64,000 bases of DNA, taken from Medicago truncatula (taxonomy: Eukaryota > Streptophyta > Magnoliopsida > Fabales > Fabaceae). The position numbers and the translations under genes are program-made. Shown here piece by piece: positions 1 through 64,000 of the stretch. The stretch is from positions 32,040,972-32,104,971 of the forward strand of contig NC_053047.1 in NCBI RefSeq assembly GCF_003473485.1. The letters run 5' to 3'. The notes under the pieces were generated by a model. It was not told the DNA's origin, ran no database searches, and was given only the letters and a program-made list of their open reading frames with translations. Each line of letters begins with the position of its first letter. Position 1 is the first letter of the stretch.

Positions 1-3000
1 TCTTATTTTTTATTTTTTAAGAGTATGAGTCTTATTTTTGAAAAAATAAAAGAGAGTTTTTTATTATGATGAATTAAAGGTTATTCAAAGACGATTGGCT
101 AAAAAAGGAAAATTTATTGTATATTATTTAAAGCATATCATGAATTTATTTTTTAAGATAATCTTGATTGGAGCATGGCAAAGTTTCTAAAATTTGTTTA
201 CATTTAATGCAATTAACCTATGTGTTTTATTATTGAACAAAGAAAAGAAAATTGTTTTTATGTTGACTTGAAGGAGATCGACTACAGAAAATGATAAATA
301 TTTGAATTAATAAAACATATCTCGTACATTAATACATACACAACTATAAAAATGTAAAGATTCATTAAAATATAGAATTTTACACAAAAAGAATATACAA
401 CTTTAATCAATTTTGTAGGATATACAACTGCACACTTTTTTTCTTATGAGAAATCACTCTAGTATATAACTTCTATCTTTGAATGAATATATGACTTAAA
501 AAATAGAACAAATCAATGAAATTTAATCAATACCAAAGATTAATAGGTCAAAGAGCAACCCACATATACAACCCGTTCCTAAAGAACAAGAAACGAACAA
601 AAAAAGAGGGGAAAATATTCCACATTAATCAAATAAAAAAAAGAATTGATAAACGATATGAAAATAATATAAATTTTGTTGGGATCTATGTACCGGAAAG
701 AATTATGTTGATCTTTAAAATGTAAATAGATCCCAACTAAAATACAAATTTGTGATCTCCCCTTTAAACATGAATTTTTTCACCCTAACTGTGTTCTTTT
801 TCATAAGCTTGAATCTTTTCACCCTAAAAAAACAAAACACCTTGGTTAGAGACATGATAAGAACACAAAAAACAGCAATACTTAAACTACTATTAATGAT
901 TATTATTAAAGATCGAGGTTTTTGAAGAACATTGCATAAACCATTGAATATCATTTTTTTTGTTTTTGAGAGAACCATTGAATATCATTTGAAAATCAAG
1001 ATATTTCTAATTTGCATAAACTATTAGCAAACAACGATTGAACAAAAAAAAGCAAAGAATTGATAAAGAAAAGTGAATAAACAGTAGAAGTAGTGTGAAT
1101 TGCAATTTCCTCTCGAATGCCACTTACCCATTTAGCAAGTCCGTTAAATACAATCAACTGAAATCATATTTTTGTAACAAAAAAAAAAAACTGAAATCAT
1201 ATTTTTGATATTCTTTGCCAATCACCCATTTATGATATTCTTTGACTAATGAACTAATGATACGTTTTTAATTCCAATTAAATAGCTCCAATTCCGATTT
1301 TTTTTTCTTTCCTAAAATAAAGATTGAACAATTCAACAAAATTTATTCAAAAAAAAGAATCAATTTAATGAAATAAAAATGTGATTTACAAAGGTTCCTG
1401 ATGATCAATAGAAAAGAAAACAGCTGCAACTTTGTTAGTAGAAAAGGGAAGATTTGGAAACTTGAGCTTTATGCTCTCATAAGTTAAATTCAGGATGAAA
1501 TGAATCAGCTTATACTCTGTCTTGTTAAATTGTTTGTGAATTTAAAAATCTTGTTATAACGTGACTAATAATTATCATGTATGTTATAATTGAAATATTA
1601 CATTATATAAAACAATCTCGTTAAAATTTCATTATTTAATATCAACTATATTATTATATCATATATGTTAATATATGATTTAATATCAATATTACATTAT
1701 AGGATTTTTTTTTCTTTCAAAAAGAAAAACATTACATTACACGATTATACAAATAATATAATAATACAATATAATTGATGTTCCAAAAAAAAAAAAAAAT
1801 ACAATATAATCGATATACATGGTTCCATATATTAATTAGAAAAATTAATACACAAAGTTACAATATTGCAAATGCTTGAGAATAGAACAATATTAGAGTG
1901 CCACATGTCGTTAGTTGAATGAAATTCTAAAATATTGAAATGTGGTGACACATGTCAAGAATAGAAAAGAAGAAAATTATTTCCATTAAGGGACATGGAA
2001 TAGGTCCTAAATTTATATTATATAGATATAGATGCCCTCCTAATAGCCTTTATACCTCCCACCCATATAACCATTAAAACCATTTCCAAGGAGTAAGGAA
2101 GTTGATCCCTTTTCATATCCCTCACAAACCAAAGGCGGACGACTCGAACCCTGATATTTCAGTTTTCTTTGGAAGGGGATATATCAGAAATCAAGTCAAT
2201 CTTTGGTGCCATTTCAGCTTAACCGAGAGATACGAAAATTACGCAAAGAAAAAGAAAGGAATATGAAAGACAACTGCAAAACAGAAACTGTGGTGTGAAG
2301 AAAGTGTTGGCCAATAGATCTAATTTATAATAGATTTTAGAGGACAATTAAGTAAAAATTTATTATCAATATGTTCGTAGCCTTTTTCAAAAAAAAAAAT
2401 GTTTGTAGCCGAAAATAGAAAATCAATAGGTCATAAGGTTTTTTTTTTTTTTTTTGTTCGGATTACAAAGAAAGTTGCTCAATAGGTTGTTTAGTTTAGA
2501 AAATTTTAATCTGATTTTAATATCAATAAATTCCAATAACCCGTATTTATTTGGGTCAAATAAAAAAGCTACAAATCAAGAGCAAATAATATCTCTTGCA
2601 ATGTTTATTCGAGAAAGTTTCAATTTGATTTATAACTAACAATAAATTCCAAAACCTATTTATTTTCGGTCAAATAAAAAGATGAACACATCTATGATAA
2701 ACTAAAAAATCAACCTATTTATTTGGGTCAAATAAAAAAGCTACACATCTATGAGAAAAATATACAATTTGATAGGGTATCAATCGGTCAATGTTACAAT
2801 AAAATTTTGTATTAGATAAACTATTATTAAATTTATAAAATATAGATTTTACTACTAAATAAAAAAAAAATTCACGGATTGGCAAAAAATAATCAATTTG
2901 GTAGGGTATCAATAGGTCAATGTTGCAATAATATTTTGTATTAGAAAAACTATTATTAAATTTATAGATTTCATTGGTTCACAAAAAAAATCATCGATTG

Positions 3001-3880
3001 GCCAAAAAAATAACCCGTATAACATTATTTTTGTTTTGTTTTGTTTTGAATAAACACTATTATACGGTATTGTTTTGAATAATAAGTGTTTTTTTCTAAC
3101 ATTATTAATAAAAAAAAAATATTAAATTTTATATTAAAAGTGTAACTTTTGCAACTTTTAAGAGATTAAATGCACAATTTTTTTTTAAATTAAATTTTAT
3201 ATTAAATGTATAACTTTTCCATATTTGTTTTACAATCATTAAAATTTAAAATATTATAATAGCTCACATTATTATTGTGAATATAAAAATGAAACAATTT
3301 TACATTTCATTAAATTCTTTCAATATCAATACTTTTAATCAAATCGTATTTTTTATTATTTGACATATATCAATTATTTGATCTCTTTGACATTAAAATA
3401 TTTAAATTTTATTATTTGTTTTATTATAATACCTGAAATTAAATATTTAAATTTAAATTATTTGATTTAAATCCGTATTATTTGAATTCAAAATGTTTGA
3501 TTTTTAATTTGATATGAAATATTTGAATTAGAATTGAATTTGAATTTGAAAAACTTCCTTTTATTCATAAGCATTAAATACAAATTTGTGAGGTTGAATG
3601 TGGTGAGAGTATTTGTGAGGATGAAAGTCGTGAGAGTATTTATAAAAACTCATGAAAATGAATAGGTTGAGAGTGCCACGTGTCATATGAATAGGTTGAG
3701 AAAAACATTTCCATATAAAGCTATGAAATAGGTCCTAAATTTATATTATATAGAATATAGATATAGATTATGATAGTTTGGTATAATTTCCATTTCTAAT
3801 TAAGTCATATTTTACACTATTGACCTATTTATAATATTATATTAACTTATATATGTCATGCATATAATAAATTTTATTTA
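1..3880. other. AT-rich stretch with no recognisable gene
   Basis: No reading frame here resembles a known protein; the short ORFs are low-complexity. Visible structure is repeat-like. The segment around 1896-2030 (a CACATGTC-type motif, then AAGGGACATGGAATAGGTCC and a TATATTATATAGATATAG tail) recurs as a shorter relative at about 3668-3770. Long homopolymer runs are common. I see no RNA gene or promoter I can support. Confidence 0.6.
2640..2975. repeat. Local imperfect tandem repeat, about 127-bp period
   Basis: The block beginning TTTGATAGGGTATCAATCGG near 2769 returns near 2896 as TTTGGTAGGGTATCAATAGG, followed in both by a run reading CAATGTT(A/G)CAATAA and then ATTTTGTATTAGA. A shorter phrase, GGGTCAAATAAAAAAGCTAC, also appears near 2555 and 2724. 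This looks like a small duplicated non-coding block. Confidence 0.6.
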
Positions 3881-3890
3881 ATTTTAATTT

Positions 3891-3929
3891 TAGGTAAACT
3901 CGTACGAATTCACAAGTCGAGTTTACCTA
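3891..3929. repeat. Perfect 12-bp inverted repeat (hairpin)
   Basis: TAGGTAAACTCG at 3891-3902 is the exact reverse complement of CGAGTTTACCTA at 3918-3929, with a 15-nt loop. Function unknown. It could be a transposon end or a chance palindrome in AT-rich DNA. Confidence 0.6.
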
Positions 3930-4311
3930 GGTAAAACGAGTTAAGATAAAGTCTCGAATTATAAAACCTTGGCCTACAAGATTTAGAGGCACAAGCATCC
4001 ACTGCAGTGGATAGGTGGGATCAGTCATGCATTACTTATTTTAATGTAATGCATAGGTCTACAACTATGTACAACAGCTCAGTAAAAGATTAGTTTAATT
4101 ATTATTTCTTTTTTAATTTGCTCTGGTTTCCAGGGTTCGCCGTTTTCTCCGAATTTTGAGAGAATTTTGATGAACCGGGTTCTTTAAAGAACTTTGAACC
4201 GGTTCGCGCGAACCAATTTGTGTTTCCCTAGGTATAAGAGCAAATTATGTTACTATGGTATACATGATTTGATGTACCATTTTCATTTCAGCAATGCAAT
4301 TTACTTTCTTT

Positions 4312-4654
4312 TGAGTGTGTTTGGTTTGCAAAACAGCAAGTATTGGACAGAACAGTACATGATAGAACAGTACAACACAAGGCAAAACAGCACAGGACAA
4401 ATTTTTTATGGCATTGAGTAATTTTTTGTTTTATACAATTTTGAGGGACAAAATGTTATTTTGGTATTTTAGACAACTTGTACGTGGGACAAAAAGTTGT
4501 GCTGTGGTTTGGTGAGGGACAAAAATATGAGTTTTTGTCCTGTCTCTTGCCTCCAGTTTGTCCTGTACCTAAAACAGTTTTACAAATCAAACACTGGACA
4601 ACTATAGTTGTTCTGTCATGTCCTTCATTTTTTAGCAAATCAAACGCACCCTGT
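4312..4654. mobile_element. hAT-like MITE
   Basis: The ends are inverted: the left reads TGAGTGTGTTTGGTTTGC and the right, reverse-complemented, ACAGGGTGCGTTTGATTTGC. The flanks are near-identical 8-mers (CTTTCTTT at 4304-4311, CCTTCTTT at 4655-4662), which fits the 8-bp target-site duplication of hAT elements. A truncated relative lies inside the CACTA element at 43611-43919. The element is 343 bp and encodes nothing. Confidence 0.7.
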
Positions 4655-4879
4655 CCTTCTTTGCTTTTAAAATTCTAAGTCTTTTAGTATTTTAATTTAA
4701 CCACCCTGTTACTTTCTGTCGAAAGATAGTTATTCGCATATCAAGACAGTTTTCTTCATCTTGTTGTTCATAAGCAAACTCATGAATATGATGAATATTC
4801 ATAATTTTTTGAAAAATCATTGCACAATATATCCTAAGATTTCTAGTTTGATTTTGCAAGTAATATTTTAAAATTAGTC

Positions 4880-5165
4880 CTGGTGTTTACAAAAAAACAC
4901 CGGTAAACACCTAGTTGGATAGTTCTTCCATAAGATTGGTGAGAGCCTTGATATGGGCCAATATAGCATAATTGAGTGATGATACATGTACCACTCCATG
5001 TGACAATACACCCTTTACATCCACACAAAATTCTGACACGTGGCAACTTGGACCCCACACAAATAGAATATAAAGTGTGGTTGTGAGATGAACTTACCAA
5101 AATATCCCTAATACATGGAGTGTACAATAGGGTGTAGGAATAAATGGTGTTCATGTAACATTTTT
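4880..5165. repeat. MITE-like dispersed repeat
   Basis: The segment contains a short palindrome (GGTGTTT...AAACACC near 4880) and phrases such as ACACGTGGCA and CCCTAATACATGG. A structurally similar stretch occurs at 9545-9710. The boundaries are not clear. The 103-residue minus-strand frame across it has no recognisable domain. Confidence 0.35.
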
Positions 5166-5224
5166 CAGCATAATTAGTATCAAGTTGAATGATTGGTATA
5201 GAAGACGTTTTTACAAAACAGGTG

Positions 5225-5350
5225 AAACCGAGACCATGAAGCGTCTAATGTTAGTTGACTAAATGCAATGGATTTTCCAAACATGGATTACTCAAATACC
5301 TTTTTCTTTGTTCTTGGACTTAACCCATTAGTAGATTGAAAAAGAGGTGG
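5225..5350 (+). pseudogene. Relic fragment of a CXE carboxylesterase gene
   Basis: The stretch CGAGACCATGAAGCGTCTAA followed by TGCAATGGAT, a TGGATTA block and CCCATTAGTAGATTG aligns base for base, with gaps, to bases 15475-15590 of the intact carboxylesterase at 14746..15753. That region of the enzyme includes the catalytic aspartate. The fragment has internal stops and no flanking CXE sequence that I can find, so it is a dead piece of a further family member. It shows the CXE cluster once reached further upstream. Confidence 0.7.
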
Positions 5351-5359
5351 AATCCATCA

Positions 5360-6890
5360 ACAAAAACAATATTAAAAATGTAAACAACTTAACAGATTCA
5401 AGATGTGCCCAGAAAATATCTTGAACAATTGTAAACTCTCACAGCTCTACACTTGTAAAAATAGTTGTGATCATCCAGATATTTCACCGACAGATTTAAC
5501 TCTTATAAATTTTTTTGTACCTTTGATGTACATTTTAAATGAAGTTGCTTATTACTAAGTTATTTAGATCTTCCTAGTTTTGTTTTGATTGATGTCATTA
5601 GTTTTTGTACAACACCCGTTCATTCTAGATTACAAGCTCCATACAAGTTTGGTGATCAATTATTTTCATAATTTCATTTTTTGATGTTTTGATTCGATTC
5701 AAACATTGTCTTGCATAAATTGAATCGAATTATTTTCTATCATTTACTCTTGGGTTCTTATCCTACTTGATTGATTCTAATCATTTGAATCAAAGAGTCA
5801 AATGAATCGAATCATTTTTAATAATAAGTCTTTTGATTCGAATCATTTTCCTATATGAAATTGTGATTTGAATCAAATTTATGATGACTCAAATCAATCT
5901 TCATCTAAAAATCACTGATTCGAATTATAGTTCTTGGGTATCGACTCAATTTTCATGGCAACTCAGATTTCAAATTTTACCCTATTGGTTCGAATCAAGA
6001 TTTTTAACATGTGTATCGGTTGGATTCGTAAATTGAAGCAATCTTTGTCATCAGACTCCGTAAACATTCTCAACATACTAGTGGAAGACCGGATGTATTT
6101 TTCACTACCAAGTGAGGATGTTTCCCATAGCAAGGACGATTGAGGGACCTCTATACAGTAGTGTTTTCCTCTCCATTCTCTATATTTCTTGCAATTTACA
6201 AATTGATGGATATATGTTAATTGTTGATTAGGTTAATTGATATTCTCCAAGTGATTGAACAATCTGAAACTCATTTTTTCAACAAGTTTTGTAAACATTT
6301 GATATTTCAATCACTTTGCATATTGATATTAACTTTTCAATTTAATCATCATATATCAAATTCTATTGGTTTTTTAGATAGTCTTTATTTTCATACATTT
6401 AGGTTTGGTTTGAGGTTGAATTATGTTTTGTACCTTTATTGGGTAATAATAATTGATTAGGTAATAATAATTCAAGTGTTTAAATTTGGATTATCATTCT
6501 CACTGCTTACTTTTTTCCCTTTTTTAATAATTTTTTTTTAGATTAACGACATAGGATGGAGGTTCATCAGGGTGCCAACTTAGTTGGGATGTCGTTCTTT
6601 CCTCTCGATGCATGTCCTCTCTCCTGACTTATCCAAAAACACACAAAAAAAAAATAGTCAAACTTGTGTTTCAAGAAAATTTTCAAATAAGATTTATGTG
6701 CGAAGAATTTGGTTGGGCCATATTCCTTATGTCATTAACAATCACGTTATCTTCCTCATTTTATCTACTAGGAAGAATACTACCTTCTCACTTTGTCTCT
6801 ATCAGATGATTGTACACTCCATTAACAATACTCACTGACCAATCATTTGATTTCAAAAAATAAAAACATAACCTAAATGAACATGCACAT
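5360..6890. other. Gene-free region; GATTCGAATC-rich block at 5690-6000
   Basis: No protein family is recognisable. Between about 5690 and 6000 the sequence repeatedly uses the palindrome-like words GATTCGAATC, GAATCGAATCA and GATTTGAATCAA, which gives an unusual density of near-palindromes. The 69-residue frame starting at 5934 runs out of this repeat and is probably not a gene. The remainder is AT-rich. Confidence 0.45.
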
Positions 6891-6899
6891 TTCTTTAAT

Positions 6900-7256
6900 G
6901 ATGTGTCTTCTTCTCACATCAATTTCTTCTTGGTTCCATGGTACAAACCACCCATTTCATACCCCCAAGATTAACTTATGTGGTCTTCGTCCACCACCAT
7001 GATAGGATTTGTCAATAATTAAGATAAATCTGATCATTGATGCTTGCTGACGAGCCCAGTTATTCAAATCACCTCTAACTTTATATCTCAAATTTGTCAA
7101 AACGTGTTTCCTCGTATCAACTTCATCATAAACAAGTTTAGAAACAATGTGCTTAATAATGTTCTCTTTATAATCAATATTTTGTTTCAAATCAACAGAA
7201 ACCTCAACATCATTTGATTTCACATCAACGAAAGACTCAACAATGTTTGGTTTCAA
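6900..7256 (-). pseudogene. MULE/FAR1-type N-terminal coding fragment (copy 1)
   Basis: The minus-strand frame starts MKPNIVESFVDVKSND and contains LNNWARQQASMIRF followed by RRPHKLILG. This matches the start of the FAR1-like DNA-binding region found in plant MULE transposases and FRS proteins (compare EWARRQANKVGF at about 21030). The frame ends at a stop just after this region, so there is no transposase core. The same segment recurs at 12130-12642. I read it as a fragment of a Mutator-like element that was duplicated along with the neighbouring CXE gene. Confidence 0.6.
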
Positions 7257-7270
7257 CGATAACTATAAAT

Positions 7271-7306
7271 ATTAAAATAAAATAAAATAAATAAAATAAA
7301 ATAAAC
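7271..7306. repeat. AAAAT-type microsatellite
   Basis: A run of TAAAA/ATAAA units. No coding or regulatory role is apparent. Confidence 0.7.
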
Positions 7307-7654
7307 AAAACTAACTTATAATTTACAAAACATCAACAAAATGTAATTAAAATAGTGGAATTAGTTTGCTGATTGGTTCAAGAGTTAAGATCATGGTTCG
7401 GGTAGTAACTCTGAAAAAAGAAGAAGAGGTTCATGTTAAACAAAATAGAGAATCATCAATGTAAACCGTTCAAAAGATGTAATATATGTTCTTTGACATC
7501 AAATGAGTGTAGAAATCATTTACCAATCCTTTAATGAAGATTTGTTACTCTTTTTGAAAAGAAAAAAAAAATTGAACTTTGACGGATGATCAAAATGGAA
7601 GGTATAGTGCAGGGGATAATGTGTAGTACAACAAGCTTAATGCCTGATATATAT

Positions 7655-9165
7655 TTAGGGGCGGAACCAGACATAAATTATTACTGAGGCTAAAAAAATT
7701 TGGTCCAACACTAAATTTAATAATGTTATACTAAAAACAGTCGTCACAACTAAATTTACAAAGAAAATAGTACATCTTATATTTGTTGAAATAAAAAAAT
7801 GAGATAAAATAATATTAATACTAATTGTTTCAAGAACACCTCTTTCTATCGAACACCTCTTTCAATAACATCAATATTATTCTAGGAATTAACTAGAATC
7901 AAGAATATCATTACCAAATCAAAGACCATTATAGAAAATAGAGTGTAGAATAAATCGTTTCAAAACCGACCAAACAAATCCCTATTTATAGATGATGAAA
8001 ACCCTAGAGAAGAAGGGATGAACCAGAGTTCTAAAATAAGATTCAAATTCAAATAAAAAATAAAGAGAAAAGACATTGAATGGATGAACCTAGAAATTGG
8101 AAACGACCTTGAATCAGTGGTGAGAGAGGTAACACAGGGATATGAGGTGTGTTGGCTAGAAATATGATAGTTGCGCCCCTACTCTCATCATTATACTAAG
8201 CCTTTTTAATTAATTTTTCCAACACCAAAACATTAATTTTTCATTTACTATTATTATTTTTTAAAAAATATGGGCTGGTGGGGCTATTAGGGCCGTACCT
8301 GAGGCAGAGCGAGGAATGCGACCGTCCCAGACCCCAAAATTAAGCATGAAATTTGGGCCTCGACAAAAATGAATTGGGGGTTCATTAGGCCCCAAAATAA
8401 TTACTTGAATTTTGAAGGAAGGGGTGGTTATTAGTAATGAACTTATTTCTTTGTTGACCTAGTTATATTATACTGTGATGGTATAATATTTCCGTGAAAG
8501 CATGCATTTGGTAAAGAAAAAAGAAAAAGAAAAAAAAAAGTTAGAATCAACAAAATCACAAAAGGGGAACTTAAATTTGTTAGTAAACGAGTAAAAGAAG
8601 AAACTCTTGAACAATCTAATAAAAATTTGAACGATGACAATCTCATCAAAGACCATGATATTGTCCTTAATGCTAGAGATTGAGATATTCTTGATGCTAC
8701 AACCAAAGACATTTTAATTGAAAAAGGGCCTATTAGGGAATTGAATCTCACATTTCCTTTAGAAGATTTGCAAAGTTACAATTATTGAAAACTAGTTGAG
8801 ATTGTCAATGTTACAAGAAAGTTTGAATGATCTAGTCATTTTATGTATTGATATGATAAAACATATTGATGTAGGCATATTATTAATGACTTTGCATCTA
8901 GAAATGCTCGTAAGAATTATTTTGTATGAGCATTTGAATATCAAATAAAACTCAATTTTTGTTATGAATTTTGATGTTTTTGTTGGATAATATATTTACG
9001 TAGTAAAAATTAACCTCTACAAGCGAATTATTTTTACACTTTGGAAATTTAAACTTTTTATATAATCATTATTTAGAATTCAAATTATAGGTTCGTTTTA
9101 GGCCACCAAAATCTTATAAACGGTCTTGGTGACTATAGCCACACTCAGCCTTGAACAAATCCGCG
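7655..9165. mobile_element. About 1.5-kb insertion absent from the duplicate unit
   Basis: The duplicate unit downstream reads straight from the CTGATATATAT phrase into the GGAT(T/C)GTAACAT phrase (about 12945-12980). Here the two phrases are separated by about 1.5 kb, beginning TAGGGGCGGAACCAG and including a GC-richer island at 8270-8400 (GGGCTGGTGGGGCTATTAGG). No transposase is recognisable and I cannot match terminal repeats, so the element class is open. The minus-strand frames at 8443-8751 look like low-complexity chance ORFs. Confidence 0.45.
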
Positions 9166-9544
9166 CATATGTATATATGCAATAGTAGATTGGATCGTAA
9201 CATCTAAACTTGAGCGAATGAAAGTTACTGTTAGATGTGATAAGTTCAGAACTTCTAAAATGGACATTTTTAGGATTTTTAAGAGGAATGTCACATGTGA
9301 ACAAATTTTTATTTTTTGAGGGAACACATGTGAACAATTGAAAAGTCCTCTTGAGCAATTTTCTAACATCACCATCAAAATCCAAAAAAAAAAAAAAAAC
9401 CGAATAAAGAAAAGTCTACAAAAACAAAACACAATAATAATGACACGTTTTCCTTTTGTTCACAAAAATAAGAGCACATAATGTCACAACAAACTTTTCG
9501 GTCTTCGTACGTATCCATAATGAGCTGTTATACATAAACCATCA

Positions 9545-9710
9545 TAGGTGGTATACACTATTTTACACCCACACACATTTGTGATATGTGGCAAAAACAT
9601 TGAAAGAAGAGATGAAAAAGGGTGAGGATGTGATGTGAAATTACTAAAATACCCCTAACACATGAGGTGTAAATGAGAGGTGTATAAAAAAGGATGTCTA
9701 CCTATCTTTT
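9545..9710. repeat. Second copy of the 4.9-5.2 kb MITE-like repeat
   Basis: Phrases such as CACCCACACACA, ATGTGGCA and AAATACCCCTAACACATGAG match, with divergence, the order of similar phrases at 4978-5160. It is non-coding and its exact ends are not visible. Confidence 0.35.
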
Positions 9711-9809
9711 TCCTTTCATAATAATGGTAATAACAAACTTCCTTACTTATATCATCCTATAAATAAACTCAATCTTTCAAGGACGGATATGGCGAGGGTG
9801 CACCTCTCT

Positions 9810-9915
9810 TTTTTGTCGGAGACTCGCATATTTTAAATATGAAGAGTTTGAAGTTCGAACCATAATCTCTGCTTATTATTGTGTTTGTAGTTATCGGTTG
9901 AGTTGTGCTTACATG
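9810..9915 (-). repeat. Possible tRNA-derived SINE fragment
   Basis: On the minus strand an AGCACAACTCAACCGATAAC phrase resembles a degenerate A box, and GGTTCGAAC lies downstream as a B box, with typical SINE spacing. A related, more decayed copy is at about 13440-13555, in the matching place of the duplicated unit. It is not a functional tRNA. Confidence 0.35.
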
Positions 9916-10208
9916 ACAGTATTATGTTAGTAATTATTATAAACAACATAATATAAGTTGTTAGAGAGCAATAATTAGTAATAAACAACAAAGGCAAACA
10001 AAGTATTTCTTCGAAAAAAAGGCAAACAAAGAATGTTGGCCAACAAAGGAAAAGAAACAAAACCAGGAACACAATTATATATAATTTTTTTTTTTTATAT
10101 CAACGTCTAAAGATAACCCATGTTTCACCGATAGGTCTGCCACTTGATATGCTTCTCTTAAAACATGATTTCAATCAATGAGTCGGAGTAAATATTTATA
10201 CGTTCAAG

Positions 10209-10506
10209 CAAGGTCGGCTCAACAGATTAAGAGGTCTAAAGCAAAAATTTTAATGTGGCCTTTAAAAATATATATTTTTAACAGAATATTTATATAAAAT
10301 CTATTTTGTTGAGATTAAAATTTGAATTCATGACCAATAGTAATTGAAGCATTTTTTGTAATCAATTAAGTTATGCAAATGCATGTAATTTATCTATGAT
10401 ATAATATACTTATAACCAAATTAATTTTTTAGAGGTCTTTTTTTTCGTCCAAAATTTTGAGGCCTATAGCCCTTGCTTGGGTTGCTTGGCCCTTAAGCCG
10501 GCCCTG
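10209..10506. mobile_element. hAT-like non-autonomous element
   Basis: The left end CAAGGTCGGCTCAAC pairs with the reverse complement of the right end, CAGGGCCGGCTTAAG. The flanks CGTTCAAG (10201-10208) and CGTCCATG (10507-10514) match at 6 of 8 positions, as expected of an aged 8-bp duplication. The element is absent from the equivalent place in the duplicate unit (about 13850). Length 298 bp, no coding capacity. Confidence 0.6.
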
Positions 10507-11316
10507 CGTCCATGCTTTTTCAAAATAACAGTATATCTTATCTTATTGTTGATTATAAGGTTGTCAAAATTAAGATTTTGCTTCCGATCGAAAGGGAATA
10601 GCAGAATCGAAAATCATAAAATTGAAATCGAAGGATTTAATTTACTCAACTACTATTGTTGGAATCGAAATATGATATCAAAATAAAAAATCATAAAATC
10701 ACAATTAAAATTGATTGATTCTACCTACCAAAACAAAATTAATATTAAATATGTGTTATACATATTGCATATAGTCATAAATAACTCAAAATTTCAAGTT
10801 CACAAAATACTTATACAAAAATGTGTAAAACTTAGATGCGAGGGAAACTTGCAATTTTATGCAAAGATTTATATCGTGATTATGACAACAATAGTTGATT
10901 AATTGAAATCATTTTTTATTATACGTCTCTCTTTTTTTTTCCTTTCAAAATGTCTCTCGTTGTATATCTCCCATATAAACACCTGTAAATAATTTAAATT
11001 GAAAAATGAGCAATACTATGCCTATAATTTAATTGTTAGATTCATTTCAAAGCATTCATGAATTCTCTTTCAATACTTAAAAAGGATAGGTAAGTAGTGG
11101 ACCATCATAACGAGTGGCGAGCCTAAAAATAGGTAGATTTAAATCAATTCAAGGTTCTAGTCAGTTATGAATGTGATTGATCACACCTTCTTTTACTCTC
11201 TTTTTCTTTCCCTTAATATATTACACACATGCATGATCTCTCTTCTACTCAACAAAGCAAAAACACACATCCTCACTCTTTCTCCCTTTTCAACTTTAAT
11301 TAGAGTCATAGCCACC

Positions 11317-11580
11317 ATGGCTTCAGAAACCAAACCACACCTTCCATGGAAGGTGCGCTTCTCTACTTCCATCCTCTCCGCCATAAGCGATATCACCGGT
11401 GGTTCCAATGGCACCATTAACTGCCATCTCCTTAGCTTCATTGACTAGAAAATGTCATCCAACCCTAGTTCCAAATCCATCATCGACGTCTCTTCCTCTG
11501 AAGTCGTTGTGGACCCCACATGTAACCTTTCGTTTCATCTCTTCATTCCTTCCTCCACCACCAATGCCATAACTATAACT
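11317..11580 (+). pseudogene. Carboxylesterase (CXE) pseudogene, upstream tandem copy
   Basis: The sequence starts at an ATG in the same GCCACCATGGC context as the live gene and reads MASETKPHLPWKVRFSTSI, nearly identical to the live protein's N-terminus. The tryptophan codon after SFID is a TAG stop here, and the copy ends around residue 85, before the HGGG oxyanion-hole motif. Downstream the DNA changes to a CGTCCCTGTAATTA-type transposon remnant and then to duplicated flank. The leader also matches that of the live gene (GCATGCATGATC, TACTCAACAAAGCA). It is the dead partner of the gene at 14746..15753: a nonsense codon plus loss of the catalytic part. Confidence 0.9.
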
Positions 11581-11607
11581 ATGATTATTAAAATAAAATA
11601 AAAAACA

Positions 11608-11772
11608 AATGGTTTTAATATGTTTCGTCCCTGTAATTAGGGGTCATTTAAAAATTGGTCTCTGTAATTGTTAATCATAGCAAATTACCCTTGCAAAGTT
11701 TAATCATTTAAAATTTCATCCCTCTCCCCGCCTAATCACCGCCACGTCACTAATTTGATGACATGGAACTTC
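11608..11772. mobile_element. Transposon remnant truncating the CXE pseudogene
   Basis: It begins GGTTTTAATATGTTTCGTCC and reads on with CCCTGTAATTAGGGGTC and a CCACGTCACTAATTTGATGA phrase. This style of GGGTTAATA(T/G)GT...CCCTGTAAT terminus is shared with the MULE-type foldback element at 35405..36764. Only one end is visible, so the family assignment is tentative. Confidence 0.4.
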
Positions 11773-12129
11773 TTTTTAAATTTATAATTTGCAAACATCA
11801 ACAAAATACAATTGAAGTAGAGAAATCACTTTACTTGCTGATTAGTTCGGGAGTTAAGATCAAAACATGATTTCGGTCGTAACTTCTCAAAGAAAAAAAA
11901 AGAGGTTCATGTTAAAACAAACGAGAGAGAATCACCAATATAAACGGTTCAAAAGATGTAATATATGTTTTTTGACATCATTGCAACAATTCTTAATTTC
12001 TAATAGGTAAACATGTTTTATCGGCCATCGCTTGAACTCCAACAACACTTTCGTGTTCCCCATCTTTCTAAGATATGAAACAAGTTTTCAGACACTATTT
12101 GGGACCAACCACCACACCAGAGTTTTCCA

Positions 12130-12642
12130 ATACTCACTTACCATTCATTTGATTTCATCAAATAACCACACAACTTAAATGAACATTCACATTTTCTTAA
12201 CCCATTATTGTCTTCTCGCTTCAATTTCTTCTTGGTTCCATGGTACATACCACCCATTTCACACCCCAAGATTAACTTTTGTGGTCTTTGTCCAACACCA
12301 TGATCGAATTTGTCAATATTTAATGTTAATTTGGTCATTGATGCTTTGATGGACCCAATTATTCAAATCATCTCTAACTTTATATTTCACATTTTTTTTG
12401 AAGTATTTTGTTGCATCAACTTCATTATCAACAAGTTTAGTAACGTTGTGCTTAATAAAGTTCTCTTTATAATCAACAGAGACCTCATTATCGTTTGGTT
12501 TCACTTCAATGAAAGACTCATCAATGTTTGGTTTCAAATCAAGGGAAGCTTCAACATTGTTTGAATTTGGATCAAGAGGGTGTTCAACAATAATAATAAA
12601 TATTAAAAAAAAAATTATAAAAAAAAAACTAATAATTTTCAA
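12130..12642 (-). pseudogene. MULE/FAR1-type N-terminal coding fragment (copy 2)
   Basis: Two minus-strand frames join across a break near 12320. The first carries EASLDLKPNIDESFIEVKPN and DDLNNWVHQ. The second carries RPQKLILGCEMGGMYHG, then KKLKRED and RKCECSFKLCGYL, the Cys-containing start of a FAR1 DNA-binding domain. At least one frameshift separates the two, and the transposase catalytic region is absent. The segment is the duplicate of 6900-7256 but extends further into the domain. It has no host function I can infer. Confidence 0.65.
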
Positions 12643-13606
12643 ACATCAACAAAATGCAATTAAAATAGAGGAATCAGTTTGCTCATTGGTTCAGTTGTTA
12701 AGATCCAAACTTGGTTCGGGTCGTAACTCTTGTAAAAAAGAGGTTCATGTTCTTTGACGTCAAATGAGTGTATAAATCACTAATCAATCAGATGTGATCG
12801 GTTCAAAGGTATAAATCACTCCCTTATCAAATGAGTGTATAAATCACTTTAATTTGACCTTCCATTTTGATCCAAAGAAAAATTTGAACTTTGATGGATG
12901 ATCAGAATGGAAGGTCTAGTGTAGGGGATAGTACAAAACCGGTGTCTGATATATATGTAAAAGCAGATAGGATTGTAACATCCAAACTTGTGCGACAGAG
13001 AGTTACAGTTAGATGTGATCAGTTTGTAACTTTCAAAATGGACATTTTAAGGATTTTGTTTAGGGAAATGTCACATATGAACAATTGAAAAGTCCTATTG
13101 AGCAATTTTCTAACATCATCATCATCAAAATCCAAAAACTGTATAAAGAAAAGTCTAAGAAAACAAAACACAATAAGAATGTCACGTTTTTCATTTGTTC
13201 ACAAAAATAAAACCATAGTAATGGCACAACAAACTTTTCGGTCCTCTTACTTTCTTACATTGCATTGGTGCAATGTGGACAGCTGACCTCATTTGTTTTT
13301 TCAATCATATGATTGCTAAATGATTTGAGACTTAATAATAATAAACTCATTTGACAATCATTTTTTGTAGCAATCAACAATTATATGATCGCTAAATGAT
13401 TTTAGATGACCTCATTTAGCAATTATTTAATGATGATTTGAGACTCTTGATCTTTAGTCTAGTGGGTTCAAACGTTTTAAAGTATTCTCGATTTCAAACC
13501 TAACCTTGTAATATTGTCTTTGCAGCTATCACCTGAATTGTGCTTACTTGACACTCTTGCCCTAATAATTATAAACAACATAATACAAGTCTAATTTTTT
13601 TTTTTG

Positions 13607-13690
13607 TATGGCCTGAAGTTTGAACCCCATACATTACATATATTATGCATTGTCCATATCAACTGAGTTAAGCTCAAGATGACATACATC
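13607..13690 (-). repeat. tRNA-derived SINE fragment
   Basis: On the minus strand it reads GAGCTTAACTCAGTTGATAT, a degenerate A box, then AATGCATAATATATGTAATG and GGGGTTCAAACTTC, a B box, and ends in an A-rich stretch. The layout matches the SINE at 49236-49320 (AATACATAATATATGTAAGG, GGGGTTCAACCC). Confidence 0.6.
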
Positions 13691-13988
13691 TATATATTAT
13701 TGAGAGCAATTATAAACAACAAAGGCAAACAAAGCATGTCGGCCAACAAAGGAAAAGAAACAAAACTAGCAACAATGATTTTTTATTTTTTTTAAATCAA
13801 CATGTAAAGATAACCATGTTTTATCAATAGGTATGCCACTTGATTTGCTTCTCTTAAAACATGATTCCAATAAACCAACAGCGAGATTGTTGATTAATTG
13901 AAATCAACGTTACACTAACTCTTTTATTTTTCTTTCAAAAAGTTTCTGGTTGTATATCTCTCATATAAACACGTGTAAATAATTTAAA

Positions 13989-14395
13989 GGCAAATTCTAT
14001 GGTACATCCAACCATTTGAGTGTATTGGTACACTAAATCCTTAAATTAATAGTTAAATGAGTGATTTTTTGTAAGAAAAAATTATTTCTATCACCTATAA
14101 TTATAATAACTAAATCTTATTTACCAAAAACGTCAACGCAATAAAATTTGATTTTTCTGAATACTTATTACTCATAATAGATAATTTTGATTATTTTTTA
14201 CAATAAAATGTAAAAAAAAATTAGTATGATTTTTATAAAAAATGAAATGATGTTTTTTCTTATAAAATGATATTTTCTAAAATATATATGTCAACAAACA
14301 CCTATTTTCTTCATAAAAAATGATAGTTAATTTATAAAAATTGTAAGTGAAAGTACCGATATACCGTAATTTGCGGGTGTACCGTAGAAATTCCC
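13989..14395. mobile_element. 407-bp MITE (9-bp TSD) upstream of the live CXE gene
   Basis: The ends are GGCAAATTCTATGGTACA and, reverse-complemented, GGGAATTTCTACGGTACA. They are flanked by perfect 9-bp repeats TAATTTAAA at 13980-13988 and 14396-14404. A 9-bp duplication points to the Mutator (MULE) superfamily. The duplicated upstream unit shows the empty site (GTAAATAATTTAAATTG near 10985-11001), so this is a true insertion after duplication. It lies about 350 bp upstream of the CXE start codon. Related copies are at 16080, 49880 and 52094. Confidence 0.85.
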
Positions 14396-14672
14396 TAATT
14401 TAAATTGAAAAATTGAGCAATACTATGCCTATAATTTTATTGTTAGATCCATTTCAAAGCATTAATGAATTCTCTTTCAATACTTAAAAAGGATAGGAAC
14501 GTACATATATTATTGGACCACAACGAGTGGTGAGCCTAAAGTAGATAGATTTAAATCAATTAAAGGTTATTGTCGGTTATCAATGATTTTTGAAGGGACA
14601 ATTATCGACGTGTTCACATGCACCTTCGTTGATTCTCTTCATGTTTTCTTTCCCTTAATATATTATTACACG

Positions 14673-14680
14673 CATGCATG
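14673..14680 (+). promoter_or_regulatory. RY-type element CATGCATG in the CXE leader
   Basis: CATGCATG lies 66 bp upstream of the chosen start codon. The word is the core bound by plant B3 seed regulators, but its position suggests transcribed leader, so a regulatory role is only possible. Confidence 0.3.
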
Positions 14681-14745
14681 ATCTATCTTCTACTCAACAA
14701 AGCACAAACACACATATCCTCACTTTCATTAGAGTCATAGCCACC

Positions 14746-15753
14746 ATGGCCTTAGAAACCAAACCACGCCTTCCATGGAAGGTGCGCTTCTCTACTTCCA
14801 TCCTCTCCGCCATTAGCGACATCACCGGTCGTTCCAATGGTACCATTAATCGCCGCCTCCTCAGCTTCATTGACTGGAAAATGCCTCCTAACCCTAATTC
14901 CAAATCCATCAACGGCGTCTCTTCATCTGACGTCGTTGTGGATCCCACATGCAATCTTTGGTTTCGTCTTTTCCTTCCTTCCTCCTCCACCACTGCCACC
15001 ACAAAATCTTTGCCTGTTATCATATTCTTTCATGGTGGTGGCTATGCATATATGTCTCCCTCTTCTATTCCATACCACATGCTTTGTCGCTTATTTTGTC
15101 GTTCTTTTCCTGCCATTGTTGTGTCTGTTAATTATGGTCTTTCCCCCGAACATCGTTTTCCATCCCAATACGAGGATGGTTTGAAAATCCTTAAGTTCCT
15201 TGATCAAAATGTTGATGTTTTAGGAAAATATGCTGACATCAGCAAATGTTTTTTGGCGGGTGATAGTGCGGGTGGAAACTTGGCCCATCATGTGGCTGCT
15301 CGGGTTTCCTTAGAGGATTTTCGGGTTTTGAAGGTTATTGGACTGGTTTCGATCCAACCTTTTTTTGGAGGAGAGGAACGAACTGAGTCTGAGATTCGAT
15401 TGAAACGGGTACCCATCTGTTCGATGGATAAAACCGATTGGTATTGGAAAATGTTTTTGCCGGATGGGTCAAACCGAGACCATGAAGCGTCTAATGTTTG
15501 TGGGCCTAATGCAATGGATATTTCAAATGTGGATTATCCGAATACTCTGGTGTGTGTTGGTGGGTGTGACCCGTTAGTAGATTGGCAAAAGAGGTATTAT
15601 GAGTGGTTGAGAAAATCTGGAAAAGAAGTGCAACTAATAGAATATCCAAACATGGTTCATGCTTTTTTTTACTTTCCAGATTTGCCTGAGACACTTGACC
15701 TTATTTCTAAAGTCAAAGATTTTATGATCAAGCAAATGGTTGCTATGAATTAA
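14746..15753 (+). CDS. Carboxylesterase, CXE18-like alpha/beta hydrolase
   Basis: A 335-residue, single-exon member of the plant carboxylesterase (CXE, GID1-related) family. The oxyanion-hole motif HGGG is at residues 96-99, the nucleophile elbow GDSAGGN has its serine at 174, the likely catalytic aspartate is D275 in GGCDPLVDW, and the histidine is H305 in NMVHAFF. All three triad residues are present, so it should be an active esterase and not a GID1-type receptor, which lacks the histidine. The N-terminus LPWKVRFSTSI plus NRRLLSFID is typical of the CXE18 subgroup. An in-frame ATG at 14674 would add 24 residues; I chose 14746 because it sits in GCCACCATGGC and begins the family-conserved N-terminus. 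There is no signal peptide, so it is probably cytosolic. The substrate is unknown. Dead copies lie at 11317 and 26298. Confidence 0.93.
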   Translation: MALETKPRLPWKVRFSTSILSAISDITGRSNGTINRRLLSFIDWKMPPNPNSKSINGVSSSDVVVDPTCNLWFRLFLPSSSTTATTKSLPVIIFFHGGGYAYMSPSSIPYHMLCRLFCRSFPAIVVSVNYGLSPEHRFPSQYEDGLKILKFLDQNVDVLGKYADISKCFLAGDSAGGNLAHHVAARVSLEDFRVLKVIGLVSIQPFFGGEERTESEIRLKRVPICSMDKTDWYWKMFLPDGSNRDHEASNVCGPNAMDISNVDYPNTLVCVGGCDPLVDWQKRYYEWLRKSGKEVQLIEYPNMVHAFFYFPDLPETLDLISKVKDFMIKQMVAMN

Positions 15754-15759
15754 GGGGTT

Positions 15760-16060
15760 AAGCAATTTGGAAAAATATCAATCATCAACTCCTTTTTTTT
15801 ATGCAATTAACCGTGAAGTTAAATAGTGGTATGTTATAACAAAAAAAGTGTATATTTCTTTGTATCTACGTTTGAAAATAGGATAGCTGTGTTTAAATTT
15901 ATTTATGGAATTGTTATTGATATTTTGTATTGTTGATGTGAAAGATAATCACCCTTGCAAAAGATTGAACTTAGTTGCCTCAAAGATGATAATATGTCTG
16001 ATGTGGAGAAATAAACACATTATAGTACATACTTGAATTTGTGTCCTATAACTTAGTAAG
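15760..16060. other. 3' flank of the CXE gene
   Basis: AT-rich sequence without a coding signal; it presumably contains the 3' UTR and polyadenylation site of the carboxylesterase. Confidence 0.4.
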
Positions 16061-16079
16061 ACTCCCAGCATAGTGTAAA

Positions 16080-16499
16080 GGCAAATTCTTCAGTACACTT
16101 GAATTTTTTACAATAAAATTCGAGTGTATCGGTACATCAAATCTTTAAATTAATAATTCACTGACTTACTTTGTAAAGAAAAAAGTTTTTTCTATGATTT
16201 ACAATTATTATAATAACTAAATATCATTTGTTAAAAGTGTCGGCGAAATAAAATATAATTTTTATGAATTTTTATTACTCATAATAGAAAATATTTACTA
16301 TTTTTTATGACAAAATGTAAAAAATTAGTATGATTTTTTTTATAGAAAATGAAATGATATTTTTTATAAAATGATTGTTTTTAAAATATAAAAGACGATA
16401 AATAGTTCTTTATTTCATAAAAATGATTGTTAATTTTTAGATTTAAAAAGCAAGAATACCGATAGACCGTAATTTGCGAGTGTACTTTTAGAAAGTCCT
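16080..16499. mobile_element. MITE, second copy of the GGCAAATTC family
   Basis: It starts GGCAAATTCTTCAGTACACT and ends GTGTACTTTTAGAAAGTCC, with the same internal order as the 13989-14395 element (GAGTGTATCGGTACATC near the left, GTAATTTGCGAGTGTAC near the right). The flanking duplication is not clean. It is embedded in a longer segment shared with 52065-52680. Confidence 0.7.
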
Positions 16500-16639
16500 T
16501 GTTGTGAACGACACCTATATATTATTACATAACATAATGCAAAACACTCTTCTATTTTTCTGTTTTTCATATAAGTGATGGTCGAATTAAGTAAGTGTAT
16601 CAAATCGTTTACGAATTGTCGTCTCATATTCCAAACAGT

Positions 16640-17560
16640 TCACGTTAATTATTTTGAACAATAAAATAATAAGAGTTTAGGGTTTAGAGATTTGCAATTT
16701 TTATTTGTTTGAAACAGAACAAGTTACCTATTTTGGTTGCAAAAATGTTAGCGGCAGTTAGGATTCTTTGAATCCCCCTATTCATTTGTTTGAATTAAAT
16801 AACATTCATGTTGCGTTCAGTTATCTTAAGTGGACTATTTAAGTGATGAGTTCGTTGGGACGTGATAACTTAATCAACTGTTAAGTTGCACATGATCGTC
16901 GCACGATGATCCTTACATGCGAGGTCTTACTCTCTCATAGATTTGGTATATCCCTTCGCCTATCGAGTTTCACCAGCTAATCAGACTAAGGTTATACGTG
17001 TGCTACGGTGTAGATTTATAAATACTATATGACCAGCCACCTTCGTAACGATTACTAGTTTGGGGACTTACTTACTTAGGGGTGATTGAAACATAAATTA
17101 AAGTTGGTGTTCCTAAATTTCCAAAGGTATAATGGCCATGTTCCTAAAGGTTTTCACATCTATGAATCTTAGAAGTACACATCACTCTCTCCCTCTCGGT
17201 AGTTCTACAAATAAGAAGCCCTGTCAACGTCTACCATACCAAGGTGCAAGGTGAATGGAGTTACTAGGCGGATTTAAGTCGTGATGTCACTTGTTTCCTT
17301 AATTACTAACTAGTTACCTCCTGCTTTCAGCAGATTTTACTCAATATTAGTTATGTCACCTCCTCAGTACTTACTACCAAGGTCTACTCGCTTTCGGTTT
17401 CTTTTCGCTAGTTATTAATTAATTACTTCCTAGATAGACAAATATAAATATCAATATTAGGTCCTATCACTACCTAAATGCCTAAACTAGGGTTGCGCTC
17501 CAGAGGAGACAAATCTTACACACTACAGTAAAACTAAATAGCGAACAAAAAATAACTTAA
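16640..17560 (-). mobile_element. LTR-retrotransposon non-coding segment (inverted copy)
   Basis: From about 16645 to 17375 the sequence is the reverse complement of 52690-53330, with shared phrases such as GAATTAAATAACATTCATGT, CTAAGTGATGAG and ACTCAATATTAG. The left flank (16060-16640) matches 52065-52680 in the SAME orientation. It encodes no protein. The GATCCT(T/C)ACGCGTG-type phrase occurs twice, as an internal duplication. It resembles non-coding sequence of plant gypsy elements; the family is inferred. Confidence 0.55.
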
Positions 17561-17745
17561 GAAAAGACTATAAATTAAATAATTATGCACCAAATAAAAC
17601 AGAGGTTCATCTTAGAATCCTAACCTTAAAAAGATTCAGTTACCCATGGTAGTTAAAAACAAATTACAAAAGAAAAAAAAAATTCCCTACAAAAACTTGG
17701 AGAGGAGAGAGAAACACCTCATGTAAAGCTCATAGTGTGTGTAAC

Positions 17746-19060
17746 ACCCTAAACCCTTAAAGCGATAAATCACGCAAATAATATAATCATTCAAAGACTT
17801 TAGATGCTACATCTTCAATTAATCCAAAACATGCATAATTAATTTATTTCAAAACTCGCAGCGGACTAACATCATAACATCTCATCATCACATAATAAAA
17901 CCATGTAAGTAGTCATGTCATATGTACCATAATACATAACCAAATAAAATCTCAAATCTCAACATAATGAGTGACAAATCTCATAAAGACATAAAAAAAA
18001 ACGACAAAAGACCGACACCCTAATCAAAGTCCTTCAACTAGACTCCAAGCATAAAGGAAATGAGGTAGCTCCAAAGCTAGTCCTCAAGCATACCCACAAG
18101 CAAAAGCAAAGCGACTAATCCTGCAAGCCGTCTACCTATACTTCCAAATAGGCTGGCGGTCAACCAAACGACCACTGGGGGTTAGATTATTTTCCACAAA
18201 TAATATATAATCAAATAGAAGTAAAGGGACATATTCATTTCCAAATGATCAATAAACACTTAATTAAATCATTCACAATGAACTTCCACATCAACAAATA
18301 TTCATCAAACGTACAAGCATAATCAAGCAATATGTGCAATCTCACCTTTTTCACAACTTTCACAAAATCTCACAAATGCACATAATCATCAATTCACATA
18401 GTCAAGTATGACATAACTCACCAATTATCAAGTGAATGCAATGTTCTAGACTCTTCTAAATGCATGTGGTACCAATAGGATTCTATAGATAATTTTACAG
18501 TATTAAATCCACACTCACGTAAGAGTACACCTCCAAGGGCTGAGGACAAAGAGACCAAATGATACGATTGAAGCCCTTTTGAATCGAATCAAATGCCTAG
18601 AAATACAATATTTTCCACACAAAAGAAGTTTTCCCACACAAAAATAAACTTGATACAAATGACACAATGTGAAACGAAATTTGTTAGGTGCTTTAACATA
18701 ATTTAATCATTAACTACTATAAATAATAAGCATCATAAAAGAAAAACGAGAATCTAGCCTAATTAAAATCATCCAAACACAAACGTAACACTAAGTGCAA
18801 CTTCACAAACTACTTTCCAAGTGACCCACCCACCCCACAACACACACACATGGAGATGAATTTGTATTTTAATACTCCTACACATTTTTAATACAATTGG
18901 TAAAGTTCATCACTTAATCAAGAAAAAGTTGACGAAAAAATGCACAAAACCCTTTTTTTTTATTTATGAAAAAGGGCCTAAGCCTATGGCACAAACCTTT
19001 GATGGACCTCAACTCTTCCACAAAATTTAAGAAAATTGATGGTCATACATATCATAAGGC
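17746..19060. mobile_element. LTR-like sequence beginning TGTAACACCC
   Basis: The stretch opens TGTAACACCCTAAACCC and carries a CTCGCAGCGGACTAAC phrase, both common at the start of plant chromovirus/gypsy LTRs. No paired LTR, primer-binding site or polyprotein was found. The right boundary is unclear and no gene is visible. Confidence 0.4.
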
Positions 19061-19079
19061 TGAGACACACGAGTAAAAT

Positions 19080-19330
19080 ACGAAATTGTTCCTAGGCAGT
19101 TAACTGCCGAGAAATTCAAAAACTGGTTGTAGTTAAATACTGAGATTTTCCTCGGTAGTTAACTATCAAGAAAAATGTTTCATCAGATGAAACAACCACC
19201 TGCCCCTCTACACACTATTTCATCATCAACTTCCATACCACTCCCATCTAATCCCCAAATTCAATATTTTTTCATCAAATCATGCTCCAAAATCATTGAA
19301 GCATCAAGCATAGGAGGTATCAACACACTT
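19080..19330. mobile_element. MULE remnant, left part, with GTTAACTGCCGAG repeats
   Basis: Repeats of GGCAGTTAACTGCCGAG occur near 19096 and, more diverged, near 19160. The same motif returns at 20685-20730, beyond the inserted LTR. The two flanks therefore look like one sequence split by the insertion at 19332-20620, leading into the FAR1-like coding fragment at 20872. Confidence 0.5.
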
Positions 19331-19331
19331 C

Positions 19332-20620
19332 TGACGTAAAAAAACATGTATTGAGCATTTTAATCAGTTGATTTTTAGCCTTTTTTTTTAGTTTTTTACG
19401 TGAGTTTATGATGAGTCATATATTATCCATTTTTATATGTTATTTAGTTTAGTTTTAATTAGATTTAAGTTTATTTTATATTAGTATTATTTCCTTTTTG
19501 AGATAGTTTACTACAAATTGCATTTTATTATATTTCAGGAACGAATATTGGATGGATTGAGTCTTGGAGCAAAAGAAAGGGATTTGGAGCTGATTCGGTA
19601 CGAAAATACGAAGATTTGGAGACAAAATATGTTTCCCCAAAGTCAGAAGCTTGGCACGGCCGTGCCACCCTCCATAATCGCTTTTGCTGCTTTTGCTTAG
19701 ATTTTAAGCTGCTCTGTTTTAGTTTACTTGTGGAACATTCTAGTGATTGCTTAGATTTTAAGTCGAATGTAAACTATAAATAAAGTAGCTAGCCATCACA
19801 AATATTCATCTTTTGTTCTCTGAAATAATAAGTGACAATTGTTTCTTTGAATAAAAGTTCACCTTTACTTTCTTGTTATTTACTTTTATGTTTTCTCTCT
19901 TCTTCTCTATGTCTACAATGAACGTTAGTGAGTAGACTTCTTCTTGTCTTGGGATTGTTGGATAAGTCTAAATGACATAATCCTAATCAAACCAAGCTCT
20001 AAGCCTTAATCTTATGTAACCCTAATTTCTTATATATATATTCACCGCTTTAACATGGATCAACCATTATCAAACTTTGGAAACGAAAGTGGAGGGTTTG
20101 ATAATTGTTTATCCATCATCTCAAATATCAATTCATAAAACGAAAGTGGAGCTTTGATATTCGAACAAGTGAATTTAGACAAGGATTTCAAAGGCAGTGA
20201 AATAGTCTTTGAAATATTTGAGACATATAGTTTTGATCTTCAAGGGAACTAATAATGATCAAGTCAGCGAAATAGACTTGGTTGTTAGAGGAACCAAAAT
20301 CTAATAGTAATCAAGTTAGCGAAATAGACTTGGTTGCTAGAGGAACAAAAGAGAAACTGTCTTGAGAAATTAGGTCTAACATAAAGTTATAAGCTTATAG
20401 TTTGGTTTGTGAAGGACTTGTCATTTAGATGAACCAATAATCCAAGGCTTTTATCTTTTCATTTATTATTTGCTTTTAATTAAAAACCCAAACCTTTCTA
20501 CCTTATAAATCTCCAGTCTAATCATTATCTAAAGTTAATTGAATTCATAACTCCCTGTCGGAACGATACTCTATTTTTACTACTTCGGTAAGACCGTGCA
20601 CTTGCGGTTTTATCCCATCA
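19332..20620 (+). mobile_element. Probable solo LTR of a gypsy-type retrotransposon
   Basis: It begins TGACGTAAAA and ends ATCCCATCA (TG...CA), 1289 bp. A promoter-like AACTATAAATAAAG lies near 19770. The 3' part carries CCTGTCGGAACGATACTC and GTGCACTTGCGGTTTTATC, phrases typical of the ends of plant gypsy LTRs. A GGCACGGCCGTGCC palindrome is at about 19655. I see no matching target-site duplication (ACTTC against GTTTA). The 60-residue frame at 19518 is not a gene. Confidence 0.55.
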
Positions 20621-20871
20621 GTTTACATTCTCACTGTCATGGGAATCCTCGGAAGTTTAGTGCCGAGTTATGGGATCTTTTGCAGTTAACTGCCAAAGTA
20701 AATTTCGGTAGTTAACTGCCGAGAAATACCTGTGAAAATTTTCTCAAAACGTTTGGAAAGGCAGCTACTGTCATTTTTTCCAATTTTTTTTTTGTTTTAA
20801 TTCATTATGGCATTGATGTTTATGCATTAGTTAGTTGTTAATTCATATTTTTGTGTTGTTAAATTATAGTA

Positions 20872-21500
20872 ATGGTAGAGAACGCGGAAGATGTTCCAGG
20901 AGAGACAAAATCAAATTTTGTCGCACCGCCTAAGGTTGAAACCAAACCAAACATTGATGGAGCTTCCGTCCATGTTGAAGCTTCTAAATATGTTGACTCC
21001 CGTGGAAAGATAGAGAAGAATTGCTTGAGTGGGCACGTCGTCAAGCAAATAAGGTGGGATTTACAATTGTTACACAAAGATCAAGCTTGATCAATCCAAT
21101 GTTGCGCCTAGTGTGTGAAAGGAGTGGAGCTCACAAAGTGCCGGAAAAAAAAAAAAAAAACCGAAGCATGCGACAACGGACTCAAGAAAATGTGGGTGCT
21201 TGTCCATGGTTAGTGGATATCTTAGTAGGAAAACAAATGAATGGGGATTGAAAATTCTTAATGCAGTTCACAACCATGCGATGGAGTCGGCTTTAGAAGG
21301 ACACATTCTTGTCGGTAGATTAAAGGAGGACGACAAGAAAATTATACGTGACTTGACCAAGAGCATAAGATGCTTCCAAGAAATATTTTGATAAATTTGA
21401 AAAACAAAAGACCACATTGCATGACAAATATCAAGTAAGTGTAAAATAAACGTCAACAAATATGGAAGGCAAATAGAGGTGACAAATTTATTAGGGCAAA
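20872..21500 (+). pseudogene. MULE/FAR1-family transposase N-terminal remnant (copy 3)
   Basis: Pieces of a FAR1-like domain are spread over three frames: KPNIDGASVHVEAS, then EWARRQANKVGFTIVTQRSS and RLVCERSGAHKVP, then NEWGLKILNAVHNHAMES and EGHILVGRLKEDDKK. Frameshifts occur near 21020, at the poly-A run 21147-21163, and near 21360. The order is that of plant MULE transposases and FRS proteins, where this Cys/His-rich region binds DNA. The catalytic DDE part is missing. The preceding non-coding sequence continues across the solo LTR insertion to 19080. Confidence 0.75.
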
Positions 21501-21509
21501 TCTTACCGT

Positions 21510-22245
21510 AGTGTGTAAGATTTGTCGCTACATAAACTGTGAAATGATTCCTTCTCATTTTGCCTTACATAAACTATGAGATTAAGCCTAAAAATAGTAT
21601 CATCATATTTTTATTGGGGCAAATTTTTATGGCACACATTGAGCCAAGTTGGCTTATCCTATTATGATAATCATGTTTTAAGCATTTTGAGCCTTAATCT
21701 CATATGACATGCAAAGGAGGAAAATAGTGGTTCATTTTTTTCTTGTTTTATTTCCATTTTCATTTGTCTTTTTTTTTTTGGTGGTCGAGGATTTATCCCT
21801 TCTAATTGAGTTAAACTCACGTGAATTTATTTTCATTTGACTATCTCTCTTGTTGGCGGGGATTGTTGCTTTATAAGAATAAAAAGGTTGGGAGGAGAAT
21901 CTCTGACTCCAATTTTTCTATTAGATTTCTTGACAGATTAGGTCTAGCTTAGTTCCTAAATGTCTCCCACCTTAATCTAAACATGATTAATTACAACCAA
22001 AAAGACCTCTTATAGTGTGAGTTATTTGGAACTTTATATTATTGTAAAGTTTATATGATTGATATCTAGCTTATAGGTATTGTTAATTCGTGAATACCAA
22101 GAAGTAACGGATATTAGACGATGTGATTCATTATTTATTTTTTTACTTTATTTTACTTGTGCATAAGTGTCTAAACATTTTTTATTTGTTTTGTGGACAC
22201 AACACAAGAATTAATGGATGAAAAAGTTATTGACATGCTCAGCAA
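21510..22245. other. No gene seen
   Basis: AT-rich sequence with a possible minus-strand SINE fragment near 21780-21835 (B-box-like GGGATAAATCCTCGACC on the minus strand). Nothing else can be supported. Confidence 0.4.
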
Positions 22246-22251
22246 AATTTG

Positions 22252-22500
22252 GCATGGTATTGGGGTTGGGTGGGGACGGGTTTTATCTTCTCCGTTCTCA
22301 TATTCTACTCTCATATACTTATCCGTTACTCTATCCATATCCAATAGGGATTAGCAATCAAATCGCTTTTTTGTCCCCGACGAGTTCTGTTATCCCCGAC
22401 CCGTCCTCATCTCTGCAGTAGATAATGTTTTTCAATAAAAATTAAAAGTATTTTTCAGCCCCAAGCGCAATTTTATAATGCATTATCCAACAAAGAGATG
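22252..22500. mobile_element. Truncated copy of the TAGGCATG hAT element
   Basis: It reads GGCATGGTATTGGGGTTGGG, then GGGGACGGGTTTTATCTTC and CCCCGACGAGTTC, aligned in order to the left half of the complete element at 26396..26958. The right half and its terminal repeat are missing. Confidence 0.65.
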
Positions 22501-22955
22501 ATGATGATTAATGGCTATGGTGATTGAGAAGAGAGAGGCTGAGAGTGTGAGCTATGGAACGAGAAAAGAGAGAACTACGATAAGTGAGTGTCATCTTAAA
22601 GACTAAGACTCTGACTATGTAAAATTGGAAAACCATCAAGTAAATTTTTTATAATTATTTAGTAGATTGTAAAATGTTATTGACATGCTTAGCAAAATGT
22701 ATGTACTTGAGGAAATTTATTGTAATGATTATACGAAAACGAAAAGGAATCATTTCATAGTTTAGTGTAATGAAAATTAAAGAAATTATTTTCTAATAAA
22801 CAGAAGCAAATTTTATTTATTTTAGAGGGGCAAGCAAAAGACATGTTTATTCCCAGTACACTCTTTATAGGTAGCTAATAACATGCACAACCTTTATAGA
22901 GCAACTATTACATTATTTGATACTAGATTGGAGATTTATTTCAAACTAAAGATCT

Positions 22956-23579
22956 TCAATTTCCCATGGCATCAACAAATACAACTTCATAGGGATCATT
23001 ATTAGCCAGGACCAGAAGTCTTCCAGTAAAGTCATCATGCCTCCCAATATCATAACAAGCACCAGGTGGGGCAGTGATATCTGGACAGAACACAAGCTTG
23101 TATCCAAAACCATGTTTCTGAATTTTAAAGAAACCATTTATGATATGCTTACCTTCATTATCTTCAGTACCACCAATACCAACCCATGGTCCAGTTAATT
23201 TGTTAAAATCATCAACCAACACCCACTTGGAGGATTCAGCACAGTCGGGCTTTGTTGTAAATGCGATATCAAGTGCTGTGTTTGTTGAGATTATATCATG
23301 GCCTGCTTCTAGCCTGGTAAACTTTACAGGCAGACCATTGACAACCTCAGAATAATCTTGAAGTACAGTAAGTGGACATTTTGAGTTTTTTGTCTTACCA
23401 AGCCTCAATCCACCACCAGCTGCTCCAAAGATTGATGGCATAATATAGAATGTGCCACCAGGAAAAATGGGGTTTCCATTTGTGTCAAAAACTTGTTCAG
23501 AAACTTGTGCAAAAGCTAATGAAAAGCAGATGGTTAATGCAAAGAGGATCAAAGAAAGAGTAAGGAATGTAGGCTTCAT
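22956..23579 (-). CDS. Kunitz trypsin inhibitor-type protein (STI family)
   Basis: A 207-residue secreted protein of the soybean trypsin inhibitor (Kunitz, I3) family. Residues 1-24 (MKPTFLTLSLILFALTICFS then LAFA) form a signal peptide. The family signature near the mature N-terminus is VFDTNGNPIFPGGTFYIMP. Four mature cysteines (C68, C113, C165, C175) fit the two conserved disulfides, and length and beta-trefoil spacing are normal. In the loop region (NGLPVKFTRLEAGHD) I do not see the classical Arg-Ile reactive bond, so the target protease, or inhibitory activity itself, is uncertain. An upstream in-frame ATG at 23651 lies 5' of the signal peptide and overlaps the TATA region, so it was not used. 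Such proteins usually act in defence or seed storage, in the vacuole or apoplast. Confidence 0.93.
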   Translation of the reverse strand: MKPTFLTLSLILFALTICFSLAFAQVSEQVFDTNGNPIFPGGTFYIMPSIFGAAGGGLRLGKTKNSKCPLTVLQDYSEVVNGLPVKFTRLEAGHDIISTNTALDIAFTTKPDCAESSKWVLVDDFNKLTGPWVGIGGTEDNEGKHIINGFFKIQKHGFGYKLVFCPDITAPPGACYDIGRHDDFTGRLLVLANNDPYEVVFVDAMGN

Positions 23580-23655
23580 TGTTTTCAATGGATCAATCAA
23601 TGTTTGATATAAATTTGATTGTGTTTGTTTTGCAATTGGTGCATGGCTCAACCCT

Positions 23656-23664
23656 CTATTTATA
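23656..23664 (-). promoter_or_regulatory. TATA box of the Kunitz gene
   Basis: TATAAATAG on the minus strand, about 77 bp upstream of the start codon. This implies a leader of roughly 45-50 nt. Confidence 0.7.
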
Positions 23665-23769
23665 GACTTGTTGTAAGAGTAGCTTCGGCATTAATTTGAA
23701 TAAGAAATTGTCCATCCTTATCTGCATTTTGATATAAATAGTATATATGAATGTTAAAATCATCACATG

Positions 23770-23890
23770 CAAAATATAATAAACTAATGGTCCAATTTTG
23801 CAGCCTTGGAGGTTTTTTTTATCCCATGCATGCATACAACATGGTGTGGAAGCATACTTAATTAATTTTGATGAAAGTGACAAGAAGCAT
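23770..23890. repeat. Kunitz upstream flank, copy 1 of 3
   Basis: The block containing GCAGCCTTGGAGGTTTTTTT, the RY repeat, CATGGTGTGGAAGCATACTT and AATTAATTTTGATGAAAGTG is repeated at about 24815-24915 and 48540-48670. Confidence 0.85.
23825..23835 (-). promoter_or_regulatory. RY repeat (CATGCATG) upstream of the Kunitz gene
   Basis: CATGCATGCAT lies about 250 bp upstream of the start codon. CATGCATG is the RY core recognised by B3 factors in legume seed-protein promoters. The same block, RY included, recurs at about 24856 and 48614. Confidence 0.5.
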
Positions 23891-23934
23891 ACTTAAATTA
23901 TATTATATATTTCTATTTATCAAAATATATGATT

Positions 23935-24716
23935 TTTCTGCTGTTTGTGTAATTTACCACAGTTTAAGATTTTTTTCGTTGAGAGAAACATGATTTAAGG
24001 TTTGCTATATATCGCCGAGTTTGAATGAAAATTAGGAGAGCCGAGTTTGCATGAAAATTGGGGTATTATGTTTTTAAACGTATTAAATAAGTGTACAACA
24101 ACTTGTAAAAAAAAAAGTCTAGAGAAACAATAGATATATACAAACGATGACACAACATGATAGGAACGAAAAGCTCATCAGTGAGGAGAAATATTAGGGA
24201 TTGCTGCATTTTAGAGTGAATTTGATAGGTTAAATTGATGCGTGGAATTTGTTAGGTTAAATTGTTGCTAACCTAATGCAGCATTTAAGAGGGAAATTAT
24301 TAGGTTAAGTTGATGCAGACCAAATAAAATTAATAAATAAGGATATGATATTCTTTTGTTGTCTGTGTAATTTACCACGGTTTAGGGTTTCCTATATATA
24401 GCCGAGTTGGAAATTAGGGTATTCTGTTTGTAAATGTATTAAATAAGTGTACAACAACTTGTCAAAAAAAAGTCTAGAGAAACAATAGATATATACAAAC
24501 GATGACACAACATGATAGGAATGAAAAGCTCATCAGTGAGGAGAAATATTAGGGATTGCTGCATTTTAGAGGGAATTTGATAGGTTAAATTGGTGCGCTA
24601 CATTTTAGATGGAATTTGTTAGGCTAAATTGCTGCTAACTTAATGCAGCATTTTAGAGGGAAATTATTAGGTTAAGTTGCTGCAGACCTAATAAAATTAA
24701 TAAATAAGGATACTAT
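23935..24716. repeat. Direct tandem duplication upstream of the Kunitz gene
   Basis: The segment 23935-24350 is repeated at 24355-24716: TTTGCTATATATCGCCGAG and CCTATATATAGCCGAG, then GTGTACAACAACTTGT, AACGATGACACAACATGATA and AATAAATAAGGATA in both. The copies differ by small indels. Confidence 0.85.
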
Positions 24717-24814
24717 CCTTTGATCATGTTATAAAAAAAATATATAGATAATCACATGCAAGAAAATAATAAATTTTAGATTCCAAGGGTCCTTCATGGT
24801 TACCCACACGATGG

Positions 24815-25470
24815 TTTCTCAAATTTGCTGCCATGGAGGTTTTTTTTTATCCCTTGCATGCATACAGCATGGTGTGGAAGCATACTTAATTAATTTTGAT
24901 GAAAGTGAAAAAGAGGCATCTGATCTGAGATATAGTTTCTAACCCAATCCAATTACACATGCTATACTTGCAGGGCACTCAGAAATTGTCCTTAAGTATT
25001 CTTTTTTTATTTTGATTGTTTTTTCTTTAAAAATATTACCTCAGTCTCAAAATAATGCATATTCTATTTTTCCTTTCTATTATGTAGTAGCGTTAAGACG
25101 GGCATGCTTTGCTTTTCTAGTGCGTTTAATTGTATGTTTATTTTATGGTGACAACTAGGATACTCATGAAAGAATAGTAGGTAATTTACCTCAACCAATA
25201 CACATTAGTCACATAAGCACATTTTTAAGTGGTATCCATGAACTATCTTGACCCTACCAACAAATTGCTCATTTTCATTGGTTGGTGGGTAAATTACCCA
25301 CCATTCTTCAAAGGTAATCTAGAAAAAACTTTATTGTATTGTATTTAGTTATAAATTAAAATATATCATAATCAAATAAAGATTTAGCTTATAATGTTCC
25401 CACTTCTTATTATAATTAGATTTAACTGATTTTCTTAATTTTAAATAAAAAAATATTATACAAAACATAA
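24815..25470. repeat. Kunitz upstream flank, copy 2 of 3
   Basis: It shares the RY-containing block with 23770-23890. It continues with CCAATCCAATTACACATG and TCTCAAAATAATG, which are matched at 48720-49060. No Kunitz coding sequence accompanies this copy. Confidence 0.75.
25158..25318. mobile_element. Small MITE with about 40-bp terminal inverted repeats
   Basis: The left GATACTCATGAAAGAATAGT plus AGGTAATTTACC mirrors the right end (reverse complement GATTACCTTTGAAGAATGGT plus GGGTAATTTACC). The paralogous segment at about 48900-48930 lacks it, which supports insertion. A TA target duplication is likely but not certain. Confidence 0.6.
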
Positions 25471-26395
25471 AAAGGGTAATAGTAATTTTTTCCCTAAACG
25501 TGTAACGAATACCCACAATAGTCCTTCAATGTATCAAAATTTGAAAGTAATCCCTGATTGTTGATGGAAGAAATTGGCAACTGTGTCAAATCGTAACAAT
25601 TAAAAAAGTAGTAAGTTTATTGTTCTCCAAAGAAGAGGGTAGAAAACTTTAGATTTCAAACTTGAATTTCATTAACATAATTATGAAATAAGTAATTGGT
25701 ATGTCAAAAATAGATAAACAATTTCGGATTATCAATCCTACTTTTCATCTCCTGATCAATTTTCAAGATTACTAATGCGGATTTTCAATTGAAAAAACAT
25801 ATTAAGAACAAACAAGTACAAATTTAAATCGGATACAAGAAAAACTTATTTGAATAAAAACTTTATTAATTGAATCCAACGTGTTCATCTTATAACCCTA
25901 ATCAAAGAGGTTTAAATGCTCATGGCAACAAAAAAAAATACCATATAGAGAACACGAGGAGGATGGAGATCCTGCCTTGGAACTCTGATGATTGACCCTT
26001 GCCTAGAATCACTAGCTTTTTGAATGAATAATAATGTGCCTCGGCTTATTATTGATAAAAAATCAAATAGAGAAAAAGATAAGACGAGAGAGAATAAGAA
26101 CATAAAGTAAATATAAGATATAAATTTGTTCAAAAGTTGTCATTTCTCAATTAATACGTGTGGCCTCGTCTTCTTTTTTGTACACAAGCTTGAGTCTTGT
26201 TCACTATCTCCAGACTCTTATCCACTCATTTCTTAGCTTTCTTTTGTAAATTACCAATCAAAGAAAGTTAACACCAGAACAACAACAACAAATCATCATG
26301 GCCTTAACCAACAAACCCCTCCTTCCATGTTTAGTTCGCTTATTTACGTCTATCATCTCTTTCGTCATATCCGCCTCTCGCCGCTCCAATAGCAC

Positions 26396-26958
26396 TAGGC
26401 ATGGCAATGGGGCGGGGTGGGGACGGGTTTTACCTTCCCGTCCCCATACCCGATTCTCATATACTTACTCGTTACCCTACCCATATCCAACGGTGATGAG
26501 AAATTGAATCACATCGCCGTCTCCGACGGGTTCGGGTATCCCCGCCCCATCCTCGTCTCCGCATTGAATATTTTTTTAATAAAAAATAGAAGTTTTTTTG
26601 CATCCCCAAGAGCAACTTTGTAATACTTATTCAACAATAAGCTGACTTTCACATTTGTTAGACAAAATTATTTAGTTGATCCTTTAAATATCAATGGTAG
26701 TTTTTATTAACATGACAATTATCAAACAAAATAACATAACATATCAACATAAAATAATTTTTTACATTTGGGACGGGTTTGGGCATGGGTTCGGGGTGGG
26801 TACCTATATACCCGTTACCCGTCCCATATCCGTGTTTTGAGATCGGGGAAAATCCATACCCATACCCAAACCCAAACCCAATCAAAACGGGGAAAACCTG
26901 TCAAATTGAATTTGGTTCGGACGGGTAACCATGGGTATGAGTTTTGTTGTCATGCCTA
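26396..26958. mobile_element. Non-autonomous hAT element in the CXE pseudogene
   Basis: Terminal inverted repeats TAGGCATGGCAA and TAGGCATGACAA (right end reverse-complemented) are bordered by perfect 8-bp duplications AATAGCAC at 26388-26395 and 26959-26966, the hAT hallmark. Joining the flanks restores a CXE-like reading across the site. The 563-bp element encodes nothing. Its interior is rich in GGGTTTGGG/CCCGTACCC-like tracts near the ends. Confidence 0.92.
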
Positions 26959-27107
26959 AATAGCACCATCAACTGCCGCCTTCTCAACTTCTTTGATAGG
27001 AAAATACCTCCTAATTCCAACTTTGTTGAAGGAGTATCTTCTCATGATGTCATTGTGGACCCCCACAGACAATCTCTGGTCTCGCCTATTTATCCCCTCT
27101 TTAGATT

Positions 27108-27278
27108 GGGTAACACTTCGGTGACTTTGGTGGCTTTGTCTTTATTTCTCTCCTAACCAATAATTCTCTGTCATCAAAATAATTTATTTTAATCATTCAT
27201 CTATCATTTTCTCTCATCTAAAATACTCTAAATTGTCACAAAAGTCACCAAAATACAAAGTCACTCAAGTATTTCTCC
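27108..27278. mobile_element. 171-bp MITE in the CXE pseudogene
   Basis: The left end GGGTAACACTTCGGTGACTT resembles the reverse-complemented right end GGAGAAATACTTGAGTGACT. The flanks TTTAGATT (27100-27107) and TTTAGACT (27279-27286) differ at one base. Without it the CXE frame reads on as FIPSLDSIANTSLP. The superfamily is uncertain (8- or 9-bp duplication). Confidence 0.75.
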
Positions 27279-27505
27279 TTTAGACTCTATCGCCAACACA
27301 TCTCTCCCCATCTTTGTATTTTTTCATGGTGGTAGCTTTGCATTCATGAGTTTATCTTCTACCTAATAAGATGATATTTGTCACTCATTTTCTCGTTCAT
27401 TTCCCGTAATTATTGTATTGGTTGGTCTCCGTCTTGCCCCTGAACATCGTTTTCCATCCCAATATAATGATGGTTTGAAAATCCTTAAAATTCTTAACTT
27501 GTAAT

Positions 27506-29551
27506 CTCATTTCTAGAGTGAAAAGTGCTCGTGAATGTGGAAATTGTTCTACATTAGATAATGAAGCTCTTAACTTGTAAGTTCCTTATGCAATAGCATC
27601 ATACGATGATGATGTTAGTGTCTCAAAGTTGATGTGCTTAGCTTAAAAAATTTGGTCAAAGCTTCCCACATCTGTAATGCACAATTAAACCAACAAAACC
27701 ACACATCAATTCTTCCAAAAATGCACAATTTTGCTACTATTTAATGAACACCAAAGAATACACACATGACCAATTAGAAGTACACCTTCTACGACATATC
27801 ACATATGTCTAAAACACTGACTCTTTGAAAGAGTTGAACCTTACAATAAATAGGAATCCAATGCCCAATTATTAATTAATTTCAATTATGTAATGGAATA
27901 ACCTTAAATTCACAATTTCTTTATTTAGAGTTTTCATCGTTCTTGCTTTTATATTCGAAATCAATGTCCACTATTTCAAATATTATTGTTTTTTAAAAAA
28001 CCACAATATTTCAAATATAATTTTTTTGAAATATTACTGGAAGGTCACGTTCTGTTTCTTTCACTTGTGGGAGATAAAAGATATCATATATGTCTAGTGT
28101 ATGTCCAGTGAAGGAAGATGAGGGATAAATAAAATTAAATATCTCTCCTGTCAAAAACTTAAAATATATGTCTCGTTAGATGTAATCTTGATTAATATGA
28201 TTGAGATCTCACTATTAAATATATTTCTCATTAGATGTAATCTTAATTAATGATTGAGATCTCACTATTAAAAATAAAATTAAATAAAATATCTAAAGGA
28301 CTAAAAAGGAAAAGTTTTAATAGAAAAATTACTCTAAAAATATTTGTTGAGATATTCTCTCTAAAAATTAAAATTAAAATGAAAAGAGAGTCATCCCAAA
28401 ATTAAATTATATTAAATATAAAACTAAACTAAATAAATAAAAGTACACCTCACTAGTTTTTTTTGGGTCATGCTAACCGGTGCCAAGCGGCACTGTTTAA
28501 GGGTACCAAAAAAGGAAGTTATTATCATAAAAGAAAACTTTTTTTTGACTTTTTATAAATTAATTACATAAATTCAATGCATGAATTTATATACTATATA
28601 ATTTCTTTTTTAGTATCCTTAATCAGTGTGCAATATTTCTCTTTTTTATACAAAACTAAAAAACAAGGAATGGAAAACTAATTTATTTTCTTACTATCAA
28701 ACTCCCATGCTAGTAAAGTCGGTGGAAGATAAAAATACATGAATATGACAAGATAAGTCACTAAAATATGTATGCTTCAGGATCTGGAACGTTGAGGTTC
28801 AAATCATTGATTGAAATTGTAATTGACTGAAGTCGATATTTCAATATGAATTAAATGAACACCGTGATAAGACGTGAAATCAAACGCCACACAACACAAC
28901 AAACAACACAACGTCGCACTTAAACGACGAAAGAACTTGATATATGTGAAAACCACTTATTTAAGTTGAAAGAAAGGGGGGAAAAGATGTAGAGGGCTGA
29001 TTTTATGTAAAAAAAAATGACCTAAAACCACTCCTCCTTGATGAATGAAGAAGAAATAAAGCTTGGAGAAAAGTTGGAGTTTCGCCCATTAAAAAATTAG
29101 AGGCTGTTTCTATTTTGTTTTATTATTAATAGAAAAAAGAAGGTATCACCAAAAATGTAGAGGGAAAATTGCATGCCATGAAACAATTTTTGCCTACGGA
29201 TTACACAAATGCTTTTAGAAACGTTATAAAATGTGGCATTCTATTTAATCAAACCATGGCCAAAAGTTGATTACGCCGCGCTTTTATAGATGCAGCGTAT
29301 TCATAAAAGAAAAGCCGCGGTTTTTAGTTGTGGCTGGAATAGAAACAACCAAAATCCGTTGCCTAAAGGGATAGGCAACGACAACACTCTTACCACGGTT
29401 GTAGAATCGTGGATATATCTAAATTCCCAACGGTTTTCAACTGATTAACAGAAAAAGTATAAAAACCCGTCAACAAGTAAAAATTTGTGGCCTATTAACC
29501 CTTAGCCTACGGTTATTCAGCAGTGGGCTAAAGGTTTGTTGCCTAAAGTCA
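27506..29551. other. About 2-kb unassigned insert separating CXE pseudogene blocks
   Basis: This replaces about 60 codons of the CXE gene, including the nucleophile region. The right part (29275-29546) has CACTA-subterminal-like words (CCGCGGTTTTTAG, AACGGTTTTC, CCGTTGCCTAAAGGG), so a second, end-eroded CACTA insertion is possible. Around 28464 a GGGTCATGCTAACCGGTGCC phrase marks a probable MITE fragment. No gene is recognised. Confidence 0.4.
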
Positions 29552-29865
29552 AACTGAGTCGAAGATCCGATTCAAATGGGTCCCGGTTGTTTTAATGGAT
29601 AAAACCGATTGGTATTGGAAGATGTTTCTGGATGGATCAAATCGGGACCATGAAGCGGTTAATGTTAATGGGCCTAAGGCATTGGATATTCTGAATGTGG
29701 ATTACCCGAAGAGTCTATTGTTTTTTGGTGGGTTTGATTCATTAGTAAATCTGGAGAGGAAGTGGAATTAATCCAATATTCAAACATGATTCATGGTTTT
29801 TATTATTTTCTAGATTTGTCATAAACTTCTCAGTTTATTTCTAAAGTCAAGGACTTCATAACTAA
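29552..29865 (+). pseudogene. CXE pseudogene 3, 3' part
   Basis: It corresponds to the live protein from about residue 213: MDKTDWYWKMFLDGSNRDHE, then VNGPKALDILNVDYP and GGFDSLVN (the catalytic-aspartate region), then a decayed tail with IHGFYYFLDL where the catalytic histidine should lie. A small deletion after SLVN removes the segment containing RYYEWLRK, and stops follow. The last bases read GACTTCATAACTAA, where the CACTA transposon starts. Confidence 0.88.
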
Positions 29866-29990
29866 CACTACAACAAATAAGATGTAATGCAACGCCACTT
29901 TAAAATGGTTGCCATAAAACCGTTTTCTAATAGGACAACAACAACACAATATTAATGGGTGGTAGTAGTTAAATTCAATAATAATACAAC
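29866..29990. repeat. Left terminal and subterminal region of the CACTA element
   Basis: After the terminal CACTACAACA, the words GCAACGCCAC, AAAACCGTTTTC and ACAACAACAACAC occur. They resemble the ACAACGGTTTT words on the right side and are likely transposase-binding repeats. Confidence 0.6.
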
Positions 29991-30109
29991 AACAGTTATA
30001 ATATTATTAAAACTGTTACGCCTAAAAAAAAAAAAATATTAATACTCTTTAATTATTTTGACTTTTCAGAGAGATAGAATCAGGTTTTTCATTTTACACT
30101 ACCCTCTCT

Positions 30110-30365
30110 CTCAGGACAACAACAACACGCTTCTTACCCACTCACACCAAATCACTTCTCAAAATCACATAATCTCATAATCGCTTCTCTCATAATCACT
30201 TCTCACAATCATTCTTCACTTCTCACAATCTCATCTCAGAATCACTTCTCACTTCTCATAGAATCACTTCTCACAATCGATTACTCACTTCATCTCAGAA
30301 TCACATCTCATAATCGATTCTTCACTTCTCACAATCTCATAATCACTTCTCACTTCTCTTCACGA
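30110..30365 (+). repeat. Degenerate tandem repeat of an AATCACTTCTCAC unit
   Basis: About 250 bp of repeats built from AATCACTTCTCAC, AATCTCATAATC and AATCGATTCTTCAC. It lies just inside the CACTA left end and is probably transcribed leader. Confidence 0.8.
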
Positions 30366-31315
30366 ATTTGCGGTATGTAGTTCCTTTGCGTTTTTATTTT
30401 GCTCTAATTTGATATTTCTAGGTTAAGTTGATACTGATTTGATGCAATTGACATTTTTTAGGTTAAGATGATTCTGATTTGATTTTAAGTTGATTCTACT
30501 TGTATTTTGTGGATTAGTAGAAAATGATATGAAATCGAACGAGACTTGTAATAATTCTGAACTGATTTCATGTTGTTTTTGTTTGTTTTGTTGGTTTATT
30601 TGCGCTTATGGAATCTCACGCGCTTCTGATTTCACCGCTCATCAGATCTGCTTCATCGCAATCACTCTTACATCTTCATCAGAATCGCTCTTCATCACAA
30701 TCGCTGATTTGATGAGGTAATGTGATGTTTAAGTTCAGCTGATTAGATACTTAATAGAAAATGAGAATAAGAATTTTGATGTTTTAGTTTGGTTTGTTAA
30801 TCTGAAATAAAAATGAGAATAAGCTAATTTGTAGCTTAATCTAAATGAGTTATTTGAAATGAGAATCACTTTATTTTTTGTTGACATGTGAATTAATAGA
30901 ATATGATATGAAATAAGAATAAGAACTGTGATGTTTAACTTTTGTTGGTTAATTTGGAATGAAAATGAGAATAAGATATGAAATAACAATAAGAATTCTG
31001 ATTTTAAGTTTTGCTAAATTAGATTAGATTTTTGGACTAATTTCAATTATTTTTTTCCGTATTTGTTGTTGGTTAATTTGTGGATGATTTATCTGCCGAT
31101 TCTTCGATGAGCATTTGAGTTGACTTTCTGTATCTCTCGAATCAGGTTTGTGCACTCTATTGTCGTTTATTAAGTATCCCATGTTGCTGGATTTTGATTA
31201 GTTTGGTTACCATAAAAATGTTGTTGAATGTTTTTATTTGATTGGATTTGTTCATGTTTATTAATCTGATTTGATATTTTTGTTGACATTAGAATTAGTA
31301 GAAAATGATATGAAA
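30366..31315. repeat. CACTA 5' region with diverged internal repeats
   Basis: Phrases such as GTAGAAAATGATATGAAAT and GAGAATAAGAATTTTGATG recur several times. The block ATGATTTATCTGCCGATTCT...GTATCCCATGTTGCTG at about 31086-31190 is duplicated at 39320-39430, beyond the Helitron. There is no convincing coding frame. Confidence 0.55.
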
Positions 31316-34300
31316 TCTACTAACTACTCTAGAAAAAAAAAGTTCCCATTTTTTTTCATTTTTGCCCTTAAAGGGTATTGAGGTCATTTCCAATTTAGTG
31401 AGGATGTCTGTTGACAGATCATCACTCCTTCCACTATATATATGGAGTTAAGCATTCAATTTCTCAGTCCCTCTCATTTCTATACTTTCTGTACGGTTAC
31501 TATATTTCTCGTCGCTCTCTCCGGTACGTTCATTTCTCAGGTTCGGTTCCGTTTTTTTTTATCACCATCATCATCATCGCTTTTTTCCTTTCCTTTTTCG
31601 GCTTGCATGACTGTTTTTGTTGTCTCTATGGTTTCAGTTGTGTTGTTTTTGTTGTTGTTTTACCTCTTTTATTCATGTTGGTTGATTCAGTGTTTGTTTG
31701 GTCTGTATGTTGTGTTTGTTTTGATTGATTGAGAGATTTTAGGTTAATTTTGGTCTGAGTTGTTCCTATTTTTGTGCATGCATGTTCCTTCTTTCTGTTG
31801 TTTTTGGTGTTTCTTTGCCTCTTTTATTCACGTAGCTTGGTTGATTGAGAATTTGCTTGGTTTGTATGTTGTGTCTGTTTTAATGAATTGAGAGATTTTG
31901 CTTCAATTTTGGTTTGGTTTTTTGAATTTCTATTTTTCTGTGTTTTTTTTTCTGTTTAGAGGTTGGTAATTGGCTTTGTTCAGATTATTACGTTTATTTT
32001 TTGTATTTTTTTACATGCATGCATGTTGATTTTGTTGGGTTGGTGTGTTGTTATTTGTTTTGTTTGATAGTGTTTTTGAAAAAATCATATGTTTAGTTTG
32101 ATCATAGTATGCATATGATGATAGAAATTGGGCAAAGTTGTTAAAAATTCTGGTATTGTTATTGAAGACTATTGGTGTTTATACCATTTTTTTTGGCAAA
32201 TTTGGTTGTATGCTGAGGTTGTTGGATACATTGAGTACTCTTGCTTTCTTATCATGTTTCAAAGAATCATGAGACAGAAATTTTTTGCAGTGACTGAGAA
32301 AATATGTTTGTTCTTTCTTGAGAGTAACAAAGGAAAATACTTTTAAGACACATTTTTTGGTAACAAAGAAAATTTAAGTATGTTTTGATGATGTTTACTA
32401 AAACAAAGATGATGATGTTGGCAATGTTATAAAAAAAATCTACATTAAGGATATTTGAGCTATTACAGTGAGGTATTTCAGTGTTTTCATGATGAATTGT
32501 TTTTTTTTTTTTTACAGGGTTCTCAATAATGTCTAGGGATTTTGGTTGTATCAAAGATTTGAAAAAGGATCTAGATGTTTGGAAAATTGCATTTAGAGTT
32601 CTTGACTTATGGATTGTCACTGCCAGTAATGGTAATCAACACTTGGAGCTAATCATCGAAGATGCCAAGGTTAGGAAAATTACCTTCGCTTCTTGTGAGG
32701 GTTGTGTTGGCTTTTGAATTTGTTTGGTTATTCTACCAAAAAACTATTTTATGCATAGCTTCAGTACTCTTTTTCAGAATTTAGTCATGCATAGTGAGTG
32801 AACATTAACACAAGAGTATATAATAGTATAATTTTGGTTGAATTTAGCATAAATGAACTAAGTCTTCAAGGAAGAACATCTAGGAAGTGTTAATTTTGGA
32901 ATAGTGAAAGGTCCGTAGTCTCTCTCAAATCCACAATATATAGTATCTTATTGTCAAATGAGGTTGAATAATCTATCAAATTATAGTGATTGATTGATTA
33001 AAATGGATAAGAGTTGAAATATGTAATAAATTGATTTCATCAATAATGACTTTGGACAAATGGATCATTCTTAGGTGCACGATGAGTTGTTTTTGTTGAT
33101 TGGTGTTATGAATTTCGATTTACATGCCTATTTTGCTTTTGTTTTTGGATTTAGGGTGATAGGGTTCATGTTGTAACTCGGTATCAAGACCTTGAGCGTT
33201 GGAAGCGAGTGATTGAGGATGGCAAGACCTATGTTTTGCATAATTGTCTTGTGTTCGATAATGATGATGCGTTCAAGCATGTTGACCATCCTTAGATGGT
33301 GTTTGGTAGCGGAACAAAGGTGGTTAGGAATGACAAGCTGACTAACATTCCTTGGCATGAATTCAGATTTAAGTCCTTTAAGGAGATCCAAGACGGGAAT
33401 TTCAAACCAGATGTTTTGTATGGTATAGTTATGATTCCTTATGTTTTAAATTTGTTTGTTCTTTTTTTTAACTATAAGGGTGTTGATGATGGTGGTAATG
33501 TTTTTTAAGAAATCATTGGGCTTATTGACGAGATTGTGAAGACATCGGTGTTTGGATCTGGAAAAAAGTCGTGCACCAATCTCGTGCTTCAAGATGAAGT
33601 GTATGATTTTATGATTTTTAAACGTTAGATTGTATTAAAAAAAAATTAGTTGATATGTATCTGAGGATGTTGTTGACAATGCAGGGGAAATTTGGTTGAT
33701 GCAACATTATGGAACAAATATTCTGTTGATTTAATGAAGTTTCTTTCTGAACGGAGGGATAACGGACCTGTTGTCTTGATATTAACTCATGCTTAGTGCA
33801 AAATTGCAGGTTAATATATCATGTGTTGCATGTATTATTTTGTTAATTCTTTTTGTCGTTTGTCGCTCTGTTTTTGTTGATTTTTTCGTTCTTATTTTTC
33901 AGATAACGGTAAGTCGAATGTGTGCAATAACTGGTCTGGCTCAAGGTTGTTAATCAAATTCAAACATCCAGTTGTTGAGAGATTTAGGAGCAGGTTAGTT
34001 TGCGTTGTGCTTTGAATGTTAATTTTTGGGATGGTGATACAAAAATAGAGTTCCTTGATTATAAATATTCATCAATGTGTATATAGGTGGATACATTAGA
34101 GGTAAATAAATGTATCTCATATGTATATAATGCATAAACATATCGATATGATCGTTTGAAATCAGGGAATGTCACGTTAAATAAATGTTTTGATTTTGCA
34201 GTCTTCATGCTCAAGGTCGTGGCCTTGGTCGGACTCTTTGTGAAGGTTCGAATTCTTCTCAGAGATCACAGAATAATGAATTTTCAAATCTTTCTCAAGT

Positions 34301-35204
34301 GAGAGCAATTGGTGAATTTAGGAATTTGATTCAGGTTTGTTTTGTTTACACATGGGGATATTTTTAGATATTTTGTTAGTGATCTATTTGTTTTTTAACT
34401 GAGTTGTATAATTTATTTTAGAACACCTATTGCATCACTGTTGGCACAACAAGCAAGTTTAATCCTAATCGATTTGGCTGGTACTATGAAAGCTGCACCA
34501 AATGCCCAAAAGCTTCAAGGTCAGGTGGTGCTAGCTATAAGTGTTCATGTGGAGAGGATGTCGAAGATCCGTTGACAAGGTTGTGTAGCTAAACTTTTAT
34601 GTGATTCACTTATAATTTTGGTTTTAGCATATGCTTTCTTATTATTAAAAGTTTGTTATATCATAAAATGTATCTTTTTTATCAGGTATAAGGTGGTTGT
34701 TCAAGTTGTATATGAGGGTGATAAGTCGGAGTTTGTGTTCTGGGATAAGGAATGTGTTCAGATTCTTGGTGTCACTGCAGATACTCTTAGAAAAACCATA
34801 CAGGAGGTAAATTTGATTGTAAAATTTAGTTTTGGTTCTACTTTAATTATTTACTAATTTTATTTTTTGGAAATCTGACTTTTATAGTTATGTTTGTTCA
34901 TGAAGGTTGATGAGGATGATCCCATGATATATCCCACGCATTTAGATAAATTGCTTGGACTTGAGTTGGCATTACGTGTGAAATACCAGGCGTATTATCA
35001 TCAATCATCTGTGCAAGGTTTTTCCTCTGATGCTGCTGTTATTGAGAGAATTAAGCGTCATCTTCGTCCTGATGGAATGCAGTCAGATGTGCAAGAAGTT
35101 GATGAGGTTTTGTTGCGTTTGTTTGTTGATTCATTTTATTTACAATTAATTTGTTTATTTATTTAATTTTGACTTATGTTTGGTTATTCTCATCATTACT
35201 ATAG

Positions 35205-37530
35205 ACTGTTGTCAACAATGATCCAACTCAGTTATTTGAACTTCGAAGTACAAGTTCTTCTGTTGAATGCTCAAAAGTCATTCCAACTCATGTGGTAGGT
35301 TTACACTATTTCTTCAAATGATTTATATCAATGTATAGGATAGTGGAGAAAACTATTTATAGTGATAACTTGAGTCTTAATTTTTTTCCTGATCATTGTT
35401 TTAAGGGTTAATAGGTCTTTACCCCCCTGTAATATAGGACACTTTTGGTTTTGCCCCCTGTAAAAAAAAAAATTTAGATTCCGTCCTTGTAAAATGAAGA
35501 TTCTTCAAGATTGCCCCCTGAGCCCTGTGACTCAGCAGAATCTATGATGTGACATTTTTTTTTATTTTTCAATTTTTTTTTGGAAGCCAAGTGTAAAAAA
35601 TAATTTACATGTCATTTATAATTAAAAAAAATAAAAAAATCTATTTTTTTTAAAAAACGAAAAATATTTTAAAAATTAGAAAAAAAATTCAGATATTTTT
35701 AAAAAAATTTAGAAATGCAGATTTTTTTTAAAAAATTAAGTTCCGGATTTTTGTTAAAATCAGAAAAAACATTCAGATTTTTTTAATTTAATTTTTAAAA
35801 TAAAAAAAATATTTTATATTTCAAAATCTTTATTCCAGAAATTTTATAAATTCTTTTTTGAAATTAAATAATTAGAAAAAAATTCAAATAGTTTTTACAG
35901 ATTAAAAAAAAATAGATAATTCTTTTTTTTCGAATTTTATAATTTTAATTTAATTCGGATTTTTTTTGAAATTTAGTATAATTTTTTTGGAAAATTTGGA
36001 AATATATTAAGTTCGAGAATGGAAATGGTATACCATAAAAGCATTTTTTATTTAAAAAAATAAAAATAAAATAATTTTTTTTTCTGAAATTAGGAAGTAT
36101 TTTTAAAAAAAAAACTGGATTTTATCAAAAATTTCAAAAACAAATCAGAATTTTTTTCTAAATTTAAAATTTTCAAAAATATCTGAAGTTAAGATTTTAA
36201 AAATTTAAATAAAATCAATTTTTTTTTTCAGATTAAATAGTTGGAATTTAAAAACATTTATATCCAAATTTTTAAAAATTAAAATATTTTCCAGAGTTTT
36301 CATTCTTTGTAGAAAAAATTAAAAAAACTTTTTTATTTCGAAAAAAATCTGAATGTTTTTTAATTTCGAAAAAGATAAGACAATTTTCTATTTCGGAAAA
36401 AATCTAAATGTTTTTTAATTTTTGGAAAAAAAATCTAATTTTTTTTCGATTTAAAAAAATAGTTTGAATTTTTTCAGATTTTTTAAAATATGATTTTCGT
36501 TTTTTTAAATTTTATTTTATATTTTAATTTTTTTAAATAAAAATGACGTGTAAACTATTTTTTACACGTGGCAAGCTAAAAAAAATAAAAAAGAAAAAGA
36601 AAAAGCCATGTAGGTGCCACATCATAGATTCTGCTGAGTCACAGGGCTCAGGGGGCAATCTTGAAGAATCTTCATTTTACAAGGACAGAATCTAAAAATA
36701 AATTTTTACAGGGGGCAAAACCAAAAGTGCCCTATATTACAGAGGGGTAAAGACCTATTAACCCTTGTTTTAATTTTGATTGTGTTGCGGTAGAACATTG
36801 TCGGCAATAATCCAACACAATCAGTGAAAGTTGAGCAGAAGACCTCTTATGGTAAAGGCTTGAAATCAGTTCCAGTTTCTATGGTATGTCTGTCTGTACT
36901 TTCATATTCTGATCATCTAATCCATTATGTTATTTGCCTATTATTTGAAAATATGGTTAATCTGTTTTTGAATCCTTAACTATACCTTAAAGGGTTGACA
37001 TTGATATCAAACCATTTTGGTGTTTTGATCATTATGAAATATCATAGAAAGAGGAATTGAGATGTAATTCTCATTTTATACAAAGTTATAAAACTATTGA
37101 AGTATTGTAACTCATGTAAAACTAATAACTAGGGAAGAACTAACAGACTTCTCTACTATAAATGAGATAAATTAGCATCTTTATTAGGTAATAAGAGTTA
37201 AAAAATGGAGTAATAACGGTGACTTAGGTTGGATTTTTACCTCTTGGAAGATACCGACAAATTAACAACTAATATTTTGTTATTATTCAATAATTAAAGT
37301 AATTGATGAGGCTATGACATGTTCCTTTAGTAGACTAATTTTAGATCACTAACTTCATTCATGCATGGTTTAATTTCTGCATGTTTTTTATCATATATTT
37401 TGTTCTAAATACTGTTTCTTTTTCTATGTTCTTGCGATAAAGCATTGTTTCTGATGATCCAACTCTGTCCGTGAAAGTTGAGGACATGACCTCTTCTGCT
37501 GAGGGCGTGAAATCAATTCCCATTTCTATG
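35205..37530 (+). repeat. Three homologous 90-bp exons near the end of the RPA-like gene
   Basis: The exons 35205-35294, 36794-36883 and 37443-37530 encode related peptides (TVVNNDPTQLFELRS, NIVGNNPTQSVKVEQ, IVSDDPTLSVKVED) and each ends ...P(T/V/I)(H/S)(V/M) before a GTAGGT or GTATGT donor. The third is 2 bp shorter at its acceptor side. This is exon duplication. Confidence 0.75.
35405..36764. mobile_element. 1.36-kb MULE-type foldback element in an RPA intron
   Basis: Long terminal inverted repeats (GGGTTAATAGGTCTTTACCC at the left, its mirror at the right; both arms contain CAAGATTGCCCCCTGAGCCC and GTGACTCAGCAGAATC) enclose very AT-rich DNA. Perfect 9-bp duplications TTGTTTTAA lie at 35396-35404 and 36765-36773, as in Mutator elements. 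It has no coding capacity. Confidence 0.9.
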
Positions 37531-39224
37531 GTATGTCAACGTTATTCTCTCAAATGATTTTTATCTGTCTATAAAAAAGTAGAGGTATGTATGTGTGCAA
37601 TATCTAAGTAAAAATAAAATGAGGTCTGTTAATGAGAGTAATATTATGATAAGTATTGAAATAAAGATTCATTGTTGATTTGGTTGACAATGAATTTTTT
37701 AATGTTTTTTATACAAACTAATTAGCTCTTTTTAACTTTTGTATCAGCAAAAGTCTGTTTCTGTGTGCAATCAAGGTGGTTTAAATCAAATTGGGAACTG
37801 CACTCCTTCAAAGCGTTCGTTTGATGAAAAATGTAAAGGCGGAGTTGTATCTGATGGCTGTGATCCAACATCATTATCTTCCATTAAGCAGGCTAAATGT
37901 ATTAGGAAGAAGTAATCAGTTCCATCTTTGTTTAGCTTTTTGAGGAAATGCCGTTCTAATGTGCGAAGTTATTTGATCTATGCTCTATAATAGTGGTTTT
38001 AAGCTACGTGGAATGGCTTTGGATTATGCAACATATGTGGCTTATTTTGGTTAATTGTAATATATTAAGTCTAACAATGTAACTTGCCACAATTAACTTT
38101 ATGTAATTAAATAAGTTGCATGTAATTAACATAATATGTTTCTACATTTTGCTATGCCTATAACCAAGTAACTATATCTAATATTGAACTCTTTAGATAT
38201 CAGGCTAAAACTATTGAGGTTTTGCAAATATAAAATACAAGATTTGGGTTCTTAATTTTTCTTGCGAGAAAGTTAGGTAGGGTGAAGGATATGTTAAAAA
38301 AATTTGGTCAAAAAATGGTTTTAAACTGTTGTTAAACTAAGATAAATGGTAAATGGTTTTCTCTATCAAAAAATTAATTATTGATAAATGCTTTTAAACT
38401 GTTGCTAAACTAAGACTGAGCACAGTACCATCTCTTGACTGCATAAGTTCTCTTTGTGCAAGATAGAGTGTACACTACATTTTATATTGTAACTTCTCAC
38501 CCTTGTGTTCCTTTGAGTCCATTTTCCTTCTACTTTTTTTGCCTACATTCAAAAAATTTGGAAGCAATGCAAACAATATCAGTGGTGTTTAACATCTCTT
38601 AATTAATTATGTCGTTTTAACATCTCTTCTTTTGAATTTGAAGATTTTGTTACAATAATTATTATCCATTCTTTTACAATTTAAAAGGTTATCAGTTATA
38701 GTTCATACACAAGACTTTTACTGATGTAGTTTCTGGTTAGCAGTTTCTTCTTGTGCTTGATGTAATTCATGCTAATGAGATTGCCTAAGCAAAGATTTAC
38801 AACCTTTGAAGTTTAAGTTCTAAAAATGTTTATTTTGTATGATATCACTAAAGTAACTTCTATCCTTCATTCTACATGGTGTAAATATAGATATCACCAC
38901 CTTTATAGTAACCACGTAACAGTATCACTCCCTTTTACAATTTTAGTTCGCATGCAATCGTAATTTGCACATCATTGGTTCCTTTATTCGTTCATGTTTT
39001 TAATTTCCTAAATATTAAGTTACTTTACCATAGTATGGAGTAATTATATATTTACCATGAACCCTTCATTGTGATGTGTTAATCACAAATCATGCTTATT
39101 TAAGTTCATATATTAAGATCTTACGATGAACCATGATATTCCGTCGTTTTAACATTTATCCTATCAATGTAATATTTTATCAAACGTGTTATTGAACCCG
39201 TGCAAAGCACAGGTTTGTAACTAG

Positions 39225-40604
39225 TAATAATATGAATTGTGATGTTTAAGTTTTGCTGAATGAGAATAAGAATGTGAATTTTGAACTAATTTCAAGTTTT
39301 TTTTGTTGGTTTATTTGTGGATGATTTATCTACCGATTCTTCACTGAGCATTTGCGTTCACTTTCCGTATCTCTCGCGATCCAGGTTTGTTCACTTTGCC
39401 GTGTTTATTAAGTATCCCATGTTGCTGCATTTTAATTTGATTGGTTACCATAAAATTGTTGTTGAATATTTTAATTTGATTGAATCCGTTCACGTGTATC
39501 GATTGTGGTACTGAACTACGGAATATATATCTCTGATCTTAGTATAGCTCTTCATTAGTTTAAACCAAAAATTCACTATAGACCATTTTTTGTAAGTTAT
39601 TTTTTCATGAGGAATGACAGAAGTAAAACATGACCAATTCCACTCTAAAGGTCATAATGCAATTGTGCTATTAACAAACTTGTGTCCAACTGGAATAGTT
39701 TCATAGTTTGAATGCGATCTTTAGTTATATGTCTTGTGGGATGTTCTGATAAATATTTGATAGAGCATAGAAATTCCTTTTAAGTTTGATATAGGCTTTA
39801 GATTATCTCCTATTACTTAGGTGGCTGATTCTCATTTTATATTTTACATTATGATTAAGTATCAAGATAAAGGAAAAAAAAATAAAGGATCAATTGTTTT
39901 CTTATGGTTTATGTTTGATTGATTAATTTGTTGTGCTATCTGATATACATATGCCCTCACCTGTGAAGAGTTTTTAGTTTTTTATGTATCCATGACACTT
40001 TATTCTGAAAAAAGGAATTTGATGCATGTATTGTTAAAAGCTAAGAAGCTGCATGCATTCTTGTTTACTAGTTTTCCAGAAGAAAGGAAAAGGAAAGAAT
40101 ATTCTATTTAACTAAACATGGGTGATATAAGATGCAAATCTTCTTTACTATATACTTGGTACATTCATTTTATTTTTAAGAGAAGATGGCCGAATTCGAT
40201 ATATAACATCATGGTTTATGTTTCCTGTTTTGTCAATAAGTTGTAATAATTTGTAATGGGGGTATGCCAAAATGGCTTGGTAGATTTTTTGAAAACTATC
40301 ATAGCCAATTTTTTAATGGATGCCCTCCGCCATGGCGGCACCACCACTGTTGTGCTGATATGGTTTTATGCTTTTTTTGGCCATAGCCAAATTTCTTTTT
40401 GTCTTCCACCATAGACAACATTGATTCTATGCTTTTTAAATGGTTTTACCTTAGTAGAACAGTTTTAGGCATGTCTTTTGATCAAAGAACTCATATTCAT
40501 CTCCTCCATAGTTAATGCACAAAGTTGGCACATCAATTCTTCCATATGTTACTTGTTTCTCTGATCATAGAGAAGTTTTGTTAAAATCATTTGTTTTCTT
40601 TTAG
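39225..40604. other. CACTA sequence downstream of the Helitron
   Basis: This begins with a repeat of the pre-Helitron CACTA sequence (ATTTATCTACCGATTCTTC at about 39323 against 31088). The rest is AT-rich, intron-like, ending in a TTTCTTTTAG splice acceptor at 40604. No coding sequence is recognised. Confidence 0.5.
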
Positions 40605-40688
40605 GCGCTTAACTGTTGCTCAGCTGACCGATTGCAACAAATGCGAATTACCCCAAGGACTGCTTTGTGGAGATTGCCTCTACACAAG
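40605..40688 (+). pseudogene. Captured exon of a CDCA7-like zinc-finger gene
   Basis: An 84-bp exon bounded by TTTTAG and GTAACA splice signals encodes RLTVAQLTDCNKCELPQG then LLCGDCLYTR. The paired CxxC motifs with QG..CGDCLY.R resemble the 4CXXC/R1 zinc finger of plant CDCA7-type proteins, where RYGE follows. Only this piece is visible. It is probably a host-gene fragment picked up by the CACTA element. The family match is from memory and moderate. Confidence 0.5.
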
Positions 40689-41370
40689 GTAACATTGTTT
40701 TAGTTGAGATTCACATTGAGAAAAGGACTTATTTTTTGTTCAAAACTTGAAAAATAAAGCAATGCTCGTTTTGTGGTAGGTTCTTATGGTAAAATATTTT
40801 CTCAAAGTAGATCTTCATTGTAGTAGCTTTTGATTAGTTTGGCATTAAGAATCCAAAGTGTTTGTTCAGTGGGCCAATATATGTATGTTTGTGCTTCTTT
40901 AATGCTCATATTGTTAGAATCATCATCATTTGACTAATTGTTATGTGCGTGTCTTTGCGTTTAGTGAAATCAATGTTACTAATTTTATTATTTAATTGGC
41001 TCTCTGAACTCATTAATCACCATAAATTTATACTTTAAGTTGTACTAATTTTTCTTCATTTATTTTTATACTTGTCACAGTTGAAGACGACATAGCTGTA
41101 AGGAAGACCTGCATCCTCATTTTATACACCAACAACAAACACTCTACGGTATGGTTTCTTTCTTTCCTTGTATTTTATCTTCAACAGAACCCTAGAGTAG
41201 TTTTCTCATTGTAACTTTTTGTTTTCTTTTTACTTGTTAGATGATTAGATATGACACAGAGATGATGATAGTTAGATATTCTTTCTTCTTTCTTCCTTTT
41301 ACTTGTTAGATAATTAGATATGGCATAAAGATGATGATGATTAGATATCACTTCTTTTTTAGTAAACTCA

Positions 41371-43389
41371 ATGGACAAAGAATGGATGAGATTTCCAAGA
41401 GAAAGCCCAGAGTACATGAAGGGCGTATTCTTTTTTCTTAATTATGCTTATAACAAAGGAAAACCTGAAGGACTGGAGATTTTGTGCCCTTGCGCTCAAT
41501 GCCACAATGCTTCTTGGAAAACAGGAGCAGTCGTATTTGATCATTTAATAGGAAATGGATTTGAGAAAGGCTACGATGTTTGGGATCGCTATGGTGAGGG
41601 GTTAAATCCCATGGATATCGATGGTGATACAGATTCTGAAGAGGATGAACTAGATAACATTGATGAACTATTGAATGACAGATTTAGAGATGTGATACAA
41701 GAGGAGTGTGGAGTTAACAATGGTCTTAGTGATGATGCTAAAAAGTTTTATAATCTGATTGAAGAAGCGAGCCAAGAGTTGTACCCAGGATGCAAAAATT
41801 TCTCTACATTATCTTTCACTATTCGTCTGTACTTGTTAAACTGTCTTCATGGTTGGAGCAATGCATCCTTTACTTCTCTATTAGAGTTGTTGAAAGAAGC
41901 TATGCCTTTATTAAATGTTCCTGATTCATATAATAAAACTAGAGGAATGATAAGAGATTTGAGACTTGATTATAATAAGATTGACGCATGTCCTAATGAC
42001 TGTATGCTATATTAGAAAGATCATAATAATGACATATCATGCCATGTTTGTGGTGCTTCACGGTGGATTGAAAGTACTACAGAAAGTGGTCAGACTGAGG
42101 AAAACAAGAAAGAACACAAAGTCTCTGCAAAAATATTAAGACATTTTCCTTTGATTCCTAGACTGCAAAGGTTGTTTATGTGTTCAGAGACAACCACTTC
42201 ATTAAGGTGGCATCATGATGATCGTTCCAAAGATGGGAAATTAAGGCATCCTGCTGATGGTCAAGCATGGAAAGAATTCAATGGTCATCATCCTGAATTT
42301 GCTCGTGATTCACGTAACATACGACTTGGATTGGCTAGTGATGGATTCAATCCATTTAGAGCAATGAATTTGAAATATAGTGCATGGCCTGTTATACTGA
42401 TTCCTTATAATTTCCCACCATGGTTGTGTATGAAGGCTGAGTATTCTATGTTATCTTTACTAATACATGGGCGAGATTCACTTGGAAATAACATTGATGT
42501 GTACCTCCAACCATTAATTGAAGAGTTAAAGGTACTGTGGAATTTAGGTGTAGAGACATATGATGCTTCAACATATCAAACTTTTCAAATGCGAGCAGCT
42601 CTCTAATGGCCTATTAGTGACTTTCCTGGGTATGCTATGTTGAGTGGATGGAGTACGAAAGGATATATGGCTTGCCCTTACTGTAATTATAACACTAACT
42701 CTATCTATTTGAGCCATAGTCGAAAGGTGTGTTATATGGATCATCGTGTTTTCTTATCTATGAATCATAAATATAGATCAAATTCAAGGGATTTGAAGGA
42801 TCTTGATATCTTAGAATCAGAGATTGCAGAAACTCTTTGCCAACTAGAGACAATTTTTCCTCCGAGTTTCTTTGATATAATGGTTCATTTTCCTATACAT
42901 CTTGTGATGCAAGAAGGAAAACACGAAATAGTGGCGTTACATTGGTGTCGATGACCCAAAGCTTTGCAAGCACGAAAGATGAAAATCCGATAACAAAACC
43001 ATTAACTTATTATGGATCGATTATAGATATAATTGAGGTAGATTGTTGTGGAAAGTTGGTGTTATTTAGATGTGATTGGTATGAAGTTGAAGACAAAAAA
43101 AAAGTATGGGACGACTTGTGTCCAATTTAATAAAAGATGTTATAAAGATGATCCTTTTGTGTTGGCCTCTCAAGTCCACCAATGCTTCTACGTTCAAGAT
43201 CCCTACAATGAAAATAGGAATTATGTTATGAGTATTGTTCCTAGAGACTTCTTTAATATGAAAAAAGGGTCAAATTCAAATGCCCAAGAACCTTATCAAA
43301 GTCAACCATTAGATCATGTTATAAATTTAACCATAGCTGATGAAAATGGTGAAGTTGAATTGTCCAGAGATAATATGCCTAAAAGCTAA
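41371..43389 (+). pseudogene. TNP2-type CACTA transposase, broken
   Basis: The frame opens MDKEWMRFPRESPEYMKGV with the Transpos_assoc domain, including CPCAQCHN. The TNP2 core follows (RLQRLFMCSETTTSLRWHHD, LASDGFNPFRAMN, WPVILIPYNFPPWLCMK, MLSGWSTKGYMACPYCN), then a DUF4218 scrap (LETIFPPSFFDIMVHFPIHL) and DUF4216 (YYGSIIDIIEVD, FYVQDPYNENRNYVM). In-frame stops are at 42013-42015 (TAG where WKDH is usual) and 42604-42606 (TAA), with a TGA at 42952-42954. A frameshift sits in the poly-A run near 43094-43104. A large internal deletion lies between NSRDLKD and LDILESEIAE. The protein would cut and join the element's ends, but this copy cannot be active. Confidence 0.9.
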
Positions 43390-43478
43390 TTAAATCAAAA
43401 TTCAAAAAGCTAATTATACTCTTGATACTGACTTGAACTAAATATTTATTTGTTTCATGTGTCTAAAAGCCAAACTAG

Positions 43479-44787
43479 TGGACAGCTCTATGATGAATGG
43501 ATTAAGCAACAAAGTTTCTGCTCAAATCAAAAAGGGCCTTGTTAATCACAGACCACCCAAGAAGCAAAAGAATACTCTGAAGCGTAAGTAGTACATCAAA
43601 TGCAATTTATGGGTATGTTTGGTTTGCAAAACAGCAAGTACTGGACAGAACAGTACAAGATAAAAGAGTACAACACAAGGCAGAACAGCACAGGACAAAT
43701 TTTTTATGACATTGAGTAATTTTTTGTTTTATACGATTTTTGAGGGACAAAATGCTATTTTGGTATTTTAGACAACTTGTACGTGGGACAAAAAGTTGTG
43801 ATGTGGTTTGGTGAGGGACAAAAATATGAGTTTTTGTTGTGTCCCTTGCCTCCAGTTTGTCCTGTACCTGAAACAGTTTTACAAATCAAACACTGGACAA
43901 CTAGAGTTGTTCTGTCATGATGTAGTTTTTTTTACCTGTCTTTTATTTGGATGATGTGAGTACTTTATTAACTAGTGGACGGCTCTATGATGAATGGATT
44001 AAGGAACAAAGTTTCTGCTCAACACAAAACAGACCTTGTTAATCACAGACCATCCAAGAAGCATAAGATTACTCCAAAGTGTAAGTGCTACATCAAATGC
44101 ACATGCTATGGAAACTAACAAAACATGTGACCATTGTTTTCCTTAATTTCTCACATTTAGTTTTGTCGAATTCTATGTAAAGTGACAATGTCATGATGCA
44201 GTTTTTTGTTTTTACTTGTATTGTACTTGACTGATGTGAGTAGTTTATTAACTAGTGGACGACTCTATGATGAATGGATTAAGCAACAAAGTTTATGCTC
44301 AAATCAAAAAGGAACTTGTTGATCATGGACCATCCAAGAAGCAAAAGAATACTCCAAAGTGTAAGTGCTACATCAAATGCACATGCTATGGAAACTAACA
44401 AAACATGTGACCATTGTTTTCCTTATTTTCTCACATTTAGTTTTGTCGAATTCTATTTAAAGTGACAATGTCATAATGCAGTTTTTTGTTTTTACTTGTA
44501 TTGTACTTGACTGATGTGAGTATTTTATTAACTAGTGGACAAATCTATGTTCAACGGATTAAGCAACAACTTTTCTGCTCAAGTCCAAAAGGACCTTGGT
44601 GATGATGCACCATCGAAAAGGCAAAAGAGTACTCCAAAGATTCCTTCAATGTCACTTGATGAGTACTTTAAAAGGAGTAGGGAGCAACTTGAAGCAGAGG
44701 AGTCTGAAAATGAAGAACTTGACAGGGAACAAGAAGTTAAGGGTGAGATAAACTATGAAAATGGTGATGGTGATAATTCAATGGAAG
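43479..44787 (+). repeat. Array of four homologous exons; 280-bp period
   Basis: The exons 43479-43583, 43976-44080 and 44256-44360 are each 105 bp, and the fourth (44536-44787) extends the same unit. Starts 2, 3 and 4 are exactly 280 bp apart. Each opens after an ACTAG acceptor and encodes VD.SM.NGL.NK..AQ.K..L followed by PSKKQK-type basic residues. Splicing all four in frame would give a repeated basic peptide. The first intron is disturbed by a hAT-like MITE (43611-43919). Confidence 0.88.
43611..43919. mobile_element. Truncated hAT-like MITE in the exon array
   Basis: It matches 4312-4654 closely (GTTTGGTTTGCAAAACAGCA, ACAACTTGTACGTGGGAC) but stops at TTCTGTCATGA, before the right terminal repeat. 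The intron it sits in also contains TGTCATGATG, so the right junction shows microhomology. Confidence 0.8.
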
Positions 44788-45139
44788 GTAACACCCCTAC
44801 TAGTTTGGCTTTCCACTGGTTCTCTTATATATGTGTGTATATATGTATAACTGGTGTGATATTGGAATGTTAACTAGGAGAAGCATCAAAATAAAATAAA
44901 AAAAGAGGAAGCACATTGTGCTTAAAAATTCATGCTCGGTCACTAGTTGATAGACAAGAAATCACCTTAAATGAAGAAGGAGAGGCCATTGGACCAAGTC
45001 AAAAGATAGTTTCTAAATTCAGCAATTTTTTGGGATCAGTAGCAAGAATGTCAGTTTATATCCTCTTACTTACACAAACTGGAAGGCTATACCAAAGAAG
45101 AAGAAGACTATATGGGCCTATGTCAATGTATCAACTCTT

Positions 45140-45185
<46 letters not shown>

Positions 45186-46110
45186 AGTACATTGTTCCTT
45201 CACTTAATCCTTAATCCAATATATTTATCTGTATATGTTCCTTTTCTTTGCAGAAAATATACATTGTTCCAGAAAAAGGACAGAAGGATGTCTATGCTAT
45301 TATAAATGATGCTTGGAGGCGGTATAAATGGTTGATTAAGAAAAATCATTTTACTAAGTATAGAAACTTGCGTGAGCGGCTGAAAAACCGTCCAGACAGC
45401 ATACCTGAAGCACACTTTAAGAAATTAATGAAGCTATTCTAGTAAGATTAATTTAATTTTAATTGTTTATTATTCTACATTATTATTTTCATATTTGATC
45501 AATTTAGTTCGTCATATGAATACAGGAAATCAGTCATCAAATGCTAAGAATATAGATAAACAAAAATGGAGACATCGAGCAGGTCCCATAAGCTTTGCTG
45601 TCATAAGGGAAAGATTGGTATATAACTTTTACTACTGTTAGCGAATAATTAAATTCTTCAATTAGTGATAATTTTTCTACTATTAGAGAATAATTTTTTT
45701 CTTTGGATAGCGTGCAACCAAGGATGATAGAGAGCCTCAAACTCAAGCTGAAGTTTTTATTGAAACACGACAAAGCAAGAGAGGAAAGCAGCTGGACCAA
45801 GTTACAAGTGATGCAATCGTAAGTTTTTTCTTTATGATTTTACCAAGTTAGTTATTGGCAAAAACTGGAATAAAAATTATCATGAATTTATCCTCAAAAA
45901 TGACTTTACGTAGTCAACTAATGTTGTTTTTGATTTTGCAAGACAAATCTTCAAGATTTGATCACCAATTCTAGTCATTCTTCGGTTGAAGCTTTTCAAA
46001 CTGTCTTTGGAAAAGAAAAACCAGGGAGATTGCGCTGCTATGGAAGAGTTACAACATCTTCTCTATTGAAAAGAAATAAAGTGGCAGATATGGAAAAAAA
46101 AGCATAGTTC
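44536..46110 (+). CDS. CACTA accessory transposase (Ptta/En-Spm, Transposase_24-like)
   Basis: A spliced gene continuing from the exon array. Exon 44536-44787 carries PSMSLDEYFKRSREQLEAEE and an acidic stretch. Later exons hold VDRQEITLNEEGEAIGPSQK (about 44950-45010), KIYIVPEKGQKDVYAIINDA (from 45254), NAKNIDKQKWRHRAGPISFA plus VIRERL (about 45545-45616), and ATKDDREPQTQAEVFIETRQ plus SKRGKQLDQVTSDAI (45711-45818). Next is NLQDLITNSSHSSVEAF, up to a poly-A run near 46091 where the frame is lost. The HR.G..F..IR...REP....F..TR pattern is that of Transposase_24 (PF03004), the second protein of plant CACTA elements. Exon joints are inferred from splice sites. It may be damaged at the 3' end. 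Confidence 0.72.
45143..45182. repeat. (GT)20 microsatellite
   Basis: Forty uninterrupted bases of GT, in a putative intron of the accessory transposase gene. Confidence 0.95.
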
Positions 46111-46525
46111 TTCTAAGAGTCATGCTGAACCAAAGCAACACAGGCATAGATATGGGGGATTTAGGAGCTTTTTTATCAACCCGAAATGATGACAATAATG
46201 TTCGACATTCATCTACATCTAATCATGAGGTATGTTTTCGGTATATTGAAGTGTCGGCTAATTGTTGCAATAGAGATAAACATCAGTTGGAGTAATCAAT
46301 CTATAAATTATCATTTTCATATTATATGTAGACTTAATGAGGTAGGCCACTTCAGATTATCATTTTATTATTAAGTTCTTGAAGTTGGGTGTCAATCACT
46401 TGATAAAATAACTGAACTCCAAAGTGAAAAATAGAAGTAGAAAAAGTTGATTGTTTTAAGCTTTATTTCTCTTTTTTCACTAACCACTGGATGCTTCGAT
46501 TTCTTTGATTCTGGATCAGTCAGTC

Positions 46526-47475
46526 ATGAAGCTCACAGTGAAGACTCTGAAAGGAAGCCATTTCGAAATCAGAGTTCATCCTTCTGATTATGTATGTTGT
46601 ACTTCTTTTTTCTCTATTTTTTTCCTTTCCAATTCTATTAAAATTCGTTGATTGAAGAATTCTCAATATTCATTCAATTTTGTTAGATAATCGCTGTAAA
46701 AACGAATATTGAAGACATTCAAGGAAAAGATAATTACCCATGCAGACAACAATTGCTAATTCACAATGGAAAAGTTTTGAAAGATGAAACTACTTTAGCT
46801 GATAATGAAGTCTCTGAAGATGGCTTTCTTGTTGTCATACTCAGTAAGGTATTGATCTCAAATGTTTCAAGTTAGAATATAATATGTCAAGGATGATGGA
46901 ACCTTCGTTGCTAGAAACTATCAGAATAGTTCTCATGTGATACATGATCTCACCTCGAATAGTAGAAGGACGAACAAACAGAGACAAATCTGAATATGAA
47001 ACATAAGCATTTAAATTAATATAATATGAGACCCTTTTTTTGGTTTGCTGTCAATTGTCTAGCTCTAGTCCTGATTTGTCCTCGGTTGTGTGATGGTTTC
47101 TGTTTTGCCCCTTAAGCTAGTATTTGTTGTTCCTATTTTATCTGTTTTGGACTGATTTTCTTTTGGTCTTGTTCCGGTGTTGTTTAATGATTCTTTGCAG
47201 TAGTAAAAATAAGATAGTTGGTATGGTTGATGTGGTTTTGCGGATAAGGGGATTAGTCTTTTTTGAATGAACTATCTGCCACATTGCAACATTGTGAGTA
47301 TAATAGTGAATTAATTTTTATTTTTATCTTGTAGGTAAATAATAGATCTATGGGTGGTGAATGTTTTGTTGATAACTACGAAGAAGAGGATGAAGAACAC
47401 TTCTTTGATGAATCAGACGAAGAGGATGAAGAAAAATTCTTTGATGACTTGGACGGAGATGAGGATGAAGAATAA
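46526..47475 (+). CDS. Captured RAD23-type ubiquitin-like domain with acidic tail
   Basis: Three exons. Exon 46526-46591 reads [20 protein letters not shown]. Exon 46687-46848 carries [36 protein letters not shown] and [12 protein letters not shown]. Exon 47335-47475 encodes a short acidic tail with two EDEE.FFD repeats. The first two exons match the N-terminal ubiquitin-like domain of plant RAD23, which docks on the proteasome and is not itself conjugated. RAD23's UBA and XPC-binding domains are missing and the tail is not RAD23-like. It lies inside the CACTA ends, after the accessory transposase, so it is a captured module, possibly expressed alone or as a fusion. The splice sites look intact and no stop interrupts the frame. 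Confidence 0.8.
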
Positions 47476-47511
47476 TTTGACTCATTAATTCTTGTTTATT
47501 TTCATTATTTG

Positions 47512-47672
47512 ATGTAATAAATTTCACATTGAAGACTAAATTGTCGATATTCATGACAAAATTGATTAAATTTGGTTGGACATTTATTTTAATGTAATAA
47601 ATCTCACATTGAAGGCTAAATTGTTGATATCCATTACAAAATGATTGACTTTGAATAGGCATTTATTTTGAT
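47512..47672. repeat. Two-unit 80-bp tandem repeat
   Basis: ATGTAATAAATTTCACATTG at 47512 recurs at 47592 as ATGTAATAAATCTCACATTG. Both are followed by AAG(A/G)CTAAATTGT and a TGATT...GG(A/C)ATTTATTTT stretch. It lies just 3' of the RAD23-like module. Confidence 0.8.
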
Positions 47673-47849
47673 TCATACTAGATTATCATATATAATCAAG
47701 TTCTCTAGAATTTAATGTTTGATGTCACCATTTAAGCTCATAAAAAGTTGACATGTGCACTGTTCACATTTTAAAACTTAAATGGTTGATCAATGAATAA
47801 GTAGGTTTGAGATATAATAATGAAAAATTATGTTTTTTTTTTCTCTAAA

Positions 47850-48074
47850 ATCAGTGACAACGGTTTTTGTTGTTCTAAACTCATTTTTTAAGTAATTATA
47901 GACAACGGTTTTTATCTGTTGCGTTTTCCTGTATGCAACAAATCCGTTGTCAAATGAAAAGACAACGCCTTAGACTATAACGGAAAGAAAAGCATTGTCG
48001 AAAGGTAAAACAACGGTTTTATCAACTATGGCTACGATTTTCAGCCGTAGTTTTAAACCAAAAATGTTGTAGTG
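47850..48074. repeat. Right subterminal repeats of the CACTA element
   Basis: Repeated words GACAACGGTTTTTGTTG, GACAACGGTTTTTATC, CAACAAATCCGTTGTC and AAACAACGGTTTTATC lie within 225 bp of the right end. Arrays of short subterminal motifs are binding sites for CACTA transposases. Confidence 0.75.
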
Positions 48075-48077
48075 TAA

Positions 48078-48099
48078 GCAAATGGTTAGTGTGAATTAA
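48078..48099 (+). pseudogene. Final codons of CXE pseudogene 3
   Basis: GCAAATGGTTAGTGTGAATT then AA, matching GCAAATGGTTGCTATGAATT then AA at the end of the live gene. It resumes directly after the CACTA target duplication and so fixes the insertion point. Confidence 0.88.
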
Positions 48100-48539
48100 G
48101 GGTTTAATCATTTTAAAAATAATTATCATTTTTCTTGTTGTATAAAAATTGGTATATTTACATACTATTGCGTGAACACAAGAGAAAATAAGATAGGATT
48201 AATTGGTAGGTGAGATTAATTGGTAGGTGAGATTTAAGTTACTTTGAATAATTGTGTGTAATTTATGCAATAATCAATGAAAATAAATAATATGAGTTAA
48301 TTTACATGTGATATTTTGCAAATTTGGATATATATGTTGCTAACTTTTATACATTATTGGATAAATTACGAGCAAATTATTCACAGTAACCTACGGTAAA
48401 AAAAAATTATCCTGCGCTTGAACAATCGTCGGAAAGGAGAGGAACATGCGGTAGTGCGGAGAACGGATGTTGCTCCTCACATGTTATGGAATTCAACAAA
48501 TAAATAAAGGTTCCATTTTCATTAGTGAAAAAGATTTAT

Positions 48540-49060
48540 TACATCAACTATTTATAGCAAATTATAATAAACTAATGGTCCAATTTTGCAGCCTTGGAGG
48601 TTTTTTTTATCCCATGCATGCATACAGCATGGTGTGGAAGCATACTTAATTAATTTTGATCAAAGTGACGTGAAGCATCGATCTTAGATAAGCCAATCCA
48701 ATAGTTGCTATTTTATTTCTAAGCCAATCCAATTACACATGTTATACTTTCTGGCCTTTCGCAACTTGTCTTTGAATATTCTTGTTCTATTTTGCTTGTT
48801 TTTTCTTGAAAAATATTATCTCAATCTCAAAATAATGTATCTCTTCCTTTCTTTTATTATGCACTAGAGTCAAGAAGGACACGCTGTGCTTTTCTATTGC
48901 GTTTATTTGATCGTATATTGGAATATACCATAATCAAATACAGATTTGGCTTATATTGTTCCTTTTTTTATTTTTTTACTAAAGCTTATATTGTTCTTAG
49001 TTTCTATTATAATGTGATCTAACTGATTTTTTTTAATTTTAAATTTAAATAATATTATAC
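48540..49060. repeat. Kunitz upstream flank, copy 3 of 3
   Basis: It contains GGTCCAATTTTGCAGCCTTG, the CATGCATGCAT RY word at about 48616, and CATGGTGTGGAAGCATACTT. It then follows the same order as 24940-25470 (CCAATCCAATTACACATG, TCTCAAAATAATG). No Kunitz coding sequence is attached. Confidence 0.8.
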
Positions 49061-49235
49061 AAAAGATAAAATTGTAAGTTGAATAGTTTAAATGAAGGAT
49101 ATAATTGAAAGATTGAAATTCAGCCCAAAATCATATATACCTTTTATATATAAGTGTTGATAAAAAAAATTACTAAAAATCGTAAGAATCCACCTCTAAA
49201 CCCTTTTTCGCATGTCTATATTAGATAAACTCATG

Positions 49236-49320
49236 TTCCCGTGAGCTTAGCACAGTTGGTAAGGATAATACATAATATATGTAAGGTCCGGGGTTCAACC
49301 CTCGACCACCACCAAAAAAT
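49236..49320 (+). repeat. tRNA-derived SINE
   Basis: GTGAGCTTAGCACAGTTGGT is an A-box-like start, followed by AATACATAATATATGTAAGG and a GGGGTTCAACCC B box, and ends ACCACCAAAAAAT. It resembles a tRNA at its head only. Confidence 0.7.
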
Positions 49321-49879
49321 ATTAGACAAACCCGTCAAAATAGATAATAATATTTTGAGAATTTTTGTCCTTTTATACACAATCCTTAATCTTCAAATTT
49401 TCAATTGTATTAATTACTTTAATTCATTTTTGTTATAAAATTATGATATAGATAAATTAATTCCTACCAATAACTTTTAAAAAGTATAGATTTTGTTAAT
49501 AAATTTTACACTATTAATCTATTCTGCTTAGCGTTTATGAATTTTTTTAAAAGATATATGTTAAAGGTGGGAAGAAAAATCCCTTGAGTTTGAATGTTTG
49601 ATAATCAACATAGTAAATTATTGATGTAGTTTGTAAAAAGATATATTCACGAGATCCTCGTGGACCATATTCATCAGTTTTTTTTTACAACAAATTGAAC
49701 TCTTTTTTTTTTTTGACAAAAACAAATTGAACTCTTGATTACCTAATTTTCTTTTATATGTTACCACGAGGAACATAACCTTAGTTTCATATTATTTTTT
49801 TACGGGATAACCTTAGTTTTATATATTTGTTCTGGGAGAACACGTAATATAATTGGCATATTTCGATGGATTAACAAAT

Positions 49880-50288
49880 GGCAAATTCTATGGTACACTC
49901 AAAAATTTGAGTGTACCGGTACACCAAATCATCAAATTTATATTGAAACGAGTTGTTTTTTTGAAGAAAAAGAATCGTTTTCTATCATTAACAATTACAA
50001 TAATTAGATCTTAGTTACCAAAAGTGTCAACGAAATAAAAAATTTCATTTTTTTTAATTTTTGTTACATATAACAAAGAATATTTATTATTTTTTATGAG
50101 AAAATGTTAAAAATTTAATATGATTCTTATAAACAATGAAATGATGTTTATTCTTATAAAATGATGTATTATAAAATATAAATATTGATAAATAACTCTT
50201 TATTTCATAAAATAATCGTTAAATTGTAAATATTTGAAGCAGGAGTACCGATACACCTCAATTTGTAAGGTGTACCGTAGAAGTTCCC
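49880..50288. mobile_element. MITE, third copy of the GGCAAATTC family
   Basis: The ends GGCAAATTCTATGGTACACT and (reverse complement) GGGAACTTCTACGGTACACC are bordered by perfect 9-bp duplications TTAACAAAT at 49871-49879 and 50289-50297. It is 409 bp, non-coding and MULE-like. Confidence 0.88.
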
Positions 50289-50699
50289 TTAACAAATAGG
50301 CATGTCTATCCAGTCTAATTATTTTAAAACAATTTCAACAACTAATAAACATGTTAAAATTATAAAAAATAAAAAAAATAAAAAAATTTGGCCTGCGTCT
50401 TGTTTTTTGAATTTGGTCCTTGAATCAGTTTTTATTGGTTAGCTTTACATCGAGTATATCATTTGATAATCCTTTTAGTCTTTACAATTACTAATTAAAG
50501 ACACATTTAAAGATATTTTTACAATTTTAATGTATTTAGGGACTACAATGACACTACTATACAAAGTTTGGGAGCAACTAATCAGAGAACCGTTTGTAAT
50601 AACTACTTACTAAAAAGAGTGGGCTCCTATATCAAGCTTAGATTGGCGCATGATTATTAAGTTTAGAATTGTGAAACCAAACTGTTGGTCTATATGAAG

Positions 50700-50934
50700 A
50701 ACAAGAAGGTGCGATGTGAATAGCGTTCTTCGATTTTCAAAAGAGTCTGCGAAAACGTGAATTGTATCAGAAAGATATAGTTTACTTACAAGTAGCATTA
50801 GTCCTATAGTAGTATATATAGTTGTAACTACCTAATGGGGTACTTTTCACTCATTTGTAATATTCCATTTCCATTAATACAAAGAGTTTGTTAGTTTTCT
50901 CTCATTCTTTACATTGATGCCATGTTTCCTAACA
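50700..50934 (+). mobile_element. 3' edge of a Ty1/copia LTR
   Basis: Sequence ending CATGTTTCCTAACA directly abuts a primer-binding site. A TATATATAG box lies near 50812 and an AATACAAAGAG region near 50876. The LTR's 5' limit and any second LTR are not visible. Confidence 0.55.
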
Positions 50935-50946
50935 TGGTATCAGAGC
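50935..50946 (+). other. tRNA-iMet primer-binding site
   Basis: TGGTATCAGAGC is the complement of the 3' end of initiator methionine tRNA and the standard primer site of plant copia elements. It comes directly after the LTR end ACA. Confidence 0.8.
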
Positions 50947-51399
50947 TAATCTGATATCCACCTTTAAGGATTTTCTGCTGCATTTTTTTCGAGAAAATAT
51001 TTTCTCATTTATGTTTCATGAAAGAACTAAATCTCTAGTGATTTTGATTTCAAATTTTTGATTCGACTCGAAATCGTCATTTTTCGCATTGATTCTCTGT
51101 TATACAATAATTTTCGCATTGCCACGGGGTACTTAGAGTAATCTAATAATTTTCCTAATGATAAAAACTGTTTTACAATCTAAATTAATAAATATAATTA
51201 TAACTGTACTACTCCTCTTCCTTTCTTAAAACTCGTCTCCCTCTCCTATCAAAAGGGACCAACTCGCCCATTCAATTTTCACATAGTCTACTCTCTTCTT
51301 CACTTAACTATTTGATGGGCTGATAAGAATATACTATTTCTTAATATATTTATTCTGATTTAAATTTAGTTAACCCATATTTAACAACAACTAGCAAAT

Positions 51400-52060
51400 A
51401 ACTCCTCCACCATGTGTCGATTGCAACGCAAGAAAGGCTTGTCTTATGCTGGAACAACTAATTTTAACAATCGCCAAGTATAAAAATGATGTTCATATGA
51501 TATTCATATACTACAAAAGAAAGATAAAACCTGATAATTGGTGGTCTTGTTGAGAGATTTTACAATATGGGAAAACACTTCAATCACGGCGTTTAAGAGA
51601 AACAACGATTGGTTCACTCTCGGCTTCTGCATAGTGACGATGGTATAAAGAGGACGGAGGCTGACGATGATATGACGGTTTCTTTCTAGATCGGTGAAAA
51701 AGGATGCAATTTAAAGGTTGCAATTTTGTTCTCTAAATCGCGACGATTACGATTTAGAGGTGTGGCCTATGATAGTTTGACCGTTTCTCACACACGACGT
51801 CAACTGTACTTGCAAAACGAACAATAAGGGATACTACGAGTGTTATCAAGGGTGGTATTTATAGCCTCCTTGTGGGCTTGTTTTAGTGTGACTTCAGCCC
51901 CAAGAAAGCTGGGTTTTTGGTCTTTAAGGCGGTTTATAGAGGTTTCTAGAAGTTAAGAAAGGCGACGCCCTAAGAGGGGCGCGCCTAGGCCTCAGGAGCC
52001 CTTCTGGAGGGCGTTTGAGCCTTTCTAGAGGGATTTTAAGCCTTTAGGAATATTATGACG
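51400..52060 (-). other. GC-richer, LTR-promoter-like region, unassigned
   Basis: On the minus strand GGCTATAAATACC (51854-51866) looks like a TATA box. Upstream of it (51960-52020) are unusually GC-rich words such as GGCGCGCC and AGGCGTCGCC. No protein is encoded. It could be an LTR with its leader, but no partner repeat was found. Confidence 0.35.
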
Positions 52061-52093
52061 GTTCACTTAGTAAGACTCCCAGCATATTGTAAA

Positions 52094-52503
52094 GGCAAAT
52101 TATTCGATACACTTGAATTTTTTACAATAAAATTTGAGTGTATCGGTACATCAAATCTTTAAATTAATAATTAACTGAGTTGCTTTGTAAAGAAAAATAA
52201 AATTCTATGATTAAATTCTAATAACTAAATATATTTGTCAAAAGTGTTTGCGAAATAAAATTTGATTTTTCTGAATTTTTATTACTCATAATAGAGAATA
52301 TTTACTATTTTTTATGACAATGTAAAAACATTAGTATGATTTTTTATAGAAAATGAAATGATATTTTTTATAAAATGATCGTTTTAAAAAATATAAAAGA
52401 CGATAAATAGCACTTTATTTCATAAAATGATTGTTAATTTATAGATTTAAACATCAAGAACACCGATATTCTGTAATTTGCGAGTGTACTTTTATAAGGT
52501 CCT
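52094..52503. mobile_element. MITE, fourth copy of the GGCAAATTC family
   Basis: It starts GGCAAATTATTCGATACACT and ends GTGTACTTTTATAAGGTCC. TATTGTAAA before it and TGTTGTAAA after it match at 8 of 9 bases, an aged 9-bp duplication. It sits in a segment homologous to 16060-16640. Confidence 0.75.
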
Positions 52504-52664
52504 TGTTGTAAAGGACACCTATTATTACATAACATAATGCAAAACACTCTTCTATTTTTCTGTTTTTTCATATAAGTGATGGTCGAATTAAGCAAGTGTA
52601 TCAATTCGTTTACCAAGTAATAAAGTCATAAGCAGAGGATCGCATCCACAGGGTTTGTCGTCTT

Positions 52665-53345
52665 GTCCAAACAATTCGCGTTACTTAGGAGGTGACATTG
52701 CTAATATTGAGTAAAATTTGTTGAACCCTGGATGTAACGAGTGACTTCATGACTCAGTAGATCCATTCTCCTTGACGCTTGGTAAGGTAGACGCTGACAG
52801 AGGTTCCGTTTGTAGAACTACTAAGATGGAGATTGTGTTATGAACTCCTAAGACTCATAGATGGGAAAATCCTTTAGGAACACTGTCCATCATACCTTTG
52901 GGAATTTATGAATGCCAATTTAACTCTATGTTTCAATTACCTTTGAGGTAGTTAGACCCCACGCGTAAGGATCATTGTGTGACTAGTAGGTGAAACTCAA
53001 CATTGGAGGGATAGACCGCAATCAACTGAGACAGTGAGGCCCCACACGTGAGGATCATTTTGCGATCAGCAGATGCAACTTGACGAACTGATTAGATTAG
53101 AACGTCCCAACAGACTCATCACTTAGATAGTCTACTTAGAATAATTAAACGCGACATGAATGTTATTTAATTCCAACAGTCATAGGGGGATTCGAACCTA
53201 ACACTACTTACATTTCTGCAACCAAAACACGAAACTTGCTCTGTTGCAAACAGATAAAAATTACAATATCTAACCCTCATCTCTTTTATTTATTTTATTG
53301 TTCAAAAATAAGTAACAAGAATTGTTTGGACTAAACGACAATCCA
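52665..53345 (+). mobile_element. LTR-retrotransposon non-coding segment between inverted repeats
   Basis: The segment is bounded by GTCCAAACAATTCGCGTTAC (about 52668) and, inverted, GTAACAAGAATTGTTTGGAC (about 53311). It includes two related phrases with ACGCGTAAGGATCATT and ACACGTGAGGATCATT. At 16645-17375 the same core is in opposite orientation relative to the shared left flank. Confidence 0.6.
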
Positions 53346-53957
53346 TGTGGATACGATACTCTAAATAATTCAAATTACTTATTCGTATCTGTTTTTATTT
53401 TTCTGTCATTTATATTTCCGCATTTTACTTTTTCGTTTCAAAAATTCAAAAATACGAAGAAAAAAAATTAGAAATTCAAAAATACCAAAAATATTTAATC
53501 TTAGTTGAGTCAATTTTTTTAGAGTCTAGTTTTATCATATAGTTTATTTTTCTTAGCTGTTACTAACATAGTTAATTTTTCTGTTTGCATTTAGTTTATT
53601 TTTTTTCTTTTCCTTTTAGTACTAACCATTTTCTTTCTCATTTAGGAACTAACAATTTATTTTTCTTTTTATTTTTAAAATCGTAGTTTAGGTCATAATT
53701 AGTTTGCATTGTATTTTAAGAGTCGTAGTAAAAATAAACAGTTTTTATAATAACTACAATTATTAGATCGAGTCTAGCTAGCATTAAGTCATTTAATATT
53801 AAGAGTCGGTCCATATAATTTTGAATTTAGGAGTATGATTTTTTTTTTAATGAATTTAGGAGTATGATTAGAATTAAGTAAAAATAGCAAGAGACTCATA
53901 ATTAGCAATAATAATAGGAAACAACAATAGGAAATAATAGAGTCAAGTAACCAGATA

Positions 53958-54100
53958 TTTCCTCCGGTTATATTTATAAGTAAAAAAATGACTTTTTAAG
54001 TATATTGAATAATTAATGTATTCGGTCACATTTATAGATACATTAATTATTCAATGTACCTAAAAAGTTATTTTTTGCTTATAAATATGACCAGAGGAAG
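53958..54100. mobile_element. Stowaway-like MITE
   Basis: The left TTTCCTCCGGTTATATTTAT pairs with the reverse-complemented right end CTTCCTCTGGTCATATTTAT, so the element folds back almost fully. It is flanked by TA at 53956-53957 and 54101-54102, as for Tc1/mariner-type Stowaway MITEs. Length 143 bp. Confidence 0.75.
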
Positions 54101-54204
54101 TATGAGTTAACACCAACCTAAAAAAAAAAAATTAAATCAAGCGCAACCTTATCATTGTTAGGAAATTTTCTCGAACTTGTGATTATTGTGTGAAATAGGT
54201 AATC

Positions 54205-54921
54205 ATGGAAGCAACCAAAGACGAGCAATTAATGGCAACAAAAGAGGAAACTGGAGAACAGGAATGGGAGCACTTGATATCACTATTCAAGAAGGTGAAG
54301 GTGACAACATCCTTTGTGGATAAACAGGAGATGGAACCAGGATACCTCGAGTTTCAGAAGGAAATAGATCGTAAGCGGCAGGAGCCGCAGGAGCCAAAAC
54401 CAACTGGAAAATAAGAGCATATCAACGCTATTGAAGTAGGGGAAGACACTCGTCAGGCACAAACTAAGCAAGCAAAGAAAGAAGTAGCTGAAGAATTCAA
54501 GGAGCTTCACCAGATCCTCGAAAAGTACCAAGTTCATATGCCAAAAGAGGAAATGGCGAAGCAAAGTCCGTGCTGCATCAATTTTCTGCAAGAATTGCTG
54601 AAAACAACAATGGATTCATCTGAGGAGGACTACATAACACTTACTGAAGAGTGTCGCATCAACTTCGAGGTACCTGCAACCGTCAGGTTTGATGGTGAAG
54701 GATGCTATACACTCCCTGTGTACATAGAGGAGACATACATCGGTGAAGGCTTATGTGATTCCGGAGCAAATGCGAACCTTATGAGTCTAAAGAAGGCAAG
54801 CGAGTTAGGAAATCTGAAAATGATCCCATATAACAAAACAATTCGATATGCTAACGGTCGAGTTGAAATGGCAATCAGCATACTTTATTCCCATCAAAGT
54901 CCTATATTGATGCATGATTAG
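54205..54921 (+). pseudogene. Gypsy retrotransposon gag-protease fragment
   Basis: A first frame (MEATKDEQLMATKEETGEQE..., to 54414) ends at a TAA. A second carries MPKEEMAKQSPCCINFLQEL, TLPVYIEETYIGEGLCDSGA and NANLMSLKKASELG. The D-S-G-A motif followed by NLM is the active site of a retropepsin-like protease of Ty3/gypsy elements. No reverse transcriptase or integrase follows. The fragment ends near 54921, so it is a truncated, inactive relic. Confidence 0.75.
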
Positions 54922-55275
54922 GATTAATTTTGTTGTTGATTATTACTGCTTGAGAATATACACAGGGTACTGCAACTAGTCCAATAAAACTATATCACTT
55001 TGGAAATAGAAGCCATGTTATGTTTTATTGATGCAAATCTTGCTGAAATTTGCTGAAAGAATTCAAAGTTTGATAGGGAATTATCAATCAACAAAACTTT
55101 GGGGGAAAACCATATGATAGTAAATTAATATATAGATGCACTTAACAATATAATAAGTCAACAACAAAATATACTTGCAATCTATTCTATTACTATGGAA
55201 TGACAAAGATTTCAAAACAACACGCATGAATCCAAACAAATTAGAACAAGTAAATCATCATAAAGAAACTTATTT

Positions 55276-56383
55276 TCAACAAATTGAAGCCAAACTTTCA
55301 ACGTAATCCTTGAAGAATTTCCATGGTATTTCATTACCACTAGCCTGCTCTACTCTATTATCTTTCAAATGATAGAGAATTGCTTTGTGATATTGAGAAA
55401 TCAGTATTAGTATGTCACCATTCTCAGAAAGACACAATGGGAACATAAACGATTGATAACGATTCCAGTCACTAAACCTATCATCTACTTGAACATTCTC
55501 AAAACTGATTTTGATGAATTGAGTCCAAGATTGTTCGACTCCAAATTCCGACATCTGCCATATAACAAAATGAGTTCTCTTGATATAGTGAGAAAAACAA
55601 AGGCAGTCCATCAACACAGCAATAGTCGGTTCAATATCTGGCACTTCATCAACACCCCGAGGGGTCTGAAATTGCTTGTATGTCTCAGTACCAAGATCAA
55701 GGGAGATAATCATGAATTGCTCAACGGTAATATCCTTATTATAAGAATTATAAATGGCCTTATTTCGAATGGCAAACCAATTAACTGTGCCACTCAAATA
55801 CACTCCTTCATTGTTACTAAAGGTAAGAGGAATGGCATGGTCAAAAGGAGGAAACCTTGAAATTTTTCTCCAAATATTATCCTTCAAACTGAAAACTTTC
55901 AGTTTACTATAACATATGAACACCACCTTATAAGTTCCAGTTGAATTATCATACCCAAATGTGAAGCTACGACTGCAATATGAACCGTTGCGAGGCTCTT
56001 TAAAAGATCCTAATTTTTCAGATATTATACCAGTGGCTGGATTCCATATACGAAACCAACTACTTTCAGAGTCTACTCCAAGCAAACAGACCAATCCATG
56101 TTCGATTACTGGTTCGTACATTATAATGTACTACTCCATGTTCGATTACTGGTTCGTTTACTACTATGTGCCTCTTTCTTGAGAATCGATGAAGGTGTAG
56201 TTTGACGAATATGGGATCGGAGATGAGATTTATCCATGACTTGCTCACCAACTTCAATCGCAGAAGAGATTTCACCGGAAGGAATGATAGGACTTCTGCG
56301 ATGAGTTCATCGGGGAGGTATACACGCCGCGACATGGCTTGAGTGACAATGGATTTCGACGACTTGGCTTTAGGGGGATTCAT
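55276..56383 (-). pseudogene. F-box/FBA-domain gene with a 40-bp frameshifting duplication
   Basis: The start at 56383 begins MNPPKAKSSKSIVTQAMSRR. The F-box at residues about 22-66 reads YLPDELIAEVLSFLPVKSLL then RLKLVSKSW. The C-terminal part (GLVCLLGVDSES, FRIWNPATG, FTFGYDNSTGTYKVVF, YLSGTVNWFAIRN, IISLDLGTETYKQF) is an F-box-associated domain of the SCF ubiquitin-ligase adaptor family. The two parts are in different frames. The 22-bp word ACGAACCAGTAATCGAACAT plus GG occurs twice, 40 bp apart (56096-56117 and 56136-56157), shifting the frame by one. Without one 40-bp unit the frame runs straight from VVNEPVIEHG into LVCLLGV. As read, it would yield only a short F-box protein. Confidence 0.88.
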
Positions 56384-56979
56384 CACACCTTTGTGTTGTT
56401 TAAATAGAAATAGAAATAGAAAATCAAGAGAGAAGATTAAGAGAACGTAAGAAGAAGGGAATTTCTGAAGAAGACTACGCATACAAGTTATGGCTGTTAT
56501 TAGGGTTATCTATCTATTAGGGTTTGTATATTGGGCCTAAACGCCGCAAACTGAGATTTTCATTATTTTCTAAATTTTTAGTTGAGTTGGATAATATTAG
56601 GGTAGTTATATAAAAAATAATTATATTAGAAATATTGTTTTTTTTTTTTTTGAGGGAATATTAGAAATATTGTTAAATGTTTAAAGATTGTAAATAAAAA
56701 TTATTAGTTTTTATTATTTTCTAAGTTTTTTAGTTGAGTTTACGATGATTATATTAAAAATAATCATATTAAGAATATTGTGAAATGTTTTAAGATAATA
56801 AATAAAAAATATTTCATATAATGCTTTTATTAAAAAAAAAATTGTAAGTAAAAATCTGTTAAATATTTGCACCGGCCCCAATGCAGATTTTATTTTCTTA
56901 TATGTACGAAAGCAAATATTTATGTATATGAGATGTGGAAAAAAAATACTAATATAAAAATCTATTGAATCTATTTTCA

Positions 56980-57790
56980 AAAGATTTTTTTTGGGGGTGG
57001 TGAGGATGTTAGGATAATTTCTTGGGTAAAGTGGGAATATGTTTGTTTGCCAAAGGACGATGGTGGTTTAGGTGTCAGACAGTTGGAAGAATTTAATTTA
57101 GCATTGTTAGGGAAATGGTGTTGGCGGATGCTTACAGATAAGGAGGGCCTTTGGTATCGAGTTTTGGTGGCCAAATATGGTGGTGGTGGGGGGAGGGGGG
57201 AGGAATTCCTCATTGTGGTGGAGGAGGTTGGATGGTGTTCGTGAGGGTGTAGGCGTAGGACTAGGGCGGTGGTTCGATGAGAATGTTCGTAGGTTCGTTG
57301 GTAATGGGAGGGGTACCTTCTCTTGGACGGATAACTAGGTTGGAGGAGTTCCATTAGGGACTAGATTCAGGCGCTTGTATCGATCTAGCTGAGAATAGGA
57401 GGGTGTCAGTAGCTGAGATGTCGGAGTTAGGGTAGGAGGAAGGGGGAGAGGCGTGGAGGTGGAGGAGAAGACTTTTTGCGTGGGAGGAGGAGACTCTTCG
57501 AGAACGTGTTTCTCTGTTACATAACTTTCTTTTGTAGATTAATGCTTTTGACAGGTGGTGTTGGCTTCTAGACTCTGTTAAGGGCGACTCTGTTAGTGGG
57601 ACTTATCATTACCTCACAGATGCAGACGCTCCTAGTGACAAGGATTCAATTGATAACATCTGGCACAAACAGGTCCCGCTTCTCTTGGTTCGCATGGTGG
57701 CTTCTGCGCAACAGGTTACCAACTAGAGATAATCTTGTGCGGCGGAGGGAAATCCAGGACCCTGACGCAAGGGGTGCAAATTTTTTAACT
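56980..57790 (+). pseudogene. LINE (non-LTR retrotransposon) reverse-transcriptase tail
   Basis: Pieces in several frames are typical of the region after the reverse transcriptase: CLPKDDGGLGVRQLEEFNLA, LLGKWCWRMLTDKEGLWYRV then LVAKYG, and, near 57596-57793, the zf-RVT part with TYHYLTDADAP, SRFSWFAWWLLRNRLPTRDN and LVRRREIQD. Frameshifts and stops are frequent. No ORF1, endonuclease or polymerase core is present, so this is a 5'-truncated, dead copy. Confidence 0.88.
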
Positions 57791-57854
57791 TGAATTAATA
57801 ATTATTATTATAGTATATTTATAAATTATAACAATATCCTTCAAAAAAAAAAAT

Positions 57855-57955
57855 TTGAAGAAGCTAAACTAACCTACCTAAATTGACACCAGAGAGAATC
57901 GAACTTGAGACCTTGAGAATGAGCATACTCCTTGGTCTCAATCCCCTTCTAAAAA
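57855..57955 (-). repeat. Possible SINE fragment
   Basis: On the minus strand GGTCTCAAGTTCGATTCTC looks like a B box, with GACCAAGGAGTATGCTCATT before it. Decayed and uncertain. Confidence 0.35.
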
Positions 57956-57983
57956 AAATTATAACAATATATAAAGATGATAT

Positions 57984-58123
57984 GTGCCCGTGAGCATAAG
58001 TCAGTTGGTAGAGACATGCATTATTATATGCAGGGGCCGAGGTTCGAACCCCGGATACCCCACTTATTCACCTTGAAAAAAGTAAATTCTAGCCACTAGG
58101 CTATTTGATAAAAAAAAAAAAAG
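57984..58123 (+). repeat. tRNA-derived SINE with poly-A tail
   Basis: GTGCCCGTGAGCATAAGTCA then GTTGGTAGAGA forms an A box, and GAGGTTCGAACCCCGG a B box. The tail is ATTCTAGCCACTAGGCTATT followed by GAT and a poly-A run. The tRNA resemblance is confined to the head, which is the structure of legume SINEs. Confidence 0.8.
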
Positions 58124-58129
58124 AGTATA

Positions 58130-58935
58130 TTTCTTTTTGGATTGAATTTTTTTTTCTTTCATTTTTACCCTTCATTTAACTATATTATCATTTTTATAAT
58201 ACAATTTAAATTATCAATTAAAAAAACTAATAAAATCCCATTAAAATATGAACAATAAAAAATAATAGAAAGCATAAAAGAGCTTAATATTAATCTTATA
58301 TAAAAAAAATAGTGTTTTGATATTTTTCTTTCAATTTTACTTGCTACCTAGCTGTCTAACATCCTTTTTCGCTGATGCGCACAAGAGTCACGCCAAGTAT
58401 GTTGCACCATTGTCAGAGATTGATGGATTTTCATCGAGGAGCATGGATATGATGCACACTTCTATTCCTGCAAACAAAATATATTATTACTATATAATTT
58501 ACTCAGTCAAAGTCAAGCACTAAATTGTTAGGTGATACTCTTTGGTACAATACCATAGAGGTGACACCGGTTCCTACAAAGGCCCCCAAATTATTAAAAG
58601 TATTCAAAAAATGGGATTTTAGTTTAAGCACACTTGATCGAATATCTCGAATAGGTGCCACTTGATCAACACACCCTCTGGAAATGTGAAGAGCCATATT
58701 GGTTTCTTGATTGCTTCACTTTTCTATGAAAAAATCTTTTATCAATAATACCAGGATTCAAGCGAAAGAAAATGGATAGACTACAAAGAAGTGAAGACTT
58801 GAAGTTGTTTTGTAAAACCAAATTCGTACACTATTTTCTAAATCTACTCATCTTTTGTGTGCTCATAGATTTCTTGAATTCTAGGAATTAGTTTACTTGA
58901 ATACGAAGCAAGATTAAATAACTTCTCATGGTCAC
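58130..58935. other. No gene recognised
   Basis: A 64-residue minus-strand frame (MALHISRGCVDQVAPIRDIR..., 58503-58697) has fairly normal amino-acid composition and could be an exon fragment, but I do not recognise it. The rest is AT-rich. Confidence 0.35.
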
Positions 58936-58939
58936 AGCT

Positions 58940-59475
58940 CATGGCTTGATGCACATTGCAAACCTCACCAAAGCGCATATCAAATCACAGTTGTTGCTGG
59001 CCTAGAAGTCTAAGAGTGCAGCTGAAGCCATCAACTAAAATACATATTTCAAAAAATGAAAACGTGTATTTTTAAAAAAAGGTGAATCATGAACCATATT
59101 CAGGAATGTGAGAGGTTGACATTGTTAAAAATGTGAGCAGGAGCTGCCATCCTAAACCATTCATCATATTTATGGTGTATCAAGAGAAGAATACTAGATA
59201 CACAAATGTTTCATCAAAGATAATTGACCATGAACCATATTCAAGAAATGAGTATATGCAGAATATGACAGACCTTTCAAAAGCTCAGACTTGGATTCAG
59301 CACCATGTTCAACCTTACCTTTCACAGATCAAAATTACTTTGCATAACTGTGGGAAATGAGGTATTCAATAGCAATGATACTCAGATAATGTTGAACCTT
59401 TTCCCATCAATGCAAAATGTGCCCAAAAATCAAAGAATGCACATCCACTCATACCTAGTGACTACCTATCATAAG
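58940..59475. repeat. Direct repeat, copy 1 (about 0.5 kb)
   Basis: GCTTGATG(C/T)ACATTGCAAA through ACCTAGTGACTACCTATCAT recurs at 63473-63935 with about 90% identity by eye. It ends where the PPR relic begins, so it is probably 3' flank of a PPR gene. Confidence 0.8.
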
Positions 59476-59650
59476 TAACGGCGTCTGGAATGCAACCATT
59501 TACTTCCATTTTTGACAGCAAAGCCAATGATTCGTCAAACAATCCATGGCTACAAAACCCTTGAATCATAACAGTATATGTATTGACATCTAGAATGTAG
59601 CCTTTGACCAAAAGATCTTTTCCGAATGACAGCACATAATTTTCAGGCTA
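59462..59650 (-). pseudogene. PPR-repeat protein, C-terminal relic
   Basis: On the minus strand, KGYILDVNTYTVMIQGFCSH then GLFDESLALLSKMEVNGCIP and DAVTYD forms a complete pentatricopeptide repeat followed by the start of another, in the style of P-class, Rf-like PPR proteins of legumes. A stop precedes it (near 59655) and another follows DAVTYDR. Only about 55 codons survive. PPR proteins act on organelle RNA; this piece cannot. Confidence 0.75.
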
Positions 59651-59654
59651 ATTT

Positions 59655-62255
59655 GATGAATCCTACTTGGTGAATTCATTCAATATGCAGAAAATCAATT
59701 ATCCAGCAGAAACAGAACTCATATCATATTATTCCTTACCACATACTGCACCAAACGCACGTCTGACCATTCTATTCTCATGCTCAAATATATCTTTTCT
59801 GAAAAGTGATGTATACAGAGAATTCACATAGAGCGTGATATAACAGATTCTAACATTAACTTTCAGATTTCATGCAATAAAAGAACAAGACATCATTTTT
59901 ACAGTGTTTTACTTATTGACAAAGTGTTTTCTGAATTCTAATAATTTCACTATTCAAATCCTTATTATTTGTTCATTTCTTTATGATTCCGAGAAAAATT
60001 TAAACACCAGAAACCAATGCAAAAGTTCAGCATCCAGAAAATAACATTAGACCTTAATTTCTATGCTCAGATGTCGGTTATGACCAAATAAATATCTTGA
60101 GATAAGGCGCCCTAGAAGGCTAGAATTAAAGTAACGAACCCCTCACATTTCAAGCAACAATCGAGATGGGTTCTCGACATTCACGAGCTCCCTTTGAGTG
60201 ACAATCTTCCCCCTTACCTTGACTGAACTCATGCTAGCGTTAATGTGTCCCTTGAGACAGATTCTGGTTCAGCAACTTCCCACTTAATTAATTATCCTAA
60301 TTCTCATTAGACTGTGCTATTAGTCTTAATTACTTAAAACTATTTTATATTGAGGTAAGGAGAAATTCAATAATACTATATTGAAATCTAAGATCTTAAT
60401 CAAGAACACACAATAATTTATTGAGATGTTGAGCAGAAGTACTACTAAACACACCAGTACAGAGTTTGATGTAATTTGACAAGATAATCGAAACCAAGTA
60501 CCCAGCACAAGCACAAATAGAAAGTGAACCTTGTTCTACACTTCCAATGCAAGACAAAGAAATTATGTTATAGCCTCAACCATAACAAGAATCGGATTTG
60601 AGCAACCATTTGTAGATGGATAGACAAGTACTTTTGGTTCGTACTTTTACATGACCATGACACTTGGTTCCATGATATAGGACAAAATATAAGTACTTGT
60701 AAAGTCAGATTTCTGGGATGCAATCAATATCCAGAGCCACGAGTTTTTATGATAAAGTTCATAATATACATACACAAATAATTGTTTCAAGTATTACACA
60801 CATAAGCCAAGCCATAACAGGTTACTTCTTTAATAAGGATAATGCAGAGAATAAAATAAATTATATTTCTGAATTTGAAAACAGGAAAAGTTCAAAAGAA
60901 AACCCATTTTCAAAATGTACTGCATTCAAGGGATCAACAATCCTGATGAAAAAGAGGAACTCTATCCAACAGAGTCAATTTTACAATCTAGTTTACTAAA
61001 ATTGTAGTATTACTCAAGCAGTTAGCAGAGATTTTGGTGGAAACGAACTCAAAGCTACATTGTGATTATGAAAATTATTGTAATTAATTATAGTAATGGA
61101 AACCAACTTCTGATATCCCGTTTTTTTTTTTAAGTATAAAAAAGTTGCATACAAGGATAACAATATTTAACATTATGTACATATTAACGAGGTAACAGGA
61201 ATCTATACAAATCCAAAAAATGGAAAATAAAACAGTAGTTTAAAATACAAAATAGAAGTAATAATGAAGAATCAACATACAAAAACCATCTTACATTGCC
61301 CTATAAAAATAAATTTTCTGAAATCAAACTAGGACTCTTCAGTGCTCACTGACACCTTCTCTAAGGGATTGTGGCTGCTGCTATCTGTGCTAGTCGCCAA
61401 GTCCTAATGAATAAGTATAGCAAATTCGTAGCTACAGATTTAGTTGTAGGGATAGGAAAATTTATTGTCCTTACTAATTGACCTCTCTTTTAAAATACTA
61501 TAAAGATATGTTCCCTTACCCTTAATTTTTCAATGCAATCAGTTCTTGTTCTCCTATATAGATGATTATGGAAACTGTGCTATTCTAATTCCCAATTTTG
61601 AGCTCGCTTCTTAACAAAATAGTTGTCATGATACCAAGATATGACACCCAATAGCATAGTAACCACACTAAAAACAATGAATGTTGTTTCCTAAAACTCT
61701 ACCATCTCTTCGTTTCTTTTACGTTTTTTTTTTAAAAGTAATCGAAGTATATATATCTTATTGTCCATTTCTTTAAATCAAGTATGTATAACCTTAACAA
61801 AACAAAAACAGAGTATGTTATGAGATTCTAAACAACAAGCACCAAGCCTTATTCCACTTATCGGGTCAGCTACATGGATCAAACGACAATATAACCTTCA
61901 TTATTAGGTGTCCAACCATGCATCACCTCACTTTCTGTGCCTAGCAAAATCAGATCACTAATAATGAAAAAACTATTCCTTCTTCAAATCATTTCAGATT
62001 TGCTGTCTATTTTTTGCCAAATCCAACAACAAGAATGTAGAACTAGCGGCCAAACACAAGTAACCAGGTTCAAAATACTTAACTGGACTTAAACAAGCTG
62101 CCATATGTTGCCTTCAAATCAATTTTTAAGGCAACCCCTTCATGGAAATTACCTATATAAGAGTTACTGAATTAGGGTCGTCCAAAGTATCGCCAGCATA
62201 TATGAATAAATAAATAAATGAGGGTCCACAATCTCCAATAATGCACCATGATAAT
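59655..62255. other. No gene recognised
   Basis: AT-rich sequence without a recognisable domain. The 93-residue frame at 60718-60999 (MQSISRATSFYDKVHNIHTQ...) has no family I know and is probably a chance ORF. Confidence 0.4.
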
Positions 62256-62261
62256 TATCTG

Positions 62262-62992
62262 TAGGGGTGTACATGGGTCGGTTTGGGTTGGGTTTGGTAA
62301 AACCCAAAACCCAAACCACATAGAATACTCCGGTTTGGGTGAGGTAAAACAACCACCAGTTATATCATTGGTGGGTTTGGGCAAACCCGCTAATTTATGG
62401 GCTGGGTTGGATTGGGTTATGAGTTACCCAGCTTATTTTTCTATTTTATTAATATTAAATGACAAATACTCATAATTTTTCTTAAATATTACTCTACTTT
62501 TTAATTTCTTAAAAAAAAATTGGTTAACTTATTTTAACTATAATTTTATGCATCATAGAATAATAAATTATAATATCAAATAATAATCTCCATCGTAAAA
62601 TATTTGCAACAAACTAAAGTTACATGACATAAAATTGCATTAGTATTAAAATAACCAAAAAATGCAAACATATTGATTTGTAACTCTAGCATGTTTTGAT
62701 TTTCATTATATAGGGTACAATGTGTATGTTTTGGAAATATAACTTGGTTTATGACCATAACCTTTAGTATTTTTCTTCTACCCTATGAAAATAGAGATAA
62801 AAAATATTGAAAATATTGGGTAGGTGGGTTTTGTTTGTCTGGGTCTGGTTTTACCCGAAACCCATTTACTTTTATGGGTTTTTCGTTTTTAGAAACCATA
62901 CCCACCCAATTACCAAACCCAACCTTTTTTTTGGGTTTTTTGGGTGGGTTTGACCAAATTTTTTGGGTTGACCCAACTCATATACACCCCTA
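62262..62992. mobile_element. 731-bp non-autonomous hAT element
   Basis: The ends TAGGGGTGTACATGGGT and (reverse complement) TAGGGGTGTATATGAGT are bordered by ATTATCTG (62254-62261) and ATTATATG (62993-63000), an 8-bp duplication with one change. Both arms are rich in GGGTTTGGGT/AACCCAAACC words, and the centre is AT-rich. No transposase. Confidence 0.85.
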
Positions 62993-63000
62993 ATTATATG

Positions 63001-63472
63001 TACTTGCCTGTCAACAATATGGATAAAAAGTTCTAAACGACATCGAGAGAGAGACAAATGAAAGATACACATGACCTATAAAGTGTTTGGTAAACACACC
63101 TAACAAAGGAAACAACAATAATCATTTCTAAAAAAAACAATAATAAAAATCTTGTTCCCATTAGGGAGGCAACAATAATAAAAGTCTTTTCCCCCTCCAT
63201 CTCCTATATATCGTTACCGTATTGTCCTTGTCATTATGTCATGAAGGTGTAATTCATAGGACCATCAAGTAATCAATACAGTAAGCATGCAAAGGGTCAA
63301 AACCACAAAGCAGGTGACAAAAAATATGGATAACTCACTTGACCAATCACAAGTGCTATAAATAATAACGGACGGACACTCCACGTCTTTGTCCCTCATA
63401 TTGGATTTAGTAAGCACACAATCACAATAAATTCTCTCCAATAAGAGCTTTGCCCAATTACCAGACTCCTGG
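63001..63472. other. No gene recognised
   Basis: AT-rich spacer between the hAT element and the second copy of the direct repeat. Confidence 0.4.
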
Positions 63473-63940
63473 CTTGATGTACATTGCAAACCTCACCAAA
63501 ACACATATCAAATCACAATGGTTGGTGGCTTAGAAGTTTAAGTGTGCAGCTGAGGCCATCAACTAAAAAAGATATTTAAAAAAAGAAAACACGTGTATTT
63601 TTAAAAGGCGAATCATGAACCATACTCATGCATATGATATGCTATCATTGTTAAGAAAGTGTGCAGGCGCTGCCATGAAAGATAATGACCAAGAACCGTA
63701 TTCAAGAAATGAGTATCTGCAGAATATAGAAGACCTTTCAAAAGATCTAACTTGGATTCAGCGCCATGTTCAACCTTATCTTTCATAAATCAAAATTACT
63801 TTGCATAACTGTGGGAAATGAGGTATTCAATAGCAATGATACTCAGATAATGTTGAACCTTCTCCCACCAATGCAAAAAGTGCCCAAAAATCAAAGAATG
63901 CACATCCATTCATACCTAGTGACTACCTATCATAGTTCAG
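63473..63940. repeat. Direct repeat, copy 2 (about 0.47 kb)
   Basis: Matches 58942-59475 in the same orientation, with one internal deletion near 63640-63680. After ACCTATCATAG the sequence diverges, so no PPR codons are attached to this copy within the window. Confidence 0.8.
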
Positions 63941-64000
63941 TTATACTAGCATCTCATAAGGTATTGGAGAGGGGAAAAGCAGTCCTCCCTAGGTACTCAC

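What the first reader, a model, noticed from the sequence alone, without database searches (positions are those of the whole stretch)
46526..47475. RAD23 ubiquitin-like domain captured by a CACTA transposon, with a new acidic tail
Two exons match the RAD23 proteasome-docking domain; the remaining RAD23 domains are replaced by an acidic tail with two EDEE.FFD repeats. The frame and splice sites look intact although the neighbouring transposase is broken. A transposon-borne proteasome-binding module could be selected, for example to stabilise or recruit transposition proteins, or may simply be a transduplicate.
Basis: partly seen in the sequence, partly recalled or inferred. Interest (0 to 1): 0.8.

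Follow-up and report, generated by a model that had tools for sequence, protein, structure and literature searches.

The report
RAD23 domain spliced into a transposase
A jumping gene in a plant genome picked up the proteasome-docking piece of the host RAD23 gene and carries it inside its own DNA-binding protein gene; several copies carry it, and there is no clear sign that it still works.

Summary
Exons 46520-46591, 46687-46848 and 47335-47475 form an open frame with proper splice sites: RAD23 UBL plus acidic tail, inside a CACTA element (29866-48074, TAA target duplication) whose tnp2 gene is broken. The donor is a RAD23 gene in the same genome (C2:51.70 Mb; UBL protein 76 of 76 identical to RAD23 P0163). 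The captured piece is genomic: end of 5'UTR, exon 1, intron 1, exon 2, start of intron 2. The tail is not new: UBL-less relatives (C4:9.24 Mb and five more distant loci) have an acidic last exon after an intron at the same place, so the RAD23 exons entered the last intron of the element's own tnpA-like gene. An annotated M. truncatula protein (A2Q1T1, 674 aa) is the fusion: Transposase_24, coiled coil, UBL, acidic tail. Seven copies found here carry the module or part of it; five of seven have a lesion in it. A 95-aa Logan protein equals one copy's exons 2 and 3 joined. Selection is not demonstrated: UBL stem 3 synonymous to 3 replacement changes, terminal branches 1 to 25, tnpA stem 2 to 7. 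A new variant of transduplication; the proteasome role is untested.

The parts
29866..48074 (+). CACTA element carrying the module: 5' CACTACAAC.., 3' ..GTTGTAGTG, flanked by TAA on both sides
   Evidence: copy L011 has the same ends with ATA/ATA
31317..39224 (.). Helitron-like insertion nested in the element (TC...CTAG, GTGC..GCAC hairpin near its 3' end, read by eye)
   Evidence: read; L011 aligns 31316 directly to 39225, i.e. holds the empty site
41371..42951 (+). tnp2 (TnpD-like) gene, cut by in-frame stops: Transpos_assoc, Transposase_21, part of DUF4218
44547..46231 (+). tnpA-like gene before the UBL (start approximate), several exons, broken by frameshift, stop and deletion; last exon ends ..SNHE|GTATGT
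   Evidence: Transposase_24 scored on the annotated sister protein P0159, not on the window exons
46500..46875 (+). segment of host RAD23 genomic DNA, ends approximate: end of 5'UTR, exon 1, intron 1, exon 2, start of intron 2
   Evidence: BLAST match 46516-46853; alignment by eye suggests a little further on both sides
46520..46591 (+). UBL exon 1 as joined to tnpA: Ser-Val from the RAD23 5'UTR, then residues Met1-Tyr22
   Evidence: same junction in gene models P0122 and P0159
46687..46848 (+). UBL exon 2 (RAD23 residues 23-76)
47335..47475 (+). last exon: acidic tail [16 protein letters not shown] and stop, the transposon's own C-terminal exon

Best explanation
A genomic fragment of the host RAD23 gene (exons 1 and 2 with intron 1, joined in phase 0 on both sides) was inserted into the last intron of the tnpA-like gene of a CACTA family: exon shuffling. 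The family then encoded a TnpA-like coiled-coil protein with a RAD23 UBL between the coil and its older acidic tail, and spread to at least seven copies, deletion derivatives included. While active, the protein could have docked to the 26S proteasome through the UBL (Rpn1 or Rpn10), bringing proteasomes to element DNA or changing TnpA turnover. Shown: donor, inserted segment, older tail, copies, annotated fusion protein. Inferred: that the fusion was made in cells, that it bound proteasomes, that this mattered. The window copy is a broken element and most copies have lesions. The confidence is for this origin and structure; for the function see the rivals.
For: Donor RAD23 at C2:51.70 Mb: UBL 76 of 76 identical to P0163, later RAD23 exons follow; the window's 46000-48074 matches the donor stretch only at 46516-46853. 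UBL-less relative L018..NNHE|GTATGT..TTGTAG|GTAAACC, acidic last exon. Distant relatives L039-L043: 5 of 5 have the exon MNNDDINEEFEDLEAQDEEI after an intron at the same place and no UBL hit in the stretches fetched. P0159 = PF03004 + PF00240 + tail in one annotated protein. Seven copies. P0002 (Logan) equals L010 exon 2 + exon 3 in 95 of 95 residues although reading on from exon 2 meets a stop after 7 residues. Counterparts of ubiquitin L8 and I44 (L8, I47) are unchanged in the window (patch recalled).
Against: No reads seen that join tnpA to the UBL; the junction rests on splice sites and gene models. Five of seven copies have a lesion in the module; L011, source of the annotated fusion, has lost the GT of the exon 2 donor site. 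The counterpart of ubiquitin V70 (residue 73) is changed Met to Ile in the window. No clear purifying selection. AlphaFold gave low confidence for the UBL in P0159. In L043 the intron donor is GG.
Confidence: 0.85

Rival explanations
1. On function, passenger: a transduplicated gene fragment that landed in an intron and was carried along because it lies near the 3' terminus, which deletion derivatives must keep; never of use to the element.
For: Terminal branches of the UBL: 1 synonymous, 25 replacement or stop (counted by eye). L010, L011 and L012 lost tnpA or tnp2 or most of both but kept the 3' end that holds the module. The tnpA stem is also 2 synonymous to 7 replacement.
Against: In frame at both junctions; stem of the five young copies has 3 synonymous and 3 replacement changes.
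Confidence: 0.6
2. On function, selected while active: the UBL gave the element an advantage (proteasome recruitment or TnpA dosage control), lost when the family died.
For: Stem against all terminals: Fisher p 0.015. Stem substitutions K28T, G42R, K63E lie off the ubiquitin-type patch (alignment, patch recalled). P0002 suggests that one copy is transcribed and spliced.
Against: Young copies alone p 0.083; six stem changes only; tnpA, which should be constrained in an active element, shows no such signal.
Confidence: 0.25
3. One reading: a free-standing gene, UBL with a new acidic tail, starting at the RAD23 Met.
For: The window frame has its own ATG at 46526 and the tnpA part upstream is broken here, so a short product is what the window copy could still make.
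Against: Tail is older than the UBL in tnpA; sister copies are annotated as fusions.
Confidence: 0.1

Closest known systems
CACTA (En/Spm) elements, e.g. soybean Tgmt* (PMC2613891, passages read)
   Same: Terminal inverted repeats, tnp2 domain (PF02992) and Transposase_24 domain (PF03004)
   Different: Host RAD23 UBL inside the tnpA-like product; no such domain in the passages read
Ulp1-bearing MULEs (KI-MULE/KIU; PMC13317346, passages) and grapevine Cactavine families with ULP domains (PMC2528002, passages)
   Same: Transposons with a captured domain of the ubiquitin-like world, kept in several copies
   Different: There a ULP protease domain, in the MULE case old and conserved in eudicots; here a proteasome-docking UBL, named hits only from M. 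truncatula, placed in tnpA by insertion into an intron
Soybean CACTA with captured gene fragments spliced into new exon combinations (PMC1947982, title and start of abstract)
   Same: CACTA with captured host exons that are spliced
   Different: Here the captured exons join the transposon's own protein gene
RAD23 ubiquitin receptors (PMC6357184, passages)
   Same: UBL sequence and intron 1 place
   Different: No UBA1, XPC-binding or UBA2 domain

Membership tests
CACTA (En/Spm) superfamily | terminal inverted repeats beginning CACTA/CACTG | tested here: met
CACTA (En/Spm) superfamily | 3-bp target site duplication | tested here: met
   TAA/TAA in the window, ATA/ATA in L011; L010 does not match (AGT/TAC); L012 GTC/GTT; other copies not resolved
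CACTA (En/Spm) superfamily | tnp2 transposase domain (PF02992) | tested here: met
   E 1.4e-61, frame broken
CACTA (En/Spm) superfamily | TnpA binding to subterminal repeats | not testable with these tools
   similar subterminal motifs seen by eye only
Plant transposase Ptta/En/Spm (PF03004) | Transposase_24 domain | tested here: met
   P0159 E 7.9e-28; window tnpA pieces identical to P0159 in 340 of 352 aligned residues, not scanned themselves
RAD23 ubiquitin receptors | N-terminal UBL | tested here: met
RAD23 ubiquitin receptors | UBA1, XPC-binding and UBA2 domains | tested here: not met
   none listed for the 122 aa at E up to 1
Pack-CACTA (non-autonomous, host gene instead of transposase) | no transposase genes | tested here: not met
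   tnp2 and tnpA remnants present
Proteasome-docking UBL | binds Rpn1/Rpn10 | not testable with these tools
   sequence patch only; residue 73 changed in the window

The most novel reading that the evidence does not exclude
A plant CACTA family evolved a TnpA that recruits the host 26S proteasome, or couples its own dosage to it, through a RAD23 UBL taken by exon shuffling, helping it mobilise or escape silencing, in parallel with the Ulp1-bearing VANC proteins of MULEs.
Probability: 0.12. Interest if true: 0.78.

Novelty: new variant of a known kind. Interest (0 to 1): 0.5.

Why it matters
Gene capture by plant transposons is known, and pseudogenes or loss are its commonest fate according to a review (PMC13317346, passages). 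Here the donor, relatives without the domain but with the same intron, and copies with it lie in one genome, so domain gain by a transposase gene through insertion into an intron can be followed base by base. If the UBL worked, it would be another route by which plant transposons took over ubiquitin-type modules.

Tried and rejected
Rejected: tail derived from RAD23 or new (the donor's intron 2 and exon 3 differ; UBL-less relatives have an acidic exon there). Retro-copy of RAD23 mRNA: rejected, intron 1 is kept. Host locus C4:50.445 Mb as donor: rejected, a 44-bp match and a broken frame. Intact frame as proof of selection: rejected.

Led nowhere: viral-contig scan with P0159 (12 pattern matches, 0 confirmed). 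Structure of P0159 with an 18-row alignment: mean pLDDT 51.6, long helix 458-515 confident from about 461, UBL region block means 36-62, tail low; it fits the order coil, UBL, tail but does not test the fold. A count of elements by their 3' end could not be made: the request did not complete. Paper searches turned up no report of this fusion in what I saw of their listings; the library holds open-licence papers only.

Counts: UBL changes were polarised by eye from the table; sites 14 and 73 recur in two copies and were counted twice; the L012 exon 1 stub was dropped. The script set ambiguous rows aside and gave UBL stem 3 synonymous and 2 replacement, young terminals 1 and 9, old terminals 0 and 11. 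Three synonymous differences (codons 4, 32, 61) separate the donor from the element copies and cannot be assigned to a side; no replacement does. With them added the Fisher value is 0.0003, which I do not use because part lies on the donor's branch. Tail: stem 0 and 1, young terminals 2 and 5, old 0 and 5.

Full report
Observation. The frame described is there. Joining 46526-46591, 46687-46848 and 47335-47475 across GT-AG introns gives 122 aa without a stop. Pfam scores PF00240 at 1.1e-13; the best listed hits without transposon parts are plant RAD23 proteins. The element around it is a CACTA: ends CACTACAAC/GTTGTAGTG at 29866 and 48074 with TAA on both sides, a tnp2 gene cut by in-frame stops, and a Helitron-like insertion 31317-39224, for which sister copy L011 holds the uninterrupted site.

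The unit is larger than reported. The last exon of the tnpA-like part ends ..SNHE|GTATGT at 46231, and an acceptor GGATCAG|TCAGTCATG at 46519 puts the UBL in frame with it. An annotated Medicago truncatula protein, P0159 (A2Q1T1, called 'Ubiquitin', 674 aa), runs Transposase_24, coiled coil, SV-UBL, tail. Gene models P0122 and P0123 show the same join, P0001 a join straight to exon 2. In the window the tnpA part itself is broken.

Genome. The window lies in a genome of 429.9 Mb in 42 contigs, which fits M. truncatula A17 (size recalled; exon 2 and tail of L011 occur in P0159, those of L012 in P0001, the tail of L015 in P0123, all M. truncatula proteins). The 950-bp module gave 17 rows, which fall into seven copies including the window (C6:32.09, C8:23.27, C1:0.58, C7:11.74, C7:14.00, C6:21.49, C2:38.24 Mb; 11 rows), a RAD23 gene (C2:51.70, 1 row), the tail of the UBL-less relative (C4:9.25, 2 rows), a short RAD23-like remnant (C4:50.45, 1 row) and two intron-only matches (C4:6.63, C4:27.22). 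The tool calls such counts lower bounds.

Donor. L021 (C2:51.70 Mb) encodes RAD23 through its last exon; its UBL protein equals P0163 in 76 of 76 residues. DNA similarity to window 46000-48074 is confined to 46516-46853 by BLAST, with a further short stretch on each side by eye. Intron 1 is shared, so the capture was of genomic DNA. The Ser-Val before Met comes from the RAD23 5'UTR: RAD23 models of Trifolium (P0161) and Clitoria (P0160) that run into the 5'UTR read QSVMKL and ESVMKL.

Tail. L018 carries a tnpA-like gene, 67% identical over 132 residues of its C-terminal part, with no UBL; after ..LNNHE|GTATGT its intron ends TTGTAG|GTAAACC and the last exon reads VNHGLEEQLSDDFEDDDEEQPFDDLE... 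In more distant relatives L039-L043 (5 of 5) an intron at the same place is followed by MNNDDINEEFEDLEAQDEEI; in L043 its donor is GG instead of GT. A sixth, L044, has the donor site but the exon pattern was not found. Of the 11 sequences searched the UBL hits only L009 and L011, the two known carriers put in. Hence the acidic exon is older than the UBL, and RAD23 exons entered the last intron.

Copies. L009 keeps tnp2 and tnpA sequence; L011 (8.6 kb, ATA/ATA) lacks tnp2; L010 lacks tnpA and its flanks do not form a duplication; L012 is about 2.5 kb. These four keep UBL sequence and tail, which may only reflect nearness to the 3' end. Lesions in the module: L009 tail frameshift, L011 exon 2 donor site GT to AT, L012 exon 1 deletion, L013 stop, L015 exon 2 lost; the window and L010 have none. 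P0002, a Logan protein of 95 aa on a 1,112-base contig that I did not see, equals L010 exon 2 + exon 3; in the genome 477 bases with early stops separate them, so the contig is probably a transcript.

Selection. Donor against copies, dN/dS: L010 0.12, L011 0.13, window 0.24, L009 0.27, L012 0.28 (exon 2 only), L013 0.77, L015 0.98 (exon 1 only); these include the donor's own branch. Between young copies there are 0-1 synonymous and 2-7 replacement differences. Polarised with L013, L015 and the donor, the stem of the young group has 3 synonymous and 3 replacement changes; terminal branches 1 and 25 (Fisher 0.015, young only 0.083). Seven tnpA exon pieces give stem 2 and 7, young terminals 10 and 23. 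So constraint on the UBL while the family was active is possible, not shown.

Function. RAD23 UBL binds Rpn1 or Rpn10 (PMC6357184, passages). TnpA of Spm binds subterminal repeats and is needed for transposition (PMC2613891, passages). A TnpA with a UBL could bring proteasomes to element ends or alter its own turnover. This is inference. The counterparts of ubiquitin L8 and I44 are kept in the window, that of V70 is Ile instead of RAD23's Met (alignment, patch recalled). Passenger status is the likelier state of the domain in present copies.

Noticed in passing
window 31317-39224: Nested Helitron-like element with a sharp empty site in L011; it holds a 35404-36768 insert with inverted ends (by eye) that has relatives in L012.
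   Followed up: partly
window 43429-44640: 280-base tandem units, each with an exon-like stretch MNGLSNKV..; P0159 has about five such repeats at its N-terminus, so the tnpA-like gene may have grown by tandem exon duplication.
   Followed up: no
window 46892-47182: Two pieces of intron 2 match C4:27.22 Mb (78%) and C4:6.63 Mb (86%); origin unknown.
   Followed up: no
L017, about 5315-5389: Degenerate RAD23 exon 2 remnant at C4:50.445 Mb with a stop.
   Followed up: no
window 14674-15753, 29700-29865: Carboxylesterase-like gene and, just before the CACTA 5' end, a remnant that looks like the 3' end of a second copy (by eye, family name recalled).
   Followed up: no
window 22956-23651 and 55276-56121, minus strand: ORFs that look like a Kunitz-type inhibitor and an F-box-associated protein (names recalled, not searched).
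   Followed up: no
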